A stretch of DNA of 64,000 nt from a virus. The translations under genes and the position numbers were made by a program. This document shows positions 1 to 64,000 of the stretch, piece by piece (positions within the stretch are counted from its first letter, which is position 1; each line of letters starts with the position of its first letter). The notes under the pieces were generated by a model. It had not been told where the DNA came from. It searched no databases and saw only the letters and a program-made list of their open reading frames with translations. The stretch is taken from the IMG/VR virus record IMGVR_UViG_3300023175_001370, positions 1-64,000 of that record; one strand, 5' to 3'.

Positions 1-227
1 ATGCTACAGTTATCTACTCTACTAAAGTTTCTGCTGGCCAGTCTATTGAAATTGCCCTAGCTGAACTACTAGAAGTTGGTAACAGTATTCTAGGCGGTGA
101 TGGTGTTTTCCCAGCGGGACCCGACTTACTTACATTAGCTGTTCAACCTCAGGTTACAACGGGTATTAGTTTCAATTCACCGTATAAAGTTTCTGGTAAA
201 GTATCTTGGGCTGAATCACAGGCATAA
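1..227 (+). CDS. C-terminal end of a virion-type protein (partial)
   Basis: An open frame runs in from the window edge (first full codon at position 3) and stops with TAA at 225-227, giving about 74 residues. The sequence is Ala/Ser/Val/Gly rich and ends in SWAESQA, with no recognisable domain. It lies directly upstream of a terminator and a run of virion-type genes, so a structural or tail protein is the most likely identity, from context only. Confidence 0.55.
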   Translation, partial: ATVIYSTKVSAGQSIEIALAELLEVGNSILGGDGVFPAGPDLLTLAVQPQVTTGISFNSPYKVSGKVSWAESQA

Positions 228-248
228 TAAAAAATTGACAAATTTTGT

Positions 249-290
249 ATAATCATCTGAGTTAATTAATTAACTTGGATGATTATTTTT
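249..290 (+). terminator. Rho-independent terminator
   Basis: A perfect 9-bp stem (249-257 with 278-286) encloses a loop that is itself a TTAATTAA-type palindrome, followed by a T-run at 286-290. It separates the partial upstream gene from the late gene at 354. Confidence 0.7.
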
Positions 291-301
291 ACTCCTATAA
301 T

Positions 302-310
302 AATAAATAC
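302..310 (+). promoter_or_regulatory. Late-promoter-like motif AATAAATAC
   Basis: Variant of the recurrent 9-mer GATAAATAC, resembling the T4 late promoter TATAAATA. It sits just after a terminator and 43 nt before the ATG at 354. Confidence 0.5.
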
Positions 311-353
311 AATTGAAGAGAGCTAAATCATTTTACAATAGGAGATATCTATC

Positions 354-1841
354 ATGCCGCTTAACTTTCCAGTTAACCCCTCTGAGGGGCAAACAGTCAC
401 TATAAATGCAACAGAATTTGTTTATAAGGCTGCTCAAGGTGCATGGAAAAAGATAACAGATAACCCAGAAACTATCCAAGAACTATCTAATGTCAGTTTA
501 GATGTCGTACCAGAAACGTTAACTTTTGCAGTAGATGCGGTTGGCTCTGGTGGTAGTCCAGATTGGCTTTGGACCTGGAAATCTGGTGCTTTACCATATG
601 CACGAACAACGATCACAAACCAAGCACAAGCAAGTGTTCCACTATATGCGCTTGGAACATATACGCTCTATAATTTCGCCGCACACGAAATGCACGGAAA
701 TCTATCTCAAACGCACGGAATTCACTTAAAGTGGATAGAAGGAGCTGGGACACAAAACAACATTGATTGGTCTACAAGCACATACAATGTTCCAAATATT
801 ACTATTGAAGGAGTAAACGGCGATGCTCCTGCTACAGTACAGAGATTAAATATTAATGTTCCTGAGGTTATTACACCGCCTACACTTGTACCACCAACAG
901 TTACTTATACAGTGACACACAGTTCGGGCGCATATCAATTTGGAAATGTTGCAAATGATGAAGCTAATCCAGACTTAGGTCCTTTTTATCGTGGAGGCAC
1001 ATATACATTTAATGTAAATGCTAGTGGTCATCCATTCTATTTAACAACAGATAACGGTTCAAGTTTTACGGCTGGCACATATGCGTTTGAATATACAAAC
1101 GGCGTAACGGGTAGTAGAACTGATAATGGAACTGTTACATTTACTGTTCCAGAAAATGCACCTGACACACTGTATTATCAATGTGGTAATCACAGTTCAA
1201 TGCGTGGTAGTATTACAATTAAAGACTTAGCAGTTGAAACAAACAGTGCTGGTAACTATATTGTGTATTTTCAACACACACAAGAAAAACATATGACACC
1301 AGTTGAATTACGACCAAAGCCAGGTATTACTGGTCAAGTTTGTCTTGTTTATGATGCTTCTCAAGGTAAATTCGTGCCGCAAGATATAGCTGATTACTTA
1401 GAAAAAACTGTAGTTATGCAAGAAAAAGTTGGTGATATTGCTGATGACAAAATCGATGCTGCGATTGCCGGTGGTGAAATTGTTAGTCTAACAAATGTAA
1501 GAGATGACACAATATTCTCTATAAATTTAAGTCAACAAGGCGAGTTAGAAACTCACACAGGTACGGCAAGATGGTATGCACCATTTGATTTAACAATTAC
1601 TGATATAGACGCAAGAGTTACAAATTCAGCAGACCAAGAAATTCAAATGGATGTTAGAAGAAACGGTATAGTTATGAAAAATTTAACAATAACTGCCGGT
1701 TTATTTACAGGAGGAACTAACTCTCCTGAATTCGGAATGGCAGAGGGTGACTATCTGACATTAGATACAACACAAGTAGGTAGCGCAATTAAAGGATCCA
1801 ACTTAGTTGTACAATTTAAATATAAAAAGTCAACAATTTAA
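354..1841 (+). CDS. Virion/tail-fibre-like protein with cupredoxin-like domain
   Basis: A 495-residue beta-rich, Thr/Asn/Gly-rich protein of the kind found in tail-fibre regions. Residues about 184-292 look like a small cupredoxin: a GHPFYL strand with His226, then YYQCGNHSSMRG giving Cys277, His280 and Met283. This is the His...Cys-x2-His-xn-Met ligand pattern of plastocyanin-type copper sites. A second His cluster (His111, 114, 121, 124) lies nearer the N-terminus. The C-terminal third looks like a generic fibre or capsid-decoration fold. GGAG ahead of the ATG supports the start. It is the first gene of a late-promoter unit. The copper site is inferred from spacing alone; a structural, copper-free fold remains possible. 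Confidence 0.6.
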   Translation: MPLNFPVNPSEGQTVTINATEFVYKAAQGAWKKITDNPETIQELSNVSLDVVPETLTFAVDAVGSGGSPDWLWTWKSGALPYARTTITNQAQASVPLYALGTYTLYNFAAHEMHGNLSQTHGIHLKWIEGAGTQNNIDWSTSTYNVPNITIEGVNGDAPATVQRLNINVPEVITPPTLVPPTVTYTVTHSSGAYQFGNVANDEANPDLGPFYRGGTYTFNVNASGHPFYLTTDNGSSFTAGTYAFEYTNGVTGSRTDNGTVTFTVPENAPDTLYYQCGNHSSMRGSITIKDLAVETNSAGNYIVYFQHTQEKHMTPVELRPKPGITGQVCLVYDASQGKFVPQDIADYLEKTVVMQEKVGDIADDKIDAAIAGGEIVSLTNVRDDTIFSINLSQQGELETHTGTARWYAPFDLTITDIDARVTNSADQEIQMDVRRNGIVMKNLTITAGLFTGGTNSPEFGMAEGDYLTLDTTQVGSAIKGSNLVVQFKYKKSTI

Positions 1842-1863
1842 CTAGTTAAACGGAGAACAAAAA

Positions 1864-2118
1864 ATGAATTTTGATCTAGTAAAAAATGTAAAGACTGAAG
1901 ATGAAAATGGTGATGTAGTAGAAACTACTGTTACTATTGGACATCGTGCAGTTTTAGATAATGGAGTTTTAGAAGTCTTTATGATTTTAGAAGACGGAAC
2001 TGAAACTAGACTAATCCATCAGCCATGGAAATTTGTGGCGGGTGTTAGAACAAACTGGGATAATATCGAAGAAGGTGTTGCTTGGTTTAAAGCAGAAAAC
2101 GATCACGTGGGAGAATAA
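1864..2118 (+). CDS. Small hypothetical protein in tail-fibre operon
   Basis: An 84-residue acidic protein (MNFDLVKNVKTEDENGDVVE...) that I do not recognise. It has alternating short beta-like segments and a Trp-containing C-terminal half (HQPWKF, TNWDNIEEGVAWF). It lies 22 nt after the cupredoxin-like fibre protein and 3 nt before the next fibre-like gene, with CGGAGAA as ribosome-binding site. It may be a small virion component or a fibre chaperone; neither can be shown from the sequence. Confidence 0.6.
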   Translation: MNFDLVKNVKTEDENGDVVETTVTIGHRAVLDNGVLEVFMILEDGTETRLIHQPWKFVAGVRTNWDNIEEGVAWFKAENDHVGE

Positions 2119-2121
2119 GAT

Positions 2122-3933
2122 ATGGCAAAAGTATATTCGTATCAAGGCGATGGCAACTGGCCAGCAGTGCTAGAAGATCCAAGAGCAAACAATAATGGTT
2201 TTTATTTCTATGGAAATAGACACGACAAAACAAGTTTAACACCGCAATTTAATTCAAGATTAAATTTTAGCACTGGTGGTGGATATTCTGCAAGTAGTTA
2301 CTTTTATGCATATACAAGTACAAGCTATGAAAGATATCAACATCTATCATTAAATAAACTGACAGTGCACCAGCCACAGTGGTATACAACAAGTGATGGT
2401 GCTATTAACAATATTCCCGATGACAGTGCTTGGAGACATATGGATGAAAATATGTTCTCAAATGTTGGTGGACTAAGAGTTTATCAAAACGCTGATGGTA
2501 GTAAAAAAGCATTTGGTTTTTGGGGTGGATATAATACTAGCGAGGCATTTACTCTTTGGTCAAATGTTCCATCAGATTCTACATATTTACATGAAACAAG
2601 ACCTGTAGTAAATTCAACTGGATCAAGTTACTTTGTAGATTTCATTGGTATTGAAGATTCAGAACATAATGGATATGTTTTTGGGTCACGTAAGCACACA
2701 AGCAACTTCTATCCTCAATACTACATGCAATCAAAAGGTAGTGGGTTCCCATCATCTTGGGGTAGTACCTATGATACTACATTTAGTGGTATGACTTCTT
2801 ATTGGGGGATTCAAGGTCTAGGAAAATCAGCAGTAGACGGTGAAATGATGTGGGTAGGAGCATATGCTAATACTGGAACTAACTCAAATGCAATTAAAAT
2901 TAATAAAACAACAAGAGATGGAGATGGATATCCAACTCAGACTGTTTTACACGATGTATTAGGTGGTGATGTAGTTACTGCAGCCGGTACACACCAAGGT
3001 GGTAACAACATGAATGGTATTGGAATTTGGCATACATATTCAAAAACATTCGATGATCCAAGAGCAGCTGGTAAAAAATGTTTCTATAAGGCATGGTTTG
3101 ATTCATACGGTGATTTCCATCCATTTCTAACGACTTGGACATTAGCTGATGATACTTTTGTAACTGAGACTGATATTTCAATCACAGGCGATAAGAGTAC
3201 AGTACATGCGTCATTGGTCGCACACACAACAGATACAGGGCAGACCCATCACGGGACACCAATTCTTTGTGAACAATTATATAGTAACTCGACACGTTAT
3301 GTTGGATATTTCCCATTAGATTGTAAGCAAAAATACAGTGCAGAAGATGGATTTAAAACTTTCATCATGTATGAAGTTGATGCAGCAGATCCTAAGGCTC
3401 TTACATATCACAGTAAACTAGTTCTGTCAGAACCTGCAAGAAATTTAATCTGGTTAAACGATGATAGAACATTAATGGGACTATTCTTCAAAACTACATT
3501 TAAAATGTATGCATGGAATGATGTATCAGGTTGGGTTGAAACATCTGTTATAGGTGATGCTGTTCACGCAATAGGTCGTGACTCACTAGATAGAATTTGG
3601 TATACAACAAAAACAAATGCAATGTCTGAAAACTATGCTGATATTAATCTTCTATCACCTACTCTACCGGTAACAGTAGATATTACACCTGAACTAAGTT
3701 CATATGCTTATGGTGGTTCTGATATTACTTCTTACATCAATGTTTCGGCTCTTAACGCTTCTGGCGCAAGAATTGCTACTAACGTAAGACTAGTAATTGA
3801 AGGTTCATCTATGACTTTCACAGATGGTTCAACAACTAAAACAGTTACAACATTAACTACTGGTGATCTACAAGTAGGAACAGTCGTAACAGGTGCAGGA
3901 TATACAAACGTAACAGCAAGTATTGAACTGTAA
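2122..3933 (+). CDS. Large tail-fibre/virion-like protein
   Basis: A 603-residue protein rich in Tyr, Ser, Asn, Thr and Gly, with repeated aromatic motifs such as GFYFYGNRHDK, FGFWGGYNT and YVGYFPLDCK. The composition fits an extended beta-sheet fibre or adhesin. The last 100 residues form a Thr/Val-rich segment ending TNVTASIEL. No enzymatic motif was seen. It starts 3 nt after the previous stop (GGGAGAATAAGATATG), so it is probably translationally coupled. Receptor binding or tail decoration is inferred from composition and position. Confidence 0.6.
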   Translation: MAKVYSYQGDGNWPAVLEDPRANNNGFYFYGNRHDKTSLTPQFNSRLNFSTGGGYSASSYFYAYTSTSYERYQHLSLNKLTVHQPQWYTTSDGAINNIPDDSAWRHMDENMFSNVGGLRVYQNADGSKKAFGFWGGYNTSEAFTLWSNVPSDSTYLHETRPVVNSTGSSYFVDFIGIEDSEHNGYVFGSRKHTSNFYPQYYMQSKGSGFPSSWGSTYDTTFSGMTSYWGIQGLGKSAVDGEMMWVGAYANTGTNSNAIKINKTTRDGDGYPTQTVLHDVLGGDVVTAAGTHQGGNNMNGIGIWHTYSKTFDDPRAAGKKCFYKAWFDSYGDFHPFLTTWTLADDTFVTETDISITGDKSTVHASLVAHTTDTGQTHHGTPILCEQLYSNSTRYVGYFPLDCKQKYSAEDGFKTFIMYEVDAADPKALTYHSKLVLSEPARNLIWLNDDRTLMGLFFKTTFKMYAWNDVSGWVETSVIGDAVHAIGRDSLDRIWYTTKTNAMSENYADINLLSPTLPVTVDITPELSSYAYGGSDITSYINVSALNASGARIATNVRLVIEGSSMTFTDGSTTKTVTTLTTGDLQVGTVVTGAGYTNVTASIEL

Positions 3934-3951
3934 TTTTCAAAGGAGAAGTAA

Positions 3952-5349
3952 ATGACATTATCAATTAACACTTTTTCAAAAAGTCTTACAATTGATACGC
4001 ATTACGCTCGTACTCCAGCAGCATTCCCGGTTAATATCGCCGGGAGTGCTGTCAATATAAACATTGTTGATACATCTGGTGCAAATAGCCACACTAGTGA
4101 TATACATAAAGTTGATTTTTGGACATCAAAAGCAAAAACAAATTATGTTAATAGAATGGTGAACGGCAGTTTTAGTGTTAATTCTTCTTTAACATCTAAT
4201 AACGCATATGCACAAGTAGATACAAAATATAACGGTAATAATTGGATCAAAAATTCAGATATAAATATGCCTGATTTATTTGGACCAACTAACACAGTTA
4301 ATTATAAAGTATCTAGTATGAACGATTTATATAGTGGAGGCCCGGTACAATATGGTCTAATGACCGAATTTGTAATTGATAATACCGCTTATGATGATCC
4401 CAATTATTGGAATTTTTATAATAGTGATATTATCAACGACGGTGACAGCGGTGAAATAACATTTGCAGGCAACAAACCTCAAAACTGGGGGTTCTTATAT
4501 TTTGGTGTTGCATATCAAGATATGAACAGCACAAATATAAATGCATCCAGAGGTGGGGCAGAATCTGATACTTTAGCAACTTCTAATTATCAAATATTTT
4601 TAGACTTTGATGATTATCCTGAATATAGTACAGACTTAGCTAGAAGATTTCATAGTTATACTTATACTGGATACTCTGCGAGTAATACAATGGGTTACAG
4701 ATATAGTAGAACAGGTAATAATATTACTTTGGAATCATTTAATCCGTCAAATGGCAGCGCTATATATAATAGAACTGTAACGGTTGATCCTGCGGAAGAT
4801 ACAAGACTATTCTTAGCGGCTATGCCTAGTAGTTCATTAGTTGCTGGAACTTATGATGTTCTATCACAATCTGGTACTCCAGAATTTCGTGATGTTAGTG
4901 GAGGACCTATACAAGTTTCAACACAAGATCACAATACTTTTGAGTTTCCAGAAATAACTTCAATGGATTCTGGTAATTTTACAGGTATACTTGGAGAAAC
5001 AAATTTTGTTACATCTAAAACTATAGATAAAACATCGTATTCTAATTCTTCAATCAGTATCAATAGTGTTCCTACTAATTTAGTAGGAGAATATACTTCT
5101 GATAATTATAAGACAGAATTTTGGGTAAGTGCCGATAAAGGACAAACTAGCAAAACACAAGCAGACGCTAGAACAGTAACATTCTTTATTGTCAATGAAG
5201 CTGATATTATGTTCTTAGATAAAGACGGAATACAAACTTTTGAACAAGTTACACCGTTTAATGATCCAATCCCGCCAGTTGATTCTACAACAGGAGTTAA
5301 TGGTGGTTCTGGTGGCGGAACAAGCGGTCCAGTACAGACTTGGTTCTAA
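3952..5349 (+). CDS. Tail-fibre/virion-like protein
   Basis: A 465-residue Ser/Thr/Asn-rich protein without recognisable enzymatic motifs. It ends in a Gly-rich segment (VNGGSGGGTSGPVQTWF), a flexible tail seen in some phage fibre or hinge proteins. AAAGGAGAAGTAAATG gives a strong ribosome-binding site. It is the last gene before a clear terminator and so closes the late fibre operon that starts near 354. Structural role inferred from context. Confidence 0.6.
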   Translation: MTLSINTFSKSLTIDTHYARTPAAFPVNIAGSAVNINIVDTSGANSHTSDIHKVDFWTSKAKTNYVNRMVNGSFSVNSSLTSNNAYAQVDTKYNGNNWIKNSDINMPDLFGPTNTVNYKVSSMNDLYSGGPVQYGLMTEFVIDNTAYDDPNYWNFYNSDIINDGDSGEITFAGNKPQNWGFLYFGVAYQDMNSTNINASRGGAESDTLATSNYQIFLDFDDYPEYSTDLARRFHSYTYTGYSASNTMGYRYSRTGNNITLESFNPSNGSAIYNRTVTVDPAEDTRLFLAAMPSSSLVAGTYDVLSQSGTPEFRDVSGGPIQVSTQDHNTFEFPEITSMDSGNFTGILGETNFVTSKTIDKTSYSNSSISINSVPTNLVGEYTSDNYKTEFWVSADKGQTSKTQADARTVTFFIVNEADIMFLDKDGIQTFEQVTPFNDPIPPVDSTTGVNGGSGGGTSGPVQTWF

Positions 5350-5379
5350 TATATCGTTAGACACATTTAAAAGATTAGT

Positions 5380-5407
5380 AATCCCCTCTTGTAGGGGATT
5401 ATTTTTT
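5380..5407 (+). terminator. Rho-independent terminator
   Basis: A perfect 8-bp GC-containing stem (5380-5387 with 5393-5400) with a 5-nt loop, followed by a six-T run. It ends the fibre operon. Confidence 0.85.
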
Positions 5408-5428
5408 GCCATTTTTACAATTTAAAAA

Positions 5429-5437
5429 GATAAATAC
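5429..5437 (+). promoter_or_regulatory. Late-promoter-like motif GATAAATAC
   Basis: Exact copy of the recurrent motif, directly after a terminator and 25 nt before the ATG at 5463. Confidence 0.65.
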
Positions 5438-5462
5438 AAGTATAATTACGAAGAGGTGTATT

Positions 5463-5801
5463 ATGAGAAAAGATAGCTTTTGGTGGATAGCACCTGAATA
5501 TTTCAGTAGATGGAGATTATTTCCACGTGCTTTTATTACGATGTATATCTATCTACTCTGGAGAGTAGTTGAGTGGTTCATGGCATTGCCTGATCCGTCA
5601 ATGGAACAAGCAGGTCTAGTTTCAGTTATCGTTGGCGCCGGCGCTGCGTGGTTTGGTCTATATGTTAATTCAAGTTCATCTACCTTTGTCGCTGAGGTTG
5701 ATACAAGACAAACAGGATCTATGGGTGGTTCAACTAAAATGACTGCTAAAGAAAAGCGTGACTATAATGAATATAATGATTATGACGGAGATAAGTTTTA
5801 A
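5463..5801 (+). CDS. Small two-helix membrane protein, holin-like
   Basis: A 112-residue protein with two hydrophobic helices, at about residues 20-40 (ITMYIYLLWRVVEWFMAL) and 50-68 (GLVSVIVGAGAAWFGLYV), and a polar Lys/Glu/Asp/Asn-rich C-terminal tail. The start at 5463 is preferred over an upstream in-frame codon because it follows the ribosome-binding site AAGAGGTG and gives a protein beginning MRKDSFWW. Two helices, small size and late expression fit a holin or a holin-like membrane protein. No lysin gene is adjacent, so this is only likely. It overlaps the next gene by one base (TAATG). Confidence 0.5.
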   Translation: MRKDSFWWIAPEYFSRWRLFPRAFITMYIYLLWRVVEWFMALPDPSMEQAGLVSVIVGAGAAWFGLYVNSSSSTFVAEVDTRQTGSMGGSTKMTAKEKRDYNEYNDYDGDKF

Positions 5802-6256
5802 TGAAGTCTTTTAAGCATCACATACGTCTTGGTTTAGACGAAGAACTTGATAAGCATGATATATCAGGCATACTAACAGTTTTAACAAAGTCTGTACCTA
5901 ATATGTTTGAAGCTAAAGAAGAAGGCTCGGCTGTTCACTATCACACTGAGGGCGATACACATATGTATGACTTTAAGATAAGCCGTTCATTAACAGAAGC
6001 GGAAACTGAAGTAATATTAAAACTTATTGAAGAATGGACAGATAAAGATTTTGTCTTAGAAATAACAACAACAGAAGATTATTTTCTACCAGAAACAGAA
6101 TATGAAATGGATATAACTGCTATTAAACACAATCGTTGGGTAGATACTAAAGTACAAGAGGGTTGGAGATACGGTTTAGAATTTAGCGAAGAACACAAGA
6201 CTGATCCTAGAATGAGACCGTACCACGAACTAACAGAAAAGTTAAAGAATATGTAG
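5801..6256 (+). CDS. RyR-domain protein
   Basis: A 151-residue protein with two parts. Residues 1-100 are an acidic, unrecognised domain. Residues about 103-150 match the RyR repeat family (named from ryanodine receptors): a W-x-D-x-K-VQEGWRYG core, then EEHKTDPRMRPYHEL, which is the order of conserved positions in that family. RyR domains also occur in bacterial and phage proteins, where their role is largely unknown; ligand or nucleotide binding has been proposed. It is coupled to the holin-like gene by a TAATG junction. Confidence 0.6.
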   Translation: MKSFKHHIRLGLDEELDKHDISGILTVLTKSVPNMFEAKEEGSAVHYHTEGDTHMYDFKISRSLTEAETEVILKLIEEWTDKDFVLEITTTEDYFLPETEYEMDITAIKHNRWVDTKVQEGWRYGLEFSEEHKTDPRMRPYHELTEKLKNM

Positions 6257-6263
6257 AAAGTGC

Positions 6264-6292
6264 TTGACACTCATGTAATAATAATGTATTAT
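6264..6292 (+). promoter_or_regulatory. Sigma70-like promoter for the Fe-S gene set
   Basis: TTGACA at 6264-6269, a 17-nt spacer, and TATTAT at 6287-6292. It lies just downstream of the RyR gene and 26 nt ahead of the HscB-like ATG at 6318. Confidence 0.7.
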
Positions 6293-6317
6293 GTATAGTG
6301 TATAAGTAGGTAAATAA

Positions 6318-6857
6318 ATGTCTGGTACAAAGAAAAGTTACAATCTCAATGAAAAGAATTATTTTAAATTCTTTGGGATACAACAAAAACAAAATATTAG
6401 TGTGCGTAGCCTAACAGCACATTATAAGAAGATCCTTACCATTCTTAAGAATGAAGAGGATAGCTTTTCCAATAGAGAAAAAATTGATTTTGCTACACGT
6501 TCATTTGAAACATTGGCGGATCCGATTTCCCGTGCAAGATATTTAATTGAACTAAACGGCTACGAAAGCGATGTTAGAGATAGTGCCGAACCAAGTGATT
6601 TTGTTTTTGTAAATCAACTTAATCATCAATACGAAACCGCTAATACAGTTGAAGAGATTGAAGAGTTTATACTAGAACTTAAAAGTCAAACTACATTTAT
6701 CAAAGAACAGATAGAAGAAAGTATTGACATCTACGAAAACTACAAAATTGCTGCAGGTCTTTTAAACAGGTTTTATGAAATATCAAATATTCATAACAGG
6801 TCTAAACAAAAGAAAACAGAAATAGAAGCAGGAATTAAGTATGTTGTATTTGACTGA
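6318..6857 (+). CDS. HscB-like Fe-S co-chaperone without an HPD motif
   Basis: A 179-residue protein with the layout of HscB, the J-domain co-chaperone that delivers IscU to HscA. The N-terminal YFKFFGI corresponds to the YFTLFGL-type start of HscB. The middle has the DFATRSFETLADPISRARYLIELNGYE segment typical of the family. The C-terminal part is the helical client-binding domain. The loop that should carry the invariant His-Pro-Asp of J-domains reads KNEED (about residues 44-48), so Hsp70 ATPase stimulation is probably lost. Two A-type carrier genes follow directly, the first overlapping by 17 nt, which supports a role in Fe-S cluster handling. It could be a scaffold-binding variant or a decoy. 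Confidence 0.65.
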   Translation: MSGTKKSYNLNEKNYFKFFGIQQKQNISVRSLTAHYKKILTILKNEEDSFSNREKIDFATRSFETLADPISRARYLIELNGYESDVRDSAEPSDFVFVNQLNHQYETANTVEEIEEFILELKSQTTFIKEQIEESIDIYENYKIAAGLLNRFYEISNIHNRSKQKKTEIEAGIKYVVFD

Positions 6858-7164
6858 GACAGCGGAAAAACGAATTAAAAAATGGACAGAAAACGAAAGT
6901 GATAAGATTGTAAGAATATCAATAAAAACAGCCGGATGTACAGGTCTTATGTACGAAGTTGTACTAGATAATTCTTACAACATACTTGAAGATCATGTTA
7001 TAAATTATAATGGTATTAGCATTCTAGTAGAAAATAAATACTTGAATGCAATAAACGGTGCCACCCTTGATTATGTCACCGAGGGGTTAAATTCTCATTT
7101 TGAGTTAATAGATAATCCAAATGAAAAAGCAAGATGTGGGTGTGGGGAGAGTTTTACGATATGA
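6841..7164 (+). CDS. A-type Fe-S carrier (IscA/HesB-like), copy 1
   Basis: A 107-residue member of the IscA/SufA/ErpA/HesB family. The three cluster-ligand cysteines are present: one in TAGCTG near residue 35 and two in the C-terminal CGCGESF motif. A-type carriers accept Fe-S clusters from scaffolds and pass them to apo-enzymes. The gene overlaps the HscB-like gene upstream and shares an ATGA junction with a second A-type carrier downstream. A single copy of this family is known from other marine phages; the tandem arrangement with an HscB-like gene is less usual. Confidence 0.85.
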   Translation: MLYLTETAEKRIKKWTENESDKIVRISIKTAGCTGLMYEVVLDNSYNILEDHVINYNGISILVENKYLNAINGATLDYVTEGLNSHFELIDNPNEKARCGCGESFTI

Positions 7165-7484
7165 TATTTACGGAAGCGGCCGCGGCAAGAGCAAAAGAGA
7201 TAATCGAAGAACAGGGTGAACAATCGTCAACTGCGTTACGAGTATATGTAGAAGGCGGAGGGTGTCATGGATTTAGCTATGGATTTACATTTGCTAATGA
7301 TATAGAAGATGATGACACCGTAATAGAAACAGATGATGTTAAGTTGGTAATTGACAGTGCTAGTATTATGTATCTAAGTGATGCTAAGATAGACTTTATA
7401 ACAAGTATGCATGGCGACAGATTTACAATAGATAACCCAAATGCTACTACAACGTGTGGGTGTGGGTCCAGCTTTTCTATATAA
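7161..7484 (+). CDS. A-type Fe-S carrier (IscA/HesB-like), copy 2
   Basis: A 107-residue A-type carrier with GGGCHGFSYG holding the first ligand cysteine and a C-terminal CGCGSSFSI. The start at 7161 (MIFTEAAAARAKEII) overlaps the previous stop as ATGA; a longer in-frame start at 7134 would lie inside the preceding gene. The two carriers differ clearly in sequence, so they may serve different clients, as IscA and ErpA do in bacteria. A late-promoter motif follows immediately. Confidence 0.85.
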   Translation: MIFTEAAAARAKEIIEEQGEQSSTALRVYVEGGGCHGFSYGFTFANDIEDDDTVIETDDVKLVIDSASIMYLSDAKIDFITSMHGDRFTIDNPNATTTCGCGSSFSI

Positions 7485-7487
7485 CCA

Positions 7488-7496
7488 GATAAATAC
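7488..7496 (+). promoter_or_regulatory. Late-promoter-like motif GATAAATAC
   Basis: Exact motif copy starting 4 nt after the stop of the second A-type carrier and 36 nt before the ATG at 7533. Confidence 0.6.
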
Positions 7497-7532
7497 ATAC
7501 AATAATTTATTATAGTATGTTTGGAGATAGAT

Positions 7533-7991
7533 ATGATATTTTTACGTTGGTGGCTTTTCTTTTGCCTAACAATCCTAGCAACAACTGTTTGCTACTACTT
7601 TGGGTTCTTTAATGAACTACTAGACAAAGACGCAACACGACTTTCATTCGTAATTATCGCAGTCTATTTTTTAGCATCAACATATGTAGGAAAACTAACA
7701 TATGACCAACGTAGAGGAAAAGATTATTCAACAGGTATGAATGTATCTTGGTTCATAAGTGAATCTCTACTTACATTAGGTATGATAGGCACAGTTGCTG
7801 GTTTCATTATCATGTTGGGTGACAGTTTTGGATCAATAGATACAGCCAATCCAGAGACTCTAAAAGAAGCACTAAGTTCAATGGCTCTCGGTATGAGTAC
7901 AGCATTATATACAACATTAGTCGGTCTAGTCCTTAGTCAGGCTCTAAAGATACAATTAGTAAATCTTGAGTCTGGAGAGGATGATGGCTAA
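7533..7991 (+). CDS. MotA/TolQ/ExbB-family proton-channel-like protein
   Basis: A 152-residue membrane protein. Hydrophobic segments lie at about residues 5-27, 37-55, 73-95 and 118-142. The third and fourth carry LLTLGMIGTVAGFI and ALGMSTALYTTLVGLVL, the signature of the MotA/TolQ/ExbB channel fold, where these helices line a proton path. It is shorter than bacterial ExbB (about 240) because the long cytoplasmic parts are missing. GGAG 6 nt ahead favours the ATG at 7533. The next gene, an ExbD-like protein, overlaps the end, as expected for a 5:2-type stator pair. The role in a phage is unknown. Confidence 0.7.
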   Translation: MIFLRWWLFFCLTILATTVCYYFGFFNELLDKDATRLSFVIIAVYFLASTYVGKLTYDQRRGKDYSTGMNVSWFISESLLTLGMIGTVAGFIIMLGDSFGSIDTANPETLKEALSSMALGMSTALYTTLVGLVLSQALKIQLVNLESGEDDG

Positions 7992-8646
7992 TAAAAATAA
8001 ACAAAGATTTAAAAGTACTACTGGTCTGAATGACCTGTTATTCAACTTATTAGTAGGATTTGTATTTTTGTTTATTGTAGCATTTTTATTAATCAATCCC
8101 CCTACTAAAAAAGAAGATGCACCAAAGAAAGCAGAATATTTAATCATTATTGAATGGGACACAGTATCAAATGATGATGTTGATTTATGGGTGCAAGACC
8201 CAGGAAATGTAACTGTTTCATTTACACGAAAAGAAGGCGGTCTACTTAACCTAGAAAAAGATGATTTGGGTGTTAGTAATGACCAGTGGATTACACCACA
8301 AGGCGAGCGTGTAACTATTCCAATCAACCGTGAAGTTGTAACAATGCGTGGCATTAAACCAGGCAGATACAAGATCGCGGCTCATATATATTCTTACAGA
8401 TATCCTAAAAGAAGAGAGGGTGGCAAAATGGTTGACATAGAAGATAACCGAGAAATTGTTGCTACACTTATAAAAATAAATCCATATGGAGAAAAGTATC
8501 GTGTATCTAAAAAGTATAAACAGCGTGGACAAGTTATAACTCTCTTTAATTTTGAGTTAGACGAAGACGGTAATATCACAGCAGTTGATGATAGAAAACA
8601 CAACTTTGTTATGCGTGTTGGCAGTAACTCACCCGGAGGAATATAA
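7984..8646 (+). CDS. ExbD/TolR-like partner with C-terminal beta domain
   Basis: A 220-residue protein with one transmembrane helix at about residues 17-37. Asp17 is at the N-terminal end of the helix, the place of the proton-carrying acid in ExbD, TolR and MotB. The rest is a beta-rich domain with DVDLWVQDP and PGRYKIAAHIYSYRYP, resembling DUF2135/YfaP-like modules. The in-frame ATG at 7981 is equally possible; 7984 has better spacing from GGAG. It overlaps the ExbB-like gene by 8 nt and is followed by a third membrane protein, forming a three-gene cassette behind one late-type promoter motif. Confidence 0.55.
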   Translation: MANKNKQRFKSTTGLNDLLFNLLVGFVFLFIVAFLLINPPTKKEDAPKKAEYLIIIEWDTVSNDDVDLWVQDPGNVTVSFTRKEGGLLNLEKDDLGVSNDQWITPQGERVTIPINREVVTMRGIKPGRYKIAAHIYSYRYPKRREGGKMVDIEDNREIVATLIKINPYGEKYRVSKKYKQRGQVITLFNFELDEDGNITAVDDRKHNFVMRVGSNSPGGI

Positions 8647-8648
8647 AA

Positions 8649-9338
8649 ATGAATCTTTACAACTTTGACTTACTGCCTATTCTGATAGCACTGATCGTAG
8701 TTTCTACAGTTGTGTTATGGATTGCTATTAGAAACTATAAAAATTTTGTATTAATGTTCTTTCTTATACCGTTAACACTTTATAGTGGTTGGACAATCTA
8801 TATAACAGTAGATAGATTATTGGGTTATCCAACAATTGATATATTTGAGAAAGACACAATGTACATTTCACATTTTGAAAATCCAGATATATCAGAATGG
8901 ATTTATGTTTGGGTGATAAAACCAGGTGAAGCCAAACCTAAAGCTATTATGATACCAAATACAGAAAATAATCAAGAACAATTAAGTGAGGCAGAACAGA
9001 AGAGTTCTAACGGTGTTCAAGTATATATGGAAATTGATCCTGACGGAAATGGACAAACATCAGGTGGTGAAATCAATACATATGATTTTCAACAGAATTG
9101 GGGAGCCGCTGAAAAAGAAAAGCAAAGACAGAGTGATCAAAATGAAACACGCATACTTCCAGGACCAGCATCAAACAGTATAACACCGCCTAGTACTGGA
9201 AATAGACCTCAATTAAATTCAGACGAAGTTAATAATCAGCAGATTTGGAGAGACGAAGAATCTACTGAATACGAAGCAATACCAAACCCATATGATTTTG
9301 ATTGGGCAGACGAAGACGCAGACAGTTTTTTACCATAA
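8649..9338 (+). CDS. Two-helix membrane protein of the ExbB/ExbD-like cassette
   Basis: A 229-residue protein with two transmembrane helices at about residues 8-28 and 33-52, then a soluble Gln/Glu/Asn-rich domain of about 170 residues. The first part of that domain contains SEWIYVWVIKPGE. The end is acidic and proline-containing (NPYDFDWADEDADSF), probably disordered. It starts 2 nt after the ExbD-like stop, so the three genes are probably made together. I do not recognise the family. Confidence 0.6.
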   Translation: MNLYNFDLLPILIALIVVSTVVLWIAIRNYKNFVLMFFLIPLTLYSGWTIYITVDRLLGYPTIDIFEKDTMYISHFENPDISEWIYVWVIKPGEAKPKAIMIPNTENNQEQLSEAEQKSSNGVQVYMEIDPDGNGQTSGGEINTYDFQQNWGAAEKEKQRQSDQNETRILPGPASNSITPPSTGNRPQLNSDEVNNQQIWRDEESTEYEAIPNPYDFDWADEDADSFLP

Positions 9339-9353
9339 AATTTAAAATAGTAG

Positions 9354-9387
9354 TTGACAATTCTAATAGAATCTTATATAAGATTCT
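9354..9387 (+). promoter_or_regulatory. Sigma70-like promoter with palindromic operator-like site
   Basis: TTGACA at 9354-9359, 17-nt spacer, TATAAG at 9377-9382. A perfect 20-bp palindrome (9368-9387) covers the -10 box, suggesting a dimeric repressor or activator site. It drives the small gene at 9415. Confidence 0.65.
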
Positions 9388-9414
9388 TATAACTTAATCA
9401 TTAGGAGTACGCAA

Positions 9415-9588
9415 ATGGCACTTTCAGGAATTGAGTGGCACCAACTATCGGTGCTTAGTAACGAACTTAGAGATTTGAGAAATTCAAAACCAAAAAAGGA
9501 CCGAACGTCCGAAGAAGAAGCTATTATACGATATTTAAAAACACGTGTTAACCGACTAGAAGTAAAAAAACTTGAAGCTAGAAGATGA
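9415..9588 (+). CDS. Small hypothetical protein
   Basis: 57 residues starting MALSGIEWHQLSVLSNELRD, highly charged (Lys/Arg/Glu) and predicted helical. TAGGAG lies 7-8 nt upstream. It sits behind a strong promoter with a palindrome and overlaps the next gene by ATGA. Function unknown; size and position suit an early host-takeover or regulatory protein. Confidence 0.6.
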   Translation: MALSGIEWHQLSVLSNELRDLRNSKPKKDRTSEEEAIIRYLKTRVNRLEVKKLEARR

Positions 9589-9836
9589 AAGATAACATTA
9601 TTGACGCAAGAGTCCAGTTCTTAAGTAAAGCACTTATTGACAGACTAGAAGTAATGATACAAAGACAATGTAACTATCACTGTTATTGTTTACATTTAGA
9701 AGAAGATGGCGAAGACTTTATTGAACTTAGGATAAAAGATATTGAAAATAATGTTCACACAGTTATTGACAAAGCACCAGTTTTAGTGTATAGTAATAGG
9801 TATGAAAATGGAAAACCTCTCTTTGAAATCGCATAA
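9585..9836 (+). CDS. Small hypothetical protein
   Basis: 83 residues (MKDNIIDARVQFLSKALIDRLEVMIQ...) with a Cys-x3-Cys pair (CNYHCYC). No family recognised. It is coupled by ATGA to the gene upstream and overlaps the next small frame. Confidence 0.6.
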   Translation: MKDNIIDARVQFLSKALIDRLEVMIQRQCNYHCYCLHLEEDGEDFIELRIKDIENNVHTVIDKAPVLVYSNRYENGKPLFEIA

Positions 9837-9948
9837 AGACTTACAAGAGCGTATAAGCAAAATGCGCAAATGGAAGAGACCAACATACGAACAAATGATG
9901 GAATATCTAGCAATTTATTCTGAAATTTGTATAAGAGAAGGCAAATAG
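9802..9948 (+). CDS. Possible small gene overlapping the previous one
   Basis: 48 residues (MKMENLSLKSHKDLQERISK...), basic and helical, ending in ICIREGK. AATAGG sits just ahead of the ATG; the ATG at 9808 is an alternative start. It overlaps the preceding gene by 35 nt, and its stop is immediately followed by the tRNA promoter. Coding potential is plausible but unproven. Confidence 0.4.
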   Translation: MKMENLSLKSHKDLQERISKMRKWKRPTYEQMMEYLAIYSEICIREGK

Positions 9949-9951
9949 TTC

Positions 9952-9983
9952 TTGACAATCTACTAACAATATGCTATATTGTT
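9952..9983 (+). promoter_or_regulatory. Sigma70-like promoter of the tRNA cluster with inverted repeat
   Basis: TTGACA at 9952-9957, 17-nt spacer, TATATT at 9975-9980. An 8-bp inverted repeat (9965-9972 with 9976-9983) overlaps the -10 box. Confidence 0.7.
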
Positions 9984-9986
9984 AAT

Positions 9987-10056
9987 ATAAGTCAGAAACG
10001 GGTGGCAGCGTAAAATAAGCCCGCAGGGAGCCAAGGTTAGCTCCCTAATAAAATAT
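9987..10056 (+). ncRNA. Structured leader ahead of the tRNA genes
   Basis: About 70 nt between the predicted start site and the first tRNA. It contains a 6-bp GC-rich hairpin (10026-10031 with 10040-10045) and a second CGGG...CCCG pairing upstream. It lacks the T-run of a terminator. It is most simply a processed leader of the tRNA precursor; a small stable RNA is possible. Confidence 0.3.
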
Positions 10057-10131
10057 TCCGGCGTAGCTCAGTGGTAGAGCAGTTGACTGTTAATCAATTG
10101 GTCGTAGGTTCGACCCCTACCGCCGGAGCCA
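10057..10131 (+). tRNA. tRNA-Asn (GTT)
   Basis: Cloverleaf with acceptor TCCGGCG/CGCCGGA, anticodon GTT, T-arm GGTTCGACCCC, discriminator G and encoded CCA. Confidence 0.95.
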
Positions 10132-10135
10132 TTTT

Positions 10136-10211
10136 GCAGGTGTAGCTCAGTTGGTAGAGCATCGGTCTCCAAAACCGAGGGTCCTGGGTTCAAGTCCTAG
10201 CGCCTGTGCCA
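10136..10211 (+). tRNA. tRNA-Trp (CCA)
   Basis: Acceptor GCAGGTG/CGCCTGT, five-base-pair anticodon stem TCGGT/ACCGA enclosing CTCCAAA (anticodon CCA), discriminator G and encoded CCA end. Confidence 0.93.
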
Positions 10212-10215
10212 ATTA

Positions 10216-10305
10216 GGAGAGGTGGCAGAGCGGTTGAATGCACTGGTCTTGAAAACCAGCGTGGGTGAAAGCCCACCGAGGGTTCGAATCCCTCTCTCTC
10301 CGCCA
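10216..10305 (+). tRNA. tRNA-Ser (TGA)
   Basis: Class II tRNA of about 90 nt with a long variable arm (GTGGGTGAAAGCCCAC). Anticodon TGA in the loop between CTGGT and ACCAG; encoded CCA. Confidence 0.93.
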
Positions 10306-10307
10306 TG

Positions 10308-10316
10308 CATAAATAA
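10308..10316 (+). promoter_or_regulatory. Late-promoter-like motif CATAAATAA
   Basis: Motif variant in the gap between tRNA-Ser and tRNA-Thr. It could allow late transcription of the second half of the tRNA cluster. Confidence 0.35.
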
Positions 10317-10336
10317 AAGTGTAAGTTAATTAGCTT

Positions 10337-10412
10337 GCCCCTATAGCTCAGTTGGTAGAGCAACTGATTTGTAATCAGTAGGTCCGCGGTTCGAGTCCGT
10401 GTGGGGGCACCA
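10337..10412 (+). tRNA. tRNA-Thr (TGT)
   Basis: Acceptor GCCCCTA/TGGGGGC with G-T pairs, anticodon stem ACTGA/TCAGT around TTTGTAA (anticodon TGT), encoded CCA. Confidence 0.93.
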
Positions 10413-10428
10413 TAAAAATAAATTGAAT

Positions 10429-10869
10429 ATGTATATAGAGAAATTAAATTTTATTCCAAAAGTCCCAAATAATTTATTACTAACTATTGAAGAGGCAATG
10501 GATAACGAAAACACATATCAAGGTTCTGCGCCAAAAAATATTTATGGTTCTTTTATATGTAACGAAAGTCTATACGATTGGATACAACAATACTTTAATT
10601 ATGAAGTTATTGTGAGATACCAAATTATAGGACAGGACTTGCCTCTACACAGGGATCATGGTATCATTGGAACAAAGGCAAATTATTTAATAACATCTGG
10701 CGGAGAAAATGTTATAACCCAATGGTGGGACGACGAACATAATCCTAGTAAAATGTTATATGAAGAAAAGTGCGATATTAATACATGGTATAATTTAAAT
10801 ATTGAGGAACCACATACTGTTCTAAATGTAAAAGAAACACGATACAGTATAACTGTAAGAAAAAAATAA
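10429..10869 (+). CDS. 2OG-Fe(II) oxygenase-like protein
   Basis: A 146-residue protein with the iron-binding triad pattern of 2-oxoglutarate-dependent oxygenases. LPLHRDHG gives His74 and Asp76, and EPHTVLN gives His129, followed by Arg138 in TRYSITV as the likely 2-oxoglutarate contact. It most resembles aspartyl/prolyl hydroxylase-like phage proteins. The ATG at 10429 is chosen because the longer frame would begin inside tRNA-Thr. It is embedded between tRNA genes. A tRNA or protein substrate cannot be chosen from the sequence. Confidence 0.6.
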   Translation: MYIEKLNFIPKVPNNLLLTIEEAMDNENTYQGSAPKNIYGSFICNESLYDWIQQYFNYEVIVRYQIIGQDLPLHRDHGIIGTKANYLITSGGENVITQWWDDEHNPSKMLYEEKCDINTWYNLNIEEPHTVLNVKETRYSITVRKK

Positions 10870-10870
10870 T

Positions 10871-10955
10871 GCGGATATGGTGAAATTGGTAGACACGCTA
10901 GATTTAGGTTCTAGTGCCGCAAGGCGTGGGGGTTCAAGTCCCTCTATCCGCACCA
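10871..10955 (+). tRNA. tRNA-Leu (TAG)
   Basis: Class II tRNA of 85 nt, acceptor GCGGATA/TATCCGC, anticodon TAG between CTAGA and TCTAG, long variable arm, encoded CCA. It begins one base after the oxygenase stop codon. Confidence 0.93.
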
Positions 10956-10972
10956 ATACAAAGGTAAGCATT

Positions 10973-11065
10973 ATGACTGGTGAAGAAATACTTTTGTGGA
11001 CTACTTTAGGATTTGTAGTCATTATGCTAATATTAATTTTTGTTCTAGTTTTCTGGAACTTATAA
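10973..11065 (+). CDS. Tiny single-helix membrane protein between tRNAs
   Basis: 30 residues: MTGEEILLW, then a continuous hydrophobic helix rich in Leu, Ile, Val and Phe, ending FWNL. AAGGT lies 9 nt upstream. The stop codon abuts the first base of tRNA-Pro, so gene and tRNA are probably on one transcript. Possible roles are an inhibitor or holin-like peptide, but nothing in the sequence decides. Confidence 0.5.
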   Translation: MTGEEILLWTTLGFVVIMLILIFVLVFWNL

Positions 11066-11142
11066 CTCGGTATAGCGCAGTCTGGTAGCGCACTTGTTTT
11101 GGGTACAAGGGGTCGTTGGTTCGAATCCAGCTACCGAGACCA
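11066..11142 (+). tRNA. tRNA-Pro (TGG)
   Basis: Acceptor CTCGGTA/TACCGAG, anticodon stem CTTGT/ACAAG around TTTGGGT (anticodon TGG), encoded CCA. Confidence 0.93.
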
Positions 11143-11144
11143 TA

Positions 11145-11153
11145 TATAAATAT
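11145..11153 (+). promoter_or_regulatory. Late-promoter-like motif TATAAATAT
   Basis: Close match to the T4 late consensus, 8 nt before tRNA-Gly. It could drive tRNA-Gly and the sulfotransferase-like gene late in infection. Confidence 0.4.
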
Positions 11154-11161
11154 AGATATGA

Positions 11162-11236
11162 GCGGGCGTAGCTCAGGGGTAGAGCGTTACCTTGCCAAGG
11201 TAAATGTCGTGAGTTCGAATCTCATCGCCCGCTCCA
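11162..11236 (+). tRNA. tRNA-Gly (GCC)
   Basis: Acceptor GCGGGCG/CGCCCGC, anticodon GCC between TTACC and GGTAA, discriminator T, encoded CCA. Confidence 0.94.
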
Positions 11237-11245
11237 AATTTATAT

Positions 11246-11989
11246 ATGAGAGACAGAATGAAAAATCATAAACAATATACTATATGGGGTCATGCAAGAT
11301 CTGGATCTACTTATCTGGTTAAGATTCTTAACATGTATTTGTATGAGAAGTTTCATCAATCAAATGAATATCATTTAGTAGAAAATGAAGAAATGCTATC
11401 TGGAAAGTTTGATGTATTGCCGAAACATCTGACAAGAGAAAAGATAATTAATTACTGGACAGAATACAACGGCAAAGACGTTTATTCTGTTTGGAAAACA
11501 ATGACAGATTATCAAAACTTGTTGATAGATATACACACAATAAATGAGAAAACTAATTCATTTTCTATCGGTAGAAGAAACTGGAAACATACTGTAATTT
11601 CATATTTAAGAAGTCTGGAAACACAGGTTTGGAATACAGTAGATGATATAGATATCAAAGAAGCACATTATAACAATGTAACATTCCTCGATGTATTATA
11701 TATAACAAAAATGATAGCACAATGGCATAGAGTCACAAGACTATATGAAATGCCATATATTTGGTATGAAGACTTATCATTTACTAGTAAAGATTTAAAT
11801 TTTTTTAATATCAATGATTCTATAAAAATAGATTCGCAATACTTTACAAAGAAAATAACTAAAGATTCTGAATATGAGTTATTTGATGAAATATTAAAGA
11901 AAAATAACATAAACATAAAACGTATCCTAAGACAGTCCAGATTACCATTAGATCCTGACAATTCAAACTTACTAAAAAATATACAATAA
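11246..11989 (+). CDS. Sulfotransferase-like protein
   Basis: A 247-residue protein. Near the N-terminus, GHARSGSTYL (about residues 15-24) matches the PAPS 5'-phosphosulfate loop of sulfotransferases (RSGST). SIGRRNWKHTVISYLRS (about residues 107-123) resembles the 3'-phosphate-binding RDP..VxxSxYxS segment. These enzymes transfer sulfate from PAPS to sugars, lipids or peptides. An ATG at 11258 is an alternative start. It lies 9 nt after tRNA-Gly and probably shares its transcript. The C-terminal part is divergent, so the substrate cannot be inferred. Confidence 0.5.
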   Translation: MRDRMKNHKQYTIWGHARSGSTYLVKILNMYLYEKFHQSNEYHLVENEEMLSGKFDVLPKHLTREKIINYWTEYNGKDVYSVWKTMTDYQNLLIDIHTINEKTNSFSIGRRNWKHTVISYLRSLETQVWNTVDDIDIKEAHYNNVTFLDVLYITKMIAQWHRVTRLYEMPYIWYEDLSFTSKDLNFFNINDSIKIDSQYFTKKITKDSEYELFDEILKKNNINIKRILRQSRLPLDPDNSNLLKNIQ

Positions 11990-12040
11990 ACATAGTAGAT
12001 AACATTTCTATCTTTTATGTAAATATACATGGGAGAGAGA

Positions 12041-12520
12041 ATGTTAGATCCAGTAACAGCTATTAGTGCGGCAACAGCCGCATATAACGGTATTAAAACT
12101 ATGATTAGTACCGGAAAAGAGATATCAGATATGGGTGCCCAACTAGGTAGTTGGGCAAAATCTATATCCGATTTAGACTTTGCACATGAACGTGCTAAAA
12201 ATCCTCCACTGTTTAAAAAAATGTTAAGTTCTAATATAGAACAAGAGGCATTAGAAGCCTGGGCACACAAAAAGAAGGCGCAGGAAATGAGAGAGGAACT
12301 ACGTGGGTATATTTCATTATACTACGGTCCATCGGCGTGGGACGAGATTGTTAGAATTGAATCCAAAATGCGTAAAGAACGCAGAGATATGGAATACGCA
12401 GCAATAGAACGCAAAGAAGCAATTATTAATTTTGCTGCAGGGGTAGCTTGTTTTATTATTGGTGTTTTTGTATTAGTAGGTGTAATTTATTTAATTGGAG
12501 TCAATAACGGTCGCTTTTAA
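12041..12520 (+). CDS. Tail-anchored membrane protein of unknown function
   Basis: A 159-residue protein. It begins MLDPVTAISAATAAYNGIKT, continues with a charged coiled-coil-like helical region (about residues 45-125), and ends in a single hydrophobic helix (about residues 131-155) with a short tail. GGGAGAGAG before 12041 supports this start; an in-frame ATG at 12029 is possible. From memory, proteins with this MLDPVTA opening recur in marine T4-like phages without a known role. The C-terminal anchor suggests an inner-membrane or lysis-timing function. Confidence 0.6.
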   Translation: MLDPVTAISAATAAYNGIKTMISTGKEISDMGAQLGSWAKSISDLDFAHERAKNPPLFKKMLSSNIEQEALEAWAHKKKAQEMREELRGYISLYYGPSAWDEIVRIESKMRKERRDMEYAAIERKEAIINFAAGVACFIIGVFVLVGVIYLIGVNNGRF

Positions 12521-12536
12521 TAAAAGGAGCCCGAAA

Positions 12537-12752
12537 ATGAAGTTTTTATACATAGATGTAAAAGATGGAAAGTTGGTTGGAGTATTTAAAAACATAGCAG
12601 GCAATGTGAACTATTTCACTAAAGAAGAAATACTGGAGCAAATAGAAAAAGCGAAAGTATTAAACAGAAGAACAATGCTTAATGAATGTAAAGAAGCATT
12701 ACATGCTATTCAAACACACAAAAAACCAAAGAAATGGTGGAAATTCTGGTAA
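12537..12752 (+). CDS. Small hypothetical basic protein
   Basis: 71 residues starting MKFLYIDVKDGKLVGVFKN and ending in a Lys/Trp-rich tail (KKPKKWWKFW) that could bind membrane or nucleic acid. AAAGGAG is 9 nt upstream. It is the last gene before a strong terminator. Function unknown. Confidence 0.6.
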   Translation: MKFLYIDVKDGKLVGVFKNIAGNVNYFTKEEILEQIEKAKVLNRRTMLNECKEALHAIQTHKKPKKWWKFW

Positions 12753-12757
12753 CACTT

Positions 12758-12786
12758 AAAAACTCAGCTTCGGCTGAGTTTTTTAT
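12758..12786 (+). terminator. Rho-independent terminator with TTCG tetraloop
   Basis: An 8-bp core stem (12761-12768 with 12773-12780), extended by A-T pairs, closed by a TTCG tetraloop and followed by a T-run. Confidence 0.92.
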
Positions 12787-12811
12787 TGCATTTGTGTTAT
12801 ACAACTAAAAT

Positions 12812-12820
12812 GATAAATAC
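12812..12820 (+). promoter_or_regulatory. Late-promoter-like motif GATAAATAC
   Basis: Exact motif copy 25 nt after a terminator and 30 nt before the ATG at 12851. Confidence 0.65.
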
Positions 12821-12850
12821 AAATAGTCTGTATTTAATAAGGAACAAAAA

Positions 12851-15058
12851 ATGAGATTATTTGATTTAGTTGAAAATGAAAACACAAACCTGGTTGTGAT
12901 TTACCCTGGACGTTTTCACCCTTTCCATATAGGACATGGTAAAGTATTTAAGTACCTAAAAGAAAAATTTAAAGGTGCACAGGTATACATTGCATCATCT
13001 GGTAAAACAGATGGACACAAATCTCCTTTTGCTTTTGACGAAAAGAAAAAAATGATGATGCTTGCTGGTGTTGATCCTAACGCAATTGTACAAACCAAAG
13101 TTCCTTATGTTGCTACAGAGATAACAGATAGATTTGATCCTGACTCAACAGTTGTACTATATGCGGTATCAGAAAAAGATATGTCAGAAGACCCACGATT
13201 TGATTTTCCACAGAACGGTCCTAAGCTAAAGAAGAATGGTGAACCTGCGCACGTTCAAAAATGGAACGGTACGGCAGACGCAAAACCATTACGTGACCAC
13301 TCATACATTGTCACAGTTCCTACATTTACTTTTAAGATACGTGGAGAAGACGTTAATAGTGCGACACAGATTAGAAACATGATTGCGAAAGCAGATGAAA
13401 CGAAGTTAATTCAAATATTACAAGATTTATATGGACGTGATGATATACCATCAAACGTTGTTGATATATTCAAAAGAAAACTTCAACCTTCAACTATGAC
13501 TGAAAGTTGGGAAGAAGAGCCACTATACGAAGCATTATGGGAAGCAGAGTTAAGACATGAATTTTTAATTGAACGTAAACTTACAGGTGGTGAAAAACGT
13601 TCAAAAGAAACTCACTTCAAAAAACTAAAAAAACATAAGAGTGATTTTGTTGATAGATATGGTGACGAAGCCGAAAGTATTATGCATGCTATCGCAACCA
13701 AACGTGCCAAAAATGAAGACGTAGACACTATTGGAAAATCTACTATTAATAAAAGCACAAGAGATGAGTTAAATAAAATGATAGGCATGTCAGGAAAAAC
13801 ATCCAACGATAATGAGGATGATATTGATCCATTTAAACTAGCAGGTGCTGCGGCCGCAGCAGGTATTCCAGCAAGTATGATTGGTAGAAAAATTGGCAAA
13901 GATGTTGTACGAGATATAAAAGGAGATGGGCCTGAAGATAGAAGAGCCCGTGAAAGATTTAAAAAAGATCAGGAAAAGAAAGCTAAAAGAACCCCAAAAT
14001 TTAATAAAAATGCTAACACCAGTACTAAACCTTCAAGTGTTCCTGGAAAAACCTTACCGGGAGTAACAAGAGGTGCAGGTGGTGGTGGAGCAGGTGTTAG
14101 ACCAAATAGAATCGCTGGTGGTGGGAGAAGAATTGAACCAAAACTACGTGGTAATCCTTTTAATATGTTTAACGAAGAAGCAGATTCATTAAATGAATGG
14201 CAAGATGCATGGAATACTTTAAGAAATAGTATACCTGATATAGATAAATTCATGACGGATCATGGATATAATCCAAATTCTACTGCGTCAATAAAACGTT
14301 TTATACAGAAAAATCCAAACTATATTGATATTAACGGAAAAACATTAGCAAAAGGTGCTAACCTGCCTGACTTTTTGTTTAAATCTATTGCATCAAAAAA
14401 AGTTGGTGACGCTGGAGCGGATGCATTAATCAAAGCCCGTGAAATGTTAAAATCACAACACCCTGAGGCGTGGAAACAATTCACTCAAGGTAATCCTCAA
14501 GCTGCACTAAAAGCATTGGGGTTAAGTGAAGCTGTAGCAAAAGCAATACTAGAACATATTGAGCGTGGTGTACCATTCAGAGAGTGTATCTTCCGTCCAG
14601 GTAGTAAATCATTTAGAGAATTCTATCGTGGTCTACGTAATCTAAATTCTGTCGGTCTATTAGAAATGGATTGGGAAGATGAAGAATTATTGGAAACAGA
14701 TATCGGCGAACTAGTAAAAATTGAAGGTGAAATTGTTCCATTAGATGTACCATTTTTAATGGAAGAAGAACTTGACGAAGCAGAATATAATGGAAAGCAA
14801 GTAAAACTAAACTCGCCAAAGCGTGGGGGACCTAAGAAGTTTTATGTGTATGTTAAGAACCCAAAAACAGGCAGAGTTAAAAAAGTAAGTTGGGGCGATA
14901 AAGGTCTTAGCGTCAAAGCAAAGAACCCAGGTGCAGTTAAAAGTTTTGTTGCTAGACATAAATGTAAGCAAAAGAATGATAAAACAAAAGCAGGTTATTG
15001 GGCATGTAGAACACCACGTTATAAATCATTAGGTGTTAAAGGTGGCACATGGTGGTAA
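12851..15058 (+). CDS. Nucleotidyltransferase fused to a large virion-type region
   Basis: A 735-residue protein. Residues about 15-200 form a cytidylyltransferase-like (HxGH) nucleotidyltransferase: GRFHPFHIGHGK gives HIGH, and SATQIRNMI matches the ISSTxIR loop. Members include NMN, pantetheine-phosphate and glycerol-phosphate (cyt)adenylyltransferases. The middle (about 240-620) is low-complexity and helical, Lys/Ala/Gly rich. The last 90 residues are a Lys-rich module with RHKCKQKNDKTKAGYWACRTPRY, a probable zinc or structural knuckle. The N-terminus MRLFDLVE|NEN carries an L-x-E site like T4 capsid-targeting sequences, so the enzyme may be packaged in the head. It is a tandem fusion far longer than free enzymes of the family (about 160-340). 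Confidence 0.6.
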   Translation: MRLFDLVENENTNLVVIYPGRFHPFHIGHGKVFKYLKEKFKGAQVYIASSGKTDGHKSPFAFDEKKKMMMLAGVDPNAIVQTKVPYVATEITDRFDPDSTVVLYAVSEKDMSEDPRFDFPQNGPKLKKNGEPAHVQKWNGTADAKPLRDHSYIVTVPTFTFKIRGEDVNSATQIRNMIAKADETKLIQILQDLYGRDDIPSNVVDIFKRKLQPSTMTESWEEEPLYEALWEAELRHEFLIERKLTGGEKRSKETHFKKLKKHKSDFVDRYGDEAESIMHAIATKRAKNEDVDTIGKSTINKSTRDELNKMIGMSGKTSNDNEDDIDPFKLAGAAAAAGIPASMIGRKIGKDVVRDIKGDGPEDRRARERFKKDQEKKAKRTPKFNKNANTSTKPSSVPGKTLPGVTRGAGGGGAGVRPNRIAGGGRRIEPKLRGNPFNMFNEEADSLNEWQDAWNTLRNSIPDIDKFMTDHGYNPNSTASIKRFIQKNPNYIDINGKTLAKGANLPDFLFKSIASKKVGDAGADALIKAREMLKSQHPEAWKQFTQGNPQAALKALGLSEAVAKAILEHIERGVPFRECIFRPGSKSFREFYRGLRNLNSVGLLEMDWEDEELLETDIGELVKIEGEIVPLDVPFLMEEELDEAEYNGKQVKLNSPKRGGPKKFYVYVKNPKTGRVKKVSWGDKGLSVKAKNPGAVKSFVARHKCKQKNDKTKAGYWACRTPRYKSLGVKGGTWW

Positions 15059-15321
15059 AACCTTATAGTGAAGTTGTCAATGGTAATGTAAGAATAAGAA
15101 CTTTTGACAGTAACATAGATAGCGACGAATTAGTTTGGCACAGAGATAGAATGACGAGGACTGTAACAGTATTAGAAAGTGATAACTGGAAGTTTCAAAT
15201 GGATGATGAACTACCAAGATGTTTAAACATAGGAGATGTTCTTAACATACCAAAAGAAACATATCACAGAGTAATCGCAGGAAAAGGAAAACTTATAGTA
15301 AGGATTGAAGAACATGGCTGA
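15049..15321 (+). CDS. Small cupin-like protein
   Basis: A 90-residue protein whose pattern fits a compact single-domain cupin: VWHRDRMTRTV, a KFQMDDELP turn, GDVLNIPKETYHRVIAG and a final LIVRIEE strand. The IPKETYHRV motif matches the second cupin box (P-x-G/E-x-x-H). Metal ligands would be His30 and His77, fewer than the usual four. It overlaps the end of the nucleotidyltransferase fusion by 10 nt. Possibly a virion accessory protein. Confidence 0.5.
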   Translation: MVVKPYSEVVNGNVRIRTFDSNIDSDELVWHRDRMTRTVTVLESDNWKFQMDDELPRCLNIGDVLNIPKETYHRVIAGKGKLIVRIEEHG

Positions 15322-16171
15322 GAATTATGAAGACTATTTACACCCGAATTTAGACCCAAACTTAATGGGTGTACAAAATGCGATGGAATATAATACAGCA
15401 GGATTACCTGCGTTGCGAGTTATTGCTAACTTAAACGGTTGGGGTATTCAGGTATCAAATGGTGAGATTGAGGGTGTAGGTTATATTGAAAAATTTGGTA
15501 TGAATGTTGATGTTGACGCTAATAAAGAAACTATTTGGGACGCAGGTGGGATTTATCAATATTTAACAACTGCAGAAACAGTTTTTGTCACAAGTACATT
15601 GGGAACAGATTCAGCAACAGGTACTGGTGCAAGAACAGTTGAAATACAAGGACTTGATGCGGATTATAACTTAGTTTATGAAACACTTACAGTTGGTGGT
15701 GGCGCTGGTACCCAAGAGTTTTTGAGAATTTTTCGTGTTAAAGTATTAACAGCAGGTAGTAGCGGAGTTAATGAAGGTACTGTTAGCATTACAAGCAGTG
15801 GCACAAGTACAGTGTTGGCACAAATTGGTATCGATGGATCAGGCGGTAATGCCGCAGGACGTGGGCAAACATTTATGTCTTTATATACGGTTCCTGCAGG
15901 AAAAACTGCATATCTAACACAGTGGACAGTTGGTGCTGGTAAGCAAAACACAGATGCAGTGGCTTTTATGATGGCAAGGACATTTGATAATGGTTGGAAT
16001 AGCAAAGATATTATTACGGTAAGTGCAACTACATATGCAAAAGATTATAAAATCCCATTAAAATTTGATGAAAAAACAGATATAGAAATTCGTGCATATA
16101 GTACAACTAATAATAGTTTAGTAAGCAGTACATTTAATCTTATACTAATTGATAATCCAATAGAGGAATAA
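15314..16171 (+). CDS. Virion structural protein (beta-rich)
   Basis: A 285-residue Gly/Thr/Ser-rich protein with features of phage capsid-surface proteins: NGWGIQVSNGEIEGVGYIEKFG near the N-terminus, then repeated beta strands with TVPAGKTAYLTQWTVGAG and a final STFNLILIDNPIEE. The ATG at 15314 (MAENYED) overlaps the upstream stop and is preferred over 15305. No catalytic motif. A head-decoration or tail-tube-associated role is inferred from its place in the cluster of capsid-targeted proteins. Confidence 0.55.
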   Translation: MAENYEDYLHPNLDPNLMGVQNAMEYNTAGLPALRVIANLNGWGIQVSNGEIEGVGYIEKFGMNVDVDANKETIWDAGGIYQYLTTAETVFVTSTLGTDSATGTGARTVEIQGLDADYNLVYETLTVGGGAGTQEFLRIFRVKVLTAGSSGVNEGTVSITSSGTSTVLAQIGIDGSGGNAAGRGQTFMSLYTVPAGKTAYLTQWTVGAGKQNTDAVAFMMARTFDNGWNSKDIITVSATTYAKDYKIPLKFDEKTDIEIRAYSTTNNSLVSSTFNLILIDNPIEE

Positions 16172-16175
16172 TAAA

Positions 16176-17690
16176 ATGAAGATAACTGAGTTTGAAAAGG
16201 GAGGCGTGACACAGCAACAACTAGACGCATTAGAAAGCGTACTAGATAAAGTGTTTGCCAAACTTGGTATTGATGTAGAATTTACAAGACATTTCTTGGA
16301 TAGAGTAAATGATGAACGCAATGTTCGTCCTATTAGTATCAAAGAACTTGGCATGCTATTCAAAAAAGAGTTTATCAAATGGGGTAAACCTATCGCTCAA
16401 ATGGGACCTGATGCACAAGCGGTCATGAAAGACTTAGAAACTGATATCAATATTCCTTTTGTACTGCAGTGGAATGATAGAAAAGGTGAACTAGAACTTA
16501 TTGCTAAAACTGTTATGCGTAAGAAAAATTTTAAAACATCTAATAAAGAATTCCCAGTGGAATCTCAGTTAAATGAAAATCCATTAGTTGCGGTAGCAAT
16601 GAGAATATTAGCAAAAAAAGGAATTAAGATTGCTAAACATGTCATTCAAGGCATTATCAAAAATTCACCGCCCGGTGCTAGCCCAGAACAAATAGCAGCA
16701 ACTATTGCTAAAGGTGTCGCAGCAGGTGGCGCCGCTACCGCAATAGCAAAGAAAACTAAAGATACGTTAGATAATAAAGAAATAGCACAAGAACAACAAT
16801 CTATAGGCTCTAAGATTAACTTCCCAGGAATGCAGGGCAAAACAGTGACGCCTACTGCCACACAAGCTCCAAAGCCGCAACCTAAAAAACCCAGAAATAG
16901 ATTTGATAAGATTGTAAACTGGGCAAAAGGACTATTTGATGAAGATTTAAATGAAGACTTAGGTTCTATACCTCCACTACCAGAACTTATTATTATGGCC
17001 GTGGCAGCACAAACTACTGTTGCTTCATTGAAATCTATGTTTAAAGTTGCTATCAAAACAGGTAAAGGACTAAAGTCTCTGCGTAAGCTACAAAAAGCAG
17101 CACTACGTGGTGGTGAAAAAGCAGCAGACTTTGTTCTTGGGGAGGCGACACGTGAAGAATTACTTTTACAGATAAGAAGCAGACAAGAAAAAGAATTTTA
17201 TAAAGCAGCAATACAAGCGTTACGACATCTAGTAAATACAGATAAATCAAAGCAAAGTATAGGCGGGTATGCTTTTGATATAGCACGTGCTTTTAATGGT
17301 GTTAAAGCAAAAGAGCTAGTAGATATGTACAAAGCACAGTATGAAAGTATACAAGAGTTTGAAGCGAAACAATCTAATCCATTAGTAGTGCTAGATATAG
17401 TTTCTGACAGAAGTGATAACAAGCCATTCCCAGTTAAGTTCTATGATGGTAATACTATTAACGTGAAGCCGAAAGAAGCAAAACGTTTTATGGACAAGTA
17501 TTATAGAATGGAACCAGAACAGCGAGATATTGTACATAAGTATATAAAAACAAAAAAAGGTTTCATGCAGGCCATTAAAAATTTAAATATCACTGAAGGT
17601 TGGAGTAACAAGTACAAAAAGTCAATAGATTGCAATAACCCAAAAGGTTTTTCACAAAAAGCGCATTGTGCTGGAAGAAAGAAGAAGTAA
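16176..17690 (+). CDS. Large head-associated-type protein, MKITE N-terminus
   Basis: A 504-residue protein. The N-terminus MKITE|FEKGG contains an I-x-E site. Residues about 20-120 contain FTRHFLDRVNDERNVRPISIKELG and PFVLQWNDRKGELELIAKT, which I associate with a family recurring in marine T4-like phages. The middle has Ala-rich helices. The C-terminus ends KYKKSIDCNNPKGFSQKAHC, a Cys/His tail that recalls the knuckle at the end of the nucleotidyltransferase fusion. No enzyme motif. Packaging into the prohead is inferred from the N-terminal signal. Confidence 0.55.
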   Translation: MKITEFEKGGVTQQQLDALESVLDKVFAKLGIDVEFTRHFLDRVNDERNVRPISIKELGMLFKKEFIKWGKPIAQMGPDAQAVMKDLETDINIPFVLQWNDRKGELELIAKTVMRKKNFKTSNKEFPVESQLNENPLVAVAMRILAKKGIKIAKHVIQGIIKNSPPGASPEQIAATIAKGVAAGGAATAIAKKTKDTLDNKEIAQEQQSIGSKINFPGMQGKTVTPTATQAPKPQPKKPRNRFDKIVNWAKGLFDEDLNEDLGSIPPLPELIIMAVAAQTTVASLKSMFKVAIKTGKGLKSLRKLQKAALRGGEKAADFVLGEATREELLLQIRSRQEKEFYKAAIQALRHLVNTDKSKQSIGGYAFDIARAFNGVKAKELVDMYKAQYESIQEFEAKQSNPLVVLDIVSDRSDNKPFPVKFYDGNTINVKPKEAKRFMDKYYRMEPEQRDIVHKYIKTKKGFMQAIKNLNITEGWSNKYKKSIDCNNPKGFSQKAHCAGRKKK

Positions 17691-18992
17691 ATGCGTTTCA
17701 GTGAAATAGAAAATATCAACGAAGGATATAAATTACAGTTAGAACGTGATGCTGATATGTATGTTCTACATATTACAGACAACGATACAGGTAAGCGCAC
17801 AGAAGTTCGTGGTAAAAGCGGATACGAAAGCGGCAATTATGATGCCGATGACAAACTACATCAATTACTAGATAAAATTGGCAAAGCATCAAACATTTCA
17901 GACTTAATGAACGGTGAAGTTGTAGGTATCAATCCTAAACACCCAGACGGTGCAAATGCAAAGAAACATACTGACATAGCGTTTAATGAGGATGTTAGTG
18001 TCCCTGAAAATGTTTTTCATATGAAAAACAGATTACTAAAAGTCAAAAAGATAACAGACGCTATGGGCAACCGACCAATAATGTTTAGAAGTTTTGTATA
18101 TGACGCAGAACCTGTTGCAAAAATTATTAAAAAAGTAACCAATGATACCGGCAGAAAAATAAAAACAGGAAGTAATCAAAAACAACAAGAAGTCTTGCAA
18201 AAACTTGGTATTGAAAATCCAACATTTGCAGCCATTGCATCAGGAAAGTATGCAAACGTTAATAGAAACTCTCTTGAAGATATGGAAGTTTCTGGAATGC
18301 AAAATATTTTTATACCATTAAGTAATGAGATGTATTATAGTGACACAATTGAAGACCTGGGAATGGGACGTAGTAAAGGCGGTAGAAATATTTCATTACC
18401 AAGTGACTTTGATGTAGATAAAGCAGTGGCTACCTATAAAAAAGGATGGCCGCCTGCTGGATTTGATAATGAAATAATTGTAGATACCAATGAATATTAT
18501 CTTTTAAATCTGAGAACTTTCTTATTAGAACTAACAAGCCCAGAAATAAAAAGCCAGATTGGCCGTTTAAAAAGCATGTATGGTAAGTCATATGAACGCA
18601 AAGCAGAAGAAAATCATATTAATGATATTTTAAAAGATTTGTTCAAAACAAAAATAACCACATACGGCGATATATCACGCTGGATCGAATCTGTTGCTGT
18701 TCCTTTTGTAGATATGTTAGCAGCCAACAGAGGCGAACCTACAAAGAATACATATACTGATTATGACGATGACGATGATAGTTGGCTCGATTCATTGGAT
18801 GATATTGGCAAACCTGGATTTGCTGAAAACTTTGCTGACTTTACAGCATTCAACGAAGCAGCCGGAGTTGGTCGTGTTGTAAAAGGTGTAAATACAACTG
18901 TTGATGTAGGACCAAATGAAATCATCAAGCAAGTTAAAAAATACGGAAATGATGTCAATAAAGACGGATTCCCAACAAAGCATTTAAGATAA
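17691..18992 (+). CDS. Large head-associated-type protein, INE N-terminus
   Basis: A 433-residue protein starting directly after the previous stop codon. The N-terminus MRFSEIENINE|G has an I-x-E site at residues 9-11, like the T4 gp21 protease site. The body is charged with no recognised domain. A stretch of Asp (DYDDDDDSWLDSLDD) near residues 361-375 precedes a hydrophilic C-terminus. Probably an internal or core head protein; function unknown. Confidence 0.5.
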   Translation: MRFSEIENINEGYKLQLERDADMYVLHITDNDTGKRTEVRGKSGYESGNYDADDKLHQLLDKIGKASNISDLMNGEVVGINPKHPDGANAKKHTDIAFNEDVSVPENVFHMKNRLLKVKKITDAMGNRPIMFRSFVYDAEPVAKIIKKVTNDTGRKIKTGSNQKQQEVLQKLGIENPTFAAIASGKYANVNRNSLEDMEVSGMQNIFIPLSNEMYYSDTIEDLGMGRSKGGRNISLPSDFDVDKAVATYKKGWPPAGFDNEIIVDTNEYYLLNLRTFLLELTSPEIKSQIGRLKSMYGKSYERKAEENHINDILKDLFKTKITTYGDISRWIESVAVPFVDMLAANRGEPTKNTYTDYDDDDDSWLDSLDDIGKPGFAENFADFTAFNEAAGVGRVVKGVNTTVDVGPNEIIKQVKKYGNDVNKDGFPTKHLR

Positions 18993-19015
18993 AACTACAC
19001 ATATTTTACTTAAAT

Positions 19016-19024
19016 GATAAATAC
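19016..19024 (+). promoter_or_regulatory. Late-promoter-like motif GATAAATAC, 4 nt from ATG
   Basis: Exact motif copy ending 4 nt before the ATG at 19029. A T4-type late start would fall at or next to the ATG, implying a leaderless message. Confidence 0.55.
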
Positions 19025-19028
19025 TATT

Positions 19029-19232
19029 ATGAAAATAAACGAGATCATAAATGAAACGTTTGCCGGATCCTTTGCATCGGTTTCTATGCCAATGACACCT
19101 GGTACAAAAAAGTCTGATGCTGAACGTTCAGTATATGGTAGAAAGAAAAAAAATTATAAGATGGGTTATACATCAGATGTAGGTAATCTAGTATATAATA
19201 AACCTGTTAAAAGTAAAATGATTAAAAGATAA
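19029..19232 (+). CDS. Small protein with capsid-targeting-like N-terminus
   Basis: 67 residues: MKINEIINE|TFAGSFASVSMPMTPG, then a basic Lys/Tyr/Arg-rich tail (YGRKKKNYKMGYTSD...KSKMIKR). The I-N-E site at residues 7-9 is like the T4 head-protease consensus. The positive tail suits DNA binding inside the capsid, as in T4 internal proteins. The ATG at 19029 is chosen because an upstream in-frame ATG at 19014 overlaps the promoter motif. Confidence 0.6.
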   Translation: MKINEIINETFAGSFASVSMPMTPGTKKSDAERSVYGRKKKNYKMGYTSDVGNLVYNKPVKSKMIKR

Positions 19233-19243
19233 GGTAGAATAAA

Positions 19244-20914
19244 ATGAAACTGTCACAACTAATCGAATCTTTTGTAATCTCTAATGACGAATTTGAAGAT
19301 TACCTAAATAGAGCAACAGAACAACTAGCACAAGAGTTGTCATCTGGTAAGAACGCACGTGATGCGATACATGACTTATCAGTAGAATTCAGTAACCAAC
19401 ATAACAAAGCATATGATGCTTATGTTCGTATGTCAGACTCACTAACAGCGAGAATGCATACACTAGAACTAGATAGTCCTGCCGATATGATGAACGAGCC
19501 AATGGCAGATATGAGTGTTGCTAATGAACCAGAAATGATGACAGACCCAATGGGTGATATGGAAATGGACACACCAGCAGATAGCGAAATGCCAAGTGAC
19601 AGTGACATGGAAGATTATGCTGCGGTGATGGACAACGAACCAGAAGTAGAAGAATCTGTAAACGAAGCAGAAGAAAGACCATATGTTTGTGTACATGCTA
19701 AAAAGGGTAAGCACGAATGCCACGCTAAAACATCTTATGAAGCAGCTAAGAAAGCAGCTAAAGCGTGGGGGTTAAAATCAACAGCAGGAATTGATGCGCA
19801 CCTAGCAATTGAAGAAGGTCGCATGAGCGATCAAGTCATTCATGATTCAGAAACAATGTCGAAAGAAGAATTTGCTAAAAAACACGGCAAAGAACTAGCA
19901 GACGAAATGTATGAAGGTGCAATGGATGTTGTCAAGGGTGCAGGCAAGAAAATTAAAAAAGCAGGTAAAAAGGTTGGCAAATTCTTTGGTCACGGTGAAC
20001 ACCCAGCATTTGATGAGTTTGAAGGTGTCTTTGATGAGAGCGAAAAACTTGATGCTTCAAAATACCATTGTAAAGATTGTGGATGCCAAATGCATAACTG
20101 TGAGCCAGATTGTGACTGCGAACATGACTCACATGATGAAACAGGTTCATGGTGGCGTGATGAAAATGGTAATGGTGTTCCTGATATGATGGAAGACGGT
20201 GGAAAGCCAGGCACATGGTGTGCTATTTGTGGTGGACACCCATGTCATTGTCCAGATGATGAAATTTCAGAAAGCATGGATGTAATCAATCAAATAGTAG
20301 CAGACAAGCAAGCTGGTAAACTACATGGTATGACAGTTGATATGTTTACAGCATCAGCAATTAAACAAGTTTATGACGCAGTAAATGATGACAACAAAGC
20401 AAAGCTAGACGACCTAATGTCATCTAAAGAAGGTGTTGTTAAAGCAGCAGGTCTTGCTATGAAAATGATGAAAGAAGGAATCAACGAAGAAAAACTTGAT
20501 GAAATTCTTCCAGCGATTGCAGGAATGGCAGCACGTTTAGCGATAGGTGGTGCTGTAAGAGGAGCAATAGGCGGGGCAGCAAAAGGTGTCGGTGGTGTTA
20601 TAAAAAACACTATGACAAAAGGTAAAGACAAATACGCTTATCAGCCACAAGCGGTAGCAAATAAAATGATGACAGATGCGACTAGAATTGAGTTCTCAGA
20701 ATATAACGAGTTCTACAAAGCATTAGACGCAGCAGCAAAAGCAGGCAAAAAAGCAGGTGACAGTATTGAAGTTGGTGGTAAAACTATCAAACTAAAATCA
20801 AACCCAAAACAAATGCATCAACTATCAGATTCAGATATGGATAAGATAGAATTACTAGCACAGCGTTTGAATGAAAAGGGCTGTGGGTCACACAAATCTA
20901 AAAATAAGTATTGA
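19244..20914 (+). CDS. Head-associated-type protein with Met/Asp-rich and Cys/His-rich regions
   Basis: A 556-residue protein. The N-terminus MKLSQLIE|SFV carries an L-x-E site. Residues about 75-130 are strikingly Met/Asp/Glu/Pro rich. Residues about 145-190 hold a CVHAKKGKHECHAKTSYEAAKKA module that I associate with marine phage proteins. Residues about 270-340 contain CKDCGC, HNCEPDCDCEH and CAICGGHPCHC, a dense Cys/His cluster likely to bind zinc or another metal. Residues about 420-455 are Ala/Gly-rich (possibly membrane-active). It ends in a charged domain before the next promoter. Possibly packaged and matured by the head protease. Confidence 0.5.
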   Translation: MKLSQLIESFVISNDEFEDYLNRATEQLAQELSSGKNARDAIHDLSVEFSNQHNKAYDAYVRMSDSLTARMHTLELDSPADMMNEPMADMSVANEPEMMTDPMGDMEMDTPADSEMPSDSDMEDYAAVMDNEPEVEESVNEAEERPYVCVHAKKGKHECHAKTSYEAAKKAAKAWGLKSTAGIDAHLAIEEGRMSDQVIHDSETMSKEEFAKKHGKELADEMYEGAMDVVKGAGKKIKKAGKKVGKFFGHGEHPAFDEFEGVFDESEKLDASKYHCKDCGCQMHNCEPDCDCEHDSHDETGSWWRDENGNGVPDMMEDGGKPGTWCAICGGHPCHCPDDEISESMDVINQIVADKQAGKLHGMTVDMFTASAIKQVYDAVNDDNKAKLDDLMSSKEGVVKAAGLAMKMMKEGINEEKLDEILPAIAGMAARLAIGGAVRGAIGGAAKGVGGVIKNTMTKGKDKYAYQPQAVANKMMTDATRIEFSEYNEFYKALDAAAKAGKKAGDSIEVGGKTIKLKSNPKQMHQLSDSDMDKIELLAQRLNEKGCGSHKSKNKY

Positions 20915-20939
20915 CATTAATACGCCTCTGTGTTATCTT
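20911..20939 (+). promoter_or_regulatory. Sigma70-like promoter overlapping a terminator
   Basis: TTGACA at 20911-20916 and TATCTT at 20934-20939 (17-nt spacer). The expected start site near 20946 lies inside the terminator hairpin at 20941-20971, so the new transcript would miss the 5' arm and escape termination. Confidence 0.5.
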
Positions 20940-20940
20940 A

Positions 20941-20971
20941 AAGGGGACTCAATTCTGAGTTCCCTTTTTTT
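20941..20971 (+). terminator. Rho-independent terminator
   Basis: An 11-bp stem with one G-T pair (20941-20951 with 20956-20966), AATTC-type loop and seven T bases. It ends the late head-protein unit. Confidence 0.88.
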
Positions 20972-20993
20972 ATGATCTTATGAGGAGAATAAC

Positions 20994-21254
20994 ATGTCAT
21001 TAGATAATATTTCAAGCGAAGAAAAAGCAAAACTAAAACAGCTTGTAGACGAGGGATGTTCAGTTCTACAAGAAGTGGATGACCTTAAAGGTGGTCTGCG
21101 GGATACTGTAAAAGCTATCGCAGAAGAACTTGACATCAAACCTTCAGTTCTAAATAAAGCAATTTCAATCGCACACAAAGCACGCCTACAAGAGGCGAAA
21201 CAAGACTTTGATGATGTAGAAACTGTATTAGAAACTGTAGGACGCACATTGTAA
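20994..21254 (+). CDS. dsbA: T4 DsbA-like double-stranded DNA-binding protein
   Basis: An 86-residue all-helical protein. Length (T4 DsbA is about 89) and pattern fit the family: GLRDTVKAIAEELDIKPSVLNKAISIAHKARLQEAK, where the central ELxIKPSVLxKAIxxAHK resembles a DNA-binding helix pair, then a C-terminal DDVETVLETVG helix. T4 DsbA binds dsDNA near late promoters and modulates late transcription. It is adjacent to DNA polymerase with no gap. Identity is by family resemblance, so moderately sure. Confidence 0.6.
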   Translation: MSLDNISSEEKAKLKQLVDEGCSVLQEVDDLKGGLRDTVKAIAEELDIKPSVLNKAISIAHKARLQEAKQDFDDVETVLETVGRTL

Positions 21255-24050
21255 ATGAGTTATGTAGACGCATACTACGATAAAAATAAAGACATCGTAA
21301 ATGTTGTTGAACGCCGTGACGGGAAGCGGGTATATCAGGACTTCCCGGCTTGGCGTACATTCTATGTGCGTGACGATAGAGGACAACATACTTCTATTCA
21401 CGGTGAGAAAGTTCGTCAAATCAAAGTAAAAAGAACTAAAGATATGCATAAAGAACTGCGTATCAATAGCGACAAAAAGATTTACGAAAGCGACATTAAG
21501 CCAGAAGTTCGTTGTTTAGCAGAGAACTATCTTGGTAAAGACTCGCCGAAACTGAATGTAGCGTTTTTCGATATCGAGGTAGACTTTGATGCGGACAAAG
21601 GATTTGCTCCGCCCGAAGATCCATTCATGCCAATCACAGCGATTACAACACATCTACAATGGCTAGATCAACTTGTAACGTTTGTAATTCCACCTGTTCA
21701 TATGCGTGACGGTGAAGGACTAGAAGAAGCACAGCGACTATGTGATAAATTTGAGAATACATTCTTGTATCTCTCAGAAGCGGATATGTTAAATGACTTC
21801 TTAGCGTTGATTGACGATGCTGATGTCCTCAGTGGTTGGAACAGTGAAGGTTTCGATATTCCATACACTGTTAGACGTATCACACGTGTTCTCAGTAAGT
21901 CGCATACTCGTAAACTTTGTTTGTGGGATTTGCTTCCTAAAGAAAAATACATGATTAAGTATGGTAAAGAACAAGTCAGTTATAACTTGTTTGGTCGTAT
22001 TCACCTCGACTACCTAGAACTTTATCGCAAGTATACATATCATGAAATGCATTCTTATTCACTTGATGCTATCGGTGAGTATGAACTTGGTGAGCGCAAG
22101 ATTGCGTATGAAGGCACACTTGACCAACTATATAACCAGGACTTCTATAAGTTTGTCGAATATAACAGACAAGACGTTGCCCTACTTGATAACTTAGACA
22201 AGAAACTACGTTTCATTGACTTGGCTAACGAGATTGCGCACGATAATACTGTGAATATTCAGACAACTATGGGTGCTGTTGCTGTTACTGAACAAGCAAT
22301 TATCAACGAGGCGCACAGACGTGGTATGGTTGTTCCTGATCGTAAAAAACGTAGTTGGGATGTCGAGGATGATGATTATGAACCCACTGCTGAAGAAGAA
22401 GAAGCAGCAGAAGCACAAAAAGCAGCGGGTGCGTTTGTTGCTAATCCACAGATTGGCATTCAAAAGTGGGTAGCGGGTATTGATATTAACTCACTTTATC
22501 CATCTATCATTCGTGCGTTAAACATGAGTCCTGAAACTATTACAGCGCAACTACGTCCTGATTATACAGACGAAATGATACAGTCTCGTATTCGAAAAGG
22601 ACGTGGTGGTACTAATAAAGGTTTCGGTGCAGCGCAAGCATGGGAAGATACATTCTCTACAGAAGAATTTCGTTTTATGAATGAAAAAGATAAGACGAAT
22701 ATGATGCACCTAGATATGGAAAATGGCGAACACCACGAACTTACTGGTGCTGAAATGTACGACTTAGTTTATAACTCAGGACTGCCTTGGGCTATGAGTG
22801 CGAACGGAACTGTGTTCAAACAAGATATTCAAGGTATCATTCCTAGTTTGCTAGAACGTTGGTACGCCGAACGTAAAGTTCTACAAGCAAATAAAAAGAA
22901 AGCACAAGAAGGTGGTGACGCAGAAGAAATCGCATTCTGGGATAAACGTCAGCTAGTGAAAAAGATTAACTTGAACTCCCTATATGGTGCGATTCTTAAT
23001 CAGGGTTGTCGTTTCTACGACAAGCGCATCGGTCAGTCAACTACTCTGTCTGGTCGTTGTATTACACGACATATGGGAAGCAAGACTAATGAGATTATCG
23101 ATGGGACTTACGACTATAAAGGTCGCTCAGTAATCTATGGTGACACAGACTCTATCTACTATTCAATGTATCCGACATTTCAGAAAGAGATTGATAACGG
23201 TGAGATTGAATGGGACAAAGAGATTGCGTTAACAATGTATGACGAAATCGCTAATCAAGTGAACGCAAGTTTTCCAGACTTTATGAAAGACTTCTTTAAC
23301 TGTCCTCGCAAGCAAGGTGAGATTATCGCAGCAGGTCGTGAAAACTTAGCAACAATGGCTATCTTTATTAAGAAGAAACGCTATGCTATGTTAATTTACG
23401 ATGATGATGGTGTGCGCCGTGATGTAGATGGTAAACCCGGTAAAGTGAAAGCTATGGGTCTTGACTTGAAGCGAAGCGATACTCCAGACTATATGCAGAA
23501 GTTCTTAATGGATGTTCTTGTTAAAGTTCTGACAGGCGGTAACCAAGATAATGTCGTTGATATGGTCAAAGACTTTAAGAAAGACTTCCGTGAAAAGCCT
23601 GGCTGGGAGAAAGGTACTCCTAAGCGGGTAAACAACTTGACAAAGTTTAAGAACGATGTTGCGAAGTTTAAGAAAGCACAGAATGCAGACTTCAAACTAC
23701 GCAGTTCAGAAGACAAGTTGAAAAAGCCACATCTTCCAGGACATGTTAGCGCAGCCTTGAATTGGAATACTCTGCGTGATATGAACAGCGACAGATATTC
23801 ACTTGAGATTGTAGACGGTATGAAAACTATCGTATGCAAACTAAAAGACAACCCAATGAAAATGACTAGTGTTGCGTATCCGATTGATGAAACACGCATC
23901 CCACAATGGTTCCAAGAACTTCCGTTCGACCATGACTTGATGGAAACAACAATCATTGATAAAAAGATTGACAACTTGATTGGTGTTCTAAAGTGGGATT
24001 TGAGCGCAGCAAGCACTAGTGAGCAATTTGACAACTTATTTGATTTCTAA
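21255..24050 (+). CDS. 43: Family B DNA polymerase (T4 gp43-like)
   Basis: A 931-residue replicative polymerase. The exonuclease motif FDIEVD (residues 105-110, Asp106/Glu108), WNSEGFDIPY and the later YNRQDVALL form the proofreading site. Polymerase motif A is DINSLYPSI (about 410-418), the Kx3NSxYG motif B is KKINLNSLYGA, and motif C is YGDTDS (about 628-633). The C-terminus ends QFDNLFDF, a clamp-binding-type tail. T4 gp43 has 898 residues, so this is slightly longer. It starts at the stop of the DsbA-like gene and overlaps the methyltransferase-like gene by one base. Confidence 0.97.
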   Translation: MSYVDAYYDKNKDIVNVVERRDGKRVYQDFPAWRTFYVRDDRGQHTSIHGEKVRQIKVKRTKDMHKELRINSDKKIYESDIKPEVRCLAENYLGKDSPKLNVAFFDIEVDFDADKGFAPPEDPFMPITAITTHLQWLDQLVTFVIPPVHMRDGEGLEEAQRLCDKFENTFLYLSEADMLNDFLALIDDADVLSGWNSEGFDIPYTVRRITRVLSKSHTRKLCLWDLLPKEKYMIKYGKEQVSYNLFGRIHLDYLELYRKYTYHEMHSYSLDAIGEYELGERKIAYEGTLDQLYNQDFYKFVEYNRQDVALLDNLDKKLRFIDLANEIAHDNTVNIQTTMGAVAVTEQAIINEAHRRGMVVPDRKKRSWDVEDDDYEPTAEEEEAAEAQKAAGAFVANPQIGIQKWVAGIDINSLYPSIIRALNMSPETITAQLRPDYTDEMIQSRIRKGRGGTNKGFGAAQAWEDTFSTEEFRFMNEKDKTNMMHLDMENGEHHELTGAEMYDLVYNSGLPWAMSANGTVFKQDIQGIIPSLLERWYAERKVLQANKKKAQEGGDAEEIAFWDKRQLVKKINLNSLYGAILNQGCRFYDKRIGQSTTLSGRCITRHMGSKTNEIIDGTYDYKGRSVIYGDTDSIYYSMYPTFQKEIDNGEIEWDKEIALTMYDEIANQVNASFPDFMKDFFNCPRKQGEIIAAGRENLATMAIFIKKKRYAMLIYDDDGVRRDVDGKPGKVKAMGLDLKRSDTPDYMQKFLMDVLVKVLTGGNQDNVVDMVKDFKKDFREKPGWEKGTPKRVNNLTKFKNDVAKFKKAQNADFKLRSSEDKLKKPHLPGHVSAALNWNTLRDMNSDRYSLEIVDGMKTIVCKLKDNPMKMTSVAYPIDETRIPQWFQELPFDHDLMETTIIDKKIDNLIGVLKWDLSAASTSEQFDNLFDF

Positions 24051-24625
24051 TGGCAAAAAAGACACACTTAGAACTAGTACAAAACTTAGGTAGGAACGCA
24101 GCATCAGACGAGTGCTATACACCACCTGATAGTGTTGAACCTTTATTGAAGTACTTAGACAAAGATGCGACTTACTACGAAGCAACAAGTGGTAAGTCAG
24201 GTCTTATTGTAGAAGGGTTTACCAAATTCGGTTACAAGATTGAACCAAGTAACGGTAAAGATTTCTTTGAATGCGCACCAAGTGATGTGTATGATGGAGT
24301 AATCACAAACCCGCCCTACTCACTAAAAGATAAGTTTATCCGACATTGCTATGATTTGGGTAAACCTTTTGCTCTATTCTTACCAGTAGCAAGTTTTCAA
24401 GGCTCTGCCCGTGGTAAGATGTTTATGGAGTATGGTATGTCAGCATTAGTGTACAACAATCGTGTTGACTTCACTGGAGGAGGATCCCCACCATTCGGCA
24501 ACGCTTGGTTCATACATGGATTTTTGCCTCCTAATACAATATACTGGGTTGACAATCCATCAACAGCAAACCCAAGAAAAGAAAAACCTAATGAAACCTC
24601 AGTATTTGATGATTTATTTGAATAA
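24050..24625 (+). CDS. N6-adenine DNA methyltransferase-like protein
   Basis: A 191-residue protein with the catalytic NPPYS (about residues 85-89) of N6-adenine methyltransferases. YEATSGKSGLIVEGF may be a degenerate SAM-binding loop. It lacks a clear target-recognition domain and is shorter than Dam (about 260-280). It could methylate phage DNA for self-protection. The one-base overlap with gene 43 shows co-translation with replication. Methylation of another substrate is possible because motif I is weak. Confidence 0.55.
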   Translation: MAKKTHLELVQNLGRNAASDECYTPPDSVEPLLKYLDKDATYYEATSGKSGLIVEGFTKFGYKIEPSNGKDFFECAPSDVYDGVITNPPYSLKDKFIRHCYDLGKPFALFLPVASFQGSARGKMFMEYGMSALVYNNRVDFTGGGSPPFGNAWFIHGFLPPNTIYWVDNPSTANPRKEKPNETSVFDDLFE

Positions 24626-24652
24626 AACAGTAGGCGAACACCAATTCAACTC

Positions 24653-24682
24653 TTGACGAAACACTAGTAACTATGATAGATT
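24653..24682 (+). promoter_or_regulatory. Sigma70-like promoter
   Basis: TTGACG at 24653-24658 with TAGATT at 24677-24682 (18-nt spacer). It lies 28 nt before the ATG at 24711 and is weaker than the other sigma70-like sites. Confidence 0.45.
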
Positions 24683-24710
24683 CGAATCACTATACATAGA
24701 AAGGTATAAA

Positions 24711-25328
24711 ATGGCACGTAAACCAAAACACAAGGAACTTGACTTATATGACTACTCAGGTGTTATAACTGGATCCATTAAAATAGAAACAAACAACGAA
24801 GATAAAATCGGTAGACACCTTGAGGAAGTGATTGCTAACCAATGTGATGCGAAACTAGACCTGTTTGACGAACCTGATTTACCAGAAGTGGGCGTAGGTA
24901 TAAAAACCGGAAACTATAATGTAAAACAAACTACAGTAGGAACAATTTCACATAATAGATTTTCTGATATGAGTGAGGATCAGCGATATGAATGGTTTAA
25001 AAAACATACTGAACATTGGCATTATGTGGATCGCTATGATGAATTAGGATTAACTGGTGGTTCTTATAATATCAACGCAGCCGAAGGTTCTCATGGCGGT
25101 GAGCTATACAAAGAACAGTTTGAACAAATCTGTAGAAAAATAGATAACACATCTAAGGTGGATCTAGATACTGACCCACGTAACTGGCCAAGATTGACAT
25201 CAGACGATAAAGGGATGTGGGGAGAATACAATAAAAACACTGGATCTTGGAGAATTAGAATCAGTAAAAAAAATCGTAGAACGATAGAAAAAAGAGATAA
25301 TACATTTGACAAACACTTTAATATGTGA
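24711..25328 (+). CDS. Hypothetical protein ahead of the sliding clamp
   Basis: A 205-residue hydrophilic protein with no clear family. Features: DEPDLPEVGVGIKTGNYNVKQTT at about residues 56-78, a Trp/His-rich stretch (YEWFKKHTEHWHYVDRYDELG), then a basic C-terminus (RIRISKKNRRTIEKR). The VGVGIKT segment faintly recalls the core strand of PD-(D/E)xK nucleases but lacks the acidic residue, so I do not claim a nuclease. AAAGG is 9 nt upstream. Confidence 0.55.
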   Translation: MARKPKHKELDLYDYSGVITGSIKIETNNEDKIGRHLEEVIANQCDAKLDLFDEPDLPEVGVGIKTGNYNVKQTTVGTISHNRFSDMSEDQRYEWFKKHTEHWHYVDRYDELGLTGGSYNINAAEGSHGGELYKEQFEQICRKIDNTSKVDLDTDPRNWPRLTSDDKGMWGEYNKNTGSWRIRISKKNRRTIEKRDNTFDKHFNM

Positions 25329-25334
25329 TATAGT
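25306..25334 (+). promoter_or_regulatory. Sigma70-like promoter of the sliding clamp
   Basis: TTGACA at 25306-25311, 17-nt spacer, TATAGT at 25329-25334. The -35 lies inside the end of the previous gene. Confidence 0.7.
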
Positions 25335-25359
25335 AAGAGTAATAATATAGGAGAACGCA

Positions 25360-26115
25360 ATGCGTGACATTTTAAAAGATATTGTGAAACACACACATTC
25401 GCTTGGTATCATTCAAGCAGTAAAAGTAACAACAGATGATGAAGCAACAACACTAGATGCGATGGATGACGACCGCACAGTTGTTCTTCGTGCTAAACTA
25501 CATAATCGTGTTCCTGACTTTGCAGGTAAGTTCGGTCTAGGTCGTCTCGGTGTTCTATCTGGTTATCTAGGATATGAAAGCCGTAACAATGAAGGTGAAG
25601 CAGTAACAACACATGTTGAGATTGGTCGTCAAGAACGTAATGGTGAAGAAGTTCCAACAGAATTCAACTTCACTATTCCAGGCATTATGAATGCTAACTA
25701 TCGTGTAATCGTGTCAGAACTAGTTGATGCTCAGATTAAAACAGCAAACTTCAAAGGGGCGAAGTGGGATGTAGAAATCATGCCGACACAGCAAGCGGTC
25801 AAAGACTTGCAACAGACAGCAGCTATTCTATCAGCATACGATCCTCTATTCACAGTTCGTACAGTAGATGGGGATCTACAGTTCACAATTGGCGATGCGT
25901 CAACAGATAAAGCAGACTTGACATTCGCACGTAATGTAAATGGTGAACTAAAGTCAGGTTGGTCATTCCCACTATCAACAGTTCTAACTATTCTGAAACT
26001 AGGTGACACATCAACAATGAGCATCAAAATCTCAGATCAAGGTGCTATGATGATTCAAGTAGATTCAGGCATCGGTATGTATGAATACATTCTACCAGCT
26101 AAATCAGGAAATTAA
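25360..26115 (+). CDS. 45: DNA polymerase sliding clamp (T4 gp45-like)
   Basis: A 251-residue clamp with the T4 gp45 pattern: N-terminal MRDILKDIVKHTHSLGIIQAVKV, a central VPDFAGKFGLGRLGVLSGYL strand region, and C-terminal KISDQGAMMIQVDSGIGMYEYILPA. gp45 (228 residues in T4) forms a trimeric ring that holds gp43 on DNA and also activates late transcription. It is preceded by its own promoter and AGGAG. The DpdA-like gene follows after 3 nt. Confidence 0.88.
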   Translation: MRDILKDIVKHTHSLGIIQAVKVTTDDEATTLDAMDDDRTVVLRAKLHNRVPDFAGKFGLGRLGVLSGYLGYESRNNEGEAVTTHVEIGRQERNGEEVPTEFNFTIPGIMNANYRVIVSELVDAQIKTANFKGAKWDVEIMPTQQAVKDLQQTAAILSAYDPLFTVRTVDGDLQFTIGDASTDKADLTFARNVNGELKSGWSFPLSTVLTILKLGDTSTMSIKISDQGAMMIQVDSGIGMYEYILPAKSGN

Positions 26116-26118
26116 TTA

Positions 26119-27675
26119 ATGAAAGATTTGGGTAAAGATAACCTAAACGCAGGATACGCTATCTTTCTACCTGCGATATCAAACTTTTATGTTCGTAAAA
26201 TTTCTCAGCATTACGCAGATGCTACTGATATGTTCCCACCTGAACGTATACCTGATGGATTTGAACATAAATTAGATGGTTTGAATATCTTTGATAAGGA
26301 TAAAGGCTATGTATATTATTCACATGGTCTTTATTCTGCTGGACATGCTAACTTAGATTTAGAAGGATCAAAGATTGATGATGGTATGGTTGTCAATCGT
26401 GACCGTGAAACAACAGTTCTAGTAGGAGATAGTGGCGGGTATCAGATTGGTACTGGTGCTTGGAAACTAGACTGGAACAAATTCTATGATAGTGAAGGTA
26501 GTTGGCATGAAGCAAGACACGGTATTATGGTATGGTTAGAAGAATATTGTGACTATTCTATGACACTTGATATTCCAGGTTGGGCGTGTTTGCCTCAATA
26601 CCGTGATAAAAACGGTATTCAAAATTGGGAAGAATGCGTTGAAAAAACTATCTTTAACCATGAATATTTCATTAATAACCGCACACCGGGCAAAACAAAG
26701 TTCTTAAACACTCTACATGGTTCTAACTGGGATACTAGTGAGAAGTGGTATGAGCGTGTTAAACATTTTAATGATAAGAAAGTGTTTGGTGATAGAGCAT
26801 TTGAAGGTTACGCTATGGCGGGCGACCATGCTGGTGATGCGGAATTATTATTACGTAGACTAATTCGTTTACGTGATGATGGTCTTCTTGGACAAGAAGA
26901 TCAATCTGATGTTTGGATTCACACTCTTGGTATCAGCGTTCTCCCTTGGGGTGCTATGTTAACAGCAATCCAACGACAACTAAGAGAACATGTTAATCCA
27001 AATATCACAATCTCTTTTGATGCTGCCTCTCCCTATATAACCGCATCAAAAGGATTGGCGTACGACTATCCCGACTTGAATGCGAATGCTTGGAGTTACA
27101 AAACTAAACAGTTGAAGTGGCGACAAGATTTGAGTAATGACAATCAACCTTGGATGTTTGAGGGTGAGATTGGATCACGCTTGACCATGCGTGATGTGAA
27201 TTACATGCGACCTGGGGATCTAAATCGCAACAATAAGGAAGCAAAATCAAGTTGGGATAGTCTATCGTACATTTTAATTCAAGCACATAATGCCGAATAT
27301 CATATTCGTGGTATGCAAGATGCTATTCGCAGATTTGACCATGAGTATGAAATGGTACGAGACAAAATTGATATTCGCAGTATGAACTTAGGCAAAACAA
27401 ATGTTTTGTCAGAAGTTGTACCAGATAAGGTGCTATACTTTGCTAAGTTTGTAGAAGAACTATTTGTCTCTGATAACCCGATGCAAATGCTTACTGATTA
27501 CAAAGCATTCTTGCGTAAATGTGAAGGCTCACGTGTTCAAAATATTTCAACAACCCCCGACTTCATGGAGTTCGAAGATGCTTCTGTGAAAACTGAAGAG
27601 TTTGTAGAAGCGGTAAAGGGTAAAAAGAAAAAAGAATATGAGGAGCCGTTGGCAGTAGCCGATTTATTTGGATAG
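26119..27675 (+). CDS. dpdA: DpdA/TGT-like 7-deazaguanine transglycosylase
   Basis: A 518-residue member of the tRNA-guanine transglycosylase (TGT) superfamily. VGDSGGYQIGTG matches the DSGGFQ-type substrate loop. ISFDAASPYITA (about residues 297-308) fits the catalytic Asp strand (FDxxxPTR in TGT). TLHGSN and EGYAMAGDHAGDA fit the barrel. DpdA proteins exchange guanine for 7-deazaguanines in DNA. The same block encodes folE, a QueD-like protein and queE, and QueC-like PP-loop proteins lie downstream, which supports DNA rather than tRNA as target. The zinc motif of bacterial TGT is not evident. Confidence 0.65.
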   Translation: MKDLGKDNLNAGYAIFLPAISNFYVRKISQHYADATDMFPPERIPDGFEHKLDGLNIFDKDKGYVYYSHGLYSAGHANLDLEGSKIDDGMVVNRDRETTVLVGDSGGYQIGTGAWKLDWNKFYDSEGSWHEARHGIMVWLEEYCDYSMTLDIPGWACLPQYRDKNGIQNWEECVEKTIFNHEYFINNRTPGKTKFLNTLHGSNWDTSEKWYERVKHFNDKKVFGDRAFEGYAMAGDHAGDAELLLRRLIRLRDDGLLGQEDQSDVWIHTLGISVLPWGAMLTAIQRQLREHVNPNITISFDAASPYITASKGLAYDYPDLNANAWSYKTKQLKWRQDLSNDNQPWMFEGEIGSRLTMRDVNYMRPGDLNRNNKEAKSSWDSLSYILIQAHNAEYHIRGMQDAIRRFDHEYEMVRDKIDIRSMNLGKTNVLSEVVPDKVLYFAKFVEELFVSDNPMQMLTDYKAFLRKCEGSRVQNISTTPDFMEFEDASVKTEEFVEAVKGKKKKEYEEPLAVADLFG

Positions 27676-27683
27676 GAGTAATA

Positions 27684-27863
27684 ATGACACCCGAAAAAAA
27701 GTTAACTAGATTAGAAACTTTAAGAAAAAAGCACAGAGAACTTGACACTCGAATAAAAAAAGACTATAATCTAAAGTTAGATGTGTCTCAGATGAAATCT
27801 GAAAAACTAAGAATGAAAACTGAAATCTACGCTTTAGAGAGGGAGTTAGGAGTTAATGGGTAG
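27684..27863 (+). CDS. Small DUF465-like helical protein
   Basis: 59 residues: MTPEKKLTRLETLRKKHRELDTRI, then LKLDVSQMKSEKLRMKTEIY. The LxxxHxxLDxxI...SEKLRxKxEI pattern matches DUF465/YdcH, a short antiparallel helical hairpin. TAGGAG lies ahead of the ATG. It overlaps the next gene by 8 nt. Confidence 0.6.
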   Translation: MTPEKKLTRLETLRKKHRELDTRIKKDYNLKLDVSQMKSEKLRMKTEIYALERELGVNG

Positions 27864-28311
27864 TTATTACACTTATATGTTAAATGAAAGTAGAAAAGCA
27901 AACATGGCAGATGATATTTTAAAACAAAAACAAAACGCAAAACGTTGGATTTGGGTGACATTTCAGAAAGAAGGCATTCACAAATATCCAGCAGCACTAG
28001 AAGATCCTGCCCTAGCGACAGGTGACGAATATGATGTGTCTTTTCTAGGATACCCACATCGTCACAAGTTTCATTTTCGTGTAGCAATCAGTGTTGTACA
28101 CAATGACCGTGATATTGAATTCATTCAGTTTCAGCGTTGGTTAGAAAATCTATATAAAGATGATGTTATTCAACTTGATTATAAATCATGTGAAATGATG
28201 TCTGATGATTTGTTTGACCAGATTTCAGCGAAGTATCCAGGACGTGATGTTAAGATTGAAATCTCGGAAGATGGAGAAAACGGAGCATTTATTGAATATG
28301 TCAGTGATTAA
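27856..28311 (+). CDS. QueD-like T-fold protein (tentative)
   Basis: A 151-residue protein with motifs in the order of the 6-pyruvoyl-tetrahydropterin synthase/QueD family. YPHRHKFHFRVAI gives a His-x-His pair for zinc. EFIQFQRWLENLY matches the Gxx-DFxxLK segment. LDYKSCEMMSDDLFDQI resembles the LDHxxLN...PTxENLA region. VKIEISEDGENGAFIEY is a final strand with the catalytic-type Glu. QueD makes carboxytetrahydropterin between FolE and QueE, both encoded nearby. The extra N-terminal 30 residues are unassigned. Some active-site residues cannot be placed with certainty. Confidence 0.45.
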   Translation: MGSYYTYMLNESRKANMADDILKQKQNAKRWIWVTFQKEGIHKYPAALEDPALATGDEYDVSFLGYPHRHKFHFRVAISVVHNDRDIEFIQFQRWLENLYKDDVIQLDYKSCEMMSDDLFDQISAKYPGRDVKIEISEDGENGAFIEYVSD

Positions 28312-28849
28312 TCATATTTCATCATCAGCAATACAAAATATGGTACGTGTCGTACCAAACCATCCTCGTCCTGGTGTTCAGTATCAGGACATGGCAAGTA
28401 TATTTCAACACCCAGAAGGCTTAAAATTAGTTGTAAATGTATTTAAAGATATTATTACAGTACAACAGTTAGAGTTTGATAGAATTGTTGGACTAGACGC
28501 ACGTGGCTTCCCAATGGCAGGTGCGGTAAGTGCTATGACAGGTAAACCTTTTGCTATGGCACGTAAAAAAGGTAAACTTCCGGGAGAGACTATTTTTACC
28601 GAATATGAGTTAGAATACGGTATGGACGAGCTACACCTACAATCAGATTCAGTGTTAGAAGGCGACCGTGTTCTTGTTATCGATGATGTAATTGCAACTG
28701 GTGGAACACTAGAAGCAGCTACATCATTGATAAACAGATTTAATGCTGAGACTATTGGTATTCTCAGTATTATGGATCTTACCTTTTTAGGTGGATCAGA
28801 TAAGTTGAGTTCACAAGGATATAAAGTGTTCTCAATTTTAAGTGAGTAA
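28298..28849 (+). CDS. apt: Adenine phosphoribosyltransferase-like enzyme
   Basis: A 183-residue enzyme matching Apt closely: HPRPGVQYQDMASIFQHPE, GLDARGFPMAGAVS, RKKGKLPGETIFTEYELEYG, and the PRPP-binding motif VLVIDDVIATGGT. It condenses adenine with PRPP to AMP, salvaging purines from degraded host DNA or RNA. A related base, such as one freed during DNA modification, is also possible. The start at 28298 gives the family length (about 180). It overlaps the QueD-like gene by 14 nt. Confidence 0.85.
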   Translation: MSVINHISSSAIQNMVRVVPNHPRPGVQYQDMASIFQHPEGLKLVVNVFKDIITVQQLEFDRIVGLDARGFPMAGAVSAMTGKPFAMARKKGKLPGETIFTEYELEYGMDELHLQSDSVLEGDRVLVIDDVIATGGTLEAATSLINRFNAETIGILSIMDLTFLGGSDKLSSQGYKVFSILSE

Positions 28850-28869
28850 TCTAAACGATAGGAAGTACT

Positions 28870-29937
28870 ATGCTATATCTTATAGACTTGGAGAGTGTTG
28901 AATCCCGCTATACCAAACAATGGAAAACACATCTTCCCACATTGTTTAGAAGCAATGGTATTGATGTAACTGTGATTGAAGGTCCAACTGATATCCCGGC
29001 TGCCACTACACCTGGTGCTTTCTTAAACTTTGGTGGTACAAATATCTATAAGAGCGCACAGTTAGAACAGATTGCGAAGCTGTTCTGTGAAGGTAAAATC
29101 AAAGATGGTGATTACTTTCTCTATACTGATGCGTGGAATCCCACTGTTATCCAGTTGAAATACATGGCAGAATTACTTGGGATAAAACTCCGCATCGGTG
29201 GCATGTGGCATGCTGGTAGCTACGATCCACAAGACTTTCTAGGACGTTTAATTGGAGATGCCTCATGGGTTCGTAAAGCGGAAATGAGTATGTATGATTG
29301 TTATGATGATAACTTTTTTGCTACTCGATTTCATATTGATTTGTTTACAAATACATTTTGGGATGATGACCGTGATATTGACAGGCAACTACTTCACTCT
29401 ATAAGACAAGTAGGATGGCCCATGGAATACATTGAAAGTGATTTAAGTGATTATAAAAATATGGAAAAAGAAAACATAATTCTATTTCCACATCGTATAG
29501 CACCTGAAAAGCAGCCGGAAGTTTTTGACTATCTAGCTGAACAAATGCCAGAATACAAATGGATAAAATGTCAGGAAGAAAATCTCTCCAAAGAAGATTA
29601 TCACAAATTGCTTGGTAAAGCAAAACTAGTGTTTAGTGCCAACTTACAAGAAACACTTGGTATATCTGTATACGAAGGTCTTGTAGTTGGTGCTATTCCT
29701 ATGGTACCTGATAGACTATCGTACTCTGAAATGTGGAGTGATATGTTTAAATATCCAAGTGAATGGACTACTAGTTTAGAATCAACTAAGAAGAATATTG
29801 AAAATATCAAAGCATATGTTCGTATGCAAATGAGTAAGAATGAAGACATGCAATTTGCTATGTCACAAGAGAATGAAAAAGTTAAAAAGTTTTATTATGG
29901 GAATGAGTTAGTAAAGAAATTAAAAGAATATGCTTAA
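28870..29937 (+). CDS. GT-B-type glycosyltransferase
   Basis: A 355-residue protein. The C-terminal half has the two-domain GT-B signature: ILFPHRIAPEKQPEVFDYL, then KLVFSANLQETLGISVYEGLVVGAIPMVPD with the E-x7-E nucleotide-sugar site. It ends in a helix that folds back. The N-terminal half (DLESVESRYTKQW...) is the acceptor domain. Surrounded by nucleotide and DNA-modification genes, its likely acceptor is modified phage DNA, as for T4 glucosyltransferases, although a glycan acceptor is possible. AGGAAG precedes the ATG. Confidence 0.65.
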   Translation: MLYLIDLESVESRYTKQWKTHLPTLFRSNGIDVTVIEGPTDIPAATTPGAFLNFGGTNIYKSAQLEQIAKLFCEGKIKDGDYFLYTDAWNPTVIQLKYMAELLGIKLRIGGMWHAGSYDPQDFLGRLIGDASWVRKAEMSMYDCYDDNFFATRFHIDLFTNTFWDDDRDIDRQLLHSIRQVGWPMEYIESDLSDYKNMEKENIILFPHRIAPEKQPEVFDYLAEQMPEYKWIKCQEENLSKEDYHKLLGKAKLVFSANLQETLGISVYEGLVVGAIPMVPDRLSYSEMWSDMFKYPSEWTTSLESTKKNIENIKAYVRMQMSKNEDMQFAMSQENEKVKKFYYGNELVKKLKEYA

Positions 29938-30475
29938 AAAACTTATAATACTTATCACAGCTATAGTACTAGTACTAGCAGGGTTTTATCTTGCTAAATG
30001 GATGTATGTACCTGAACTTACAGTTGAAGAGCAAGTTGATGCTTTAATAGAGCGTAAACTGAAATCAACAGGTCAGTGGGTAGAACCAAGCGAAGATGAA
30101 TTGCAGGCTGCTAGTGGTGAACAAGTATTTAAGAAAGTACCAGAAGATGTTTCTATATACAAAACAACATATTATACTTTTGAACAACCTTTTTTAACTA
30201 ACCTAAAAGGGTCAAAAAACTTTATACAGTTTGAATTAGGAGTTTCTACTCAATACGAAGAATGGGTAATAGAAAATGTGGAACGACATGAACTTGCGCT
30301 ACGTTCAGTTGTTCTATCTGTAGCTAACGATTTCACCATAGATGAACTACAAGGTAAAGCTGGAAGAGAGCGACTATCTTTAGAAATGATGAAAGCAATA
30401 AATAAGAAGCTAGAAAAACTCGAAAGATTTGGCGGAGTAGAAGACGTATACTTTACATCTTTTTCTCTGCAATAG
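29930..30475 (+). CDS. FliL-like membrane protein
   Basis: A 181-residue protein with one N-terminal transmembrane helix (residues 4-22) and a periplasmic domain matching FliL. Family signatures in order: FEQPFLTNLKG (EPFxVNL), IQFELGVSTQYEEWV, HELALRSVVLSVANDFTIDELQGKAGRERL (RxxIIxxLSxxTxxELxGxxGRExL), and the C-terminal GGVEDVYFTSFSLQ (VxxVYFTxFVxQ). Bacterial FliL surrounds the flagellar stator MotAB and affects torque. It overlaps the glycosyltransferase by 8 nt. The match is to the whole domain. Confidence 0.75.
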   Translation: MLKKLIILITAIVLVLAGFYLAKWMYVPELTVEEQVDALIERKLKSTGQWVEPSEDELQAASGEQVFKKVPEDVSIYKTTYYTFEQPFLTNLKGSKNFIQFELGVSTQYEEWVIENVERHELALRSVVLSVANDFTIDELQGKAGRERLSLEMMKAINKKLEKLERFGGVEDVYFTSFSLQ

Positions 30476-30514
30476 ATTTGTAGCCAACAGACACACACAA
30501 TAAGGATTATTATT

Positions 30515-31066
30515 ATGATTGAAGGATTTAAACCACCTTGTGTGGTATTTCAGACTCGTATACGGGACGAGTCAATAGAAGGACCAAACCCATTTCGTTG
30601 GGAACAGGTCACAAGTGACAGTTTATTTCAAAATCGTCGTGTAGTATTGTTTAGCTTGCCCGGTGCTTTTACACCAACATGCTCAACATATCAACTTCCT
30701 GGATTTGAAGAGAACTATAACCGTATCAAGCTGGCAGATGTTGACGAAGTATATTGTATTTCAGTCAATGATGCGTTTGTTATGAATGCTTGGGCAAAGC
30801 AGCAAGACATTAAAAATGTAAAAGTAATTCCAGATGGATCTGGTAACTTTACACGTTATATGGGTATGCTTATTGGTAAAAACCATTTAGGTTTTGGCAT
30901 GCGTTCATGGCGTTATATGTGCGTTATCAATAATGGAGTTATTGAAAAATGGTGGCAAGAACCAGGTATCAATAATGACGGTGATGATGATGATCCATAT
31001 ATCAATACGACACCAGAAAACATGGTTGACTATTTAGAAAACAAATTAACAATTGAAAATGATTAA
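30515..31066 (+). CDS. Peroxiredoxin (Prx5 type)
   Basis: A 183-residue peroxiredoxin with the peroxidatic motif PGAFTPTCST (residues 49-58, Cys56), the later SVNDAFVMNAW and FTRYMGMLI segments, and a C-terminal VINNGVIEKWWQEPG strand. Prx5 enzymes reduce H2O2 and organic peroxides by thiols. A likely resolving Cys is not clear, fitting a one-Cys form. In a phage carrying many oxygen-sensitive Fe-S enzymes it may protect them. Confidence 0.88.
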   Translation: MIEGFKPPCVVFQTRIRDESIEGPNPFRWEQVTSDSLFQNRRVVLFSLPGAFTPTCSTYQLPGFEENYNRIKLADVDEVYCISVNDAFVMNAWAKQQDIKNVKVIPDGSGNFTRYMGMLIGKNHLGFGMRSWRYMCVINNGVIEKWWQEPGINNDGDDDDPYINTTPENMVDYLENKLTIEND

Positions 31067-31072
31067 TTTGAC

Positions 31073-31117
31073 TTGACAACAGATCCCACTTATAGTATTA
31101 TGTATTATAAGTGGGAT
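31073..31117 (+). promoter_or_regulatory. Sigma70-like promoter with 12-bp inverted-repeat operator
   Basis: TTGACA at 31073-31078, 17-nt spacer, TATTAT at 31096-31101. A perfect 12-bp inverted repeat (31083-31094 with 31106-31117, 11-nt gap) frames the -10 and start site. It lies upstream of folE-queE-metK. Confidence 0.75.
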
Positions 31118-31144
31118 TACCACATTTAAAAAGGAACTAAGTGC

Positions 31145-31843
31145 ATGAGAAATACTTCCTCAATTAAAGAACAGTTAGAAATAGCTGGTATTCGTCACTG
31201 GGCAGGTGACAACATTTCAGAAGTCCTGATGGACGGAGATAAAGATATTATTATCAAAGAAGCAACAGTAGCATTCGAAGGTGTTTTAGATGCTCTATTG
31301 ATCGATAGACACACTGATCCTAACTCAATGGATACAGCAAGACGTTTAGCAAAAATGTATGTAAATGAAATTATGAGCGGACGTTATGATCCGGCTCCTA
31401 GTTGTACAGCGTTTCCAAATGAACCAGATAATATCACAAATGAAAAGTATGATGGTATGTTAGTTGTACGCAGTGAGCTAAAATCAATGTGTTCGCATCA
31501 TCATCAACCTGTTTCAGGTGTGGCATACATCGGTATCATTGCTGCTGATAAATTAATCGGATTATCCAAATATACACGTATCGCTCAATGGTGCGCAATG
31601 CGTGGAACACTACAAGAAGAACTTGCTATGGATATCAATCGTGAAATTCGCAAAGCAACAGGCTCAGAAGATGTGGGTGTTTACATTCAAGCAACACATG
31701 GTTGCTGTGAGAACCGTGGTATTCGTGCGCACAGTTCACTAACACAAACTACGGTTCTAAAAGGTTCATTCTTTGAAAACGACCATGTAAAGAAAGAATT
31801 TATGGACAATATTAAGTTACAACAAGAGTTTGCACCAAGATGA
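31145..31843 (+). CDS. folE: GTP cyclohydrolase I
   Basis: A 232-residue FolE. SMCSHHHQPVSG carries the zinc Cys116 and His119-type ligands. IGLSKYTRIAQW is the GLSK motif, followed by TLQEELAMDINREI and THGCCENRG with the second zinc Cys. It makes dihydroneopterin triphosphate, the entry to both folate and 7-deazaguanine synthesis. With QueE in the next gene (ATGA overlap), dpdA and QueC-like genes, the 7-deazaguanine branch is likely. folA and thyA near 46 kb make folate a second destination. Confidence 0.93.
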   Translation: MRNTSSIKEQLEIAGIRHWAGDNISEVLMDGDKDIIIKEATVAFEGVLDALLIDRHTDPNSMDTARRLAKMYVNEIMSGRYDPAPSCTAFPNEPDNITNEKYDGMLVVRSELKSMCSHHHQPVSGVAYIGIIAADKLIGLSKYTRIAQWCAMRGTLQEELAMDINREIRKATGSEDVGVYIQATHGCCENRGIRAHSSLTQTTVLKGSFFENDHVKKEFMDNIKLQQEFAPR

Positions 31844-32733
31844 AGTTGAGATATTCAGAAGCATTTTATAGTGTACAAGGTGAAGGCAAGTATGTAGGAG
31901 TACCTAGTGTATTCCTGCGTACTTTTGGTTGTAACTTTCGTTGTATGAACTTTGGGCTACCTAAGGACAAAGATCGCTGGGAACAACACGCAGAAGGTAA
32001 TCGTTATAATCCAGAAGTAAAAGACTTAATAAATAACCGAGTACACGAAACAGCGGAAAAGTTTGAAGACTTGCCTATTATTCATACAGGTTGTGATACA
32101 TACGCAAGTATCTATCCAGAGTTCAAGCACTTTAACAAACTGGCAACCGTAGATGAAGTTGTAGAACATCTTATCAGTTTATTACCAGAAGGTAAGTGGA
32201 CACAAGACAATGGACAAGACATACATCTTATTCTTACAGGCGGCGAACCGTTGCTTGCTTGGCAACGTCTGTATGTAGAATTATTTGAACATCCAAAAAT
32301 GGCGGACTTAAAGAATGTTACATTTGAAACAAACACTACACAAGTATTACATGATGATCTACTCGAATATATCAACAACAATGACAGAATTGAATGGACA
32401 TTTAGCTGCTCTCCAAAACTTTCCGTCAGCGGAGAAACTTGGGAAACAGCTATCAAACCTAACGTCTTGCTTGATTATTACCGTTGCAGCAATGCTTCTG
32501 TCTATCTTAAATTTGTTGTTGCTGATATGGATGATGTCGATGAAGTTGGTAGAGCTGTTAGTGAATATCGTTCTGCAGGTGTGGAGTGTCCTGTATATCT
32601 TATGCCGCTCGGTGGTAGGTCGGAAGGTTACGACCTCACAGTACAAGAGGTGGCGAAGCTCTGTATGGAACAAGGGTGGCGCTTCACACCTAGACTCCAC
32701 ATCAGCCTATTCGGAAATGCCTGGGGAACTTAA
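31840..32733 (+). CDS. queE: QueE-like 7-carboxy-7-deazaguanine synthase (radical SAM)
   Basis: A 297-residue enzyme with YSVQGEGKYVGVPSVFLRTFGC, ILTGGEP and LMPLGG, typical of QueE. It converts carboxytetrahydropterin to 7-carboxy-7-deazaguanine using SAM. The Fe-S motif is interrupted: Cys31 and Cys35 are followed by a 49-residue insertion and the third ligand is Cys85 in TGCDTYAS, not two residues on. The CDTYAS part fits the usual QueE sequence after its third Cys, so the cluster should still form. Confidence 0.85.
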   Translation: MKLRYSEAFYSVQGEGKYVGVPSVFLRTFGCNFRCMNFGLPKDKDRWEQHAEGNRYNPEVKDLINNRVHETAEKFEDLPIIHTGCDTYASIYPEFKHFNKLATVDEVVEHLISLLPEGKWTQDNGQDIHLILTGGEPLLAWQRLYVELFEHPKMADLKNVTFETNTTQVLHDDLLEYINNNDRIEWTFSCSPKLSVSGETWETAIKPNVLLDYYRCSNASVYLKFVVADMDDVDEVGRAVSEYRSAGVECPVYLMPLGGRSEGYDLTVQEVAKLCMEQGWRFTPRLHISLFGNAWGT

Positions 32734-32803
32734 AAAGAACGAAAAGTATCTGCGTGGTATTCACACAGAAGAACAATACGAAAAACTAAGGAAACATTTA
32801 TGA
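32717..32803 (+). CDS. Possible micro-gene bridging queE and metK
   Basis: 28 residues (MPGELKKNEKYLRGIHTEEQ...LRKHL). It overlaps the end of queE in another frame, and its TGA overlaps the metK ATG as ATGA, the coupling used across this genome. It fills an otherwise empty 66-nt gap. Composition looks coding, but the length gives little statistical support. Confidence 0.3.
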   Translation: MPGELKKNEKYLRGIHTEEQYEKLRKHL

Positions 32804-33879
32804 ACAACTATATTTTTACGAGCGAAAGTGTTAGCGATGGACACCCAGATAAGGTTGCAGACCAAATCTCTGATGCCCTAGTTGATGCTGGGTTGAAGAA
32901 TGGTGACGAAACTACACGTGTCGCTATCGAAACACTTGTAACTACCAATCATATAACATTGGCGGGCGAAGTAAAAAACTTTAACGTATCTAAGGAAGAA
33001 GTTGAAGAAATCGTGCGCAACAAAGTTCGTGAGATTGGTTATGAACAAGATGGATTTCATTGGGAAAATCTAAAGATTTACAATGAAGTTCACGCACAAA
33101 GTGCTGATATCGCACTAGGCACAGACGATTTTGGTGCTGGAGATCAGGGTATTATGTTTGGATACGCATGTAACGACAATGACGCATATATGCCAGCACC
33201 AATCTATTACGCACATAATATCTTACACAAACTAAAAACAATGCGTGGTGATGTTCTAGGACCTGATGCTAAGTCACAGGTTAGTGTTGAATATGAAGGT
33301 GGTCAAGTAAAACGTATTGACCAAGTAGTTGTATCAACACAACACACCGAAGGAAATATGAGTCAAGCACAGGCTCTATCACGTGAAGCCGCACGTGATG
33401 TCTTAGGAGATTTAATTGATGATGAAACTATATGGCATCTTAACCCTACTGGTAACTTTGTTATTGGTGGGCCCGATGGAGACGCTGGTGTCACCGGAAG
33501 GAAAATTATCGTTGATACTTATGGTGGCTATGCTCCCCATGGTGGTGGGGCTTTTTCTGGAAAAGACCCCACCAAAGTCGATAGATCAGCAGCGTACATG
33601 GCACGATGGTTAGCAAAGAATGTAGTAGCAGATGATATGGCAGATTGGTGCCAGATTCAGTTATCATATGCTATTGGTGTTAAAGAGCCGACATCAATCT
33701 ATGTAGATAGTAATGGACACAATCGTTCAATTCAAAAGTTTATTGAGAATAATATTGACTTGACACCATTGGGTATTATCCGTCGCTTTGATATGTATAA
33801 CTTCCATGAATATAGTAAGAACTGTGTTTATGGTCATTTTGGTAACAAGGATGTTCCTTGGGAAGGGATTGGTTGGTAA
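32800..33879 (+). CDS. metK: S-adenosylmethionine synthetase
   Basis: A 359-residue MetK, slightly shorter than E. coli MetK (384). SESVSDGHPDKVADQISDA is the N-terminal ATP-binding segment. GAGDQGIMFGYA is the conserved methionine loop. NPTGNFVIGGPDGDAGVTGRKIIVDTYGG and HGGGAFSGKDPTKVDRSAAY hold the phosphate-binding loops. It makes SAM from methionine and ATP. Phages rarely carry metK; here the many radical-SAM enzymes and methyltransferases provide an evident demand. AAGGAAA lies ahead of the ATG. Confidence 0.94.
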   Translation: MNNYIFTSESVSDGHPDKVADQISDALVDAGLKNGDETTRVAIETLVTTNHITLAGEVKNFNVSKEEVEEIVRNKVREIGYEQDGFHWENLKIYNEVHAQSADIALGTDDFGAGDQGIMFGYACNDNDAYMPAPIYYAHNILHKLKTMRGDVLGPDAKSQVSVEYEGGQVKRIDQVVVSTQHTEGNMSQAQALSREAARDVLGDLIDDETIWHLNPTGNFVIGGPDGDAGVTGRKIIVDTYGGYAPHGGGAFSGKDPTKVDRSAAYMARWLAKNVVADDMADWCQIQLSYAIGVKEPTSIYVDSNGHNRSIQKFIENNIDLTPLGIIRRFDMYNFHEYSKNCVYGHFGNKDVPWEGIGW

Positions 33880-34337
33880 TGAACTTATTCAAAAATATAT
33901 TTGGTGATAAACGAAGTAGAGAAAAGTTTAGAGCGGAAAACATCAAAGATGAAACGCAAAGAAAACTAAAACTATTAGAGATAGAAAAAAAGTATAATGA
34001 AATTACAGAAAACGAATACAACAAAAGTGTTGCTACTGTAAATAAAGAGCCCTATGTACGTGTTCTTAATTTAGAAATGGATGAGAATTCTCCTGGAAGT
34101 GGATACTTCGAATTAGACTTTAATGAAGAGTTTGTTGAATATCTAGCAAATAGCGGATATGAAGGTGTTGAACCAGATCAGATTGTAGACTCGTGGTTCA
34201 ATGATTTATGTCAGAATATTGTAATGGAGGGTCTAGAGGATAGCGATGGAGTAACACGAAGCGTAGACTCTAGTAGCAAAGAAGGTCTTATCATTCAACG
34301 TCTAAAGACTGATGAAGATACCGCAGAATATTCTTGA
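33879..34337 (+). CDS. Hypothetical protein after metK
   Basis: A 152-residue charged protein. Residues 1-55 are a Lys/Arg/Glu-rich coiled-coil-like helix (NLFKNIFGDKRSREKFRAENIK). The second half is acidic with no known domain. It overlaps the metK stop by one base (TAATG), so it is in the same operon. No family recognised. Confidence 0.6.
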   Translation: MNLFKNIFGDKRSREKFRAENIKDETQRKLKLLEIEKKYNEITENEYNKSVATVNKEPYVRVLNLEMDENSPGSGYFELDFNEEFVEYLANSGYEGVEPDQIVDSWFNDLCQNIVMEGLEDSDGVTRSVDSSSKEGLIIQRLKTDEDTAEYS

Positions 34338-34362
34338 CTTTTACTTACAAATAGAGTAGCAT
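34334..34362 (+). promoter_or_regulatory. Sigma70-like promoter
   Basis: TTGACT at 34334-34339, 17-nt spacer, TAGCAT at 34357-34362, then ATAGAGGAC before the ATG at 34389. Confidence 0.55.
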
Positions 34363-34388
34363 AGAATCAACTAATATAGAGGACTATT

Positions 34389-35390
34389 ATGGCTACATTC
34401 ATTCTTGTTGATAGTTTCAACATGTATCATCGTGCGAAACACGTTGGTATGCGCGGCGCAGATATCGATATGAAAATCGGACTAGCATTTCATATTATGA
34501 TGTCTAGCGTTAAAATGTGTTATCAGAAGTTTAACGCAGACCACGCAGTGTTTTGTTTAGAAGGCCGTTCATGGCGTAAAGACTATTACACTCCATACAA
34601 AGCACAACGTAAACTAGCACAGCAGGCAAAATCTGTACGTGAGCAAGAAGAAGACGCTATCATGTTTGATGCGTATGACAACATGGTTGAGTTCTTGTCA
34701 GAGAAGACTAATGTAACTATGTTGCGTAATCCTAATGCAGAAGCAGATGATATGATTGCTCTATTCATTGCTTCACACCCCGACGATAATCACATCATTG
34801 TATCAAGCGATAGTGATTATCAACAACTTATCTCAGAGAACGTGACTATCTATGATGGTGTACAAAACCGTATCATCAACAAAGATGGTTTCTTTAAAGA
34901 CGATAAGCATATGACGCCCATCAAAGATAAGAAGACTAAAGAAGTTCTTCCTGCTCCTGATCCACAGTGGTTATTGTTTGAAAAGTGTATTCGTGGTGAC
35001 ACATCAGATAACATCTTTTCCGCATACCCTGGATGTCGTAAGAAAGGCACTAAAAATAAAGTAGGTATGATTGAAGCGTATGAAGATAGAACTACAGGTG
35101 GCTTTAATTGGAATAATTTTATGCTACAGCGTTGGACTGATCATAACGGCGAAGAACATGTTGTAAGAGAAGACTATGAGCGCAATCGCACTCTTATTGA
35201 CTTAACAGCGCAGCCCGAAGAACTAAAAGTATCATTCATCGAAACTATTGCAGAAGCAAGTAAGCCGAAGAATATTCAAGGTGTAGGCATTAACTTCCTT
35301 AAATGGTGTGGGTATTGGGATCTACAGAACTTAGCAAAAGCACCTGATGAAATGGCTGCTATTCTAAACAAAGGTTATCCACATGGATAA
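34389..35390 (+). CDS. rnh: 5'-3' flap exonuclease (T4 RNase H-like)
   Basis: A 333-residue FEN-family nuclease. FILVDSFNMYHRA (Asp8) and CLEGRSWRKDYYTPYKAQR give the first metal site and arch region. NAEADDMIALF, VSSDSDYQQLI and RGDTSDNIFSAYPG supply the remaining acidic residues in family order. The T4 enzyme removes RNA primers and flaps during lagging-strand synthesis. It overlaps the methyltransferase gene by 8 nt. Confidence 0.85.
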   Translation: MATFILVDSFNMYHRAKHVGMRGADIDMKIGLAFHIMMSSVKMCYQKFNADHAVFCLEGRSWRKDYYTPYKAQRKLAQQAKSVREQEEDAIMFDAYDNMVEFLSEKTNVTMLRNPNAEADDMIALFIASHPDDNHIIVSSDSDYQQLISENVTIYDGVQNRIINKDGFFKDDKHMTPIKDKKTKEVLPAPDPQWLLFEKCIRGDTSDNIFSAYPGCRKKGTKNKVGMIEAYEDRTTGGFNWNNFMLQRWTDHNGEEHVVREDYERNRTLIDLTAQPEELKVSFIETIAEASKPKNIQGVGINFLKWCGYWDLQNLAKAPDEMAAILNKGYPHG

Positions 35391-36018
35391 ATGGCATGAT
35401 TTTAAAGAGTTTTATAATCATTTAATCAGAGAAGTATATCACGAACCTGATAGCTTTTTAACTACAGATGTTGTAGATAAAATGTTACCGGGATTTCTTA
35501 AACTCTTACCAAAAGATGCTAGTATACTTGATTTAGGATGCGGTGCGGGATATGCACTAACTAAAATGCGAGAGTTAGGGTATGAAAACGTAGAAGGACT
35601 TACATTAGATCCACAAGACACTAAGATAGTAGAAGAACGTGGATTTAAGGTAAATAACTTAGATTTCAACTTTACTGGTTGGGAAAACAAATGGGATGCT
35701 GTTTGGATGCGACATGTTTTAGAGCATTCACCTTTCCCATTTTTTACTATATACCAATTAAATAAAATGATGAAAATTGGTGGAATAATTTATATTGAAA
35801 TGCCAAAGCCAGGTACAGATAGAAATTTAGAACACTGGCCAAATCATTACTCTATTATGGGTAGAGAAATGTATTTGAGTCTATTTAAAAGATGTGGGTT
35901 TGAATACGGTGAAGGTGCAGAAATAGATTTAGAGTTAAATCTACCCGAAGACAAAAAAGCAAAAGAAACATATGATTGGTATCTATTTCAAAAAACAAAG
36001 GATATAGTTATTGAGTGA
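35383..36018 (+). CDS. Class I SAM-dependent methyltransferase
   Basis: A 211-residue enzyme with motif I DLGCGAGYAL, motif II GLTLDP, a VWMRHVLEHS segment and a MKIGGIIYIEMPKPG strand. It belongs to the Methyltransf_11/23 type that often acts on sugars or small molecules. It lies next to a phosphomannomutase-like gene, so a sugar substrate is conceivable, but nothing fixes it. Confidence 0.75.
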   Translation: MDKWHDFKEFYNHLIREVYHEPDSFLTTDVVDKMLPGFLKLLPKDASILDLGCGAGYALTKMRELGYENVEGLTLDPQDTKIVEERGFKVNNLDFNFTGWENKWDAVWMRHVLEHSPFPFFTIYQLNKMMKIGGIIYIEMPKPGTDRNLEHWPNHYSIMGREMYLSLFKRCGFEYGEGAEIDLELNLPEDKKAKETYDWYLFQKTKDIVIE

Positions 36019-36766
36019 AGAAGTATATATATTTGATGTTGACGGTACATTAACTCCTAGTCGTGGACAAATGGATTCAGAATTTAAAAAGGTGTTTTTA
36101 GAATTCTGTAGTAAAAACGAAGTGTATCTGGCAACTGGCAGTGATGCTCCTAAAACTATTGAACAAGTTGGAGATGATGTATTTAATGCTGTAGCACGTT
36201 CATACAACTGTTCAGGTAATTCTGTATGGGAAAAGGGCGTTAACATATATAATAATGACTGGAAACTTCCTGAACGTCCATGGAAATACTTAGAAAGTGT
36301 TCTGATGTACAATCGCTTTATGCCTAAGACAGGATGGCATTTTGATGAACGTCCAGGACTACTAAACTTTTCTATCGTAGGGCGCAAAGCAAAACCACAC
36401 CAGCGCAAAGCATATGTAGAATATGATATTCAAAACAAAGACAGAGAGACTATAGCAAGAGAATTCAATACTGAATTTTCAGAAGAATATAATGTAGTCG
36501 CCCAAGTAGCAGGAGAAACTGGTCTTGATATCATGCCTATAGGAAAGGGCAAACAACAAATCTTAAATGATTTCTCTGAAGATACAAAGATACTCTTTGT
36601 GGGAGATAAAACAATGGAGGGCGGAAACGATTATGATATCGCAAAAGCAGTTAAAGCACGTTCTCCGGGCGGTAATTCATTCGCATACGGTAATGGAAAA
36701 GTATATCAAGTAGACTCATGGGAAGATACTAGATATATTATAGAAAAATGTACACAATCGAAATAG
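36011..36766 (+). CDS. Phosphomannomutase-like HAD phosphatase
   Basis: A 251-residue HAD-family protein close to the eukaryotic-type phosphomannomutase (PMM): FDVDGTLTPSRG (Asp9 nucleophile, Asp11), ERPGLLNFSIVGR in the cap domain, PIGKGKQQIL, and FVGDKTMEGGNDYDIAKA for motif IV. It would interconvert mannose-6- and mannose-1-phosphate on the way to GDP-mannose, or act as a sugar phosphatase. The start is TTG at 36011, overlapping the previous stop by 8 nt; no ATG fits. Confidence 0.7.
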   Translation: MSEEVYIFDVDGTLTPSRGQMDSEFKKVFLEFCSKNEVYLATGSDAPKTIEQVGDDVFNAVARSYNCSGNSVWEKGVNIYNNDWKLPERPWKYLESVLMYNRFMPKTGWHFDERPGLLNFSIVGRKAKPHQRKAYVEYDIQNKDRETIAREFNTEFSEEYNVVAQVAGETGLDIMPIGKGKQQILNDFSEDTKILFVGDKTMEGGNDYDIAKAVKARSPGGNSFAYGNGKVYQVDSWEDTRYIIEKCTQSK

Positions 36767-37227
36767 TAAAAGATAAATTTTGGATACTTGAAGATTCAGG
36801 GATAAAACTTGGTATTATACGTAAGACCAGGTCTTCTGACTTTGAAGTTATCACTAAGGATGCTGGCATAGAGACAGTTACCCAGGATGCTCTTACTTCA
36901 AAGTATGGAAGTAAGATACTAGAATCTAAAAAAGTAAAGAAAATAGAAAGTGTAGATTACGGGAAAGATATAGATGAAGTTGAAGGATACCCTAGCAAAC
37001 ACCGTTCATATAATAAATCCACAGATGAAAAAGGTATACCAGTATACACAAAAACAGAAAAATCAAAAGTTGTTTATGCTGCTGGCTATTACGGTCTTGC
37101 TTTTCCTGGTGCTGGATGGAAGAATGCCTATTGTGTAAAGCGTGAAACACTTGATAACTATGAGTATATAGGTCCGTTTAAAACAAAAACGCACTTAGAA
37201 GCAGAAATATCTAGGATATCGAAATGA
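36748..37227 (+). CDS. Hypothetical protein
   Basis: A 159-residue protein with an N-terminal beta-rich part (MYTIEIVKDKFWILEDSGIKLG), a Lys/Asp-rich middle and a C-terminal part with PGAGWKNAYCVKRETLDNYEYIGPF. No family recognised. It overlaps the PMM-like gene by 19 nt and the next gene by ATGA, so it belongs to the same operon. Confidence 0.6.
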   Translation: MYTIEIVKDKFWILEDSGIKLGIIRKTRSSDFEVITKDAGIETVTQDALTSKYGSKILESKKVKKIESVDYGKDIDEVEGYPSKHRSYNKSTDEKGIPVYTKTEKSKVVYAAGYYGLAFPGAGWKNAYCVKRETLDNYEYIGPFKTKTHLEAEISRISK

Positions 37228-37412
37228 GCTACGCAAGTATAAAAAATTTCTTAACACAAGTAAATCGTGCTTCAGTTAAAAAAGAAGCACAACTACGTAT
37301 GAACATAGAAGACGCTGTTAAATTACAGACCGAACTAACAATGCTATTACTTGAGTTGAAAGAGGCTAATAAAGAGCCTGATGATATAACATATGATGGA
37401 GGAAAATTCTAA
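37224..37412 (+). CDS. Small helical hypothetical protein
   Basis: 62 residues (MSYASIKNFLTQVNRASVKK...), predicted helical with a Glu/Lys-rich C-terminal half. ATGA overlap with the upstream gene and TAATG junction with the downstream gene. Function unknown. Confidence 0.55.
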   Translation: MSYASIKNFLTQVNRASVKKEAQLRMNIEDAVKLQTELTMLLLELKEANKEPDDITYDGGKF

Positions 37413-37693
37413 TGTTAGACTACGCAGCAGTAATGGTTGTTGGACATTTTGTAGTGTCTGTATTTCAAGTACCACTTGGACAACCAGTGTGGCAGTTTAT
37501 CCCACACAAATCAATGGAAGAATGCCGTGAAGAAGTTCAATACAATATTCTACCACAAGAGGGTTACCCATTAAGTTTAGAGTACAAAATGTACAAAACA
37601 GCACAATGTGTAACACGTGAAGAATTCTTATTACAAATGCAACGACAACAAGAAAAGCAACAACAAAAACAAGATGTTCCTGAAATAAAGTAA
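37412..37693 (+). CDS. Small possible exported or membrane protein
   Basis: 93 residues with an N-terminal hydrophobic stretch (YAAVMVVGHFVVSVFQV) that may be a signal peptide or anchor, two Cys (Cys34, Cys71), and a Gln-rich C-terminus (QMQRQQEKQQQKQ). Last gene of the operon. Function unknown. Confidence 0.55.
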   Translation: MLDYAAVMVVGHFVVSVFQVPLGQPVWQFIPHKSMEECREEVQYNILPQEGYPLSLEYKMYKTAQCVTREEFLLQMQRQQEKQQQKQDVPEIK

Positions 37694-37700
37694 TAAAAAG

Positions 37701-37730
37701 TATAAATACTAAATCAACATTTTGTTGATT
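37701..37730 (+). promoter_or_regulatory. Late-promoter motif TATAAATAC with leader hairpin
   Basis: TATAAATAC at 37701-37709 is the classic T4 late form. An 8-bp hairpin (37712-37719 with 37723-37730) follows in the expected leader, before AAGGAAC and the ATG at 37747. Confidence 0.65.
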
Positions 37731-37746
37731 AACAAGGAACATTTTA

Positions 37747-38613
37747 ATGAACTTTATAAAAAAAGCGGCTAATTTTCTTGCCGAAGCGATTAGAGGTTTA
37801 TGGATATATAGACTTGTACGTTCAGTTATAAAAAATCCAATATATTTAATATTGGTAATTCTAGTTGGTGCCTTATCAGCAAATCAAATAAACATATACT
37901 ATGATAAGTTTATTGTAGAATACAAACGATTGAACACAGAAAAGAAAGAAAAAGAAGAGAACCCATTAGATCATTTAAAGTTCGAAAAGATTGACGATTT
38001 TCTATACACATTAACAGGTCAAGTTGGAGATGGCGATTGTGATAAAATATCACCACAAATGCCTGAAAACTTCACCCTTATACTAGAAAGCCCAGGAGGT
38101 AATCTAGCAGAAGGATCATGTCTAGCAGCACATATCAAACTACGTAATGTTGTTACTGTTGTACGTGATACACCTATTTTAAATTCAGAAGGTAAAGTTG
38201 TTTATACACCCGGTAAAGTGGGTGAAGAACTGGAGATAGACTACATGAAAGATAAGACAGTTTGTGCTTCAGCATGTGGTCTAATGTTTTTGGGAGGAGA
38301 CAAAAGATATCTCATTGGTAATGTTTGGTTTGGTATTCACGGGCCCGGCACTCCAGAAGAGTTTATCAGTAGAATGCACCCTAGACAAGCAGAGTCAGGT
38401 GCATATAGAACAGCATCAAATTTACTTGGACTATTGGAAAGTTTAGGGGTAAAAGACCCACAAGTAAGAAAACTGTTCATACAAATTCCCAATCAAACTA
38501 TGTATTGGCTACATCCTAGAGATTTCAACTCTAAACCAGGACTTATCGAATTAGCCACTAATTATAATAATTTTTGGGGATTGACTACAGCAAACCCAGT
38601 GGGTGGATTATAA
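37747..38613 (+). CDS. Membrane-anchored ClpP/crotonase-fold serine peptidase-like protein
   Basis: A 288-residue protein with a transmembrane helix at about residues 31-48 and a ClpP-like domain after it. LILESPGGNLAEG (about 111-123) is the oxyanion strand. TVCASACGLMFLGG places a nucleophile Ser175 between two cysteines. WFGIHGPG supplies His198. A matching acid is probable near the C-terminus. It resembles COG3904-type periplasmic proteins. It is transcribed with an SbmA/BacA-like transporter 18 nt downstream. Substrate unknown; a membrane-protein protease is likely. Confidence 0.65.
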   Translation: MNFIKKAANFLAEAIRGLWIYRLVRSVIKNPIYLILVILVGALSANQINIYYDKFIVEYKRLNTEKKEKEENPLDHLKFEKIDDFLYTLTGQVGDGDCDKISPQMPENFTLILESPGGNLAEGSCLAAHIKLRNVVTVVRDTPILNSEGKVVYTPGKVGEELEIDYMKDKTVCASACGLMFLGGDKRYLIGNVWFGIHGPGTPEEFISRMHPRQAESGAYRTASNLLGLLESLGVKDPQVRKLFIQIPNQTMYWLHPRDFNSKPGLIELATNYNNFWGLTTANPVGGL

Positions 38614-38631
38614 TTAGCGGAGGATTAAAAA

Positions 38632-39666
38632 ATGCTAAAGAGTTTCTTTTGGACACCCAAGTATGTCCTATACGCTTGGCTAATGTTAGCTTGGCTACTT
38701 TTTATAGGTTGGTATAATGTTCAAATACTAGTTTATTATAACGCATGGAACCGTGAGTTCTATGATGCTATTCAAACTCTACAAGAAGAAAGATTTTGGG
38801 ATCTATTTTGGGGATTCAATATTGCACGTTTATGGGATTTTATAACATTCGGTATGGATGAAAAAACAACAGTACCTAGTTTCTTAGAAATATTAATTAT
38901 ATATGTACCAATGGCAACATATGCTACTTGGCAAACACAGCGTTATACATTTGCTTGGCGTGAAGCTAATACACACTACTATTTGGAACGTTGGGAGAAA
39001 TCAACAGCGAAGATTGAAGGTGGTTCACAGCGTATTCAAGAAGACTTAATGATTTTCGGTAAGACACTACAATCATTATTTACGGGTTTTGTAAACAAGA
39101 TATTCATTCTTGCTGCGTTTATTCCAGTACTATGGCAATTGAGTGAAGGTCTACCTATCTGGAACGGACAGATTATTCCAGGTTTTCTAGTATGGGCAGC
39201 ACTAACATTAAGTATCGGTGGCACTCTGCTATCATTCTTACTAGGTATTAAACTACCAGGCCTGGAATACAAAAACCAAGTTGTAGAAGCGAAGTTTCGT
39301 AAGAAACTAGTACACAGTGAAGATGATTTTAAAGAGCGCATGACCGAAGACTTGTTCCCAATGTTTGCATCAGTTAAGCGTAACTACTATCGTCTGTTCA
39401 ACTACTATATGGGCTTTGGTGTATGGCAAACAGGCTTCTCACTGATTGCTGGTAACGTTGCTATTATTGTTCTAGCACCAAGTTACTTTGCTCAGTTAAT
39501 TACGTTTGGTGTTCTTATTCAGGTGCTTAACGCATTCGGTAGAGTTGAGGGTGCGCTGACATACTTCATTGATAGATGGACAACAATTGTTGACTTCCAA
39601 TCAGTTATTAAACGTCTGCGTGAATTCAATAAAGTATTAGACGAAGCAGAAGCACAAGAAGCATAA
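38632..39666 (+). CDS. SbmA/BacA-family peptide transporter
   Basis: A 344-residue polytopic membrane protein matching SbmA/BacA along most of its length: NAWNREFYDAIQTL, RYTFAWREANTHYYLERWEKSTAKIEGGSQRIQEDLM, GIKLPGLEYKNQVVEAKFRKKLVHSEDD and GRVEGALTYFIDRWTTIVDFQSVIKRLREF. The E. coli protein has 406 residues, with an extra N-terminal helix pair absent here. SbmA/BacA uses the proton gradient to import peptides such as microcins and proline-rich antimicrobials. GCGGAGG precedes the ATG. The phage role is unknown. Confidence 0.9.
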   Translation: MLKSFFWTPKYVLYAWLMLAWLLFIGWYNVQILVYYNAWNREFYDAIQTLQEERFWDLFWGFNIARLWDFITFGMDEKTTVPSFLEILIIYVPMATYATWQTQRYTFAWREANTHYYLERWEKSTAKIEGGSQRIQEDLMIFGKTLQSLFTGFVNKIFILAAFIPVLWQLSEGLPIWNGQIIPGFLVWAALTLSIGGTLLSFLLGIKLPGLEYKNQVVEAKFRKKLVHSEDDFKERMTEDLFPMFASVKRNYYRLFNYYMGFGVWQTGFSLIAGNVAIIVLAPSYFAQLITFGVLIQVLNAFGRVEGALTYFIDRWTTIVDFQSVIKRLREFNKVLDEAEAQEA

Positions 39667-39685
39667 TATTAATGATGGCATTTTA

Positions 39686-39694
39686 GATAAATAC
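39686..39694 (+). promoter_or_regulatory. Late-promoter-like motif GATAAATAC
   Basis: Exact motif copy 29 nt before the fibre ATG at 39724, with GGGAG as ribosome-binding site. Confidence 0.65.
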
Positions 39695-39723
39695 ATATAA
39701 CAGTTTGTATTTGGGAGACGATC

Positions 39724-40545
39724 ATGCCATCATATTCAATTCAATTTCGTAGAGGTACAGCTACAGACCACTCAGCATTTACTGGTGAGTTAGCAGAAAT
39801 TACAATTGACATTACTAGTAACCGTGTTGTCTTACATGACGGCCAAACACCAGGCGGTATTCCACTTGCTAAAGTATCTGATTTGCCAATTGATGTTGGT
39901 GATTTGAGCGATGACTTATCGCATATTGCAGCGGCTAATACCCCTCCAGGTAATGATATTGTCTTTGCAGTTGAAAAGACTGGTGAAGGTGCAGTAGCAG
40001 GCACAGGTCCAAACGGTATAAGTACTGGTAATAACAGCCTTTACGCATACTTTGATAACTATAACTTTGCTGCTGTTAATAATGCACCACTATCAGAAGG
40101 TAAAAAATATTTTGAAGTACAGGGTATCTCTGCAGCCATGCAAATTAAATGGGGAATCGTAAGAGAAAATGGGTATGGTGATTTCGCTGGCGGTTATGGT
40201 TGGCATTTAGAGTATGGTACTGGAAATTACATTTATCAAAAGGGGGGATATATATATTCTGCTTCATCCGGTAATATTTCAATGCTTACAAACTCTCTTG
40301 GTGGAGGAGGAGTTACTCAAATCGCATACGATACTTCAACTAGTGAAGTCTGGATGAAACACTCTACCGGATCTTGGTATCCAAGTGATCCAGGAGCAGG
40401 TGGATCAGGCATGTCTCTTCCTGGTTCTGGTAATATTAGATTTTTTGTAAGTTCAGACAATAATGATAATGGGTATGTCGAAGTTGTAACATTTGTAGGT
40501 AGTTCTATAACGGGGACTATACCTAATGGATTCAGTTCACATTAA
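39724..40545 (+). CDS. Tail-fibre/receptor-binding-like protein
   Basis: A 273-residue protein in two parts. Residues 1-50 carry RRGTATDHSAFTGELAEITID and VVLHDGQTPGGIPLA, the N-terminal fibre module seen in phage tropism and fibre proteins. The C-terminal 190 residues are a Gly/Ser/Asn-rich beta domain with YFEVQGI, KWGIVRENGYGDFAGGYGWHLEYG and VWMKHSTGSWYP, resembling SPRY-type domains used in ligand recognition. A separate late promoter and terminator make it a single-gene unit. Confidence 0.7.
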   Translation: MPSYSIQFRRGTATDHSAFTGELAEITIDITSNRVVLHDGQTPGGIPLAKVSDLPIDVGDLSDDLSHIAAANTPPGNDIVFAVEKTGEGAVAGTGPNGISTGNNSLYAYFDNYNFAAVNNAPLSEGKKYFEVQGISAAMQIKWGIVRENGYGDFAGGYGWHLEYGTGNYIYQKGGYIYSASSGNISMLTNSLGGGGVTQIAYDTSTSEVWMKHSTGSWYPSDPGAGGSGMSLPGSGNIRFFVSSDNNDNGYVEVVTFVGSSITGTIPNGFSSH

Positions 40546-40572
40546 AAAATTATTAGATAATTTAACAAAAAT

Positions 40573-40596
40573 AAAGGGCGCAAAAGCGTCCTTTTT
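40573..40596 (+). terminator. Rho-independent terminator
   Basis: A 9-bp stem, AAAGGGCGC with GCGTCCTTT (one G-T pair), AAAA loop, T-rich 3' side. It ends the single-gene fibre unit. Confidence 0.85.
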
Positions 40597-40627
40597 CTTT
40601 GCAGTGACACTTTTTATGTACAAATAT

Positions 40628-40636
40628 GATAAATAT
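40628..40636 (+). promoter_or_regulatory. Late-promoter-like motif GATAAATAT
   Basis: Motif variant 26 nt before the ATG at 40663, after a terminator. Confidence 0.55.
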
Positions 40637-40662
40637 ATACAGAGTTAATAAGGAGGTTGAGA

Positions 40663-40953
40663 ATGGCAAGACCTAAACCAACCATAATTTTAGAATATAC
40701 AGATTCTAAAACATATAGAAGTGAACAAGTTCTGAAGGCGGAAGCAGTGTATGCTGTATTCTACAAAGGTGAGGCTATTAACTTGCGCTCCCTAAACAGC
40801 CTTGTAAACTTCCCGGGACCTAAGTATAAGAAGTGTTCTTTTTCCAATCCCGGACACGCTATTAACTTAGCAGAAAGACTAAATGACTTATTCAAGTGTG
40901 ATGACTTTGAAGTTTATATATTAACAAAAGGCGACAAACTAGATTTGAAATGA
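40663..40953 (+). CDS. Hypothetical protein
   Basis: 96 residues (MARPKPTIILEYTDSKTYRSEQV...). A strong AGGAGG 6 nt ahead favours the ATG at 40663 over an in-frame TTG at 40657. Contains VYAVFYKGEAINLRSLNS and a C-terminal FEVYILTKGDKL. No family recognised; ATGA overlap with the next gene. Confidence 0.6.
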   Translation: MARPKPTIILEYTDSKTYRSEQVLKAEAVYAVFYKGEAINLRSLNSLVNFPGPKYKKCSFSNPGHAINLAERLNDLFKCDDFEVYILTKGDKLDLK

Positions 40954-41318
40954 CCAAGACTGAATTAATAAAGTATTTGAATGATAATACTAAAGGCAGG
41001 AAAGCTGGCAGGAAAGAGTTTAAAATAAACGATATCTTTATTAGTTCATCACAAAATAATAAAAACTTCAGACTAACACGTTTCGGAAAAGATGTATTAG
41101 TAAAGCATTTCAGCGAATATGAAATCAAACTCGCAACTGAACTTAAGCAAGAAACAGGCAATCAAATAATGAACTTAGATAGATATATGGTTTCCCCATA
41201 CTATCTGAGTCGTGGCAAACTAGTCATATTTGAAGAGTCACTAGCAGCAGAATTCATGCTATTAGGAAATGACTTTGACTTATGGATAGAAAATAAAAAA
41301 TTCACTTCAAAAACTTGA
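40950..41318 (+). CDS. Hypothetical protein, possibly winged-helix
   Basis: 122 residues. The pattern LIKYLNDNTKGRKAG...LTRFGKDVLVKHFSEYEIKL has alternating helices and a short beta hairpin (MVSPYYLSRGKLVIFEE), compatible with a winged-helix DNA-binding fold. The assignment is a guess from shape alone. The end overlaps the -35 of the next promoter. Confidence 0.5.
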   Translation: MTKTELIKYLNDNTKGRKAGRKEFKINDIFISSSQNNKNFRLTRFGKDVLVKHFSEYEIKLATELKQETGNQIMNLDRYMVSPYYLSRGKLVIFEESLAAEFMLLGNDFDLWIENKKFTSKT

Positions 41319-41343
41319 CATAACTTACGAATCACGTTATATT
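41315..41343 (+). promoter_or_regulatory. Sigma70-like promoter
   Basis: TTGACA at 41315-41320, 17-nt spacer with ACGAATCACG, TATATT at 41338-41343. The spacer resembles that of the next promoter (GCGAATCGTG). Confidence 0.7.
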
Positions 41344-41367
41344 AATATAGTAATAAGGAGATAAGTT

Positions 41368-41553
41368 ATGGATAAAATCTACTTGATAATTGATAACGCA
41401 TCTAACAAGCTAGTCGCTAAAGAAAGCGATTACGGTAATGCTTGTGAGCTTGCTTGTGCCCTAGACGAAATCTCCTGGGATGAAAACGGACACGGTCGTA
41501 ATCTTTCTATTATTTTAGAAAGCAGTTTTGATATTTCAAAACTTGACAACTAA
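41368..41553 (+). CDS. Small hypothetical protein
   Basis: 61 residues, acidic (MDKIYLIIDNASNKLVAKESDYGNACELACALDEISWDENG), with a compact alpha/beta look. AAGGAG is 9 nt ahead of the ATG. Both neighbouring promoters flank it. Function unknown. Confidence 0.6.
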   Translation: MDKIYLIIDNASNKLVAKESDYGNACELACALDEISWDENGHGRNLSIILESSFDISKLDN

Positions 41554-41570
41554 GCGAATCGTGTTATACT
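41543..41570 (+). promoter_or_regulatory. Sigma70-like promoter of the MoxR gene
   Basis: TTGACA at 41543-41548, 16-nt spacer with GCGAATCGTG, TATACT at 41565-41570. Confidence 0.7.
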
Positions 41571-41603
41571 TATTAAGTAATCAATAGAGAGAAAGGTTCT
41601 CAA

Positions 41604-42731
41604 ATGTCTCAAGTTTCACTAAATGATATGGATGTTCGTCTAGTTCGTCCTAGTGATATTCGTGCAGAAATCAACTACGCTATGAATCGTAAGCGTCCGG
41701 TCTTCATCTGGGGTCCTCCCGGTATTGGTAAGTCTGAGATTGTTGATTCAATCACACAAGAGCGTTCAGGCTACATGATTGACATGCGGCTTGCGCTAAT
41801 GGAACCCACTGACTTGCGTGGTATTCCTGTTCCTAACACTAACACAGGCTTGATGGAGTGGCTTCCTCCTGCTGATTTGCCTACTCAAGAATTAGCAGAT
41901 CAATTCGAATGCGTTGTTCTGTTTCTTGATGAAATGAATCAGGCTCCTCAGTCTGTACAAGCTGCTGCTTATCAGCTAATTCTTAATCGTCGGTTGGGTA
42001 ACTATCGTCTTCCTGACAATGTTCTAATCGTTGCTGCTGGCAATCGTGAAAGTGATCGTGGCGTAGCGTATCGTATGCCTAGCCCACTTGCTAACCGTTT
42101 TGTTCACTTAGAAATGACTACTGATTTCGAGGACTGGCAGACTTGGGCATTACAAAACAATATCGATCCTGAGGTCGTAGGTTATGTAACTGCTAACAAG
42201 ATGGATCTTATGAACTTTGATCCTCGCACTGCGTCACGGGCGTTTGCTACTCCTCGTTCATGGACTTTTGTTTCTCAGATGCTTCCTCAAGAAGGTGAGC
42301 AAATCTCAGACAGTCGTTTACATGATTTGATTGCAGGTACTGTTGGTGATGGTATCGCAACTAAGTTCATGGCACACCGAGCAATTGCTGGTAAACTGCC
42401 TAATCCGACAGATATCTTGTCAGGTAAAGTAAAGACACTGGGTTCAGAAGCAAGCGAAATTTCTGCGATGTTCTCATTAACTGCTTCACTTTGTTATGAG
42501 TTGAAGGACTTTGTTGATCGTAATGGTAAAGAGAAAATGGACGAGTTGTACAAAATGGCTGACAACTTCTTCAACTTTATGATGGATAACTTTGAAACAG
42601 AAATGACCGTACTTGGTGGTCGTACTGCACTGAAAGTTTACAAACTTCCTCTTGAACCTCGCAAAGTTCCCTGCATTGAAAAGTTCTTTAAGAAGTATGG
42701 CAAACTAATCATTGATGCACACAACGCATAA
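41604..42731 (+). CDS. MoxR-family AAA+ ATPase
   Basis: A 375-residue AAA+ protein with Walker A GPPGIGKS (residues 37-44), Walker B VVLFLDEMNQA, sensor 1 AAGNRESD, arginine-finger-type SPLANRF and a C-terminal helical part. MoxR ATPases act as chaperones with partner VWA proteins to load cofactors or activate enzymes. The next gene encodes such a VWA/metallopeptidase partner, so the two very likely work together. Each has its own promoter. Confidence 0.88.
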   Translation: MSQVSLNDMDVRLVRPSDIRAEINYAMNRKRPVFIWGPPGIGKSEIVDSITQERSGYMIDMRLALMEPTDLRGIPVPNTNTGLMEWLPPADLPTQELADQFECVVLFLDEMNQAPQSVQAAAYQLILNRRLGNYRLPDNVLIVAAGNRESDRGVAYRMPSPLANRFVHLEMTTDFEDWQTWALQNNIDPEVVGYVTANKMDLMNFDPRTASRAFATPRSWTFVSQMLPQEGEQISDSRLHDLIAGTVGDGIATKFMAHRAIAGKLPNPTDILSGKVKTLGSEASEISAMFSLTASLCYELKDFVDRNGKEKMDELYKMADNFFNFMMDNFETEMTVLGGRTALKVYKLPLEPRKVPCIEKFFKKYGKLIIDAHNA

Positions 42732-42752
42732 GGGGAGCATTGCTCCCTTTAA
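42730..42752 (+). terminator. Terminator-like hairpin after moxR
   Basis: A GC-rich 6-bp core GGGAGC with GCTCCC, ATT loop, flanked by A/T pairs and TTT. The T-run is short, so termination may be partial. Confidence 0.6.
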
Positions 42753-42756
42753 TTAC

Positions 42757-42784
42757 TTGACACTATCTAAATATGTGTTATATT
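42757..42784 (+). promoter_or_regulatory. Sigma70-like promoter
   Basis: TTGACA at 42757-42762, 16-nt spacer, TATATT at 42779-42784, ahead of the gene at 42816. Confidence 0.7.
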
Positions 42785-42815
42785 AGTAGAGTAGTTAGAA
42801 AAAAGGACGAATCAC

Positions 42816-44153
42816 ATGCAAGTCAAACCTCATGAAATTAAATCAGAAGATGATTTTAACGCAGTACTTGATGATATTCTGAAAGAAAACGGTATCGAAG
42901 TAGACGAAGATTCTGCTGAACCTGTAGTATTCGAATACACTGATTTAGAAGTCAAAGAAATGATTGTATCGGGTCGTGTGAGAATGCTAATCAAACACCC
43001 GTTCTTTGGTACACTTGCTACTCGTCTTAAACTAGTCGAGGCTGAATGGCTTCCTACTGCTGCTGTTGACGGCAAGCATTTCTACTACAATTGTGACTTC
43101 TTTCGTACTCTAACACCTGAGGAAATCGACTTCGTTGTAGGACACGAGGTCTTTCACTGTGTATATGATCACTGCGGTGTAGGTGGTCGTCTTATGGACT
43201 TTACTGAAGAAAAGCGTGATCCTAAACTGTGGAACATTGCTGCTGACTACAAAGTTAATCAGGCTACAGTAGAAGCGAAAATCGGTACTATGCCTAAGTC
43301 TGCGCTGTATGATCGTAAATACTACAAGTCTTATACAGAAGAAATTTACGCAGACCTACTAGAACAAAAAGAACAAGGTAAAGATTTCTCTAACACTGAA
43401 ACACTTGATGAACACATGTTTGGTGATGGTGAAGGTCAAGGTAGCGACGGTGAAAATGATCCTACTGGACGCAATGCTCCTATCAAAATTTCTAAAGAAG
43501 AAGCTAAAGCAATCAAGGATCAGATGAAACAAGCTGTTCTACAGGCTGCACAGTCTGCGGGTTCTGGCAATCTTCCCGGTGATATCAAGCGTATCATTAA
43601 AGATATGACTGAACCTAAAATGGACTGGCGTGAACATCTTAATCTTTCAATGCAGTCTGCACTAAAATCAGATTTTACTTGGATGCGTCAATCTCGTAAG
43701 TCACGTTCACTAGGTATCTATCTACCAGGTATGGATAATGAGTATCAAGTTGAGGCTGCTATCGGTATTGATGTTTCAGGTTCTATTTCACATGACATGA
43801 TTCGTGACTTTCTAGGTGAAATCTACGGCATCATGCAACAGTTTCAAGATTTTCGTCTCCGTATTTGGACTTTTGATACACAAGTATACGCAGATTCATT
43901 TAAAGAATTCACTCCTATGAATGCTGAGGAAATCAAAGAATACGAAATTATCGGCTGTGGTGGTACTGACTTTGAATGTAATTGGAACTTCATGGAAGAA
44001 AACGATATTCAACCTGACAAGTTCATCATGTTCACAGATGGTTATCCGTTTGGTTCATGGGGTAATCCAAACTATTGTGACACATTGTTTGTTATTCATG
44101 GATCAGATCATATCATCCCACCGTTTGGAGAGCATACTTACTACTCCAAATAA
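42816..44153 (+). CDS. DUF2201-type metallopeptidase with VWA-like domain
   Basis: A 445-residue protein. Residues 95-130 carry PEEIDFVVGHEVFHCVYDH with HEVFH (110-114), a zinc metallopeptidase HExxH site. Around residues 310-440 a VWA-like domain begins with IGIDVSGSIS, the MIDAS DxSxS motif, and continues with GCGGTDFECNW and FTDGYPF. This two-part layout is the DUF2201 family, which usually pairs with MoxR ATPases. A possible role is ATP-driven remodelling or cleavage of a host or virion protein. Confidence 0.8.
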   Translation: MQVKPHEIKSEDDFNAVLDDILKENGIEVDEDSAEPVVFEYTDLEVKEMIVSGRVRMLIKHPFFGTLATRLKLVEAEWLPTAAVDGKHFYYNCDFFRTLTPEEIDFVVGHEVFHCVYDHCGVGGRLMDFTEEKRDPKLWNIAADYKVNQATVEAKIGTMPKSALYDRKYYKSYTEEIYADLLEQKEQGKDFSNTETLDEHMFGDGEGQGSDGENDPTGRNAPIKISKEEAKAIKDQMKQAVLQAAQSAGSGNLPGDIKRIIKDMTEPKMDWREHLNLSMQSALKSDFTWMRQSRKSRSLGIYLPGMDNEYQVEAAIGIDVSGSISHDMIRDFLGEIYGIMQQFQDFRLRIWTFDTQVYADSFKEFTPMNAEEIKEYEIIGCGGTDFECNWNFMEENDIQPDKFIMFTDGYPFGSWGNPNYCDTLFVIHGSDHIIPPFGEHTYYSK

Positions 44154-44155
44154 AG

Positions 44156-44164
44156 AATAAATAA
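44156..44164 (+). promoter_or_regulatory. Late-promoter-like motif AATAAATAA, 4 nt from ATG
   Basis: Motif variant ending exactly 4 nt before the HNH gene ATG at 44169, leaving no room for a leader. Confidence 0.45.
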
Positions 44165-44168
44165 CTAT

Positions 44169-44711
44169 ATGAGTAATGACACCTTATTGCTAAATGCCAA
44201 TGGGTCACCACTCAGTGTGACTCCGCTTTCCACGCTAACGTGGCAGGAAAGTATCAAACTCATTTGGCTCGATAAAATCAATGTATTAGAATGGCATGAT
44301 GAATGGGAAGTACATAGTGTTAACCATACACTACAAGTACCATCTGTTGTATCTGTAAAAGAATATGTGCCACAGACAGGTGCAGTGAACTTTACAAGAA
44401 ACAATATTTTTATACGTGATAAATGGACATGTCAGTACTGTCATACCCAGTTTAAAAACTCAGAATTAACATTAGACCATGTACTACCAAAATCAAAAGG
44501 TGGTAAAACAACATGGGAAAATATTGTAACAGCATGTAAAAAATGCAATCACAGTAAAGGAAATAAAACACATATTCTTCCAAAGAAAATGCCTAGTAAA
44601 CCAAACTTCTATCAATTGTATAATAATAAAAACTTTATGATACATATTAGATATGAGATTTGGTTAAAATACCTAAACTGGCCAGAAGAATATGTACAAA
44701 TGGCAGTGTAA
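44169..44711 (+). CDS. HNH endonuclease
   Basis: A 180-residue protein. The HNH domain lies at about residues 75-140: NNIFIRDKWTCQYCHTQF, LTLDHVLPKSKGG (His of the HNH), TTWENIVTACKKCNHSKGN, with two Cys pairs for zinc. The N-terminal 70 residues resemble the leader seen in bacterial HNH proteins of the paclitaxel/taxilan-like type. It may be a free-standing homing enzyme or an intrinsic nuclease. No intron is visible. Confidence 0.85.
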   Translation: MSNDTLLLNANGSPLSVTPLSTLTWQESIKLIWLDKINVLEWHDEWEVHSVNHTLQVPSVVSVKEYVPQTGAVNFTRNNIFIRDKWTCQYCHTQFKNSELTLDHVLPKSKGGKTTWENIVTACKKCNHSKGNKTHILPKKMPSKPNFYQLYNNKNFMIHIRYEIWLKYLNWPEEYVQMAV

Positions 44712-44717
44712 AAACAC

Positions 44718-44746
44718 TTGACACTCATCCCAAAATAAGATATAAT
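44718..44746 (+). promoter_or_regulatory. Perfect consensus sigma70 promoter
   Basis: TTGACA at 44718-44723, 17-nt spacer, TATAAT at 44741-44746. The strongest promoter in the window by consensus. The leader carries a 9-bp hairpin and an 18-bp palindrome. Confidence 0.88.
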
Positions 44747-44752
44747 AGTAGG

Positions 44753-44788
44753 TATGAATAACTGTTTATTCATATTATATATAATATG
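44753..44788 (+). other. Leader hairpin and palindrome of the strongest promoter
   Basis: A 9-bp stem (44753-44761 with 44766-44774, CTGT loop) begins at the predicted transcript start, followed by a perfect 18-bp palindrome (44771-44788) ahead of AAAGGAG. The overlap of the two elements allows alternative folding. Confidence 0.6.
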
Positions 44789-44812
44789 ACATAAGAAATA
44801 AAGGAGTTTTAA

Positions 44813-45064
44813 ATGTCAGAAGAAACCCAAGCTGTAGAAGAGGCAGCTACAACAGAACAACCTAGCGTCACAGTAAATGACCTAGCGAATGTTTATGCTA
44901 TTATCGATCTAGCATCAAAACGAGGAGCATTTCAAGCATCAGAACTTTCTGCTGTAGGTAATGTTGCTAACAGAGTTAAAGCATTTGTTGACTTTGTACA
45001 AGCACAAAACGCAGAAAATGCTGAAGCAGAAGGCGAAGCAACTGAAGAGGCTTCGGAGTCATAA
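44813..45064 (+). CDS. Small acidic protein
   Basis: 83 residues, very acidic at both ends (MSEETQAVEEAATTEQ..., NAENAEAEGEATEEASES), with a central helical segment (LANVYAIIDLASKRGAFQASELSAVGNVANRVKAFVDFVQAQ). The best promoter in the window precedes it, so it is probably abundant. Candidate roles include DNA mimicry or a small regulator; neither is shown. Confidence 0.65.
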   Translation: MSEETQAVEEAATTEQPSVTVNDLANVYAIIDLASKRGAFQASELSAVGNVANRVKAFVDFVQAQNAENAEAEGEATEEASES

Positions 45065-45703
45065 ATGGCTAAGTTTCTTAAACATGTAGGTAGACATGAT
45101 GGAACTGGACAACGTTTAAGTACAGTGTTCATGCAACTACCTGATGAAAAAGACTATGCTTTAGTTGTTTATAGTGATTCATTACCAGATCGATACCATG
45201 ATGCTTACATGGAAGCTATTGAATCACCAGAAGGGCAAGCAACAAATAACTTGTATGAAGTTCTTACACGTAAAGTATTTTGGCATGGTACACCTATGCT
45301 AGAAACACTTCACAAAGAAGGCCATCTTAAAAAACTTCCAACAAATTCTATTATTATGACACCTAATTCAAATACTAACGTTAGGCTATCAGAAATTTTA
45401 GAACAAATGGATCAGGTTGATTCAGATACCCCGGCGCCAGTAGAAGAGGTACCAGCATCAGCACCATCACAGGTAGATGCTAATGTAGAAGATTCAAAAA
45501 AGGACGAAAATCGTGCTATTGCTCAAAATCTAATGGTTCAAGCTAATTTACTTGAACAGGATGCAATCGCAAAACGTGAAGAAGCATACAAATATGATCC
45601 TTCATTGCGTCCATCTGAAGCAAAGCCTAAGGTTCGTGTAACAACAAAAGCAAAAACAGACGCACCAAAGAAACGTGGTCGTCCAAAGAAGTCGGAGGCT
45701 TAA
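45065..45703 (+). CDS. Protein with C-terminal AT-hook
   Basis: A 212-residue protein. The folded part is residues 1-115 (MAKFLKHVGRHDGTGQRLSTVF...NSIIMTPNSNTNVRLSEIL). A Pro/Ala/Glu-rich linker follows, then a helix and a basic tail with KKRGRPKKSEA, a clear AT-hook (RGRP) for minor-groove binding of AT-rich DNA. It begins directly at the stop of the acidic protein. A nucleoid-like or replication-associated role is inferred. Confidence 0.6.
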   Translation: MAKFLKHVGRHDGTGQRLSTVFMQLPDEKDYALVVYSDSLPDRYHDAYMEAIESPEGQATNNLYEVLTRKVFWHGTPMLETLHKEGHLKKLPTNSIIMTPNSNTNVRLSEILEQMDQVDSDTPAPVEEVPASAPSQVDANVEDSKKDENRAIAQNLMVQANLLEQDAIAKREEAYKYDPSLRPSEAKPKVRVTTKAKTDAPKKRGRPKKSEA

Positions 45704-45976
45704 ATGTCAAGTAAGCGTAGTAGTATATTAAGTAGAATTGAACAGGAGCGTATACGCCAGGCAGATATCCCTGGTAGTGAATGGGATGCTAAAAACAAAC
45801 CAAATGATTGGATTGCAATCGCTTCTTATTATCTTGTACAAGAAACTAAACGTGCTACTATGCTTACTCCTCCATCCACAACCGATTTTGAAAGTGAACT
45901 TATTAAGTCGGCAGCAGTTATTCTAGCAGCGTTAGAACACGTTGAAGTAATGAAAGAAAATGGTGATCTAAGCTGA
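45704..45976 (+). CDS. DUF550/MazG-like small protein (tentative)
   Basis: 90 residues: ILSRIEQERIRQADIPGSEWDAK, DWIAIASYYLVQE, then FESELIKSAAVILAALEHVEV. The ER-x-RQ start and the helical ELIK.AAVILAALE end resemble DUF550/MazG-like nucleotide pyrophosphohydrolases, which have the helical EExxE-type site. Sites are not fully verifiable. It begins right after the AT-hook gene. Confidence 0.4.
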   Translation: MSSKRSSILSRIEQERIRQADIPGSEWDAKNKPNDWIAIASYYLVQETKRATMLTPPSTTDFESELIKSAAVILAALEHVEVMKENGDLS

Positions 45977-46293
45977 TGAAGTTTGATAGAGAAAATGAGT
46001 TTGATAGAATTATGGAAGAAATACTTCCTCTTAGTATACCAGCATCATATGTAAAAACTATCGTAGTTAAAATGAGAAATGGTTCGGTAATCTATCTATC
46101 GGGAGAAGAGTTACTAAATCCGCTCCCAATGTCAGGAGACTTTAGTTGGTCAGAAGTTGCTAAAAACTTTGAAGCAATTGATGATGTTGAAGTATTAGTA
46201 GACATACCAGAATTACGTGATAGCGTAATTAAAAATGTTAAAAATATTTTAAAGAAACATTTTGACAGTTATAAAGGCGATGATAATGATTAG
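45976..46293 (+). CDS. Hypothetical protein
   Basis: 105 residues (MKFDRENEFDRIMEEILPLSIPASYV...), mixed alpha/beta with KTIVVKMRNGSVIYLSGEEL and an acidic C-terminus. TGATG junction upstream and an 8-nt overlap with folA downstream. No family recognised. Confidence 0.6.
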   Translation: MKFDRENEFDRIMEEILPLSIPASYVKTIVVKMRNGSVIYLSGEELLNPLPMSGDFSWSEVAKNFEAIDDVEVLVDIPELRDSVIKNVKNILKKHFDSYKGDDND

Positions 46294-46798
46294 TATGTTG
46301 TTGTCTGTTGACAAGAACAACGGTATAGGATATAAAAATGGGATTCCATGGCCTATCAGTGATTCATACCAACACTACTTAAATTCAACATTAAAAGATA
46401 ATGTTGTTATTATGGGATCTAAATCTTGGCAAAGATTTAGATCAATCCCAAAGACACAATCATATGTAATAACAACAAAAGATATATCCAACTTCCCTGG
46501 AGTATTCGATTGCTATGATTATACGGCACATACTATGCGTGATATATTAGATGCGATTGATTTTAGACATCCAGGCAAATCTAAAATAATAGTTGGCGGA
46601 GCAACATTATTCGAACAATGTCATAATATGTGTGATATAATTTATTATTGTAAAGTACAAGGTTCCTATAAATGTGACAGAACATTAGATACTGGTAACT
46701 ATTTTCATGGATACAGAAAAGAGTACGAAAGAGTATTATACGGTAATAGACACAATCCAACAGTTAACGCAGAAAGATGGAGTAGAAAAAAAGTATGA
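46286..46798 (+). CDS. folA: Dihydrofolate reductase
   Basis: A 170-residue DHFR. ISMLLSVDKNNGIGYKNGIPWPIS holds the N-terminal strand and Met-20-like loop, VVIMGSKSWQRF the NADPH-binding GxKTW-type loop, and IIVGGATLFEQ the GGxxLY motif. It regenerates tetrahydrofolate used by the adjacent thyA. The ATG at 46286 is favoured by spacing from AAGG; 46280 is also possible. ATGA overlap with thyA. Confidence 0.88.
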   Translation: MISMLLSVDKNNGIGYKNGIPWPISDSYQHYLNSTLKDNVVIMGSKSWQRFRSIPKTQSYVITTKDISNFPGVFDCYDYTAHTMRDILDAIDFRHPGKSKIIVGGATLFEQCHNMCDIIYYCKVQGSYKCDRTLDTGNYFHGYRKEYERVLYGNRHNPTVNAERWSRKKV

Positions 46799-47676
46799 AC
46801 ACTTCTGAAGAAATGTATTTAGACTTACTTCACACAGTGATGGAAAAAGGCGAAGAACGTGACAAGGAGCGAACTGGCGTAGGCACAAAATCTATTTTTA
46901 TGTCAATGCTAAACTTTGATTTTAAAGATGGATTCCCACTTTTAACTACAAAGAAAGTCCCATTCAAATCTGTACTAAGTGAACTGCTTTGGTTCATTGA
47001 AGGATCCACAGATGAACGCAGATTAGCAGAAATACATTATGGTACAACATCTGGTAACATAATGGACAAAAAAACTATCTGGACAGCCAATGCTGATAAT
47101 CAAGGTAAAGAATTAGGTTACATCAATACAGCATTAACAAAGCATCTAGGACCTGTGTACGGAAAGCAATGGAGACGCTGGGAGAAGCCAGAGGGCGGGC
47201 ATATAGATCAACTAGCTAACTTGATTGAGAATATAAAAACCAATCCACAATCACGTAGACATATTCTTTCTGCTTGGAATGTAGCAGATATCGACAAGAT
47301 GGCATTACCACCATGTCACACATTCTCACAATTTTATGTTAATAATAATGGAGAACTAAGCTGCAATCTGTATCAACGTAGTGCTGATTTATTCTTGGGC
47401 GTGCCGTTCAACATTGCGTCATACTCACTATTAACACATATGATTGCACAAGTATGTGAACTTAAAGTGGGAGAGTTTTTTCACACTATCGGTGATGCTC
47501 ACATTTATATGAACCATATAGATGCGGTTAAGGAGCAATTAGAAAGAGAACCAAATGATTATCCAAATTTGGTAATCAATCCAGATATTAAATCAATTGA
47601 CGATTTCAAAATGAATGATTTTGAAATTAAAGACTATAACAGTCATGGGACTATCAAAGCGGATATGGCAGTATGA
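46795..47676 (+). CDS. thyA: Thymidylate synthase
   Basis: A 293-residue ThyA. RTGVGTKSIFMSMLNFDFKDGFPLLTTKKV is the N-terminal phosphate loop, LPPCHTFSQFYV holds the nucleophile Cys, and VPFNIASYSLLTHM has the Asn that selects dUMP; dCMP hydroxymethylases carry Asp here. GDAHIYMNHI completes the site. The Asn argues for dTMP production rather than hydroxymethyl-dCMP. It follows folA with an ATGA overlap. Confidence 0.95.
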   Translation: MNTSEEMYLDLLHTVMEKGEERDKERTGVGTKSIFMSMLNFDFKDGFPLLTTKKVPFKSVLSELLWFIEGSTDERRLAEIHYGTTSGNIMDKKTIWTANADNQGKELGYINTALTKHLGPVYGKQWRRWEKPEGGHIDQLANLIENIKTNPQSRRHILSAWNVADIDKMALPPCHTFSQFYVNNNGELSCNLYQRSADLFLGVPFNIASYSLLTHMIAQVCELKVGEFFHTIGDAHIYMNHIDAVKEQLEREPNDYPNLVINPDIKSIDDFKMNDFEIKDYNSHGTIKADMAV

Positions 47677-48302
47677 GTTTTGACTTCTTAACATTAACAG
47701 CATATGGTGATCAAATAGAATTAAAGCCAACTATAGATGGAAAGAAGTTTGTTCGCTGGTCAGAAGACAACTTCAAGTATGTTAGATATAATCCAAGACA
47801 CGATGTTAATCGTTGGGGGTTAAGTATAACTAGTTTAGATGGTGGGCTTAGTGGTGTACCAGATTTAGATAGCCTACATCAATATAATATAGAAAACAAT
47901 ACTAGTCATGCTGAAACAGACTTTGATGTAGTCACACCAGTTTACGAACAATATAAAGAACTTCAACAAATTATTGAACCATGGAAAAATTACATGTTTC
48001 GTTCACATGTAATCAGATTAGGCCCGGGAGGTTTTTTCCCACCACACCGTGACACATATCATTATGATATCAATACTTTTAGATTAATTGTTCCATTACA
48101 CAATTGTAACCCACCAAATGTTTTCTTCAACTTAGAAGAAAACGCAATGCATTGGGAACAGGGACGTATGTACTTTCTTAATACAACTAAAGTACATACC
48201 CTTTTTAATGCTAGTTTTGATAATAGTTACTGGATTGTTTTTAACATAAAATGTAATAAAGATTCGGTAAACGCTGTTTTGAGAAACTTAAAACAAAATT
48301 AG
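47673..48302 (+). CDS. Aspartyl/asparaginyl hydroxylase-like 2OG oxygenase
   Basis: A 209-residue protein with FPPHRDT (His125, Asp127), RLIVPLHNC and TTKVHTLFN (His175), the HxD...H pattern of Fe(II)/2-oxoglutarate oxygenases of the aspartyl hydroxylase-like type. ATGA overlap with thyA upstream. The end meets the first gene of the minus-strand radical-SAM operon tail to tail with 4 nt overlap. Substrate unknown; it may act in the same modification system. Confidence 0.7.
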   Translation: MSFDFLTLTAYGDQIELKPTIDGKKFVRWSEDNFKYVRYNPRHDVNRWGLSITSLDGGLSGVPDLDSLHQYNIENNTSHAETDFDVVTPVYEQYKELQQIIEPWKNYMFRSHVIRLGPGGFFPPHRDTYHYDINTFRLIVPLHNCNPPNVFFNLEENAMHWEQGRMYFLNTTKVHTLFNASFDNSYWIVFNIKCNKDSVNAVLRNLKQN

Positions 48303-49411
48303 ACTTTTCTCTTTGGTATTTTACTATCGGCTGAACTTACACAACTTTTGCTAATACAAGGCATCGGTTTATCAAATAGTTTAAATCCACTCTCAATATA
48401 TCCTAATGGTTGATCTGCACAACTATATGAACGTTTGATGGATCCGTCAGGTTCACGTATAATAATTCCTTGATATCCACTGTTACAACTCCATCCTTCA
48501 AAATTATTAAAGTTAAAAGCATTGAAACGTTCTGCTTGGTCCATATACCACTTCTTACCTTTTGAATCAGTGAACTCTACCTGCATATGCCATGGAACGC
48601 TTTTATCATTTTCACCAATAGCGTACTGTGGCATTTCAAATGTAGGCTTCGGTCTACCCTCCCATTTTCTTTTTACTTCAGTATAAGCCATTTGAGGCAT
48701 ACCATTCCACAAACGCTTCATTTGTTCTTCTGTATATCCTTCAACAACTTTTGACGCTGTTGGGTCACTTTGGGGTTTGAGGGTAACGTTGATTCCTTGC
48801 TCGTGGAAGAAAAGAGCATTTTCCCAATCTTTTTCAAACCACTCGGGAACCATGACCATGTTGATTGTAATCTGTACATCGTGTTCCTGACACAGGATTA
48901 ATTTGTCTGCAAATTCCTGCATCTTCTCCTTCGTGTCTAAATGCTCTGTATGTAAACTTGCTGTAATACTTGCTCTATGAAAAGGTTTCGCTCTTTCCAC
49001 ATAATCCTCAAACCACTTAAGTGGGCGAGAACAATTACTAGTCATATGTATACTAGTATAGTTAGTATTAGGAACATCATCAGCCAAATGGCCCAGTATG
49101 TCCAAGTATCCAGGGTGGAAGGTAGGCTCGCCCCCACTAAGACTAAAGTGAAAACTATTAAATCCATTATCACGTGCTTGCCTCTTTATTTCATCTACTG
49201 TTGCTAGACACAACTCTGTTGGTCTGTGATCTTTTCTGTCACTTCTGGCATAGGGCCAGCAATAACTACATCTATAGTTACAGAAGCGTCCAAGTAACCA
49301 TGACACTGTAAATAAGTCACGGTAAAGTAATGTACGCTGTCCTACTTGTACTAAATCATCAAAAGGTATTTTAGTAAAGTCATACTCACTCCATTTTAAG
49401 TCTTCACTCAT
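48299..49411 (-). CDS. Radical SAM protein, group C
   Basis: A 370-residue radical-SAM protein with FCNYRCSYC (Cys44, 48, 51) and LSGGEPTFHPG. Its C-terminal half contains NSGYQGIIIREPDGSIKRSYSC and PMPCISKSCVSS, a possible SPASM-like auxiliary region. The start at 49411 gives an ATGA overlap with the PP-loop gene upstream. It is the last of nine closely linked minus-strand genes. Product unknown; close in type to peptide- or small-molecule-modifying enzymes. Confidence 0.85.
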   Translation of the reverse strand: MSEDLKWSEYDFTKIPFDDLVQVGQRTLLYRDLFTVSWLLGRFCNYRCSYCWPYARSDRKDHRPTELCLATVDEIKRQARDNGFNSFHFSLSGGEPTFHPGYLDILGHLADDVPNTNYTSIHMTSNCSRPLKWFEDYVERAKPFHRASITASLHTEHLDTKEKMQEFADKLILCQEHDVQITINMVMVPEWFEKDWENALFFHEQGINVTLKPQSDPTASKVVEGYTEEQMKRLWNGMPQMAYTEVKRKWEGRPKPTFEMPQYAIGENDKSVPWHMQVEFTDSKGKKWYMDQAERFNAFNFNNFEGWSCNSGYQGIIIREPDGSIKRSYSCADQPLGYIESGFKLFDKPMPCISKSCVSSADSKIPKRKV

Positions 49412-50034
49412 AGTCGTCCAAATCCCCATTGTCTTTCTTCACACCACCAACAATAACCACACTGTTCTACTGTAGGATCAATGTCTGGTAGATGTTTCAT
49501 CGTGTCATCCATCCATTCACAACTACTAGTTAACTCAAACAAATCTAATAAGTTATGTTTTCTATATAAATTAGCAATACCACGTTTATCTATATTAGCA
49601 AATGGTAATCTAACTTTACCATCAAACAGAATTTCAGGGCGATTACCGTCTGGTGTTCTATCATCTACTGGACCATCTTTACTAATGAAACTCTCAACGA
49701 CATCTGCCGGCGGATTAGCTGTAGCACCATTATAAAAACAACTTATAGTATTACTATCTAATAATGAACTAAGATCCTCGTTCAAGTTTTCTAATGTCTG
49801 ATGTGGTATATGTCTTAATCTATGGTCATAGTTTGTAAATCCAGTAGCATTGCTACAGTACTCTATGATAGAAGGAGTTCTTTTTGCATTACGTTCAAAT
49901 TTATCTGCTGCTGCTACTGTACATATGTACATTTTATTTTTATGTACAGACATCAGTAAGTACAATAGAAGTGCGCTATCTGCACCTCCACTGACTGATA
50001 CTCCTATAGGTTCATTCGGTGTTTCTATAATCAT
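49408..50034 (-). CDS. PP-loop ATPase, QueC/ExsB-like (copy 1)
   Basis: A 208-residue adenine-nucleotide alpha-hydrolase with the PP-loop VSGGADSALLL (about residues 14-24). At the C-terminus QCGYCWWCEERQWGFG gives a Cys-x2-Cys-x2-Cys set like the zinc motif of QueC, with another Cys at SSCEW. QueC turns 7-carboxy-7-deazaguanine into preQ0 by ATP-driven amide/nitrile formation. As queE and dpdA are present, this or the second copy could supply that step, or it may adenylate another substrate. ATGA overlaps on both sides. Confidence 0.7.
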   Translation of the reverse strand: MIIETPNEPIGVSVSGGADSALLLYLLMSVHKNKMYICTVAAADKFERNAKRTPSIIEYCSNATGFTNYDHRLRHIPHQTLENLNEDLSSLLDSNTISCFYNGATANPPADVVESFISKDGPVDDRTPDGNRPEILFDGKVRLPFANIDKRGIANLYRKHNLLDLFELTSSCEWMDDTMKHLPDIDPTVEQCGYCWWCEERQWGFGRL

Positions 50035-50984
50035 AATTCTTCTTTTATAAATGTATCACGCTTCATTTGCTTACATACTTGCATACAGCGAGGAACAGGA
50101 TTATCCCCATCCCAACTATCAATAATGCCCTTCCACACTTTACTGTTTATGGCATCTTCAATACTTGCGTTTTCTAAATTTATCGTATTTTTATAATCGT
50201 TTTCTTCTAGTAGTGTTTCAAATTCATCTTTGTGAATACCTGTTACATTATATTCCATCATTTTACTATTTAAATGACAACAAGGTATTACGTTACCAGT
50301 ATGATTAATAAAGATACGCTTTTGATTTCCATATTTACAACTCACATATGGTATCTCTACTGCGTTATCTATGTCTTCAGTCTTTGCCGCTTTCACACCT
50401 TTAGTGTCTTTACGATGACTAATAATAGTTTTAAAATTTTTAAACCCTTCGTCAGATGCTTTTTGTTTTGCTTCTTCCATCTGATGTTCGTTATGTTCAA
50501 AAACAATGAACTGCCAATTACTTCGACCACCTGCTGCGTTAAATGCTTTATAGTTTTGTTCTACTTTTTTAAAGCTACTGCCTTCTCTATAAACTTCACT
50601 TAGTTCATCACTTCCATCGATTCCCCAGGTAACTGCGTGGCTCTCTGGTAGTAGTCCTGCTAAGTCTGTCCACCATTGTGGGTGACGCAAACTGCCATTA
50701 GTAGCAATGTTAATATGCGCACCCCAATCAGCAAAGTGTCTTATGATATCAAAGAATTGTGGGTGCGATGTGGGTTCGTCTACACTGCCACAAAAATTTA
50801 TAATCTTAATACTTGGAAACATATCTTTTTGAAATCGTTCACGTATTGTATCAATTGTAATATATTCTTTGTTTAATATTTTATCAGCATGTTTAGATAT
50901 AACTCTAAAACATCCTTTACATTGGATGTTACAAAAACTTGTTAGTTCTATATCTAACCATTCTATTGTTTTCATATCCCACAT
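50031..50984 (-). CDS. Radical SAM protein with SPASM-like tail, group B
   Basis: A 317-residue radical-SAM enzyme. FCNIQCKGC (Cys18, 22, 25) lies near the N-terminus, then NFCGSVDEPTSHP in place of the usual GGEP. IPCCHLNSKMM and RCMQVCKQM form a C-terminal auxiliary Cys region. VFEHNEHQMEEAK is shared with the protein at 61003 (VFDHNEHEVEAAK), marking a subfamily. The partial gene at 63453 looks like a third member. Confidence 0.82.
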   Translation of the reverse strand: MWDMKTIEWLDIELTSFCNIQCKGCFRVISKHADKILNKEYITIDTIRERFQKDMFPSIKIINFCGSVDEPTSHPQFFDIIRHFADWGAHINIATNGSLRHPQWWTDLAGLLPESHAVTWGIDGSDELSEVYREGSSFKKVEQNYKAFNAAGGRSNWQFIVFEHNEHQMEEAKQKASDEGFKNFKTIISHRKDTKGVKAAKTEDIDNAVEIPYVSCKYGNQKRIFINHTGNVIPCCHLNSKMMEYNVTGIHKDEFETLLEENDYKNTINLENASIEDAINSKVWKGIIDSWDGDNPVPRCMQVCKQMKRDTFIKEEL

Positions 50985-50996
50985 TATGTATTCTCT

Positions 50997-51626
50997 TTAT
51001 ATTACATATGTTTTTATAGATTTACTATGAGAAACTATATTTCTAAAAACAGTACCATCATCATTTAGTACAGTATTCCACGTATGTTCTTTATTAGGAA
51101 AACCTATACCCAATTGATAGTGTGGTTTTGAAAAAAATTCAATATCTGTTTCGCCTGTAACTTCTGTTACTAATTCAGCAATATCTTTTGAATCAAAACA
51201 TTGATTGTATCCGGTACGGTATCCTAAAGCATTCGCTGCAAATGCTACAGCGCCACTGCTAATTCCCATAGCAGTTCTGGCATTTAATAACCATGGATCA
51301 AAAAATCCTTGAGTGTTTTTCCAATCTCCAATGCCTTCTTTTTTAAGTTCAAACCAAGTAAACACCACAGGTGCATCAACTTGTGCGTTTCTACCTACAG
51401 TTTGTTGATTATCTGGATCTTCTGCCAATTCATAAAATTTACGATTTAAATCTCTATCGGTTGATACTACTAATCTGTAAAATTCATCATTAGATTTAGT
51501 AGGCATGTTTGTTGCTATATCAATTAGCGCATGTACATGTTCTTCTGGAACCGATTGTGTATGATCCCAGTTACGTTGGCAATGTTCAGCGTTTTTGCTT
51601 GCTTCAATTAATTCATTTACATTCAT
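50997..51626 (-). CDS. Nitroreductase-family FMN protein
   Basis: A 209-residue protein with the fold pattern of nitroreductases: N-terminal RNWDHTQSVPEEHVHALIDIATNMPTKSN with the FMN phosphate-type Ser/Lys, a middle with VFTWFELKKEG, ARTAMGISSGAVAFAANALGYRTGYNQCF for the second FMN region, and HYQLGIGFPN at the C-terminal part. It may supply a redox step or reduce a nitro or enone group in the pathway. It sits between two radical-SAM genes with ATGA overlap upstream. Confidence 0.8.
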   Translation of the reverse strand: MNVNELIEASKNAEHCQRNWDHTQSVPEEHVHALIDIATNMPTKSNDEFYRLVVSTDRDLNRKFYELAEDPDNQQTVGRNAQVDAPVVFTWFELKKEGIGDWKNTQGFFDPWLLNARTAMGISSGAVAFAANALGYRTGYNQCFDSKDIAELVTEVTGETDIEFFSKPHYQLGIGFPNKEHTWNTVLNDDGTVFRNIVSHSKSIKTYVI

Positions 51627-52837
51627 TTTGTGTTCTCAAATATACTCATGTCTTCAATGTGTTGAGGTAAAATACTCATTAGTTCATCACGTTCAATACT
51701 CTTAGGTGTACACATACCGCATCCACAATGCTTTCCAGGACCTAGAGGGCATGTTATAATAGGCATTGTTTTATTTTCTATATTAGTACGGAACTCTTCT
51801 ATAATCTTATCGCATTCTGAAATAGATCCAATTGGACCACGTGTACCATCAAAACGTGCTTGACAAGTTTGGTGATGCCAGATAGTATCTGTTTGTTGTT
51901 CAATATGTAAAAAGAACCAGTTGACACTACATTGCCAGTTTCGAAACTTAGCAAACTCTAAAAATGTGCTTTTACTCCAGCAACCATCTGTACCGCAAGT
52001 TTCCATTGTGCGACTACCACAACACGGTCTACCCAACTGTCTAGCAAATTTCTTTTCTTCTGTTTTTTCGACTTGTACAGCACCAGCTTCGTGTCCTACT
52101 TCTGCTTCTGCTTCTTCCGTAGTTTTATCTTTATTAAGTGCTGCATTTTTATCTGCCCAATAATCTTTCATCCACTGTAATTGTTCTTCAGTATATTTAT
52201 GGGCATAACTATTTTTACTATCTTCGTGTTCACCAATCATACGCGGAACGTAACCGATACCATCACGTTCGAAACGCATACATAATTCTTTACATTCATC
52301 CCAATATTCAGCATGGAACATAACATTAATTTTGATTGGGAATCCTTTTTCAGTTAGATAGTAAATGTTATTAACAACTTGTTTTTTTAAACTTGAATGT
52401 GCTTCCGCATGGTAACTGATAGTCATAAAGCCATAGTTTTCGCAAACACTGTCTGCCATCTTTTTACCGAAAGCACCGTTACTAGTAATAGTCAAGTTTA
52501 GTCTATAATCATCTTTATAATTTTCACGCCATGTTTGCTGTAGCCATTCGCCAAACTCTAAAAAGTTTGGATTGTTTGTAGGTTCACCACCAGTAAAATT
52601 GATGTTTATACCTTTATTTTTTTTATAAGGCATCATTAAATTTGCGTAATCAAAAATAAATCTGCCAGTCTTTTTTAAAGTTTCTAAATTAGCATGTGGT
52701 GAAAAGTTATCGTGTCTATGTGGTGGACAATATGTACAGTCATAGTTACAACGTCTACCCACATCCCACGTTACAGTAAGATTGTCACCATCCAGCAAAT
52801 TGATTGCTGTAAAATCAGTGTATTCTAAATCTTTCAT
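51623..52837 (-). CDS. Radical SAM protein with Cys-rich C-terminus, group C
   Basis: A 404-residue protein with RRCNYDCTYC (Cys30, 34, 37) and INFTGGEPTNNP. The C-terminal third has CCGSRTMETCGTDGC, WQCSVNW, CQARFDG and PLGPGKHCGCGMC, about ten cysteines and enough for one or two extra Fe-S clusters. Between the two parts (about residues 235-270) lies a Glu/Lys/Ala-rich charged insertion. It is linked by ATGA overlaps to the nitroreductase and to the next radical-SAM gene. Confidence 0.85.
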   Translation of the reverse strand: MKDLEYTDFTAINLLDGDNLTVTWDVGRRCNYDCTYCPPHRHDNFSPHANLETLKKTGRFIFDYANLMMPYKKNKGININFTGGEPTNNPNFLEFGEWLQQTWRENYKDDYRLNLTITSNGAFGKKMADSVCENYGFMTISYHAEAHSSLKKQVVNNIYYLTEKGFPIKINVMFHAEYWDECKELCMRFERDGIGYVPRMIGEHEDSKNSYAHKYTEEQLQWMKDYWADKNAALNKDKTTEEAEAEVGHEAGAVQVEKTEEKKFARQLGRPCCGSRTMETCGTDGCWSKSTFLEFAKFRNWQCSVNWFFLHIEQQTDTIWHHQTCQARFDGTRGPIGSISECDKIIEEFRTNIENKTMPIITCPLGPGKHCGCGMCTPKSIERDELMSILPQHIEDMSIFENTK

Positions 52838-54285
52838 TTTATTGGAGTCTCCAAAAATTCTATTATGTCCGGATGAATGTAATCATTATAACATTGATTT
52901 CTACTCATGTCAAACACTTTTATTTCTTTTAGCATATTCAATCTATGTTGTTCTGTTATTTCTAAATCTAAGTTTGCTTCTAAGAAAGAAATACCACTTG
53001 TCATATTAGTATGATAATAATCATTATTATGACTATAATTTTCTTTGATATTTTTAAATTTTTCTATCAAGTCTAACTTTATATGTTTAGGTAAAAACTT
53101 AACATTTATGTATTTTTCTTCGGGCCAAAGCAAGTCTAAAAAGAATACAGCAAATTCATTTGATTTTCTACCATACTCTTTATGTAAACTATAATGAAAC
53201 TCTACTAAATCCTCTAAGTAATGTGCATTTAGCACACTAAGAACGACATTGAAACTAAAGTTTTTTATGAATCCATATGGTGTTCTTTTATAATTAATAT
53301 CTTTGACAGATTCTAAAATATTTCTTAAACTCTTTTCTAATACTGAAAATTTCATAGGGTATCTTATATATTCATAATTTTTCCCATATCCATCGATACT
53401 ACAATTTAATACAAGACCGTCAAACTTTTTTAACTTTTCTATATTTTCATTTGAAAACTTAGTAGCATTAGTATGGAACTCTAACATAATATTTTTTGAG
53501 GCTCCAGTTTCAATAGCCGTATCTAAAAACTGTATAAAAGGTTTACTCATAAGAGTTTCACCACCAGTTGCTTTTATATGTTTTAAATTATGTATATTGT
53601 CTAATATATTTTCCCACTGTTTTCCGTCTTTCCAGTTGTATACTTGGTATTCGCCACCTATGTATAATTCTTGATCCGTTCTCTTTTGTTCTTCTAACGA
53701 TAATTCAGTAAGAGAATTTTCTTTTATGATAGTATCTCTGCGTTTCTGCCAATCAAATCCTTGAATACCACTTGTGTCCACATTGTTATCGGCAAAATAT
53801 TGATAGTCTAATCTAAGTTTATTACTTAAACCTGGTTGACACATACGACATCTCAAATTACAGTTTTCACCAAACGCAAAATCAATAGAACTTAATTTTG
53901 GATTTTCTATAAGATCATCTAATTCGTCTTCGTCTGTTATTTTTAATAAGCCAGGAGGCATGCTGTCTAATCTATAACTATAAACGTCATCTCCATTTCC
54001 GTTTTCTTCCATCTTCCAACACGTAGCACATGAAGGATGTCTTCTGTTAGTTAACGCATACTCTCTTATTTCATTCATCGTCTTGCCATGAAATATTTCT
54101 TCTGCGGTAATAGTATCAGGATTAGATATCAGTTCTATGTGGTTATTTAACGGATCAGGCATATCAGGACGTATCGAATTACAGCACGGCGCAGCATTCG
54201 TAATGCCATACTTGTAATGCCAAGTCTTTAACGCCAGTAATGAAAATGGAAACCAGCAAAAAGTATTATCTTTAGTTGGTTTCAC
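52834..54285 (-). CDS. Radical SAM protein with N-terminal Cys module (twitch type)
   Basis: A 483-residue group A protein. Order of motifs: Cys10 (FCWFPF), CysCys34-35, CATCW (Cys86, 89), then the radical-SAM site CNLRCRMC (Cys142, 146, 149), ATGGETL, and SIDGYGKNYEYIRYP. The cysteine module N-terminal to the core differs from classic SPASM proteins, where it follows. The YEYIRYP motif recurs in this group and may bind substrate. Overlaps the upstream PP-loop gene by 14 nt. Confidence 0.85.
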   Translation of the reverse strand: MKPTKDNTFCWFPFSLLALKTWHYKYGITNAAPCCNSIRPDMPDPLNNHIELISNPDTITAEEIFHGKTMNEIREYALTNRRHPSCATCWKMEENGNGDDVYSYRLDSMPPGLLKITDEDELDDLIENPKLSSIDFAFGENCNLRCRMCQPGLSNKLRLDYQYFADNNVDTSGIQGFDWQKRRDTIIKENSLTELSLEEQKRTDQELYIGGEYQVYNWKDGKQWENILDNIHNLKHIKATGGETLMSKPFIQFLDTAIETGASKNIMLEFHTNATKFSNENIEKLKKFDGLVLNCSIDGYGKNYEYIRYPMKFSVLEKSLRNILESVKDINYKRTPYGFIKNFSFNVVLSVLNAHYLEDLVEFHYSLHKEYGRKSNEFAVFFLDLLWPEEKYINVKFLPKHIKLDLIEKFKNIKENYSHNNDYYHTNMTSGISFLEANLDLEITEQHRLNMLKEIKVFDMSRNQCYNDYIHPDIIEFLETPIK

Positions 54286-55150
54286 CTAACTTTTCCTTTG
54301 CTGTTGCTTTTGCCCATTCACGTTCGGCACACCAATAACAGCCTCTATTAGGATCATCTGATAACTGATCGCACGTGGGTAGTGGTGTTTCGCCATGTAC
54401 ATATTTGGTGTGATCCACAAAATCATCTGGGAATATAACTTTATCACCTTCACAACTACGAGTAGTGTTAAGTAAATCTTCCCAACCACGTCTATAATAT
54501 TGTGCCATAATAAAGTCTTTGGTGATAAGTTTCCAAGGATGAACCAGTACTGGATCTCTGAAGGCTGTATCATCTTTTTCAATATATTGTGGACATACGC
54601 TGGTAGTTGATAATCTTTCTTCATTCCATACTCTATCCCATGGACCTTTGGTATGATTTACCACATCAGGTGCTGGATTATTTGTAATAAAATTATATAC
54701 AGCATCTAACTTATATGTGTGAACAGCAAAACTATTGAAACTCTGTGTACATTGCCTATCACCGGTTGTCCCTAGTTTCTCTATAATACCAATAGCGCCT
54801 TCTTCTAACTCTGGTGGAATAAAATTCTGAATACGTTCCATACAAACATTTGGGAACATTTCACGTATTTTATTATATACTTCTACACTAATAGGTGCTG
54901 CCCAAGGTCTATTATTCCAAACTCTTACGTTTGTTAAAAAATAGATTGCTGTGTTGTTTCCATGTTTTTCAATTAACTCTGCTAGTATCGCTGTGCCAAC
55001 AGCACTATCTGCGCCGCCACTAACATTTACACCAACACGTTTCCAAGTCGGATCATACGGATATAATGCCTCGTCTACTTGATGTAATACATCAGTACTG
55101 ATATTGTGCATTTCATAACTTTTATTACTTAAACTAACATCAAATGCCAT
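54272..55150 (-). CDS. PP-loop ATPase, QueC/ExsB-like (copy 2)
   Basis: A 292-residue PP-loop protein: VNVSGGADSAVG (about residues 41-52), TTSVCPQYI in the middle, and the C-terminal TCDQLSDDPNRGCYWCAEREWA with a Cys set like copy 1 (CWWCEERQW). It is about 84 residues longer than copy 1, with extra N-terminal and central segments. The two copies lie in the same operon, separated by four other genes, and the shared C-terminus shows they are related. Candidate substrates are a carboxylic acid or thio/amide step in the radical-SAM pathway. Confidence 0.7.
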   Translation of the reverse strand: MAFDVSLSNKSYEMHNISTDVLHQVDEALYPYDPTWKRVGVNVSGGADSAVGTAILAELIEKHGNNTAIYFLTNVRVWNNRPWAAPISVEVYNKIREMFPNVCMERIQNFIPPELEEGAIGIIEKLGTTGDRQCTQSFNSFAVHTYKLDAVYNFITNNPAPDVVNHTKGPWDRVWNEERLSTTSVCPQYIEKDDTAFRDPVLVHPWKLITKDFIMAQYYRRGWEDLLNTTRSCEGDKVIFPDDFVDHTKYVHGETPLPTCDQLSDDPNRGCYWCAEREWAKATAKEKLGETN

Positions 55151-56540
55151 CGAATATTCCTTTCATATCTTTAAATACTTCGTAAAAATTTAAGTTTCTT
55201 TGTTTGTCACACAGCATTAAATATTCTTTTAATTCGGGAAGGCGAATACTCCAATCCTCACTCTCCATAAATTTGAGCATCCCTTCTAATCTATCAATAC
55301 CATAACTTGCGCTACGCCATTCATCATAATTTACTTTACCCTTGTGCCAGCCAGGAATACCTTTTTCCCAGTTAGCCTCCCACCATGGATAAAACTCTTC
55401 GTATTTTTTTCTACATTTTTCTTTAAATTCAGTAGGTAGAACTTTAACATTTAAATGTGGTGGATGGTATACAAAGTGATAATTAATACCACCAGCTCCA
55501 AACGGCCACATATTAATCTTTTTAAATCCTTGTTCTAATTTCCAACGAATAAAGTCTGGCAAATAGTAGATATTAAGTGCTTGTACAGCACACGCAACTG
55601 TAATCTCAACATTATCAGTTGTTTCATTATCTAGTATATGAAAAACTTCTTCAGTACGCTTCCACTCACTAGGATAACGAATATAACTATTCATTTCACC
55701 AATACTATCTACACTATAATGGAAACGAACTAGTTTAAATTCTTTCCACAAGTCAAATAAGTCATCACGCCACTCAACTCCGTTTGAATTATAACGTAGT
55801 TCTAAGTTTTTAGCATGACCCTGACGTATGCATTCTTCTAATATCTCATAGTGTTCTTCAATAATAAGACTTTCGCCACCAGCAAAATAAATCTGCTGCA
55901 TATTCGGTATCTGTGAATAGAATTGTTCCCAAAATACTGGATTTTGTTTATGCCAGTTGTAAGAACTACCATTTGTGCTGCCCTTATCAGCCCATTGCAT
56001 TGTTTCCTTCAATGAATTATTCTGAACAAGTGGGAATATCTTTGAATGGTCTTTAATCCAACCTGAACTATCGTGTGGCGAACACATAACACATGCTAAC
56101 TGACATTTTGTACCAAATCGCAAATCAATATACGTCAACTCTGGTGGGACTTCACCATCTTCAGTTGTATTATCTAGTAATCTGTCAACATCTACACGTT
56201 GACTCCAGTAATTAGTCTCCCACATACGTTTTGAATTGTGTCCAGCAGCCTCTTCTTTAAAACATTTTACACAACTCGGTGGGACTTCACTGTTCATCAT
56301 CTGTCTGCGTACATTCTTCATGTACTTACTATTCCAAGCAGTTTGAAAATCAGTTACATTCAGATTGTTGGGTCTACCTTCATCATCTTTTAGAATACCT
56401 ACCATACCACCGTGTTCTTTATCATTAGTTGGTCCAACACTGGATGCATTAGCAGTACAACATACACGCATTGAACCATCTGGTCTTGTACTCAGATGTA
56501 CCCACGGTAAAATACAGAATGTATCACTTTTCTTTGTCAT
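55140..56540 (-). CDS. Radical SAM protein with N-terminal Cys module (twitch type)
   Basis: A 466-residue group A protein: Cys9 (FCILPWVHLS), CysCys27-28, CVKC (Cys90, 93), radical-SAM site KCQLACVMC (Cys146, 150, 153), FAGGESLI, and SIGEMNSYIRYPSEW as the group motif. The C-terminal part is helical with many Trp and Tyr. ATGA overlap with the gene upstream and an 11-nt overlap with the PP-loop gene. It resembles its neighbour at 56537 in the FCILPFxHL opening. Confidence 0.85.
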   Translation of the reverse strand: MTKKSDTFCILPWVHLSTRPDGSMRVCCTANASSVGPTNDKEHGGMVGILKDDEGRPNNLNVTDFQTAWNSKYMKNVRRQMMNSEVPPSCVKCFKEEAAGHNSKRMWETNYWSQRVDVDRLLDNTTEDGEVPPELTYIDLRFGTKCQLACVMCSPHDSSGWIKDHSKIFPLVQNNSLKETMQWADKGSTNGSSYNWHKQNPVFWEQFYSQIPNMQQIYFAGGESLIIEEHYEILEECIRQGHAKNLELRYNSNGVEWRDDLFDLWKEFKLVRFHYSVDSIGEMNSYIRYPSEWKRTEEVFHILDNETTDNVEITVACAVQALNIYYLPDFIRWKLEQGFKKINMWPFGAGGINYHFVYHPPHLNVKVLPTEFKEKCRKKYEEFYPWWEANWEKGIPGWHKGKVNYDEWRSASYGIDRLEGMLKFMESEDWSIRLPELKEYLMLCDKQRNLNFYEVFKDMKGIFDGI

Positions 56541-57904
56541 AATATATGTCTTTCTATTTGTATTATGTCTTTAATATTTTCTTTTCTATGCCTATCCAGT
56601 TGTTTTGTATAAGCAATAAATTCATCTTTTAATGTTTGTTCAGCATATTTTATATCATCAGACCAATCTAACTCTGGATTATGTATTTCTTTTTTTGATT
56701 TGCTATTAACGTATACTAACCCAAGCTCTTTAGCAATACTTAATATTCTAAGTCTGACTTCTTCGATTTCTTTCCATTTCCATCTATCATTTTCATCATA
56801 GTCTTCTATGTTGTCTATGATACTTTTTAGTTTTGTATTAGTTGGCACAAACACATCATAGTACCATTCTTTTCTAGCACTCTTATTTATTAAATACATA
56901 CTTAAGTAATTTGGATCATATAATTTGTTAAGCATCAACTGTACGTTATTCAGCCCTGATGTATTTTGTGTTAATTTTTCAATATACCAATCAACTAAGT
57001 TACCCAAATCAAATAAGTTATATACTTGAACAACTGTACTAATATTTAAAAGTATGGTATCACTATTCAATTCTAGTATTCGATTCATATTTCTACCAAT
57101 CGTTTCCCAGTCACTTGGATTTCTTATATACTCTTGTACTTTACCAACACCATCAATACTACAATCTAATGTTACCTTTTTAAATTGAGGTAGATACTCT
57201 AATAATCGTTCTTGTAGATTTGTTAGATTTGTAGTAATCTTTAATCTTATATTTTTTGATGTACCATCATCAGTAACTTGTTTTAAAAAATCATACATTT
57301 CTTCGTGTAGAGTAGGTTCACCTCCAACAAATGTAATCTCTTCTATATCAACTCTGTTTTTACTTATAAAATCCCAAAACTCTTGTGTTGCCCAATTTTC
57401 ATTTATATCTTTAAAATTACTGTACCAAAGTTTATCACCACTCTGTTCAAACTTAGTATGCTCTTTTACAATTTGACTGCTAAACTGAGGCCAGCACATA
57501 CGACATTTTAAATTACATAGATTACCAAGTCTTATGTCATAGTATTTTATTTTTGGATTGTTTATTACAGTATCATCAAACTCATTTTTCTGTACCCATT
57601 TTTGATTTTCTCTACGTCTTTTGCTGGGATAAATTTCAGAACCAGATGTATAATATTTGTCTTCCTCATCAAAACATATATCACATTCAGGTAATCTCTC
57701 ATCATTTAAAATACGCTGTCTTCTATTTTTCATATGTGTACTATTCCATATTTCATCTACACTATGTGTATTGATGTTATATGGAATCCCATCGTTATCA
57801 CGTATGACATTATGCTTTGATACTTTACAACACAGACGGCAATTACCTTCTGTTGTAGTCGCAAGATGTATGAAAGGTAGAATACAAAAGTTTTTATGTG
57901 ACAT
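56537..57904 (-). CDS. Radical SAM protein with N-terminal Cys module (twitch type), first gene of operon
   Basis: A 455-residue group A protein: FCILPFIHLATT (Cys7), CysCys25-26, CDIC (Cys74, 77), CNLKCRMC (Cys130, 134, 137), FVGGEPTLHE and CSIDGVGKVQEYIRNPSDW. The start at 57904 is chosen because MSHKNFCILPF matches the start of the other members; a longer upstream frame has no such match. Its promoter motif (57909-57917, minus strand) ends 4 nt before the ATG. It faces the oppositely directed gene at 57945. Confidence 0.85.
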   Translation of the reverse strand: MSHKNFCILPFIHLATTTEGNCRLCCKVSKHNVIRDNDGIPYNINTHSVDEIWNSTHMKNRRQRILNDERLPECDICFDEEDKYYTSGSEIYPSKRRRENQKWVQKNEFDDTVINNPKIKYYDIRLGNLCNLKCRMCWPQFSSQIVKEHTKFEQSGDKLWYSNFKDINENWATQEFWDFISKNRVDIEEITFVGGEPTLHEEMYDFLKQVTDDGTSKNIRLKITTNLTNLQERLLEYLPQFKKVTLDCSIDGVGKVQEYIRNPSDWETIGRNMNRILELNSDTILLNISTVVQVYNLFDLGNLVDWYIEKLTQNTSGLNNVQLMLNKLYDPNYLSMYLINKSARKEWYYDVFVPTNTKLKSIIDNIEDYDENDRWKWKEIEEVRLRILSIAKELGLVYVNSKSKKEIHNPELDWSDDIKYAEQTLKDEFIAYTKQLDRHRKENIKDIIQIERHIL

Positions 57905-57908
57905 GCTT

Positions 57909-57917
57909 ATATTTATC
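57909..57917 (-). promoter_or_regulatory. Late-promoter-like motif GATAAATAT (minus), 4 nt from ATG
   Basis: Minus-strand copy ending 4 nt before the ATG of the nine-gene minus operon. It is one half of a divergent pair in a 40-nt gap. Confidence 0.6.
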
Positions 57918-57931
57918 TTATTAACTACGAA

Positions 57932-57940
57932 CATAAATAA
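57932..57940 (+). promoter_or_regulatory. Late-promoter-like motif CATAAATAA, 4 nt from ATG
   Basis: Plus-strand motif ending 4 nt before the ATG at 57945. It is the other half of the divergent pair. Confidence 0.55.
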
Positions 57941-57944
57941 CAGT

Positions 57945-59219
57945 ATGAAACACAGAACATATTGCACTTTCCCATTTGATAGTATTGCACCCAAGTCTTG
58001 GTACAAAGGAAAACCACACCGTATAACCCCATGCTGTAATATGAAAACTAATGATGATGACCCAATGGGAGTATCAGAACTGATATCAGAAGGCAAATCA
58101 TTAAAAGATATATTTTTAAGTGAACAGTTTGACAATCTACGTTCCGATATTTTAAATGGTATTAAAAATGAAGCGTGTAACTATTGCTGGAACTTAGAAG
58201 ACAAAACAGGACATAGTCCTCGTATTACTGCTATAGAGGCAATAGAGAAACCTATCGATACTAAACTCACTAGAATAGATTCTATGTTAGATGAAAATTG
58301 TAATTTACGTTGTCGTATGTGTTCTCCCAGTGTCAGTAACAGTCTAAGACAAGACTACAATAAGATATTAGAACTTGGCTTACCTTTACCAGAGTATTAT
58401 AACATAAAAGAAGAAGAAAGTAAAGACGACACAAATGGAACACAAACTTTCTTTGGAATAGGTGAGCAATATGTAAACGAAATTATAGAATTGTCTGATG
58501 AAATAACAGAATTAAAATTTACCGGCGGTGAACCTACTACTAGTAAAATATTCTGGGATATCGTTGATAATATTAATCCAGAAAATATAAAACTACACCT
58601 TACAACAAACGGAACTAAGTTCAACAATAGATTGTTTGAAACAATTAATAAGTTCAATAAAACTCACTTTACTATTTCAGTTGATGCGACCCGTAGTACA
58701 TATGAATATATAAGATATCCATTTAGTTGGAGAAAATTAGAGAAGAACATTGAAGATTTATGTGAGAATACAGATCCAGAAAAATTAGAAATACACGTGT
58801 GTTCTGTTTTAACAATATATAATATGATTAATATTCGTAATCTAGTAGATTGGGTACACCAACATAACTGGTTTGCAGAGCATAAAATTACTTGGAAATG
58901 TATACCAGACCCTCATCCATATGAAAGCTGTTTAGATGTCAAATGGGCATCACAAGAGTTATTAGAAACTGCATGGATGAATATGTGTGTTGCCTTAGAA
59001 GATGCTAACTCATATACAAGACCAGCATTGCAAAAGACATGTGCGTATCTCAGAGATTGTATAGACGCTGAGATGGATGAAGAGATGGTGCTTAAAAAGC
59101 GGGCAAAACTAAAACTAGATACGCTAACACTAGATAAAGTAAGAGAACAAGATTACACTGAAATGCTATATCCACAAATAGCAGATTTTATTTCAGATAT
59201 TCAAATGAAGGATCAATAG
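57945..59219 (+). CDS. Radical SAM protein with N-terminal Cys module (twitch type)
   Basis: A 424-residue group A protein: Cys7 (YCTFPFDS), CysCys30-31, CNYCW (Cys78, 81), CNLRCRMC (Cys119, 123, 126), FTGGEPTTS and SVDATRSTYEYIRYPFSW. The start at 57945 follows the group pattern and a motif 4 nt upstream. Its end overlaps the end of the minus-strand gene at 59188 by 32 nt, so the two messages are complementary at their tails. Confidence 0.85.
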   Translation: MKHRTYCTFPFDSIAPKSWYKGKPHRITPCCNMKTNDDDPMGVSELISEGKSLKDIFLSEQFDNLRSDILNGIKNEACNYCWNLEDKTGHSPRITAIEAIEKPIDTKLTRIDSMLDENCNLRCRMCSPSVSNSLRQDYNKILELGLPLPEYYNIKEEESKDDTNGTQTFFGIGEQYVNEIIELSDEITELKFTGGEPTTSKIFWDIVDNINPENIKLHLTTNGTKFNNRLFETINKFNKTHFTISVDATRSTYEYIRYPFSWRKLEKNIEDLCENTDPEKLEIHVCSVLTIYNMINIRNLVDWVHQHNWFAEHKITWKCIPDPHPYESCLDVKWASQELLETAWMNMCVALEDANSYTRPALQKTCAYLRDCIDAEMDEEMVLKKRAKLKLDTLTLDKVREQDYTEMLYPQIADFISDIQMKDQ

Positions 59220-60297
59220 ACCAAACATCGATGTTTCTTATTCGACCTATGTCTTCTGTATACTTAATTAACTTTTTATGATATTTTACATCATAAGTTT
59301 TACCTGTTACAATTTTATAAAGTTCATCACACTTATCTTGTAAATTACTATAGTTGCTTCTTATATAGTCTATACCTTCTACAGAACGCTCTCTGGCTCT
59401 CTCAGACATTGCCCTGGTACTAAAGTGTTTTGGGTTACTACATTCTAAAAATACTATTTTAGTTCTAGGCACACGTTCTTTAAATTCAGAGAACCATGGT
59501 GCCCAACTACTAAATGATATTAAATTATAAGGTTGTGTAACTATATTGATATTCATATCATCACATAATTCTTCTTCGATAGCCGAGTCTATATTTGATT
59601 GTATAATATTCCAATCTGCAGGATAACGTATAAATTCAACAATAGGACCAGACGCATCTAAACTTAGTGTAACACATAATCTTTTAAATAATGGTTTATA
59701 TTTGCGTAAGAACGGTAACATGCGTGTAGCATTTGTTGTAACCCACAATTCAACATTACTAGCGTCATGTTCTGCTATAAAGCTATCTAAAAATTCTATA
59801 CATTTTGGATCAATTGTAGGTTCACCACCTGCAACTTTAAGAACTCTTAATTTTCCTAAATCTGCTACTGGAACATTCACTGTACTATTTTGATATCCCG
59901 GTGAAACGTCTTTGAAATACTCTTCCATTTCTGGATTAGTTTTAATAAAACTTTCTATCTTACTACTGTCTAATGGTGAACACATATTACATTGTAGATT
60001 ACAATAATTACTTGTGCGTATATCCGCATATACTGGCATAAAACTGTGACCATCCCAATCACTTGCGAATGATTCACGGTATCGATCAAAACTTTTTCTT
60101 AGTGTACTCTTACCATAACGTTCACGTTCCCAACATGTTTCACAGTTAGGCGTTTGTTCTTGTTCTTCTATATCCTGTACAGCGTCTTTATAATCATACT
60201 CCATTGGATCATATGTTGTTCTATATTGACAACACGGAGAGATACGATTATTATTAGTACGATAGAATATACCTATATATGGCGCGGCACATTTCAT
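59188..60297 (-). CDS. Radical SAM protein with N-terminal Cys module (twitch type)
   Basis: A 369-residue group A protein, the shortest of the six: Cys3, CysCys22-23, CETCW (Cys52, 55), YCNLQCNMC (Cys99, 103, 106), VAGGEPTIDP and SLDASGPIVEFIRYPADW. It is the last gene of a three-gene minus-strand operon (61003, 60294, 59188) with ATGA-type overlaps. Tail-to-tail overlap with 57945. Confidence 0.85.
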   Translation of the reverse strand: MKCAAPYIGIFYRTNNNRISPCCQYRTTYDPMEYDYKDAVQDIEEQEQTPNCETCWERERYGKSTLRKSFDRYRESFASDWDGHSFMPVYADIRTSNYCNLQCNMCSPLDSSKIESFIKTNPEMEEYFKDVSPGYQNSTVNVPVADLGKLRVLKVAGGEPTIDPKCIEFLDSFIAEHDASNVELWVTTNATRMLPFLRKYKPLFKRLCVTLSLDASGPIVEFIRYPADWNIIQSNIDSAIEEELCDDMNINIVTQPYNLISFSSWAPWFSEFKERVPRTKIVFLECSNPKHFSTRAMSERARERSVEGIDYIRSNYSNLQDKCDELYKIVTGKTYDVKYHKKLIKYTEDIGRIRNIDVWSIDPSFEYLK

Positions 60298-61010
60298 ACT
60301 AGACCTCTAGGTTTTAAAAAATCCTTTTCGATCCAATCTGCTACTCGTAAACAACCTTCTACTGTAAAGTGACTAGCTGAATCAGCAGAATATTTTTTAA
60401 AGTCATCACCAAACATTGTTTCTATACAATGTATTGGCTCTGCACTGTTATATTGATGTTCTGCTCCGCTTACACTGTCTTTGTGTTCAAAGCATAAATC
60501 TACTTCACGGTTAATTCTATCTGCTAGTGGTTGAAAATTAATCTTATGCTGATGACTATTTACATTTTCAAAATATGATTGTACCCATTCTATATAATCA
60601 GGAGCGATACCAGGTAAGTTTGTTAAGTCTTTTGGTCTATTACCCGTAAATATACCATGAGTAGTTAACCAGGCGCTACTAGCAAATACACAATCTTTTT
60701 CTAATAAATCGTTATCAAAGAATGTATAGTTATCTGAACGTTTTACAGTATACTTTTTCCAGTCAAACACTTCTGGCCATAAAGTAATTCTGAATGGAGT
60801 AGTAAGTTGAAATATCACAGCGTCTGGATTCATTTCTTGTAATAATATACTGTATAAGAAATATTGAAATTGTACACTACTACCGCCTTTACTCAAATCT
60901 ATAAAATTTAAGTGTGGATGTCTTTTGCTTAGTTGCCAACTCCAGCTTTCTTCGTATGGAGCTTTAAACCCTTGTGTGTAGCTACAGCCAAAAACTAATA
61001 TATCAGGCAT
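60294..61010 (-). CDS. SGNH/GDSL-type hydrolase-like protein
   Basis: A 238-residue protein. FGCSYTQGF (Ser10) is block I of the SGNH family, KGGSSVQF supplies the Gly of block II, and SASHFTVEGCLRVADWI near the C-terminus gives the catalytic His of block V. These enzymes hydrolyse esters, including O-acetyl groups on sugars. It lies between two radical-SAM genes with overlaps of 4 and 8 nt, so it is likely part of the same pathway, perhaps deacylating a product or precursor. Confidence 0.65.
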   Translation of the reverse strand: MPDILVFGCSYTQGFKAPYEESWSWQLSKRHPHLNFIDLSKGGSSVQFQYFLYSILLQEMNPDAVIFQLTTPFRITLWPEVFDWKKYTVKRSDNYTFFDNDLLEKDCVFASSAWLTTHGIFTGNRPKDLTNLPGIAPDYIEWVQSYFENVNSHQHKINFQPLADRINREVDLCFEHKDSVSGAEHQYNSAEPIHCIETMFGDDFKKYSADSASHFTVEGCLRVADWIEKDFLKPRGLV

Positions 61011-62097
61011 AATTTATCTCATTATGATACGCACGATTTTTGGCACAAGTTCTAATACAACGACTAATATGTTTATTATGTCTTGGATCAAAACTGTCTG
61101 CTAGTGTCTGTAGATAGTAATCAGTGTTTAATACTTCTTCAATACTATGTTTATTTAAATCGTTCCAACCTTCAGGGAAAGAACTATACTTATCTAGTAT
61201 ACCATCTTTATTTTTAAAAGCACTATCCCACAAGAAACAACAAGGCCATAGAGTACTATTAGCACTTACAAATATTTCTTTATCATGGTAAAACTTACAG
61301 TTAATACTATCAACAACTTCTTTTAGTTTTTGTTCATCTATACTCTTTGGTTCTTCTGTATACGCTTCAATAAATTTGTCAAGTTCTTTTACAACAGCCA
61401 CTTTACTGTGTTCTTTAGCACCAGTAGTCGTAATTGTCTTTTCTTCTGTAACAACTTTCTTTTTTTCATGGTCTTTCTTTTTAATTTTTGCAACCCAATC
61501 ATGGTAAGTATTTCTCATACCTGTACGAGTGGCAAATCTAAAGTCAAGTTCTTCAGCACGTTTCTTTGCTGCTTCTACTTCATGTTCATTGTGGTCAAAT
61601 ACGATATAGATCCAACTAGCTTCAGCACGACCACCCGTACTGTGTCCACCATCGCTATATGCCTGCATATTTCTATCTATAACATCGTAGACTGTATTGA
61701 CACGATAGATGTAATTTGTTTCCATTCCGTCTACACAGAAATGAACCTTAAGCCTGTCTCGGTCATACGTACCACCTAGCACACCTAGCTCATACCACCA
61801 GTCTGCGCTATTACGCCCACCGTTTGTAGAATAGTGTACATAACCGCCATTTTCTAATAACCATTTAGTTATAGCCATACAATCTGGGTTTACAATAGGA
61901 TCACCCAATACACCGCACAATTTAAATATCTTGTTTTCAATATGTCTACGATCTGGAAACCAAGTTTTAATTTGTTCAATTGACAGATTTCGCGGTTGTA
62001 ATATATCTAAGTTTTGTGTTCTAGCACAACCCGGACATGCTGCGTTACAGTCACTAGTAATCTCTAACTCAACTCTTTTTATTTCATCTATATTCAT
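61003..62097 (-). CDS. Radical SAM protein with SPASM-like tail, group B
   Basis: A 364-residue protein with DCNAACPGC (Cys17, 21, 24), KLCGVLGDPIVNP in place of GGEP, VFDHNEHEVEAAK as the subfamily mark, and C-terminal CKFYHDKEIFVSANSTLWPCCFLW plus RCIRTC for the auxiliary cluster. Between them (about residues 205-260) lies a Lys/Glu/Thr-rich segment, probably flexible. First gene of the second minus-strand operon. Confidence 0.83.
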   Translation of the reverse strand: MNIDEIKRVELEITSDCNAACPGCARTQNLDILQPRNLSIEQIKTWFPDRRHIENKIFKLCGVLGDPIVNPDCMAITKWLLENGGYVHYSTNGGRNSADWWYELGVLGGTYDRDRLKVHFCVDGMETNYIYRVNTVYDVIDRNMQAYSDGGHSTGGRAEASWIYIVFDHNEHEVEAAKKRAEELDFRFATRTGMRNTYHDWVAKIKKKDHEKKKVVTEEKTITTTGAKEHSKVAVVKELDKFIEAYTEEPKSIDEQKLKEVVDSINCKFYHDKEIFVSANSTLWPCCFLWDSAFKNKDGILDKYSSFPEGWNDLNKHSIEEVLNTDYYLQTLADSFDPRHNKHISRCIRTCAKNRAYHNEINYA

Positions 62098-62121
62098 TGT
62101 ATTATATACTCACTTAATTAT

Positions 62122-62130
62122 GATAAATAT
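62122..62130 (+). promoter_or_regulatory. Late-promoter-like motif GATAAATAT, 4 nt from ATG
   Basis: Ends 4 nt before the ATG at 62135, in the 37-nt gap to the divergent gene at 62097. Confidence 0.6.
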
Positions 62131-62134
62131 ATTT

Positions 62135-63460
62135 ATGCAAAAGTCAATTGATAAAAGATACGAACAGCACGTAGAAGTAACAAAAAAGTACGGTAGTAAT
62201 TTTTGTGCTAGTCCTTGGAATAGTTTCCACGAGGGACCACAAGGATTGGTTAGTACATGCTGTAAATCAAGGGTTCCAATAGGTTGGAGTACAAAAGAGA
62301 CATTTGAAGAAATGTACAATAGTGACCACGCTAAAAGTGTACGTGCTGCATTCTTACAAAACAAAAGACATCCACAATGTAAAGCATGTTGGTTACAAGA
62401 ACAAAAAGGCGATCCAGCTCTTAACAGAATAATGGGCAATGCTAACGCAGAGTTAGATGATTTAGAAACTCTAATTAATGCGACAGATGAGGATGGCACA
62501 CTACATGAGCATAAGCCGTATTGGTTAGATTTTTTATGGACAAATAAATGTAACTTTGCGTGTTTAGGTTGTACACCGGAACTTAGTACTACTATTAACA
62601 ACAACTACAAAAAAGAATTTGCTATCTTAAACGGTAATGATCCAGAAAACTATTTTAGTCATATGGACAATTGGAAAAATGACGGTAAAAAGAAAGTACA
62701 GTATGTACTGGATCATGCTGATACTATAAAAGATATACACTTAAATGGCGGTGAACCATGGTTAGCTGAAGAAACATATGAATTATTGGATGCTCTTCTA
62801 AAACGTGGACTACACAAGAAAATATTCATATGGAGTCATACAAACGGTAGTATTACAAAAAGCTACAAAGGCGTTGATATTATTTCAGAATACTTAGTAC
62901 ATTGGGGCGATAACGCCAAAGTTATAATGAGTAGTGATGGCCACGGAGAAAAGGGTGAATATATTCGTTGGGGATATAAAGACAATAAATGGTTAGAAAC
63001 CTATAATAAAGTCCGTGATGCAGGTTTAGTACTCAATATACAAACATGTTGGAATGTATATAATGCTCTTACAATAGATGAATTAGGCGAATGGTATATA
63101 GATAATTGCCCACCAGACGATAATGAAAATAGACTTAAAATTGTTGATGGTAGTTTAACTATATGGAATAACTTAACAACATCACCCGACATGCTTTTAT
63201 ACATTCCTGAATTGGCAGAGAAGGCAAAGGATGCCGCCGAAAGATCATTGAAATCAGGTAAACATCCATCATCATGGAAGTATACATTGCCTAGATGGAT
63301 TGATTGGCTTAATAAAGATGACCCCGAACACACAACTAATACAAAAAATCTTAAATCTTGGTATGATGGTACAGTATTAATAGATAATAAACGTAGAACA
63401 GATTTGTGTAAAACATTCCCTGAATTAACTCCGCTTTATGATAAAGCAAAGTCTATTTAA
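62135..63460 (+). CDS. Radical SAM protein with N-terminal Cys module (twitch type)
   Basis: A 441-residue group A protein: Cys24 (FCASPWNSFHEG), CysCys42-43, CKACW (Cys82, 85), KCNFACLGC (Cys139, 143, 146), LNGGEPWLA and SSDGHGEKGEYIRWGY as a variant of the group motif. The start at 62135 agrees with the 4-nt promoter spacing; a longer frame begins in the divergent gene. Its end overlaps the next minus-strand gene by 8 nt. Confidence 0.85.
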   Translation: MQKSIDKRYEQHVEVTKKYGSNFCASPWNSFHEGPQGLVSTCCKSRVPIGWSTKETFEEMYNSDHAKSVRAAFLQNKRHPQCKACWLQEQKGDPALNRIMGNANAELDDLETLINATDEDGTLHEHKPYWLDFLWTNKCNFACLGCTPELSTTINNNYKKEFAILNGNDPENYFSHMDNWKNDGKKKVQYVLDHADTIKDIHLNGGEPWLAEETYELLDALLKRGLHKKIFIWSHTNGSITKSYKGVDIISEYLVHWGDNAKVIMSSDGHGEKGEYIRWGYKDNKWLETYNKVRDAGLVLNIQTCWNVYNALTIDELGEWYIDNCPPDDNENRLKIVDGSLTIWNNLTTSPDMLLYIPELAEKAKDAAERSLKSGKHPSSWKYTLPRWIDWLNKDDPEHTTNTKNLKSWYDGTVLIDNKRRTDLCKTFPELTPLYDKAKSI

Positions 63461-64000
63461 ATTGCTCACCAAATGGATCAAATTCACTTCCACATTTCAT
63501 AGAACATACACCCAGTTTACCATCTGATAAGCTGGGTTTATTCCAACTGTCTACGATACCATCAAGTAATTTACCGTTCATTACTTCTTCTATAGAATTA
63601 TCTAGTAAACTGATAGCATCTTTACCTCCAGATGCATCAATATGATCCCAAATTTGTTCTACACGATAGTCTTTATGCCACCACTTGTACATACGCCCAG
63701 CAGTCCAACAACAAGGCATCAGTAAGCCTTCCGCAGTGACAAAGATTTCTTTCTTTTCAATTGCTTTACAATTTATACTACACTTATCATAGTAATCACG
63801 CATACTGCCGTATGACTTTTCTATTTCTTTTTGTTTTAGAAGTGCTAGATTCTGATTTTCTTCGCTAGTAGGTTTTTTGATTTCAGTAGTTTTTTCACCT
63901 TTACGATTTTGTGCTTGATGTGAATCTTTTTGTGTTTCACCACTTGCTACAATAAATCTACCAGACTTTTTCTTTTGAAATCTTTCACATCCCCACTCAT
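63453..64000 (-). CDS. Radical SAM/SPASM-type protein, C-terminal part (cut by window end)
   Basis: The minus-strand frame runs open from the window edge to 63453, with no stop from 64000 to the end. The visible C-terminal part has a charged linker, then KCSINCKAI, LLMPCCWTAG and VCSMKCGSEF, a cysteine array matching the tail of group B members. The CysCys pair and the SIEEVMNGKLLDGIVDSW stretch resemble the protein at 50031 (SIEDAINSKVWKGIIDSW). The radical-SAM core is outside the window. Confidence 0.7.
   Translation of the reverse strand, partial: EWGCERFQKKKSGRFIVASGETQKDSHQAQNRKGEKTTEIKKPTSEENQNLALLKQKEIEKSYGSMRDYYDKCSINCKAIEKKEIFVTAEGLLMPCCWTAGRMYKWWHKDYRVEQIWDHIDASGGKDAISLLDNSIEEVMNGKLLDGIVDSWNKPSLSDGKLGVCSMKCGSEFDPFGEQFK

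Follow-up and report, generated by a model that had tools for sequence, protein, structure and literature searches.

An HscB homologue lacking the HPD motif shares an operon with two A-type iron-sulphur carrier genes in a T4-like phage

The operon and its surroundings

The DNA analysed here (the window) covers positions 1 to 64,000 of an IMG/VR virus record of 90,395 bp (record G000). The phage encodes a T4-type DNA polymerase (phrog_262) and a baseplate wedge protein (phrog_677), and is classed on its sequence as a T4-like virus of bacteria. At 6318-7484 on the plus strand, three overlapping, intact ORFs form one operon, in which a first-pass annotation had recognised an HscB-like gene and two IscA-type genes behind a sigma70-type promoter of their own; the genes are where it had placed them, and the promoter is confirmed too.

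6264-6292, plus strand: sigma70-type promoter, TTGACA-17-TATTAT, agreeing with 11 of 12 consensus positions, upstream of the operon
6318-6857, plus strand: gene 1, HscB homologue, 179 aa, with HPD and the start of helix III lost (NCBIfam HscB, hhalign, Foldseek/VIA)
6841-7164, plus strand: gene 2, A-type carrier of the IscA lineage, 107 aa, ligands C33/C99/C101 retained (TIGR00049, tree)
7161-7484, plus strand: gene 3, A-type carrier of the ErpA lineage, 107 aa, three ligand Cys retained (NF010147 ErpA)

The promoter scores highest among 22 matches in 4.1 kb. Chance alone would give about 19 weaker ones there, but we take this one to be more than a chance match because the pattern TTGAC(A/T)-N17-TAT(T/C/A)AT is kept 47-55 nt upstream of the start codon in nine of nine phages. 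The ORF of gene 3 opens at 7134, but 7161 is most likely the true start, since the ATGA at this position overlaps the stop of gene 2 and the ErpA-like proteins of loci L060, L237 and L238 start at, or no more than three residues from, the matching Met.

Just 5' of the promoter, and kept in all relatives, is a gene for a RyR-domain protein (5801-6256; PF02026 above cut-off). In every relative, the Fe-S genes are followed by a conserved block (7521-9338 in the window) that encodes a MotA/TolQ/ExbB-like protein (PF01618 above cut-off, weak ZorA similarity) and then two membrane-anchored proteins. Seven tRNA genes (Asn, Trp, Ser, Thr, Leu, Pro and Gly; 10057-11236) surround an ORF at 10399-10869 that has 98.7% identity in L001, compared with 59-81% for its neighbours, and an SbmA/BacA-like inner-membrane peptide transporter (38632-39666; PF05992, 262 bits) has homologues with 70-89% identity in L056, L237 and L238.

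An HscB homologue without HPD

Gene 1 is recognised by two HscB profiles at scores below their curated cut-offs: NF002935 at E=1.6e-10 over residues 12-164 (41.7 bits, cut-off 198) and TIGR00714 at E=1.2e-4 (22.2 bits, cut-off 46.75). Neither Pfam DnaJ nor HSCB_C matches the gene 1 protein, and the Pfam matches obtained for the HscB-like protein (L28e, KIP1 and PUB) were dismissed as sub-cut-off and different between relatives. Profile-profile comparison with hhalign identifies HscB at 99.2% across both domains (residues 13-171 of 179), and the ten best PDB matches (Foldseek) of a structure model with pLDDT 80.4 are all HscB or Jac1, with Z of 10.2-11.6 over 147-162 residues (VIA). Because a second model, made from nine sequences, is less confident (71.2 versus 80.4, with the J-like half at pLDDT 47-61), structural weight is put on the C-terminal bundle and the profile alignment. 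Profiles and models make the homology of gene 1 to HscB firm: ancestry and fold mark it as an HscB, whereas the defining features of the co-chaperone do not.

J-proteins drive Hsp70 through their HPD motif. HPD is found in each of the 74 chromosomal HscBs that we gathered at beta- and gammaproteobacterial IscU loci. The phage set comprises nine HscB-like sequences from IMG/VR, all complete, and none of them has HPD; about eight of the residues following the HPD position are deleted in them as well. A frameshift or sequencing error was rejected as the origin of this loss, since it recurs in nine intact relatives. HPD is invariant in Hsc20 proteins and is part of the Hsp70 contact (PMC9596805). 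The canonical HscA-stimulating function is therefore not expected, and the phage protein, as far as its sequence tells, is not an ordinary co-chaperone; the idea of an ordinary HscB aiding cluster assembly is not supported, on the same count of 0/9 against 74/74.

Binding to IscU can be judged from the hot spots L92, L96 and F153 by which E. coli HscB holds its partner (PMC3040723). Position 92 is Phe or Tyr in the phage proteins, and thus hydrophobic in all; position 96 is Leu in only one of the mafft and hhalign alignments, which disagree here; and position 153 is Glu in all nine copies in both. IscU binding by the HscB-like protein is not assured, given the uniform replacement of F153 by Glu and the alignment dependence of L96, and this Glu would be the main argument against tight binding. 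The basic residues R30, K37 and K38 of helix II are invariant, and an N-terminal MSG-K-Y-L-EKNY, an LADPI-RARY stretch and GLLNRFYEIS are nearly so. Substitution rates (dN 0.036 and dS 0.57 between L055 and L057; dN 0.089 and dS 1.97 between L060 and L063) point firmly to purifying selection on the gene, and it is because dN is far below dS and these stretches are nearly invariant that the protein is taken not to be decaying.

The HscB-like protein gave zero tblastn matches in 50,697 phage records from two annotated phage collections, and a profile scan of genome contigs with its alignment returned no close cellular relative. Among viral records bearing IscU or A-type genes, none exceeds the curated HscB cut-off in a TIGR00714 scan. 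An HscB-like protein was not found in 47 other such records in a search run without an internal positive control; TIGR00714 on nearly the same records matches the five included records of the HscB-bearing lineages and, weakly, one unrelated record and G002 again. On viral contigs with IscU, an HscB profile also matched proteins of 630 aa; these are DnaK, and the matches were discarded as an artefact of an over-long ORF in the training set. Four viral contigs (L177, L189, L193 and L209) have IscU and IscA-type genes together with a full-length DnaK, and these are either phage-borne chaperones or cellular sequence within the virus collection. Record G002 also encodes, adjoining a ClpA-like gene, a J-domain protein of 125 aa whose HPD is intact (L235:1453-1830), in the same phage as an HPD-less HscB, and this could be the J-partner wanting in the HscB-like protein.

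Carriers, linkage and cofactor context

Gene 2 scores 96.1 bits with TIGR00049 (cut-off 58.8) and 47.2 with PF01521 (cut-off 26.3) and falls below the equivalog cut-offs of SufA (82.8, cut-off 136.2) and IscA (77.9, cut-off 150.6). In the tree it groups as the sister of chromosomal IscA (support 99/99), and C33, C99 and C101 are invariant in four phages. Gene 3 exceeds the ErpA equivalog cut-off (NF010147, 147.8 bits against 117), its three ligand Cys are invariant across the aligned relatives, and its closest PDB relative is 2apn, HI1723. The phage carriers group on separate branches. Genes 2 and 3 share 29% identity and belong to well-separated lineages, which rules out that one is a recent tandem copy of the other. 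Genes 2 and 3 are well supported as real A-type iron-sulphur carriers, with cluster binding and transfer predicted. Matches to ErpA in the two annotated phage collections were partial only, many of them in host-like records.

In every phage locus where the HscB-like gene is seen, the very next gene encodes an A-type carrier. The order HscB-like, IscA-like, ErpA-like is found in the window, L001, L055 and L057, whereas L060 to L063 and L239 have a nitroreductase-like gene intervening between IscA-like and ErpA-like. In L237 and L238 the ErpA-like gene is the sole A-type gene and follows the HscB-like gene, and in L236 an unrelated A-type carrier occupies the partner position. That the pairing is retained while the partner is exchanged argues for a functional tie between the HscB-like protein and a carrier. 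The nitroreductase homologue of L060 (L060:10820-11569; PF00881 25.0 bits, above cut-off) has 34% blastp identity to a protein that, in the window phage, is encoded within the radical-SAM cluster (50997-51626, listed below), and is perhaps a reductase for the Fe-S system.

In six relatives (L055:9308-9547, L057:9072-9305, L060:11916-12155, L063:11918-12157, L239:11916-12155 and L238:10843-11124) the gene immediately 3' of the ErpA-like gene encodes an acyl carrier protein (ACP); this is not so in the window, in L001 or in L236. Since the mitochondrial cysteine desulfurase complex includes ACP, the gene could conceivably be linked to cluster assembly. Also encoded 3' of the ErpA-like gene, in two loci (L237:2528-3385 and L238:11306-12145), is a secreted protein of about 280 aa that is porin-like and of low complexity, with no Pfam match above cut-off.

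Radical-SAM enzymes require a [4Fe-4S] cluster and SAM, and genes for both these enzymes and a SAM synthetase are carried by the phage.

32800-33879, plus strand: S-adenosylmethionine synthetase (MetK), 359 aa (PF00438, PF02772 and PF02773, all far over cut-off)
48299-62097, minus strand: radical-SAM cluster, minus-strand members in the window (PF04055 and per-protein Pfam), with more members extending to about 83 kb in the record
50997-51626, minus strand: nitroreductase-like protein in the radical-SAM cluster (PF00881 22.0 bits, just below cut-off)
57657-59219, plus strand: radical-SAM protein within the cluster (PF04055 44.8 bits)
61931-63460, plus strand: radical-SAM/SPASM-like protein (PF13186 SPASM 27.0 bits; weak PF04055)

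A PF04055 scan of the whole 90-kb record counts 15 radical-SAM domains, all between 48 and 83 kb, in line with the earlier estimate of about a dozen proteins; several are of the twitch type (NF033640) and one has a B12-binding domain. Beside the cluster are a PP-loop/QueC-like ATPase (49408-50034) and an aspartyl/asparaginyl hydroxylase-like protein (47673-48302), whose homologues co-travel in L060-L063 and L239. The radical-SAM region of the record further contains a carbamoyltransferase gene (68723-70258 of record G000, L046:4723-6258; PF02543/PF16861) and a cytidylyltransferase-like gene (74987-75631 of the record), suggestive of a pathway for a modified sugar or a small molecule.

Co-occurrence with radical-SAM genes across related phages, on which the first-pass annotation had staked its proposal, was found in all seven scanned HscB-bearing (trio) records of at least 58 kb, and MetK is encoded in 7/7 trio-bearing records tested. 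The relatives have one radical-SAM domain in G002, six in G004, two in G013 and 2, 9 and 18 in G010, G011 and G012, which are the same phage judged by trio identity; G001, a 15-kb fragment, has zero, and all such counts are lower bounds since virus records are fragments. Radical-SAM genes are present in 11 of the 47 other IscU- or A-type-bearing viral records, a set gathered via IscU and ErpA queries and not a random sample, and six radical-SAM domains occur in G003, a relative that lacks the trio. With the trio counted as five lineages, the difference from the comparison records has a Fisher p=0.0017, or p=0.015 against only the 13 records of at least 45 kb, in a comparison that is confounded by record length and, because the trio is confined to one T4-like phage group, by lineage.

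IscU with intact Cys and LPPVK is encoded in six HscB-bearing records (G010-G013, G063 and G064); it was not found in the fragments G000, G001, G002, G004 and G062 or in G061, which has 120 kb, and no hscA was seen in the phage set. The closest cellular relatives of phage IscU are from Methylophilales (84%, tblastn). Phage IscUs form a separate branch in the tree (support 96/90), and IscU was for this reason rejected as a host marker. A sodium:solute symporter gene (L065:1-1425; PF00474) adjoins the phage IscU gene.

Possible roles of the operon and comparison with known systems

What might an HscB homologue without HPD do beside cluster carriers? We consider it an evenly balanced proposition that the operon is a phage-borne [4Fe-4S] supply set for phage radical-SAM enzymes, in which the HscB-derived part is an Hsp70-independent partner of IscU and/or the carriers. 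The phage probably supplies its own enzymes with cofactors, and in a way unlike the bacterial original; the carriers and the cofactor context of this reading are well supported, and the adaptor role of the HscB-like protein is one that we infer. The IscA-like and ErpA-like carriers would accept clusters from the IscU machinery, that of the host here and the phage IscU in several relatives, and would deliver them to the phage radical-SAM enzymes, for which phage MetK would provide SAM. Uncoupled from Hsp70 (HscA), the HscB-like protein would not be a co-chaperone of the usual kind and may instead hold, stabilise or divert IscU-bound clusters to the phage carriers, with diversion as its putative purpose and IscU or the carriers as its likely client. 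HscB without HscA slows cluster transfer from IscU, Isu bound by Hsc20 is protected from LON, and the desulfurase competes with HscB for a single face of IscU (PMC9596805, PMC6506825). A holding role fits because HscB alone slows transfer and Hsc20 shields Isu. A more specific mechanism, that the HPD-less HscB family passes IscU-bound clusters, or IscU, directly to A-type carriers dedicated to radical-SAM enzymes and so bypasses HscA, we put forward only tentatively. The earlier proposal that the phage supplements host cluster assembly is sustained in that the set is real, conserved and co-occurring with radical-SAM genes (7/7) and MetK (7/7), but must be amended for the HscB, which is not an ordinary one (HPD 0/9).

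A competitor, too, would be expected to have lost HPD and kept the remaining fold, and the protein might serve host take-over as a dominant-negative on IscU, on the IscS surface or, via basic helix II, on the J-site of HscA, throttling host delivery and sparing iron and clusters for the phage. The invariant R30, K37 and K38 would suit such a role, as would the slowing of cluster formation and transfer reported for isolated HscB (PMC6506825), yet its constant pairing with cluster carriers suggests supply rather than blockade, and Glu in place of F153 would weaken competition for host IscU; we regard a dominant-negative as improbable, if a serious contender. Both HscB-defining features are altered in every copy (HPD 9/9, F153 to Glu 9/9) and an A-type gene is always near although the partner changes, as might be expected of a neofunctionalised scaffold that contacts neither IscU nor Hsp70 and bridges the A-type carriers, or other operon proteins, to recipient enzymes. 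Against such a scaffold, the full-length HscB architecture and the hydrophobic L92 position are retained and phage IscU is present in several records; we hold this explanation to be unlikely.

A working HscB co-chaperone that speeds cluster transfer with host HscA, as the first-pass annotation had it, could be argued from the homology and fold, the basic helix II and the LPPVK that phage IscU retains as the HscA site, but HPD, a motif invariant in Hsc20 and part of the Hsp70 contact (PMC9596805), is missing from 9/9 phage copies and present in 74/74 chromosomal ones, which makes it very improbable. Least credible is that the genes are chance neighbours of a late operon with no shared role: conserved phage genes unrelated to Fe-S do flank them on both sides, but nine phages share the order, overlaps and promoter, the hscB-like gene is under purifying selection, and the pairing survives partner exchange.

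If the supply reading is true, the virus equips a large radical-SAM arsenal with each of its two cofactors, 4Fe-4S clusters and SAM, and the combination of HscB-like protein, A-type carrier and MetK is a marker for finding such phages. Natural, Hsp70-uncoupled HscBs beside carriers would offer a direct way into the role of HscB in cluster transfer other than recruiting Hsp70. A precedent is Tim16/Pam16, J-like proteins that keep the J fold, have lost HPD and do not stimulate Hsp70 on their own, although they are of another family with another client. Compared with HscB/Hsc20/Jac1, the phage protein has the same two-domain helical architecture and a recognisable signature helix (ETLADPISRARYL versus QTLRHPLMRAEYL), but has lost HPD and about eight of the next residues and has Glu in place of F153.

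The bacterial isc operon (iscU-iscA-hscB-hscA-fdx) likewise combines iscA and hscB, and iscU is present in some of the phages. Unlike it, the phage operon has the order hscB-iscA-erpA, with erpA included, no hscA seen and an HscB without HPD, and its carriers, like phage IscU, are on phage branches of their own; because the order in cellular isc operons at IscU loci is iscU-iscA-hscB, we consider it a separate arrangement. A-type genes have been reported in phages of OM43 (PMC10580990), and Nishimura et al. (2017) described T4-like marine viral genomes with genes for an A-type carrier and/or IscU and up to 12 radical-SAM genes, the 12 being in one 183-kb genome, and proposed cluster supply to viral proteins (PMC5332604); phage cluster supply as a joint explanation was thus already theirs. 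An HscB beside A-type carriers, which the first-pass annotation had thought new, does appear to be so: that paper does not mention one, and a search of part of the phage literature found no report of it or of any phage HscB homologue. The window phage resembles the phages of PMC5332604 in being T4-like and in combining A-type genes, here two, with several Fe-S enzymes of the same genome, here represented by 15 radical-SAM domains. It differs from them, for which no HscB homologue is mentioned, in an operon headed by an HPD-less HscB homologue with one or two carriers, and in a MetK in the record. The combination of A-type carrier or IscU with radical-SAM genes is already known; what is new is the HscB family without HPD.

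Follow-up and report, generated by a model that had tools for sequence, protein, structure and literature searches.

Three closely packed membrane-protein genes in a marine, T4-like phage are best read as an uncharacterised lineage of 5:2 motors that probably drives some work on the cell envelope during late infection. Ion-driven motors of this type power flagella, Ton and Tol transport, gliding, type 9 secretion and Zorya defence. The genes, termed ORF1, ORF2 and ORF3, span positions 7533-9338 of the window, the 64 kb portion of a 90 kb IMG/VR virus record that was analysed, and correspond to the interval picked out in a preliminary description of this DNA. Based on their family membership, residues, predicted topology and conservation, it is very likely that together they specify an ion-driven, probably proton-driven, inner-membrane motor of the ExbB/TolQ/MotA superfamily. 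The family-B DNA polymerase encoded in the window has its closest relatives, at 46-48% identity, in two jumbo phages, Sinorhizobium phage Phosso and Agrobacterium phage Atu_ph07, making an alphaproteobacterial host plausible.

Organisation and subunits of the cassette

The cassette and the element preceding it are arranged as follows.

7488..7495, + strand: late-promoter-like octamer GATAAATA (T4-type NATAAATA), 45 nt upstream of ORF1, recognised by sequence and positional enrichment
7533..7991, + strand: ORF1, A subunit, a 152 aa MotA/TolQ/ExbB-family channel protein, based on a PF01618 match, relatives and alignment with E. coli ExbB/TolQ
7984..8646, + strand: ORF2, B subunit, 220 aa, based on an AlphaFold2 model, conservation of Asp17 and a weak YfaP match
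8649..9338, + strand: ORF3, third subunit, with two helices and an LGYP motif, based on an AlphaFold2 model and its status as a conserved neighbour

ORF1 and ORF2 overlap by 8 nt, and a 2 nt gap separates ORF2 from ORF3; the ends of the cassette genes typically abut or overlap, with median spacings of -8 nt (ORF1-ORF2) and -1 nt (ORF2-ORF3). The order ORF1-ORF2-ORF3 is constant in phages, Rhizobium phages and bacteria, and all three genes are under purifying selection (dN/dS of 0.07-0.28, against two relatives). The reality of the cassette is confirmed, at a level far above chance expectation.

The genes had been described as a late operon, which is borne out by the octamer, presumably a late motif of the T4 type, as in T4 and cyanophages. 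Seven of the 15 NATAAATA octamers in the rightward arm precede a gene start by 25-60 nt, where random placement of sites would give 0.63, and two of these seven head the cassette (7488) and a ClpP-like/SbmA gene pair (37701). Expression of the cassette is thereby placed, probably, late in infection. The region immediately upstream (6318-7484) encodes an HscB/J-like protein and then a pair of Fe-S carriers of the IscA-like kind (PF01521). Close relatives share these genes, and in some of them ORF1 is preceded by an acyl-carrier-protein-like gene. These Fe-S (IscA-like) and HscB-like genes were considered as members of the system and rejected, as they recur in only 9-13 loci. A phage protein with an RyR domain (PF02026, E=9.5e-10) is encoded at 5801-6256, and seven tRNA genes (Asn, Trp, Ser, Thr, Leu, Pro and Gly) are found at 10057-11236, just past the cassette region.

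The proposed MotA/TolQ/ExbB-type nature of the first protein holds. ORF1 matches PF01618 (MotA_ExbB) over residues 80-135 with E=3.5e-7 and 30.4 bits, relative to a curated cut-off of 22.9, and the same domain is matched by 18 of 19 aligned relatives. In an alignment with E. coli proteins, residues T87 and T128 coincide with the threonines on the ion path of ExbB (T148/T181) and TolQ (T145/T178), and the glycines of both channel helices match as well; T87 is kept in 171, and T128 in 180, of 182 sequences, and D33, G83, G86 and G131 are likewise invariant or near-invariant in the family. Four helices are predicted, with a cytoplasmic loop of about 20 aa between TM2 and TM3, and the protein stops directly after the fourth. 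Sequence profiles of PDB entries gave weak matches only, to MotA (8gqy) and ExbB (5sv0), and a search of PHROGs found no family for ORF1.

A single helix bearing Asp17, then a beta domain, had been anticipated for the second protein, and the AlphaFold2 model agrees (pLDDT 88.8), predicting one helix at residues 8-37 that includes Asp17, a linker, and a beta-sandwich at 50-202; numbering is from the ATG at 7984, the alternative start being at 7981. The alignment used for predicting the structures of ORF2 and ORF3 comprised the window and IMG/VR sequences. Set beside the corresponding helices of E. coli ExbD, TolR and MotB, the ORF2 helix has its aspartate in matching local register, the expected proton-binding position by analogy. 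The preliminary description had staked its reading on an acidic residue here in homologues, and Asp17 is indeed present in 163 of 174 unique ORF2 homologues, including every phage copy. All 11 exceptions are bacterial, mostly from one Hyphomicrobiales group, and have V or A at the site and, a few residues N-terminal to it, an Asp. It had been expected that such homologues would also lose the ORF1 threonines; this was wrong, as the threonines are retained. One subgroup without Asp17 (loci L251-L258, L240, L277 and L278), again with the ORF1 threonines, has a Lys in the membrane helix. These bacterial proteins represent a natural variant with which ion coupling could be probed.

The beta-sandwich carries the motif DxDLWVxDP...DDLG...GxY, and W58, D65, D67, L90, D93, D94, G96, E117, R122, G127 and Y129 are invariant or nearly so among the 174 homologues. 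A Pfam search with ORF2 and 18 relatives, at thresholds up to E=1, found no match to ExbD/TolR (PF02472), OmpA or any other domain, and the family profile scored near zero bits against each of E. coli ExbD, TolR and MotB. There is some resemblance to E. coli YfaP (DUF2135), in a weak collinear alignment of 14.7 bits from one chosen comparison, in which two motifs, xWDxxxxDxDLxVxxPxG and GxYxVxxxY, occur in the same order; scanning 19 family members with Pfam gave no DUF2135 match. PDB sequence profiles returned nothing credible for ORF2 or ORF3, and PHROGs only chance-level matches to either.

The helices predicted for the third protein are found at residues 9-28 and 33-58 of an AlphaFold2 model (pLDDT 75.5), followed by a small alpha/beta domain at 70-165 and a low-confidence acidic tail. 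The tail, 64 residues with 14 D/E against 3 K/R, is present here as described, and is variable and missing from several relatives, for which reason it is not a defining feature. No match was found between ORF3 and the TonB and TolA families. The charge pattern suggests that the C-terminal parts of both ORF2 and ORF3 face the periplasm, where the small domain of ORF3 is probably located.

Distribution in phages and bacteria

A scan of IMG/VR with ORF1 identified 15 close relatives, and one with an ORF2 profile gave 462 candidate loci; examination covered the best 80. Clustering of a non-redundant phage set found ORF2 in 82 loci, ORF1 in 80, and ORF3, conserved beside ORF2, in 76, several of the missing genes being accounted for by contig ends. 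Among cultured phages, only those of Rhizobium and Sinorhizobium match, with genomes of 59 to 171 kb; their cassette genes, almost always annotated as hypothetical proteins, were recognised by profiles built with those same sequences included.

The cassette is also chromosomal. GTDB species genomes, queried with a set of closer relatives rather than the divergent 19-sequence alignment, harbour 63 loci, with the three genes in order in nearly all, some of which (for instance L102-L105, L118 and L139) are probably phage contigs binned into MAGs. Members of the ORF2 family were found in 22 of 199 sampled genomes of the Hyphomicrobiales, the order of Filomicrobium, and 22 of 185 of the Gammaproteobacteria, the class of Roseateles, such that 11-12% of sampled species, or roughly one in nine, have the cassette. 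In 40 loci fetched from these two groups, the three genes were present in all 40 by clustering, with ORF3 beside ORF2 in each, and in 39 by profile.

In a tree of ORF2, 74 bacterial sequences are separate from nearly all phage ones. Chromosomal copies from SAR116 are nested among the phage sequences, with modest deep support, and likewise have a short ORF1: the median length of the TM2-TM3 loop is 21 aa in phage copies and 19 aa in SAR116, against 82 aa in bacterial copies. The phage cassette is the short-ORF1 version of an operon of three genes that stands alone on many proteobacterial chromosomes, and exchange between phage and host is likely.

The surroundings of the bacterial operon are varied. 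In relatives of Roseateles, Nevskia, Granulosicoccus and Filomicrobium, it lies in PQQ-dehydrogenase loci, where its neighbours include PQQ dehydrogenase, PqqB, quinoprotein-relay hydrolases, SoxYZ-like carriers and an mxaRSACKL-like run. In Granulosicoccus-type genomes, it directly precedes genes for a MoxR ATPase, a DUF58 protein and a VWA protein, a series that we take to resemble mxaRSACKL; runs of this kind stand directly downstream of the operon at 8127-14240 in locus L156, 8601-14034 in L157 and 5562-9672 in L150. The window itself encodes a MoxR-like AAA ATPase and then a metallopeptidase/VWA-like protein at 41604-44153, and MoxR and VWA genes are likewise found downstream of the Granulosicoccus-type cassettes.

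These loci, and the presence of PQQ alcohol dehydrogenase matches in 17 of 30 cassette-bearing genomes, would fit an auxiliary metabolic function, in which the cassette supports PQQ (methanol/ethanol dehydrogenase) systems, through periplasmic maturation or cofactor uptake for example, and is supplied by the phage to such hosts. Such a function appears improbable, given that the other 13 genomes, mostly streamlined marine ones, gave no match to this enzyme, that only about 8-10 of the 40 sampled bacterial loci have a PQQ-type context, and that the genes commonly found beside phage copies include none for PQQ. As a plain PQQ/methanol-dehydrogenase accessory, the cassette was accepted for a subset only. 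Other bacterial copies are situated between the fumC and aconitase genes, or next to a Sel1-repeat gene, and with contexts so varied the operon looks like a general, rather than a PQQ-specific, device.

Relation to known motors

The cassette resembles ExbB-ExbD and TolQ-TolR in the channel core of ORF1 (PF01618) with its two ion-path threonines, in the N-terminal Asp helix of ORF2, which has the same local register, and in having a third membrane protein that completes the unit, as TonB or TolA does. It differs from them in that ORF1 is just 152 aa long, with its cytoplasmic loop of 20 aa, in that the beta-sandwich of ORF2 has no detectable sequence similarity to ExbD or TolR, and in that ORF3, which matches neither the TonB nor the TolA family, has two helices in place of one. 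With MotA-MotB it shares a four-helix A subunit and an Asp in the helix of the B subunit, but it lacks the large cytoplasmic torque loop and the OmpA-like peptidoglycan-binding domain. Membership of ExbBD/TolQR or MotAB proper was therefore rejected, as ORF2 has neither an ExbD/TolR (PF02472) nor an OmpA-like domain. The preliminary view of a minimal proton-driven motor survives in the A/B pair with its expected Asp, the channel threonines and the constant third protein; the label 'ExbD-like', taken strictly, does not, the periplasmic domain of ORF2 having no sequence relation to ExbD, TolR or OmpA. The possible similarity to DUF2135/YfaP consists of the two motifs collinear with the ORF2 beta domain, in an alignment that is weak and unaccompanied by a Pfam match in the 19 members.

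ZorA-ZorB, as presented in one report (PMC11890865), has a long cytoplasmic ZorA tail, an OmpA-like ZorB domain and ZorC/D/E effectors. The cassette shares the MotA/ExbB core and lacks all three of these features; furthermore, Zorya is an anti-phage defence, whereas the cassette is phage-borne. Membership of Zorya was rejected on the grounds that ORF1, at 152 aa, has no tail and that no ZorC/D or ZorE family recurs among the neighbours. ORF1 does match the ZorA models of PADLOC weakly (E about 1e-5), as any member of the family would, and this similarity is the one point in favour of interference with host motors or Zorya, whereby ORF1 and ORF2 would co-assemble with, or titrate, ExbBD, TolQR, MotAB or ZorAB. 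The chances of this are slim: the cassette has the full set of A, B and third subunits, its channel residues are conserved and its periplasmic domain is distinct, unlike a truncated decoy, and bacteria maintain this set on their chromosomes too.

Among published systems, an ExbB gene in chronic phages of Lentisphaerae was put forward as a candidate auxiliary metabolic gene (PMC11361711); the accessible part of that source names ExbB alone, with no ExbD, third subunit or linkage to SbmA or ClpP-like genes. The literature on stators, in the portions accessible, deals with ExbBD, TolQR, MotAB, GldLM, AglRQS and ZorAB, and a 2025 survey of stator homologues describes generic transporters with unknown appended domains and, in those portions, no phage-encoded unit; neither a complete phage-borne unit nor a B subunit of the ORF2 type was found in this material (PMC12505986, PMC9389320, PMC11890865). 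A literature search, with most subscription papers and preprints outside its coverage, retrieved no description of the three-gene system.

Linked genes and the proposed task of the probable motor

A second module in the window, 28 kb from the cassette, contains the following features.

37701..37708, + strand: late-promoter-like octamer TATAAATA, 46 nt upstream of the ClpP-like gene
37747..38613, + strand: membrane-anchored ClpP-like protein, predicted to be periplasmic, recognised by eye from SPGG and CASAC motifs, with no match in Pfam
38632..39666, + strand: SbmA/BacA-family peptide importer (PF05992, E=9.5e-78, 262 bits against 24)

Clustering of neighbouring genes indicated that, beyond the cassette itself, the commonest in phages are the SbmA/BacA importer (26 loci), a ClpP-like protein (20) and a Clp protease (20); the window has both SbmA and ClpP-like genes, and each of the two modules stands behind a late-promoter-like octamer. 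A reciprocal search with the SbmA of the window identified 54 phage loci, 53 with a ClpP-like gene close by and 24 with the cassette within 8 kb, and the ORF2 family is present in ten of the 16 larger contigs among them. Similarly, SbmA is encoded by 14 of 19 larger cassette-bearing virus records, while just four of 50,697 cultured-phage records have a match to it. The link to peptide import is not universal, as SbmA is absent from the other five records and from six Rhizobium and Sinorhizobium phage genomes; in three phages of these hosts, a gene for a secreted trypsin-like protease is beside the cassette or a few genes off. One phage contig (the source of both locus L029 and locus L192) has ORF3 directly before the ClpP-like/SbmA pair, with ORF1-ORF2 elsewhere, tying ORF3 to both modules. 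These linkages are associations, due in part to shared contig ancestry, rather than proof of function.

By homology with ExbBD and MotAB structures, we infer a 5:2 stoichiometry, proton flow and topology for the cassette motor, such that an ORF2 dimer would have its helices enclosed by five ORF1 subunits. Within this ring, lined by T87 and T128, Asp17 would be protonated and the dimer thereby moved stepwise as an axle, and the beta-sandwich of ORF2, with the small domain of ORF3, would pass the force to a periplasmic target other than those of ExbD, TolR and MotB, the nature of which is a matter of speculation. Most likely, the motor would supply the energy for remodelling or harvesting material of the periplasm or outer membrane, and peptides would return to the cytoplasm via SbmA/BacA and thereby supply late virion synthesis. 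We favour this harvesting of peptides, tentatively, because it makes best use of the linked genes. Points against the overall reading are that ORF2 gave no ExbD/TolR or OmpA domain, that SbmA is missing from some of the phages and is 28 kb away here, that many bacterial copies have unrelated neighbours, and that one bacterial subgroup has dispensed with Asp17. In its fullest form the proposal, equally tentative, is of an undescribed branch of 5:2 motors in which the B subunit is DUF2135-like and the third subunit, with its two helices, is obligate, present on proteobacterial chromosomes and in many phages, where it would be part of a late five-gene machine (the cassette, a periplasmic ClpP-like protease and SbmA) that couples the proton-motive force to stripping of host envelope proteins and peptide import.

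The lysis, block of superinfection and host-motor interference raised in the preliminary description found no backing in the gene neighbourhoods, and bacteria retain the same operon chromosomally. Foremost of the alternatives, ahead in falling order of the PQQ-type auxiliary function, host-motor interference and lysis, is envelope modification or superinfection exclusion, in which the motor would reshape or pull the host outer membrane, or block entry, so protecting cells late in infection from being infected again. The late-promoter-like element at the cassette, the predicted periplasmic domains and the occurrence of the cassette in large phages, and beside a secreted protease in an integrase-bearing Rhizobium phage, are all consistent with this, but it leaves the linkage to a peptide importer unexplained and sits poorly with the same operon being found at diverse sites on bacterial chromosomes; it is, on balance, a little less likely than peptide harvesting. 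A lysis device, with a late channel dissipating the proton-motive force and so timing or causing lysis, would likewise suit the late-promoter-like element and the membrane channel homology. It is very unlikely in view of the conserved periplasmic domains, the homologues on bacterial chromosomes and the lack of consistent lysis-gene neighbours in the phage neighbourhood set; lysis and the poisoning of host motors are both made less likely by bacteria keeping the operon as their own.

Should phages run a motor of their own for late envelope or nutrient work, a new side of host takeover would be revealed. With hundreds of candidate virus loci, culturable Rhizobium phages and a presence in 11-12% of sampled species, the family is directly testable, having tractable hosts in Rhizobium, Sinorhizobium and Roseateles and clear point mutants. 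Elsewhere in the window, a long and mostly leftward block at 48299-63803 encodes, on a by-eye reading, many radical-SAM-like proteins together with ATP-pyrophosphatase-like and SGNH-like ones, a concentration of radical-SAM-like genes that is unusual for a single phage.

Follow-up and report, generated by a model that had tools for sequence, protein, structure and literature searches.

The stretch of DNA analysed here (the window) is 64,000 nucleotides long and comprises positions 1 to 64,000 of IMG/VR virus record IMGVR_UViG_3300023175_001370, an incomplete record of 90 kb. Seven neighbouring ORFs occupy 12851-20914, and five of them encode proteins that start with Met-Lys or Met-Arg and carry an (L/I)xE site within the first 11 residues (Table 1). 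The original prediction had described these N-termini, all of which are present in the sequence, as belonging to five neighbouring proteins; the tagged genes are in fact five of seven neighbours, interspersed with two ORFs, of 90 and 285 amino acids, that lack an N-terminal (L/I)xE site. The N-terminus MKINEIINE of protein 6 was also read correctly, but it begins at the second ATG of an ORF listed at 19014. We took this second ATG, at 19029, as the start because all 11 distinct relatives that we recovered are read with a matching start, most of them beginning MKI(N/S/Y/H/T)E. The putative leaders of proteins 1, 5, 6 and 7 are 8, 11, 9 and 8 residues long, and that of protein 4 has 5. Proteins 1, 4 and 6 are basic (isoelectric points 9.4, 9.7 and 10.1, the last computed on the ORF from 19014) and proteins 5 and 7 acidic (5.4 and 4.9). 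The cluster adjoins the gene for DNA polymerase gp43, lying just upstream of it. The late-promoter motif TATAAATA has 3 matches in the window against 10 expected, with none near the start of the cluster.

Table 1 Features of the leader cluster; leaders and cleavage sites are predictions read from the sequence.
Feature	Position	Strand	Remarks
Protein 1, 735 aa	12851-15058	+	NMNAT-like nucleotidyltransferase, (L/I)xE-rich linkers, C-terminal basic module
Protein 1 leader	12851-12874	+	MRLFDLVE; predicted cut after E8
Protein 1 nucleotidyltransferase domain	12887-13492	+	Residues 13-214; motifs GRFHPFHIGH, NSATQIR
Protein 1 linker	13529-13573	+	Three predicted sites LYE/A, LWE/A, LIE/R (residues 227, 231, 241)
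Protein 1 C-terminal basic module	14780-15055	+	Behind LDE/AEY; phrog_7595
Conserved leaderless protein, 90 aa	15049-15321	+	
Leaderless protein, 285 aa	15314-16171	+	Homologue of MS-detected virion proteins
Protein 4, 504 aa	16176-17690	+	
Protein 4 leader	16176-16190	+	MKITE
Protein 4 C-terminal WSNKYKKSIDC module	17598-17687	+	Behind ITE/G
Protein 5, 433 aa	17691-18992	+	Contains GYKLQLERD module
Protein 5 leader	17691-17723	+	MRFSEIENINE
Protein 5 C-terminal GVNTT module	18858-18989	+	Behind FNE/A
Protein 6, 67 aa	19029-19232	+	Basic
Protein 6 leader	19029-19055	+	MKINEIINE
Protein 7, 556 aa	19244-20914	+	Acidic
Protein 7 leader	19244-19267	+	MKLSQLIE
Protein 7 Cys-rich module	20063-20197	+	Behind FDE/S

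When the seven proteins were shuffled, a mean of 0.51 had an (L/I)xE ending at residues 5-13, and the probability of at least five was 2e-5. Across the 90 kb record, 6 of 109 ORFs combine an M(K/R) start with the site and 5 of those 6 fall inside the cluster (hypergeometric probability 1.1e-6 for one given seven-gene stretch, about 1e-4 across all stretches). An N-terminal (L/I)xE occurs in 11-14% of ORFs of any kind, so a lone site carries little weight; the evidence lies in the clustering and, above all, in conservation among relatives. ORF 5801 was rejected as an orthologue of Melnitz gp27, as the match is limited to the first eight residues.

Among 58 distinct nucleotidyltransferase N-termini from three phage groups, (L/I)xE is kept in 54 while its middle residue varies; two relatives (L083 and L086) encode leaderless enzymes. 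The same holds for the orthologues of each tagged protein, in which P3 and P1 of the site are fixed and P2 is free. E8 of protein 1 is invariant, (I/L)xE ends at residue 5 in 9/9 close relatives of protein 4, almost every relative of protein 6, even at about 33% identity, retains E5 and E9, and all eight relatives listed for protein 7 have LxE at residue 8 (LIE, LVE or LTE). Relatives of the 90-amino-acid protein have no conserved N-terminal site. A fixed Leu or Ile and a fixed Glu around a free residue is the pattern that would be expected of a site for gp21, the head protease of T4. The T4 capsid-targeting sequence has ten residues, of which residues 4 and 7 serve targeting and 8 and 10 cleavage, and is cut after L/I-X-E; replacing residue 10 by D prevents processing but leaves targeting intact (PMC9026906). 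The leaders here, by comparison, have 5-11 residues and a consensus of MK(L/I)x(E/Q)(L/I)xxE or shorter, and match the targeting positions in part: F4 is found in protein 1 only and a hydrophobic residue 7 in proteins 1, 6 and 7. Protein 4 is the weakest member, and its five-residue MKITE, shorter than T4 propeptides (about 7-19 residues), is a doubtful leader.

Protein 1 matches PF01467 (E 7.5e-7), phrog_395 and phrog_7595 in Pfam and PHROGs, and a PDB entry by sequence (2qjt, E 3e-4). Both the HIGH-type GRFxPxHxGH motif and SxTxxR are present in a Rossmann-like domain, and G20, R21, P24, G28, H29 and S170 are invariant in 23 homologues. In the predicted structure this domain begins at residue 13 and has a pLDDT of 82, the leader is of low confidence and residues 215-235 are predicted to be disordered. 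The best Foldseek matches are NaMN/NMN adenylyltransferases (NadD/NadM), with TM scores of 0.44-0.49 by query length. The catalytic motifs are intact and the predicted fold is NMNAT-like; the substrates may be NMN or NaMN with ATP, and cytidylyltransferase or another nucleotidyltransferase activity is also possible. The original prediction had likened an active, injected nucleotidyltransferase to T4 Alt. Unlike Alt, protein 1 is not an ADP-ribosyltransferase, and we rejected an Alt-type enzyme in the locus after finding no match to such a domain in Pfam or PHROGs. Protein 1 also has 13 (L/I)xE sites against 6.2 expected, the strongest enrichment in the record.

Homologues of the nucleotidyltransferase have been detected by mass spectrometry (MS) in virions of four cyanophages: S-CREM2 (gp154; PMC10665884), S-SZBM1 (S-SZBM1_140; PMC9146016), S-SCSM1 (ORF91; PMC9602691) and S-SM1 (T4-GC190; PMC3037559). 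These are four separate preparations, and in three of them the neighbours were found as well. Around the S-SCSM1 enzyme, 7 of 9 genes encode virion proteins (ORFs 89, 90, 91, 92, 93, 95 and 97; PMC9602691), and S-CREM2 154-156 and 160 are likewise virion proteins (PMC10665884). T4-like leaders are present on three of the four detected enzymes and on the S-SM2 orthologue of T4-GC190. The readable starts (MKNFSSFLTE/A, MRFRQFIIE/A and MKSFLQFLKE/A) match T4 better than do those in the window, and some fit positions 4, 7, 8 and 10. The 285-amino-acid protein in our cluster is 55% identical to S-SCSM1 gp31, annotated as a virion protein, and 40% to S-CREM2 gp176, detected by MS. A count across all of the S-CREM2 genome showed weak enrichment of the motif in detected proteins (8/50 versus 10/163, one-sided p 0.034); the proteins detected in S-SZBM1 could be assigned by length alone. 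Genes for gp21, gp22 and gp23 were not found on this phage's incomplete record. A gp21-type protease is encoded by two relatives (G001 and G002), and G002, a close relative with a 342 kb record, has T4-type gp21, gp22 and gp23. Among its 253 proteins gp22 ranks first and gp21 second in (L/I)xE enrichment; its gp23 has sites at 6, 19 and 42 only, and the mature body has none, which is not significant alone (P 0.12 by shuffling).

From these data we infer that the cluster is probably a head-cargo locus of an uncultivated T4-like marine myovirus. An N-terminal capsid-targeting leader would take each tagged protein into the prohead core. Cleavage behind (L/I)xE by the gp21-type protease would then leave mature proteins that remain with the DNA and enter the host on ejection. 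With protein 1 the host would receive an enzyme resembling NMN/NaMN adenylyltransferases, whose probable target is NAD-type metabolism of the host as infection starts, and proteins 4-7 would be further cargo; related enzymes occur inside particles of other marine phages, and injection is therefore probable here. Prohead packaging with cleavage, as originally predicted, is the best-supported reading, resting on the cyanophage virions, the conserved L/I-any-E and a close relative with gp21, gp22 and gp23 and a matching site pattern. Authors of two cyanophage proteomics studies considered NMNAT in virions a possible carry-over and left the choice between real cargo and contamination open; a conserved T4-type leader on NMNAT suggests how it could be loaded, and that can be tested directly. 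Leaders also provide a way of telling from sequence what uncultured marine phages inject; such phages are abundant and their accessory proteins mostly unnamed.

The original prediction missed that internal sites resembling the leader sites separate modules within these proteins. We observed that the longer ones are mosaics of interchangeable modules, most recurring modules lying directly behind hxE/(G/A/S), whatever is upstream. An hxE stands at a fixed place before the module in 75 of 85 contexts, against a background of 0.024 (module p4N, mostly N-terminal and without a fixed junction, was excluded). By module, the count is 11/14 for hxE/AEY before the basic module of protein 1, 14/15 for hxE/(G/S) before the GYK module of protein 5, 19/19 for its GVNTT module and 17/18 for the Cys module of protein 7; LIE/R immediately precedes the LTGGEK module of protein 1. 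S-SCSM1 ORFs 89 and 92 have internal hxE junctions too. Since the modules mostly lie behind such sites, the head protease probably also cuts inside the longer cargo proteins. Seen in this way, the leader resembles one instance, at the N-terminus, of a general junction, which suggests cargo polyproteins cut by that protease. Tentatively, with confidence just short of even, we propose that marine T4-like phages string modules behind one leader, each after a gp21-type hxE/(G/A/S), and cut them into injected pieces, so that modules could shuffle between proteins and still be processed. Counting genes would then greatly underestimate how many separate pieces for injection a T4-like head carries.

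The internal junctions may instead be uncleaved conserved linkers that moved with their flanking residues, the N-terminal site alone being cut, an explanation that bears on the polyprotein extension and not on packaging. It is plausible, although we lean modestly against it. One module of cyanophages, ALDPVG, follows no hxE and shows KE(G/A) with P3 not hydrophobic; V, common at P3, is not a residue that T4 gp21 has been known to accept there; and an unselected module-pair test gave a weaker signal than the window modules (about one module start in three shared an hxE among its first residues, in a comparison set that still contains unlabelled cargo proteins). Passive transfer of linkers nevertheless accounts poorly for non-homologous contexts in which P3 is hydrophobic in 96%, P2 in 17% and P1 is always E, or for the same modules lying N-terminally, directly after leaders (MKISQIISE/AGVGK, MKVYEILAE/DGK and MTKTFKDYLKE/A).

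Packaging itself might depend on other features, such as core affinity, DNA binding or C-terminal sequences, with the N-terminal hxE serving merely for processing. Packaging can do without the site in kin phages, where several virion proteins of S-CREM2 and S-SCSM1 lack it, including S-SCSM1 92, 93, 95 and 97. The homologous 285-amino-acid protein of the window lacks it as well, and S-SCSM1 gp93 has a leader-like RTFKEFLEYIE at its C-terminus. We consider this improbable for the tagged proteins, since targeting in T4 requires just the ten-residue leader (PMC9026906), similar leaders are common to unrelated protein bodies, and some cyanophage leaders fit all four T4 positions. Least probable is that these are non-structural host-takeover or metabolic proteins with E-rich N-termini that reflect ordinary helices or common descent, NMNAT in virions being contamination: proximity to gp43, the carry-over raised by the proteomics authors and the existence of leaderless nucleotidyltransferases fit this, but neither helix formation nor simple descent explains why L/I and E stay fixed while the residue between them varies, and contamination sits poorly with recurrence across four preparations, three times with neighbours.

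Read as head cargo, the cluster resembles T4 IPI, IPII and IPIII, in which a short Met-basic leader ending in (L/I)xE precedes unrelated bodies. Protein 6, small and basic, is closest in form, whereas proteins 1, 4, 5 and 7 are large and multi-module, two of them acidic; the bodies are not homologous to those of T4, and packaging here is inferred. The prediction for protein 1 is that, as with Alt, an enzyme enters the head, is processed at its N-terminus and is injected; Alt is also cut C-terminally, and protein 1 differs from it in being an NMNAT-like nucleotidyltransferase. Inner-body and ejection proteins of phiKZ and SPN3US undergo extensive head-protease cleavage after a short E-ending motif, with redundant propeptide sites; motif and proteins differ, and no regular placing of a single site at each interchangeable module has been reported there. 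Polyvalent proteins (Iyer et al. 2017, PMC5512222) are likewise large phage proteins of mosaic structure that are presumed to be injected, and their authors liken them to viral polyproteins; their modules differ, and release is ascribed there to internal peptidase domains, whereas the candidate here is a trans-acting head protease at hxE junctions. The virion cytidylyltransferase/NMNAT proteins of cyanophages (T4-GC190, gp154, S-SZBM1_140 and ORF91) share the catalytic motifs, T4-like leader and virion-protein neighbours with protein 1. Identity over the domain is about 15-20%, the cyanophage genes lie between gp41 or gp55 and gp61 rather than just upstream of gp43, and protein 1 has additional linker and C-terminal modules.

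The original prediction was that five neighbouring proteins carry T4-like capsid-targeting leaders ending in (L/I)xE, and that they are packed in the prohead and injected. All five N-termini were found in the sequence, although they are spread over seven adjacent ORFs, two of which lack a site. For the ORF listed at 19014, relatives backed a start at 19029. When the seven proteins were shuffled, a mean of 0.51 had a site (P(≥5) = 2e-5), and an M(K/R) start combined with a site was found in six ORFs of the 90 kb record, five of them inside the cluster (about 1e-4 after correction for position). Some (L/I)xE lies close to the start of 11–14% of all ORFs, so a single case carries little weight; MKITE of protein 4 may be no leader. 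Outside the cluster, the RyR-domain protein is a possible further leader-bearing protein; its likeness to Melnitz gp27 (MKNFKNHIAEE) is limited to the first eight residues. Our best reading, and a probable one, is that the stretch is a locus for head cargo with targeting leaders that can be cleaved off.

Features of the window and of related phages, with positions and termini
Feature	Record	Position	Sequence or remark
RyR-domain protein (PF02026)	window	5801–6256	starts MKSFKHHI
Protein 1, nucleotidyltransferase (NTase)	window	from 12851	MRLFDLVE
ORF without site	window	15049–15321	
ORF without site	window	15314–16171	
Protein 4	window	from 16176	MKITE
Protein 5	window	from 17691	MRFSEIENINE
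Protein 6	window	from 19029	MKINEIINE
Protein 7	window	from 19244	MKLSQLIE
gp43 DNA polymerase	window	21255	
151-aa protein outside the cluster	window	27856–28311	leader-like start MGSYYTYMLNES
Long gene run, mostly minus strand	window	48299–64000	extends beyond the window, to about 86 kb
NTase without leader	L083	847–1551	begins at catalytic domain (MDTVVIYPGRFHPF)
NTase without leader	L086	1410–2114	begins at catalytic domain (MDTVVIYPGRFHPF)
Many proteins with a common start type	L005 (Flavobacterium phage immuto)	12295–28932	MKKSELVKLIKEEL, MKKSQLRQIIKEAL, FDLKKFLVENKLT
Second virion-protein group, ORFs 12–15	L313 (S-CREM2, OR473000)	about 7.7–13.3 kb	all MS-detected
gp93	L332 (S-SCSM1)	42626–42835	C-terminal RTFKEFLEYIE
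SSM2_163	L120 (S-SM2)	24405–24878	C-terminal KTLKEFLENI

The leaders were conserved in relatives taken from public viral contigs. NTases there start MRLFDL(V/I/F/L)E, MRLYDLFE, MNLNDILE, MNLKDILE, MNLSELTE or MLLRELFE, always with E at position 8 and L or I at position 6 around a variable position 7. Relatives of protein 7 start MKLSQL(I/V/T)E and those of protein 4 MKINE, MKLNE, MRIDE or MRLDE, and protein 5 retains (I)xE immediately ahead of GYKLQLERD. Relatives of protein 6 start MKINEIISE, MKISEIISE, MKIYEVIGE, MKIHEILGE or MKITEIVKE, ahead of a basic body in which identity falls to about 33%. The site was kept in 54 of 58 distinct NTase N-termini from window-like, Methylophilales-phage-like and cyanophage sequences; the other four were one truncated start, L100, and L083 and L086, whose NTases are either not packaged or packaged some other way. 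The common start in phage immuto is perhaps another leader family.

Homologues of the NTase have been detected in virions. S-SM1 virions contain the T4-GC190 cytidylyltransferase (Sullivan et al., PMC3037559), S-CREM2 virions gp154 and its neighbours 155, 156 and 160 (PMC10665884, Table 3), and S-SZBM1 virions proteins 136, 139 and 140 (PMC9146016, Table 1); the S-SCSM1 record annotates ORFs 89, 90, 91 (NMNAT), 92, 93, 95 and 97 as virion proteins. From the genomes, three of these virion NTases start MKNFSSFLTE|A (S-CREM2), MRFRQFIIE|A (S-SZBM1) and MKSFLQFLKE|A (S-SCSM1); in S-SM2, MKSFFQFLSE|A is the start of the T4-GC190 orthologue. In the ten-residue T4 leader, targeting depends on positions 4 and 7 and cleavage on positions 8 and 10 (PMC9026906); the cyanophage starts match this pattern, and the window leaders match it in part and in shorter form. 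Whether virion NMNAT is cargo or carry-over was left undecided by the proteomics papers themselves. The motif enrichment among detected proteins across the S-CREM2 genome was small. The leaderless ORF at 15314 is also homologous to virion proteins (S-SCSM1 gp31 at 55% identity, S-CREM2 gp176 at 40%). In kin phages, a virion location does not require an N-terminal site.

The second S-CREM2 group comprises a nuclease annotated as Cas9 (LRFASFMAE|A close to the N-terminus), ORF13 (start MKDLHSFLTE|QDRKKK), an APH/ChoK-like kinase and ORF15 (start MNFSEFNES). A Cas9-like nuclease packaged in the head would, if true, be worth separate study. Two small cargo-locus proteins have leader-like C-termini, one of them the virion protein S-SCSM1 gp93; by analogy with Alt, these possibly reflect C-terminal targeting or processing.

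The window phage is a T4-like marine myovirus, as judged from its gp43 and the tail proteins at the left end. Its record of 90,395 bases, of which the window covers 1–64,000, is incomplete: a Pfam search of it found no gp21 head protease, and no portal, scaffold or capsid genes were recognised in the 26 kb outside the window. The closest complete-looking relatives, T4-like records of 245,963 (G001) and 342,181 bases (G002), have both gp21 and gp23, with an NTase ~73% identical across the first 258 residues; given their length, the window phage itself may have a jumbo-size genome. Among 253 proteins of the 342 kb relative, gp22 ranked first and gp21 second for (L/I)xE enrichment (first and third in S-CREM2). 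The gp23 of this relative has sites at residues 6, 19 and 42 only, the site-free remainder not being significant alone (P 0.12). Several starts in the minus-strand run resemble, by eye, Cys-rich radical-SAM-type and PP-loop-type proteins, which are unusual in T4-like phages.

Several segments of the window proteins reappear in other proteins behind unrelated upstream sequence, and nearly all copies start directly after hydrophobic-x-E (hxE). This holds for the GYK (INE|G, LSE|G, VNE|G, LNE|G, IQE|G, MNE|S), GVNTT (VTE|A, FNE|A, VNE|T, INE|T; in stand-alone small proteins, MKISQIISE|AGVGK and MKVYEILAE|DGK) and Cys-rich modules (IQE|G, LDE|G, FDE|S, once MTKTFKDYLKE|A). (L,I,V,M,F)xE stood at a fixed place in 75 of 85 distinct contexts (against a per-position background of 2.4% in those proteins), a figure valid for these six families, which were drawn from window proteins, and not for modules at large. 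P3 was hydrophobic in 96%, P2 in 17% and P4 in 19%, with G/A/S at P1' in 72%; V, frequent at P3, falls outside the T4 L/I rule. T4 gp22 is cleaved at a Glu-Ala bond. On inspection of listed junctions, two of three further modules from MS-confirmed S-SCSM1 proteins obeyed the hxE rule. The exception, ALDPVG(K/Q)EDGDVNNDG, is a shuffled module found in at least 32 upstream contexts at cyanophage loci (L153–L232), mostly behind KE(G/A) without a hydrophobic P3. An unselected module-pair test in the clade found shared hxE to peak in the first module residues, at about a third of module starts, a weaker signal than in the hand-followed families. Cutting of the longer proteins at internal junctions is a plausible, if tentative, reading of this pattern.

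Such leaders and cleavages are covered by the T4 and giant-phage literature. In a search of open papers, we found no work that applies them to cyanophages or to marine T4-like phages of other kinds, and none that describes hxE sites at module junctions; with that scope, novelty is not proven.

Protein 1 carries GRFHPFHIGH and NSATQIR motifs, and G20, R21, P24, G28, H29 and S170 are invariant across 23 homologues. Its AlphaFold model (26 sequences, pLDDT 82) has a low-confidence leader, a first strand from residue 13 and disorder at residues 215–235. The top Foldseek matches were nicotinate/nicotinamide mononucleotide adenylyltransferases, and the best PDB sequence match was an NMN adenylyltransferase (E 3e-4). 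No protein of the record is more enriched in (L/I)xE than protein 1, which has 13 sites versus 6.2 expected, one within the catalytic domain and the others in the leader, in linkers and near the C-terminal module.
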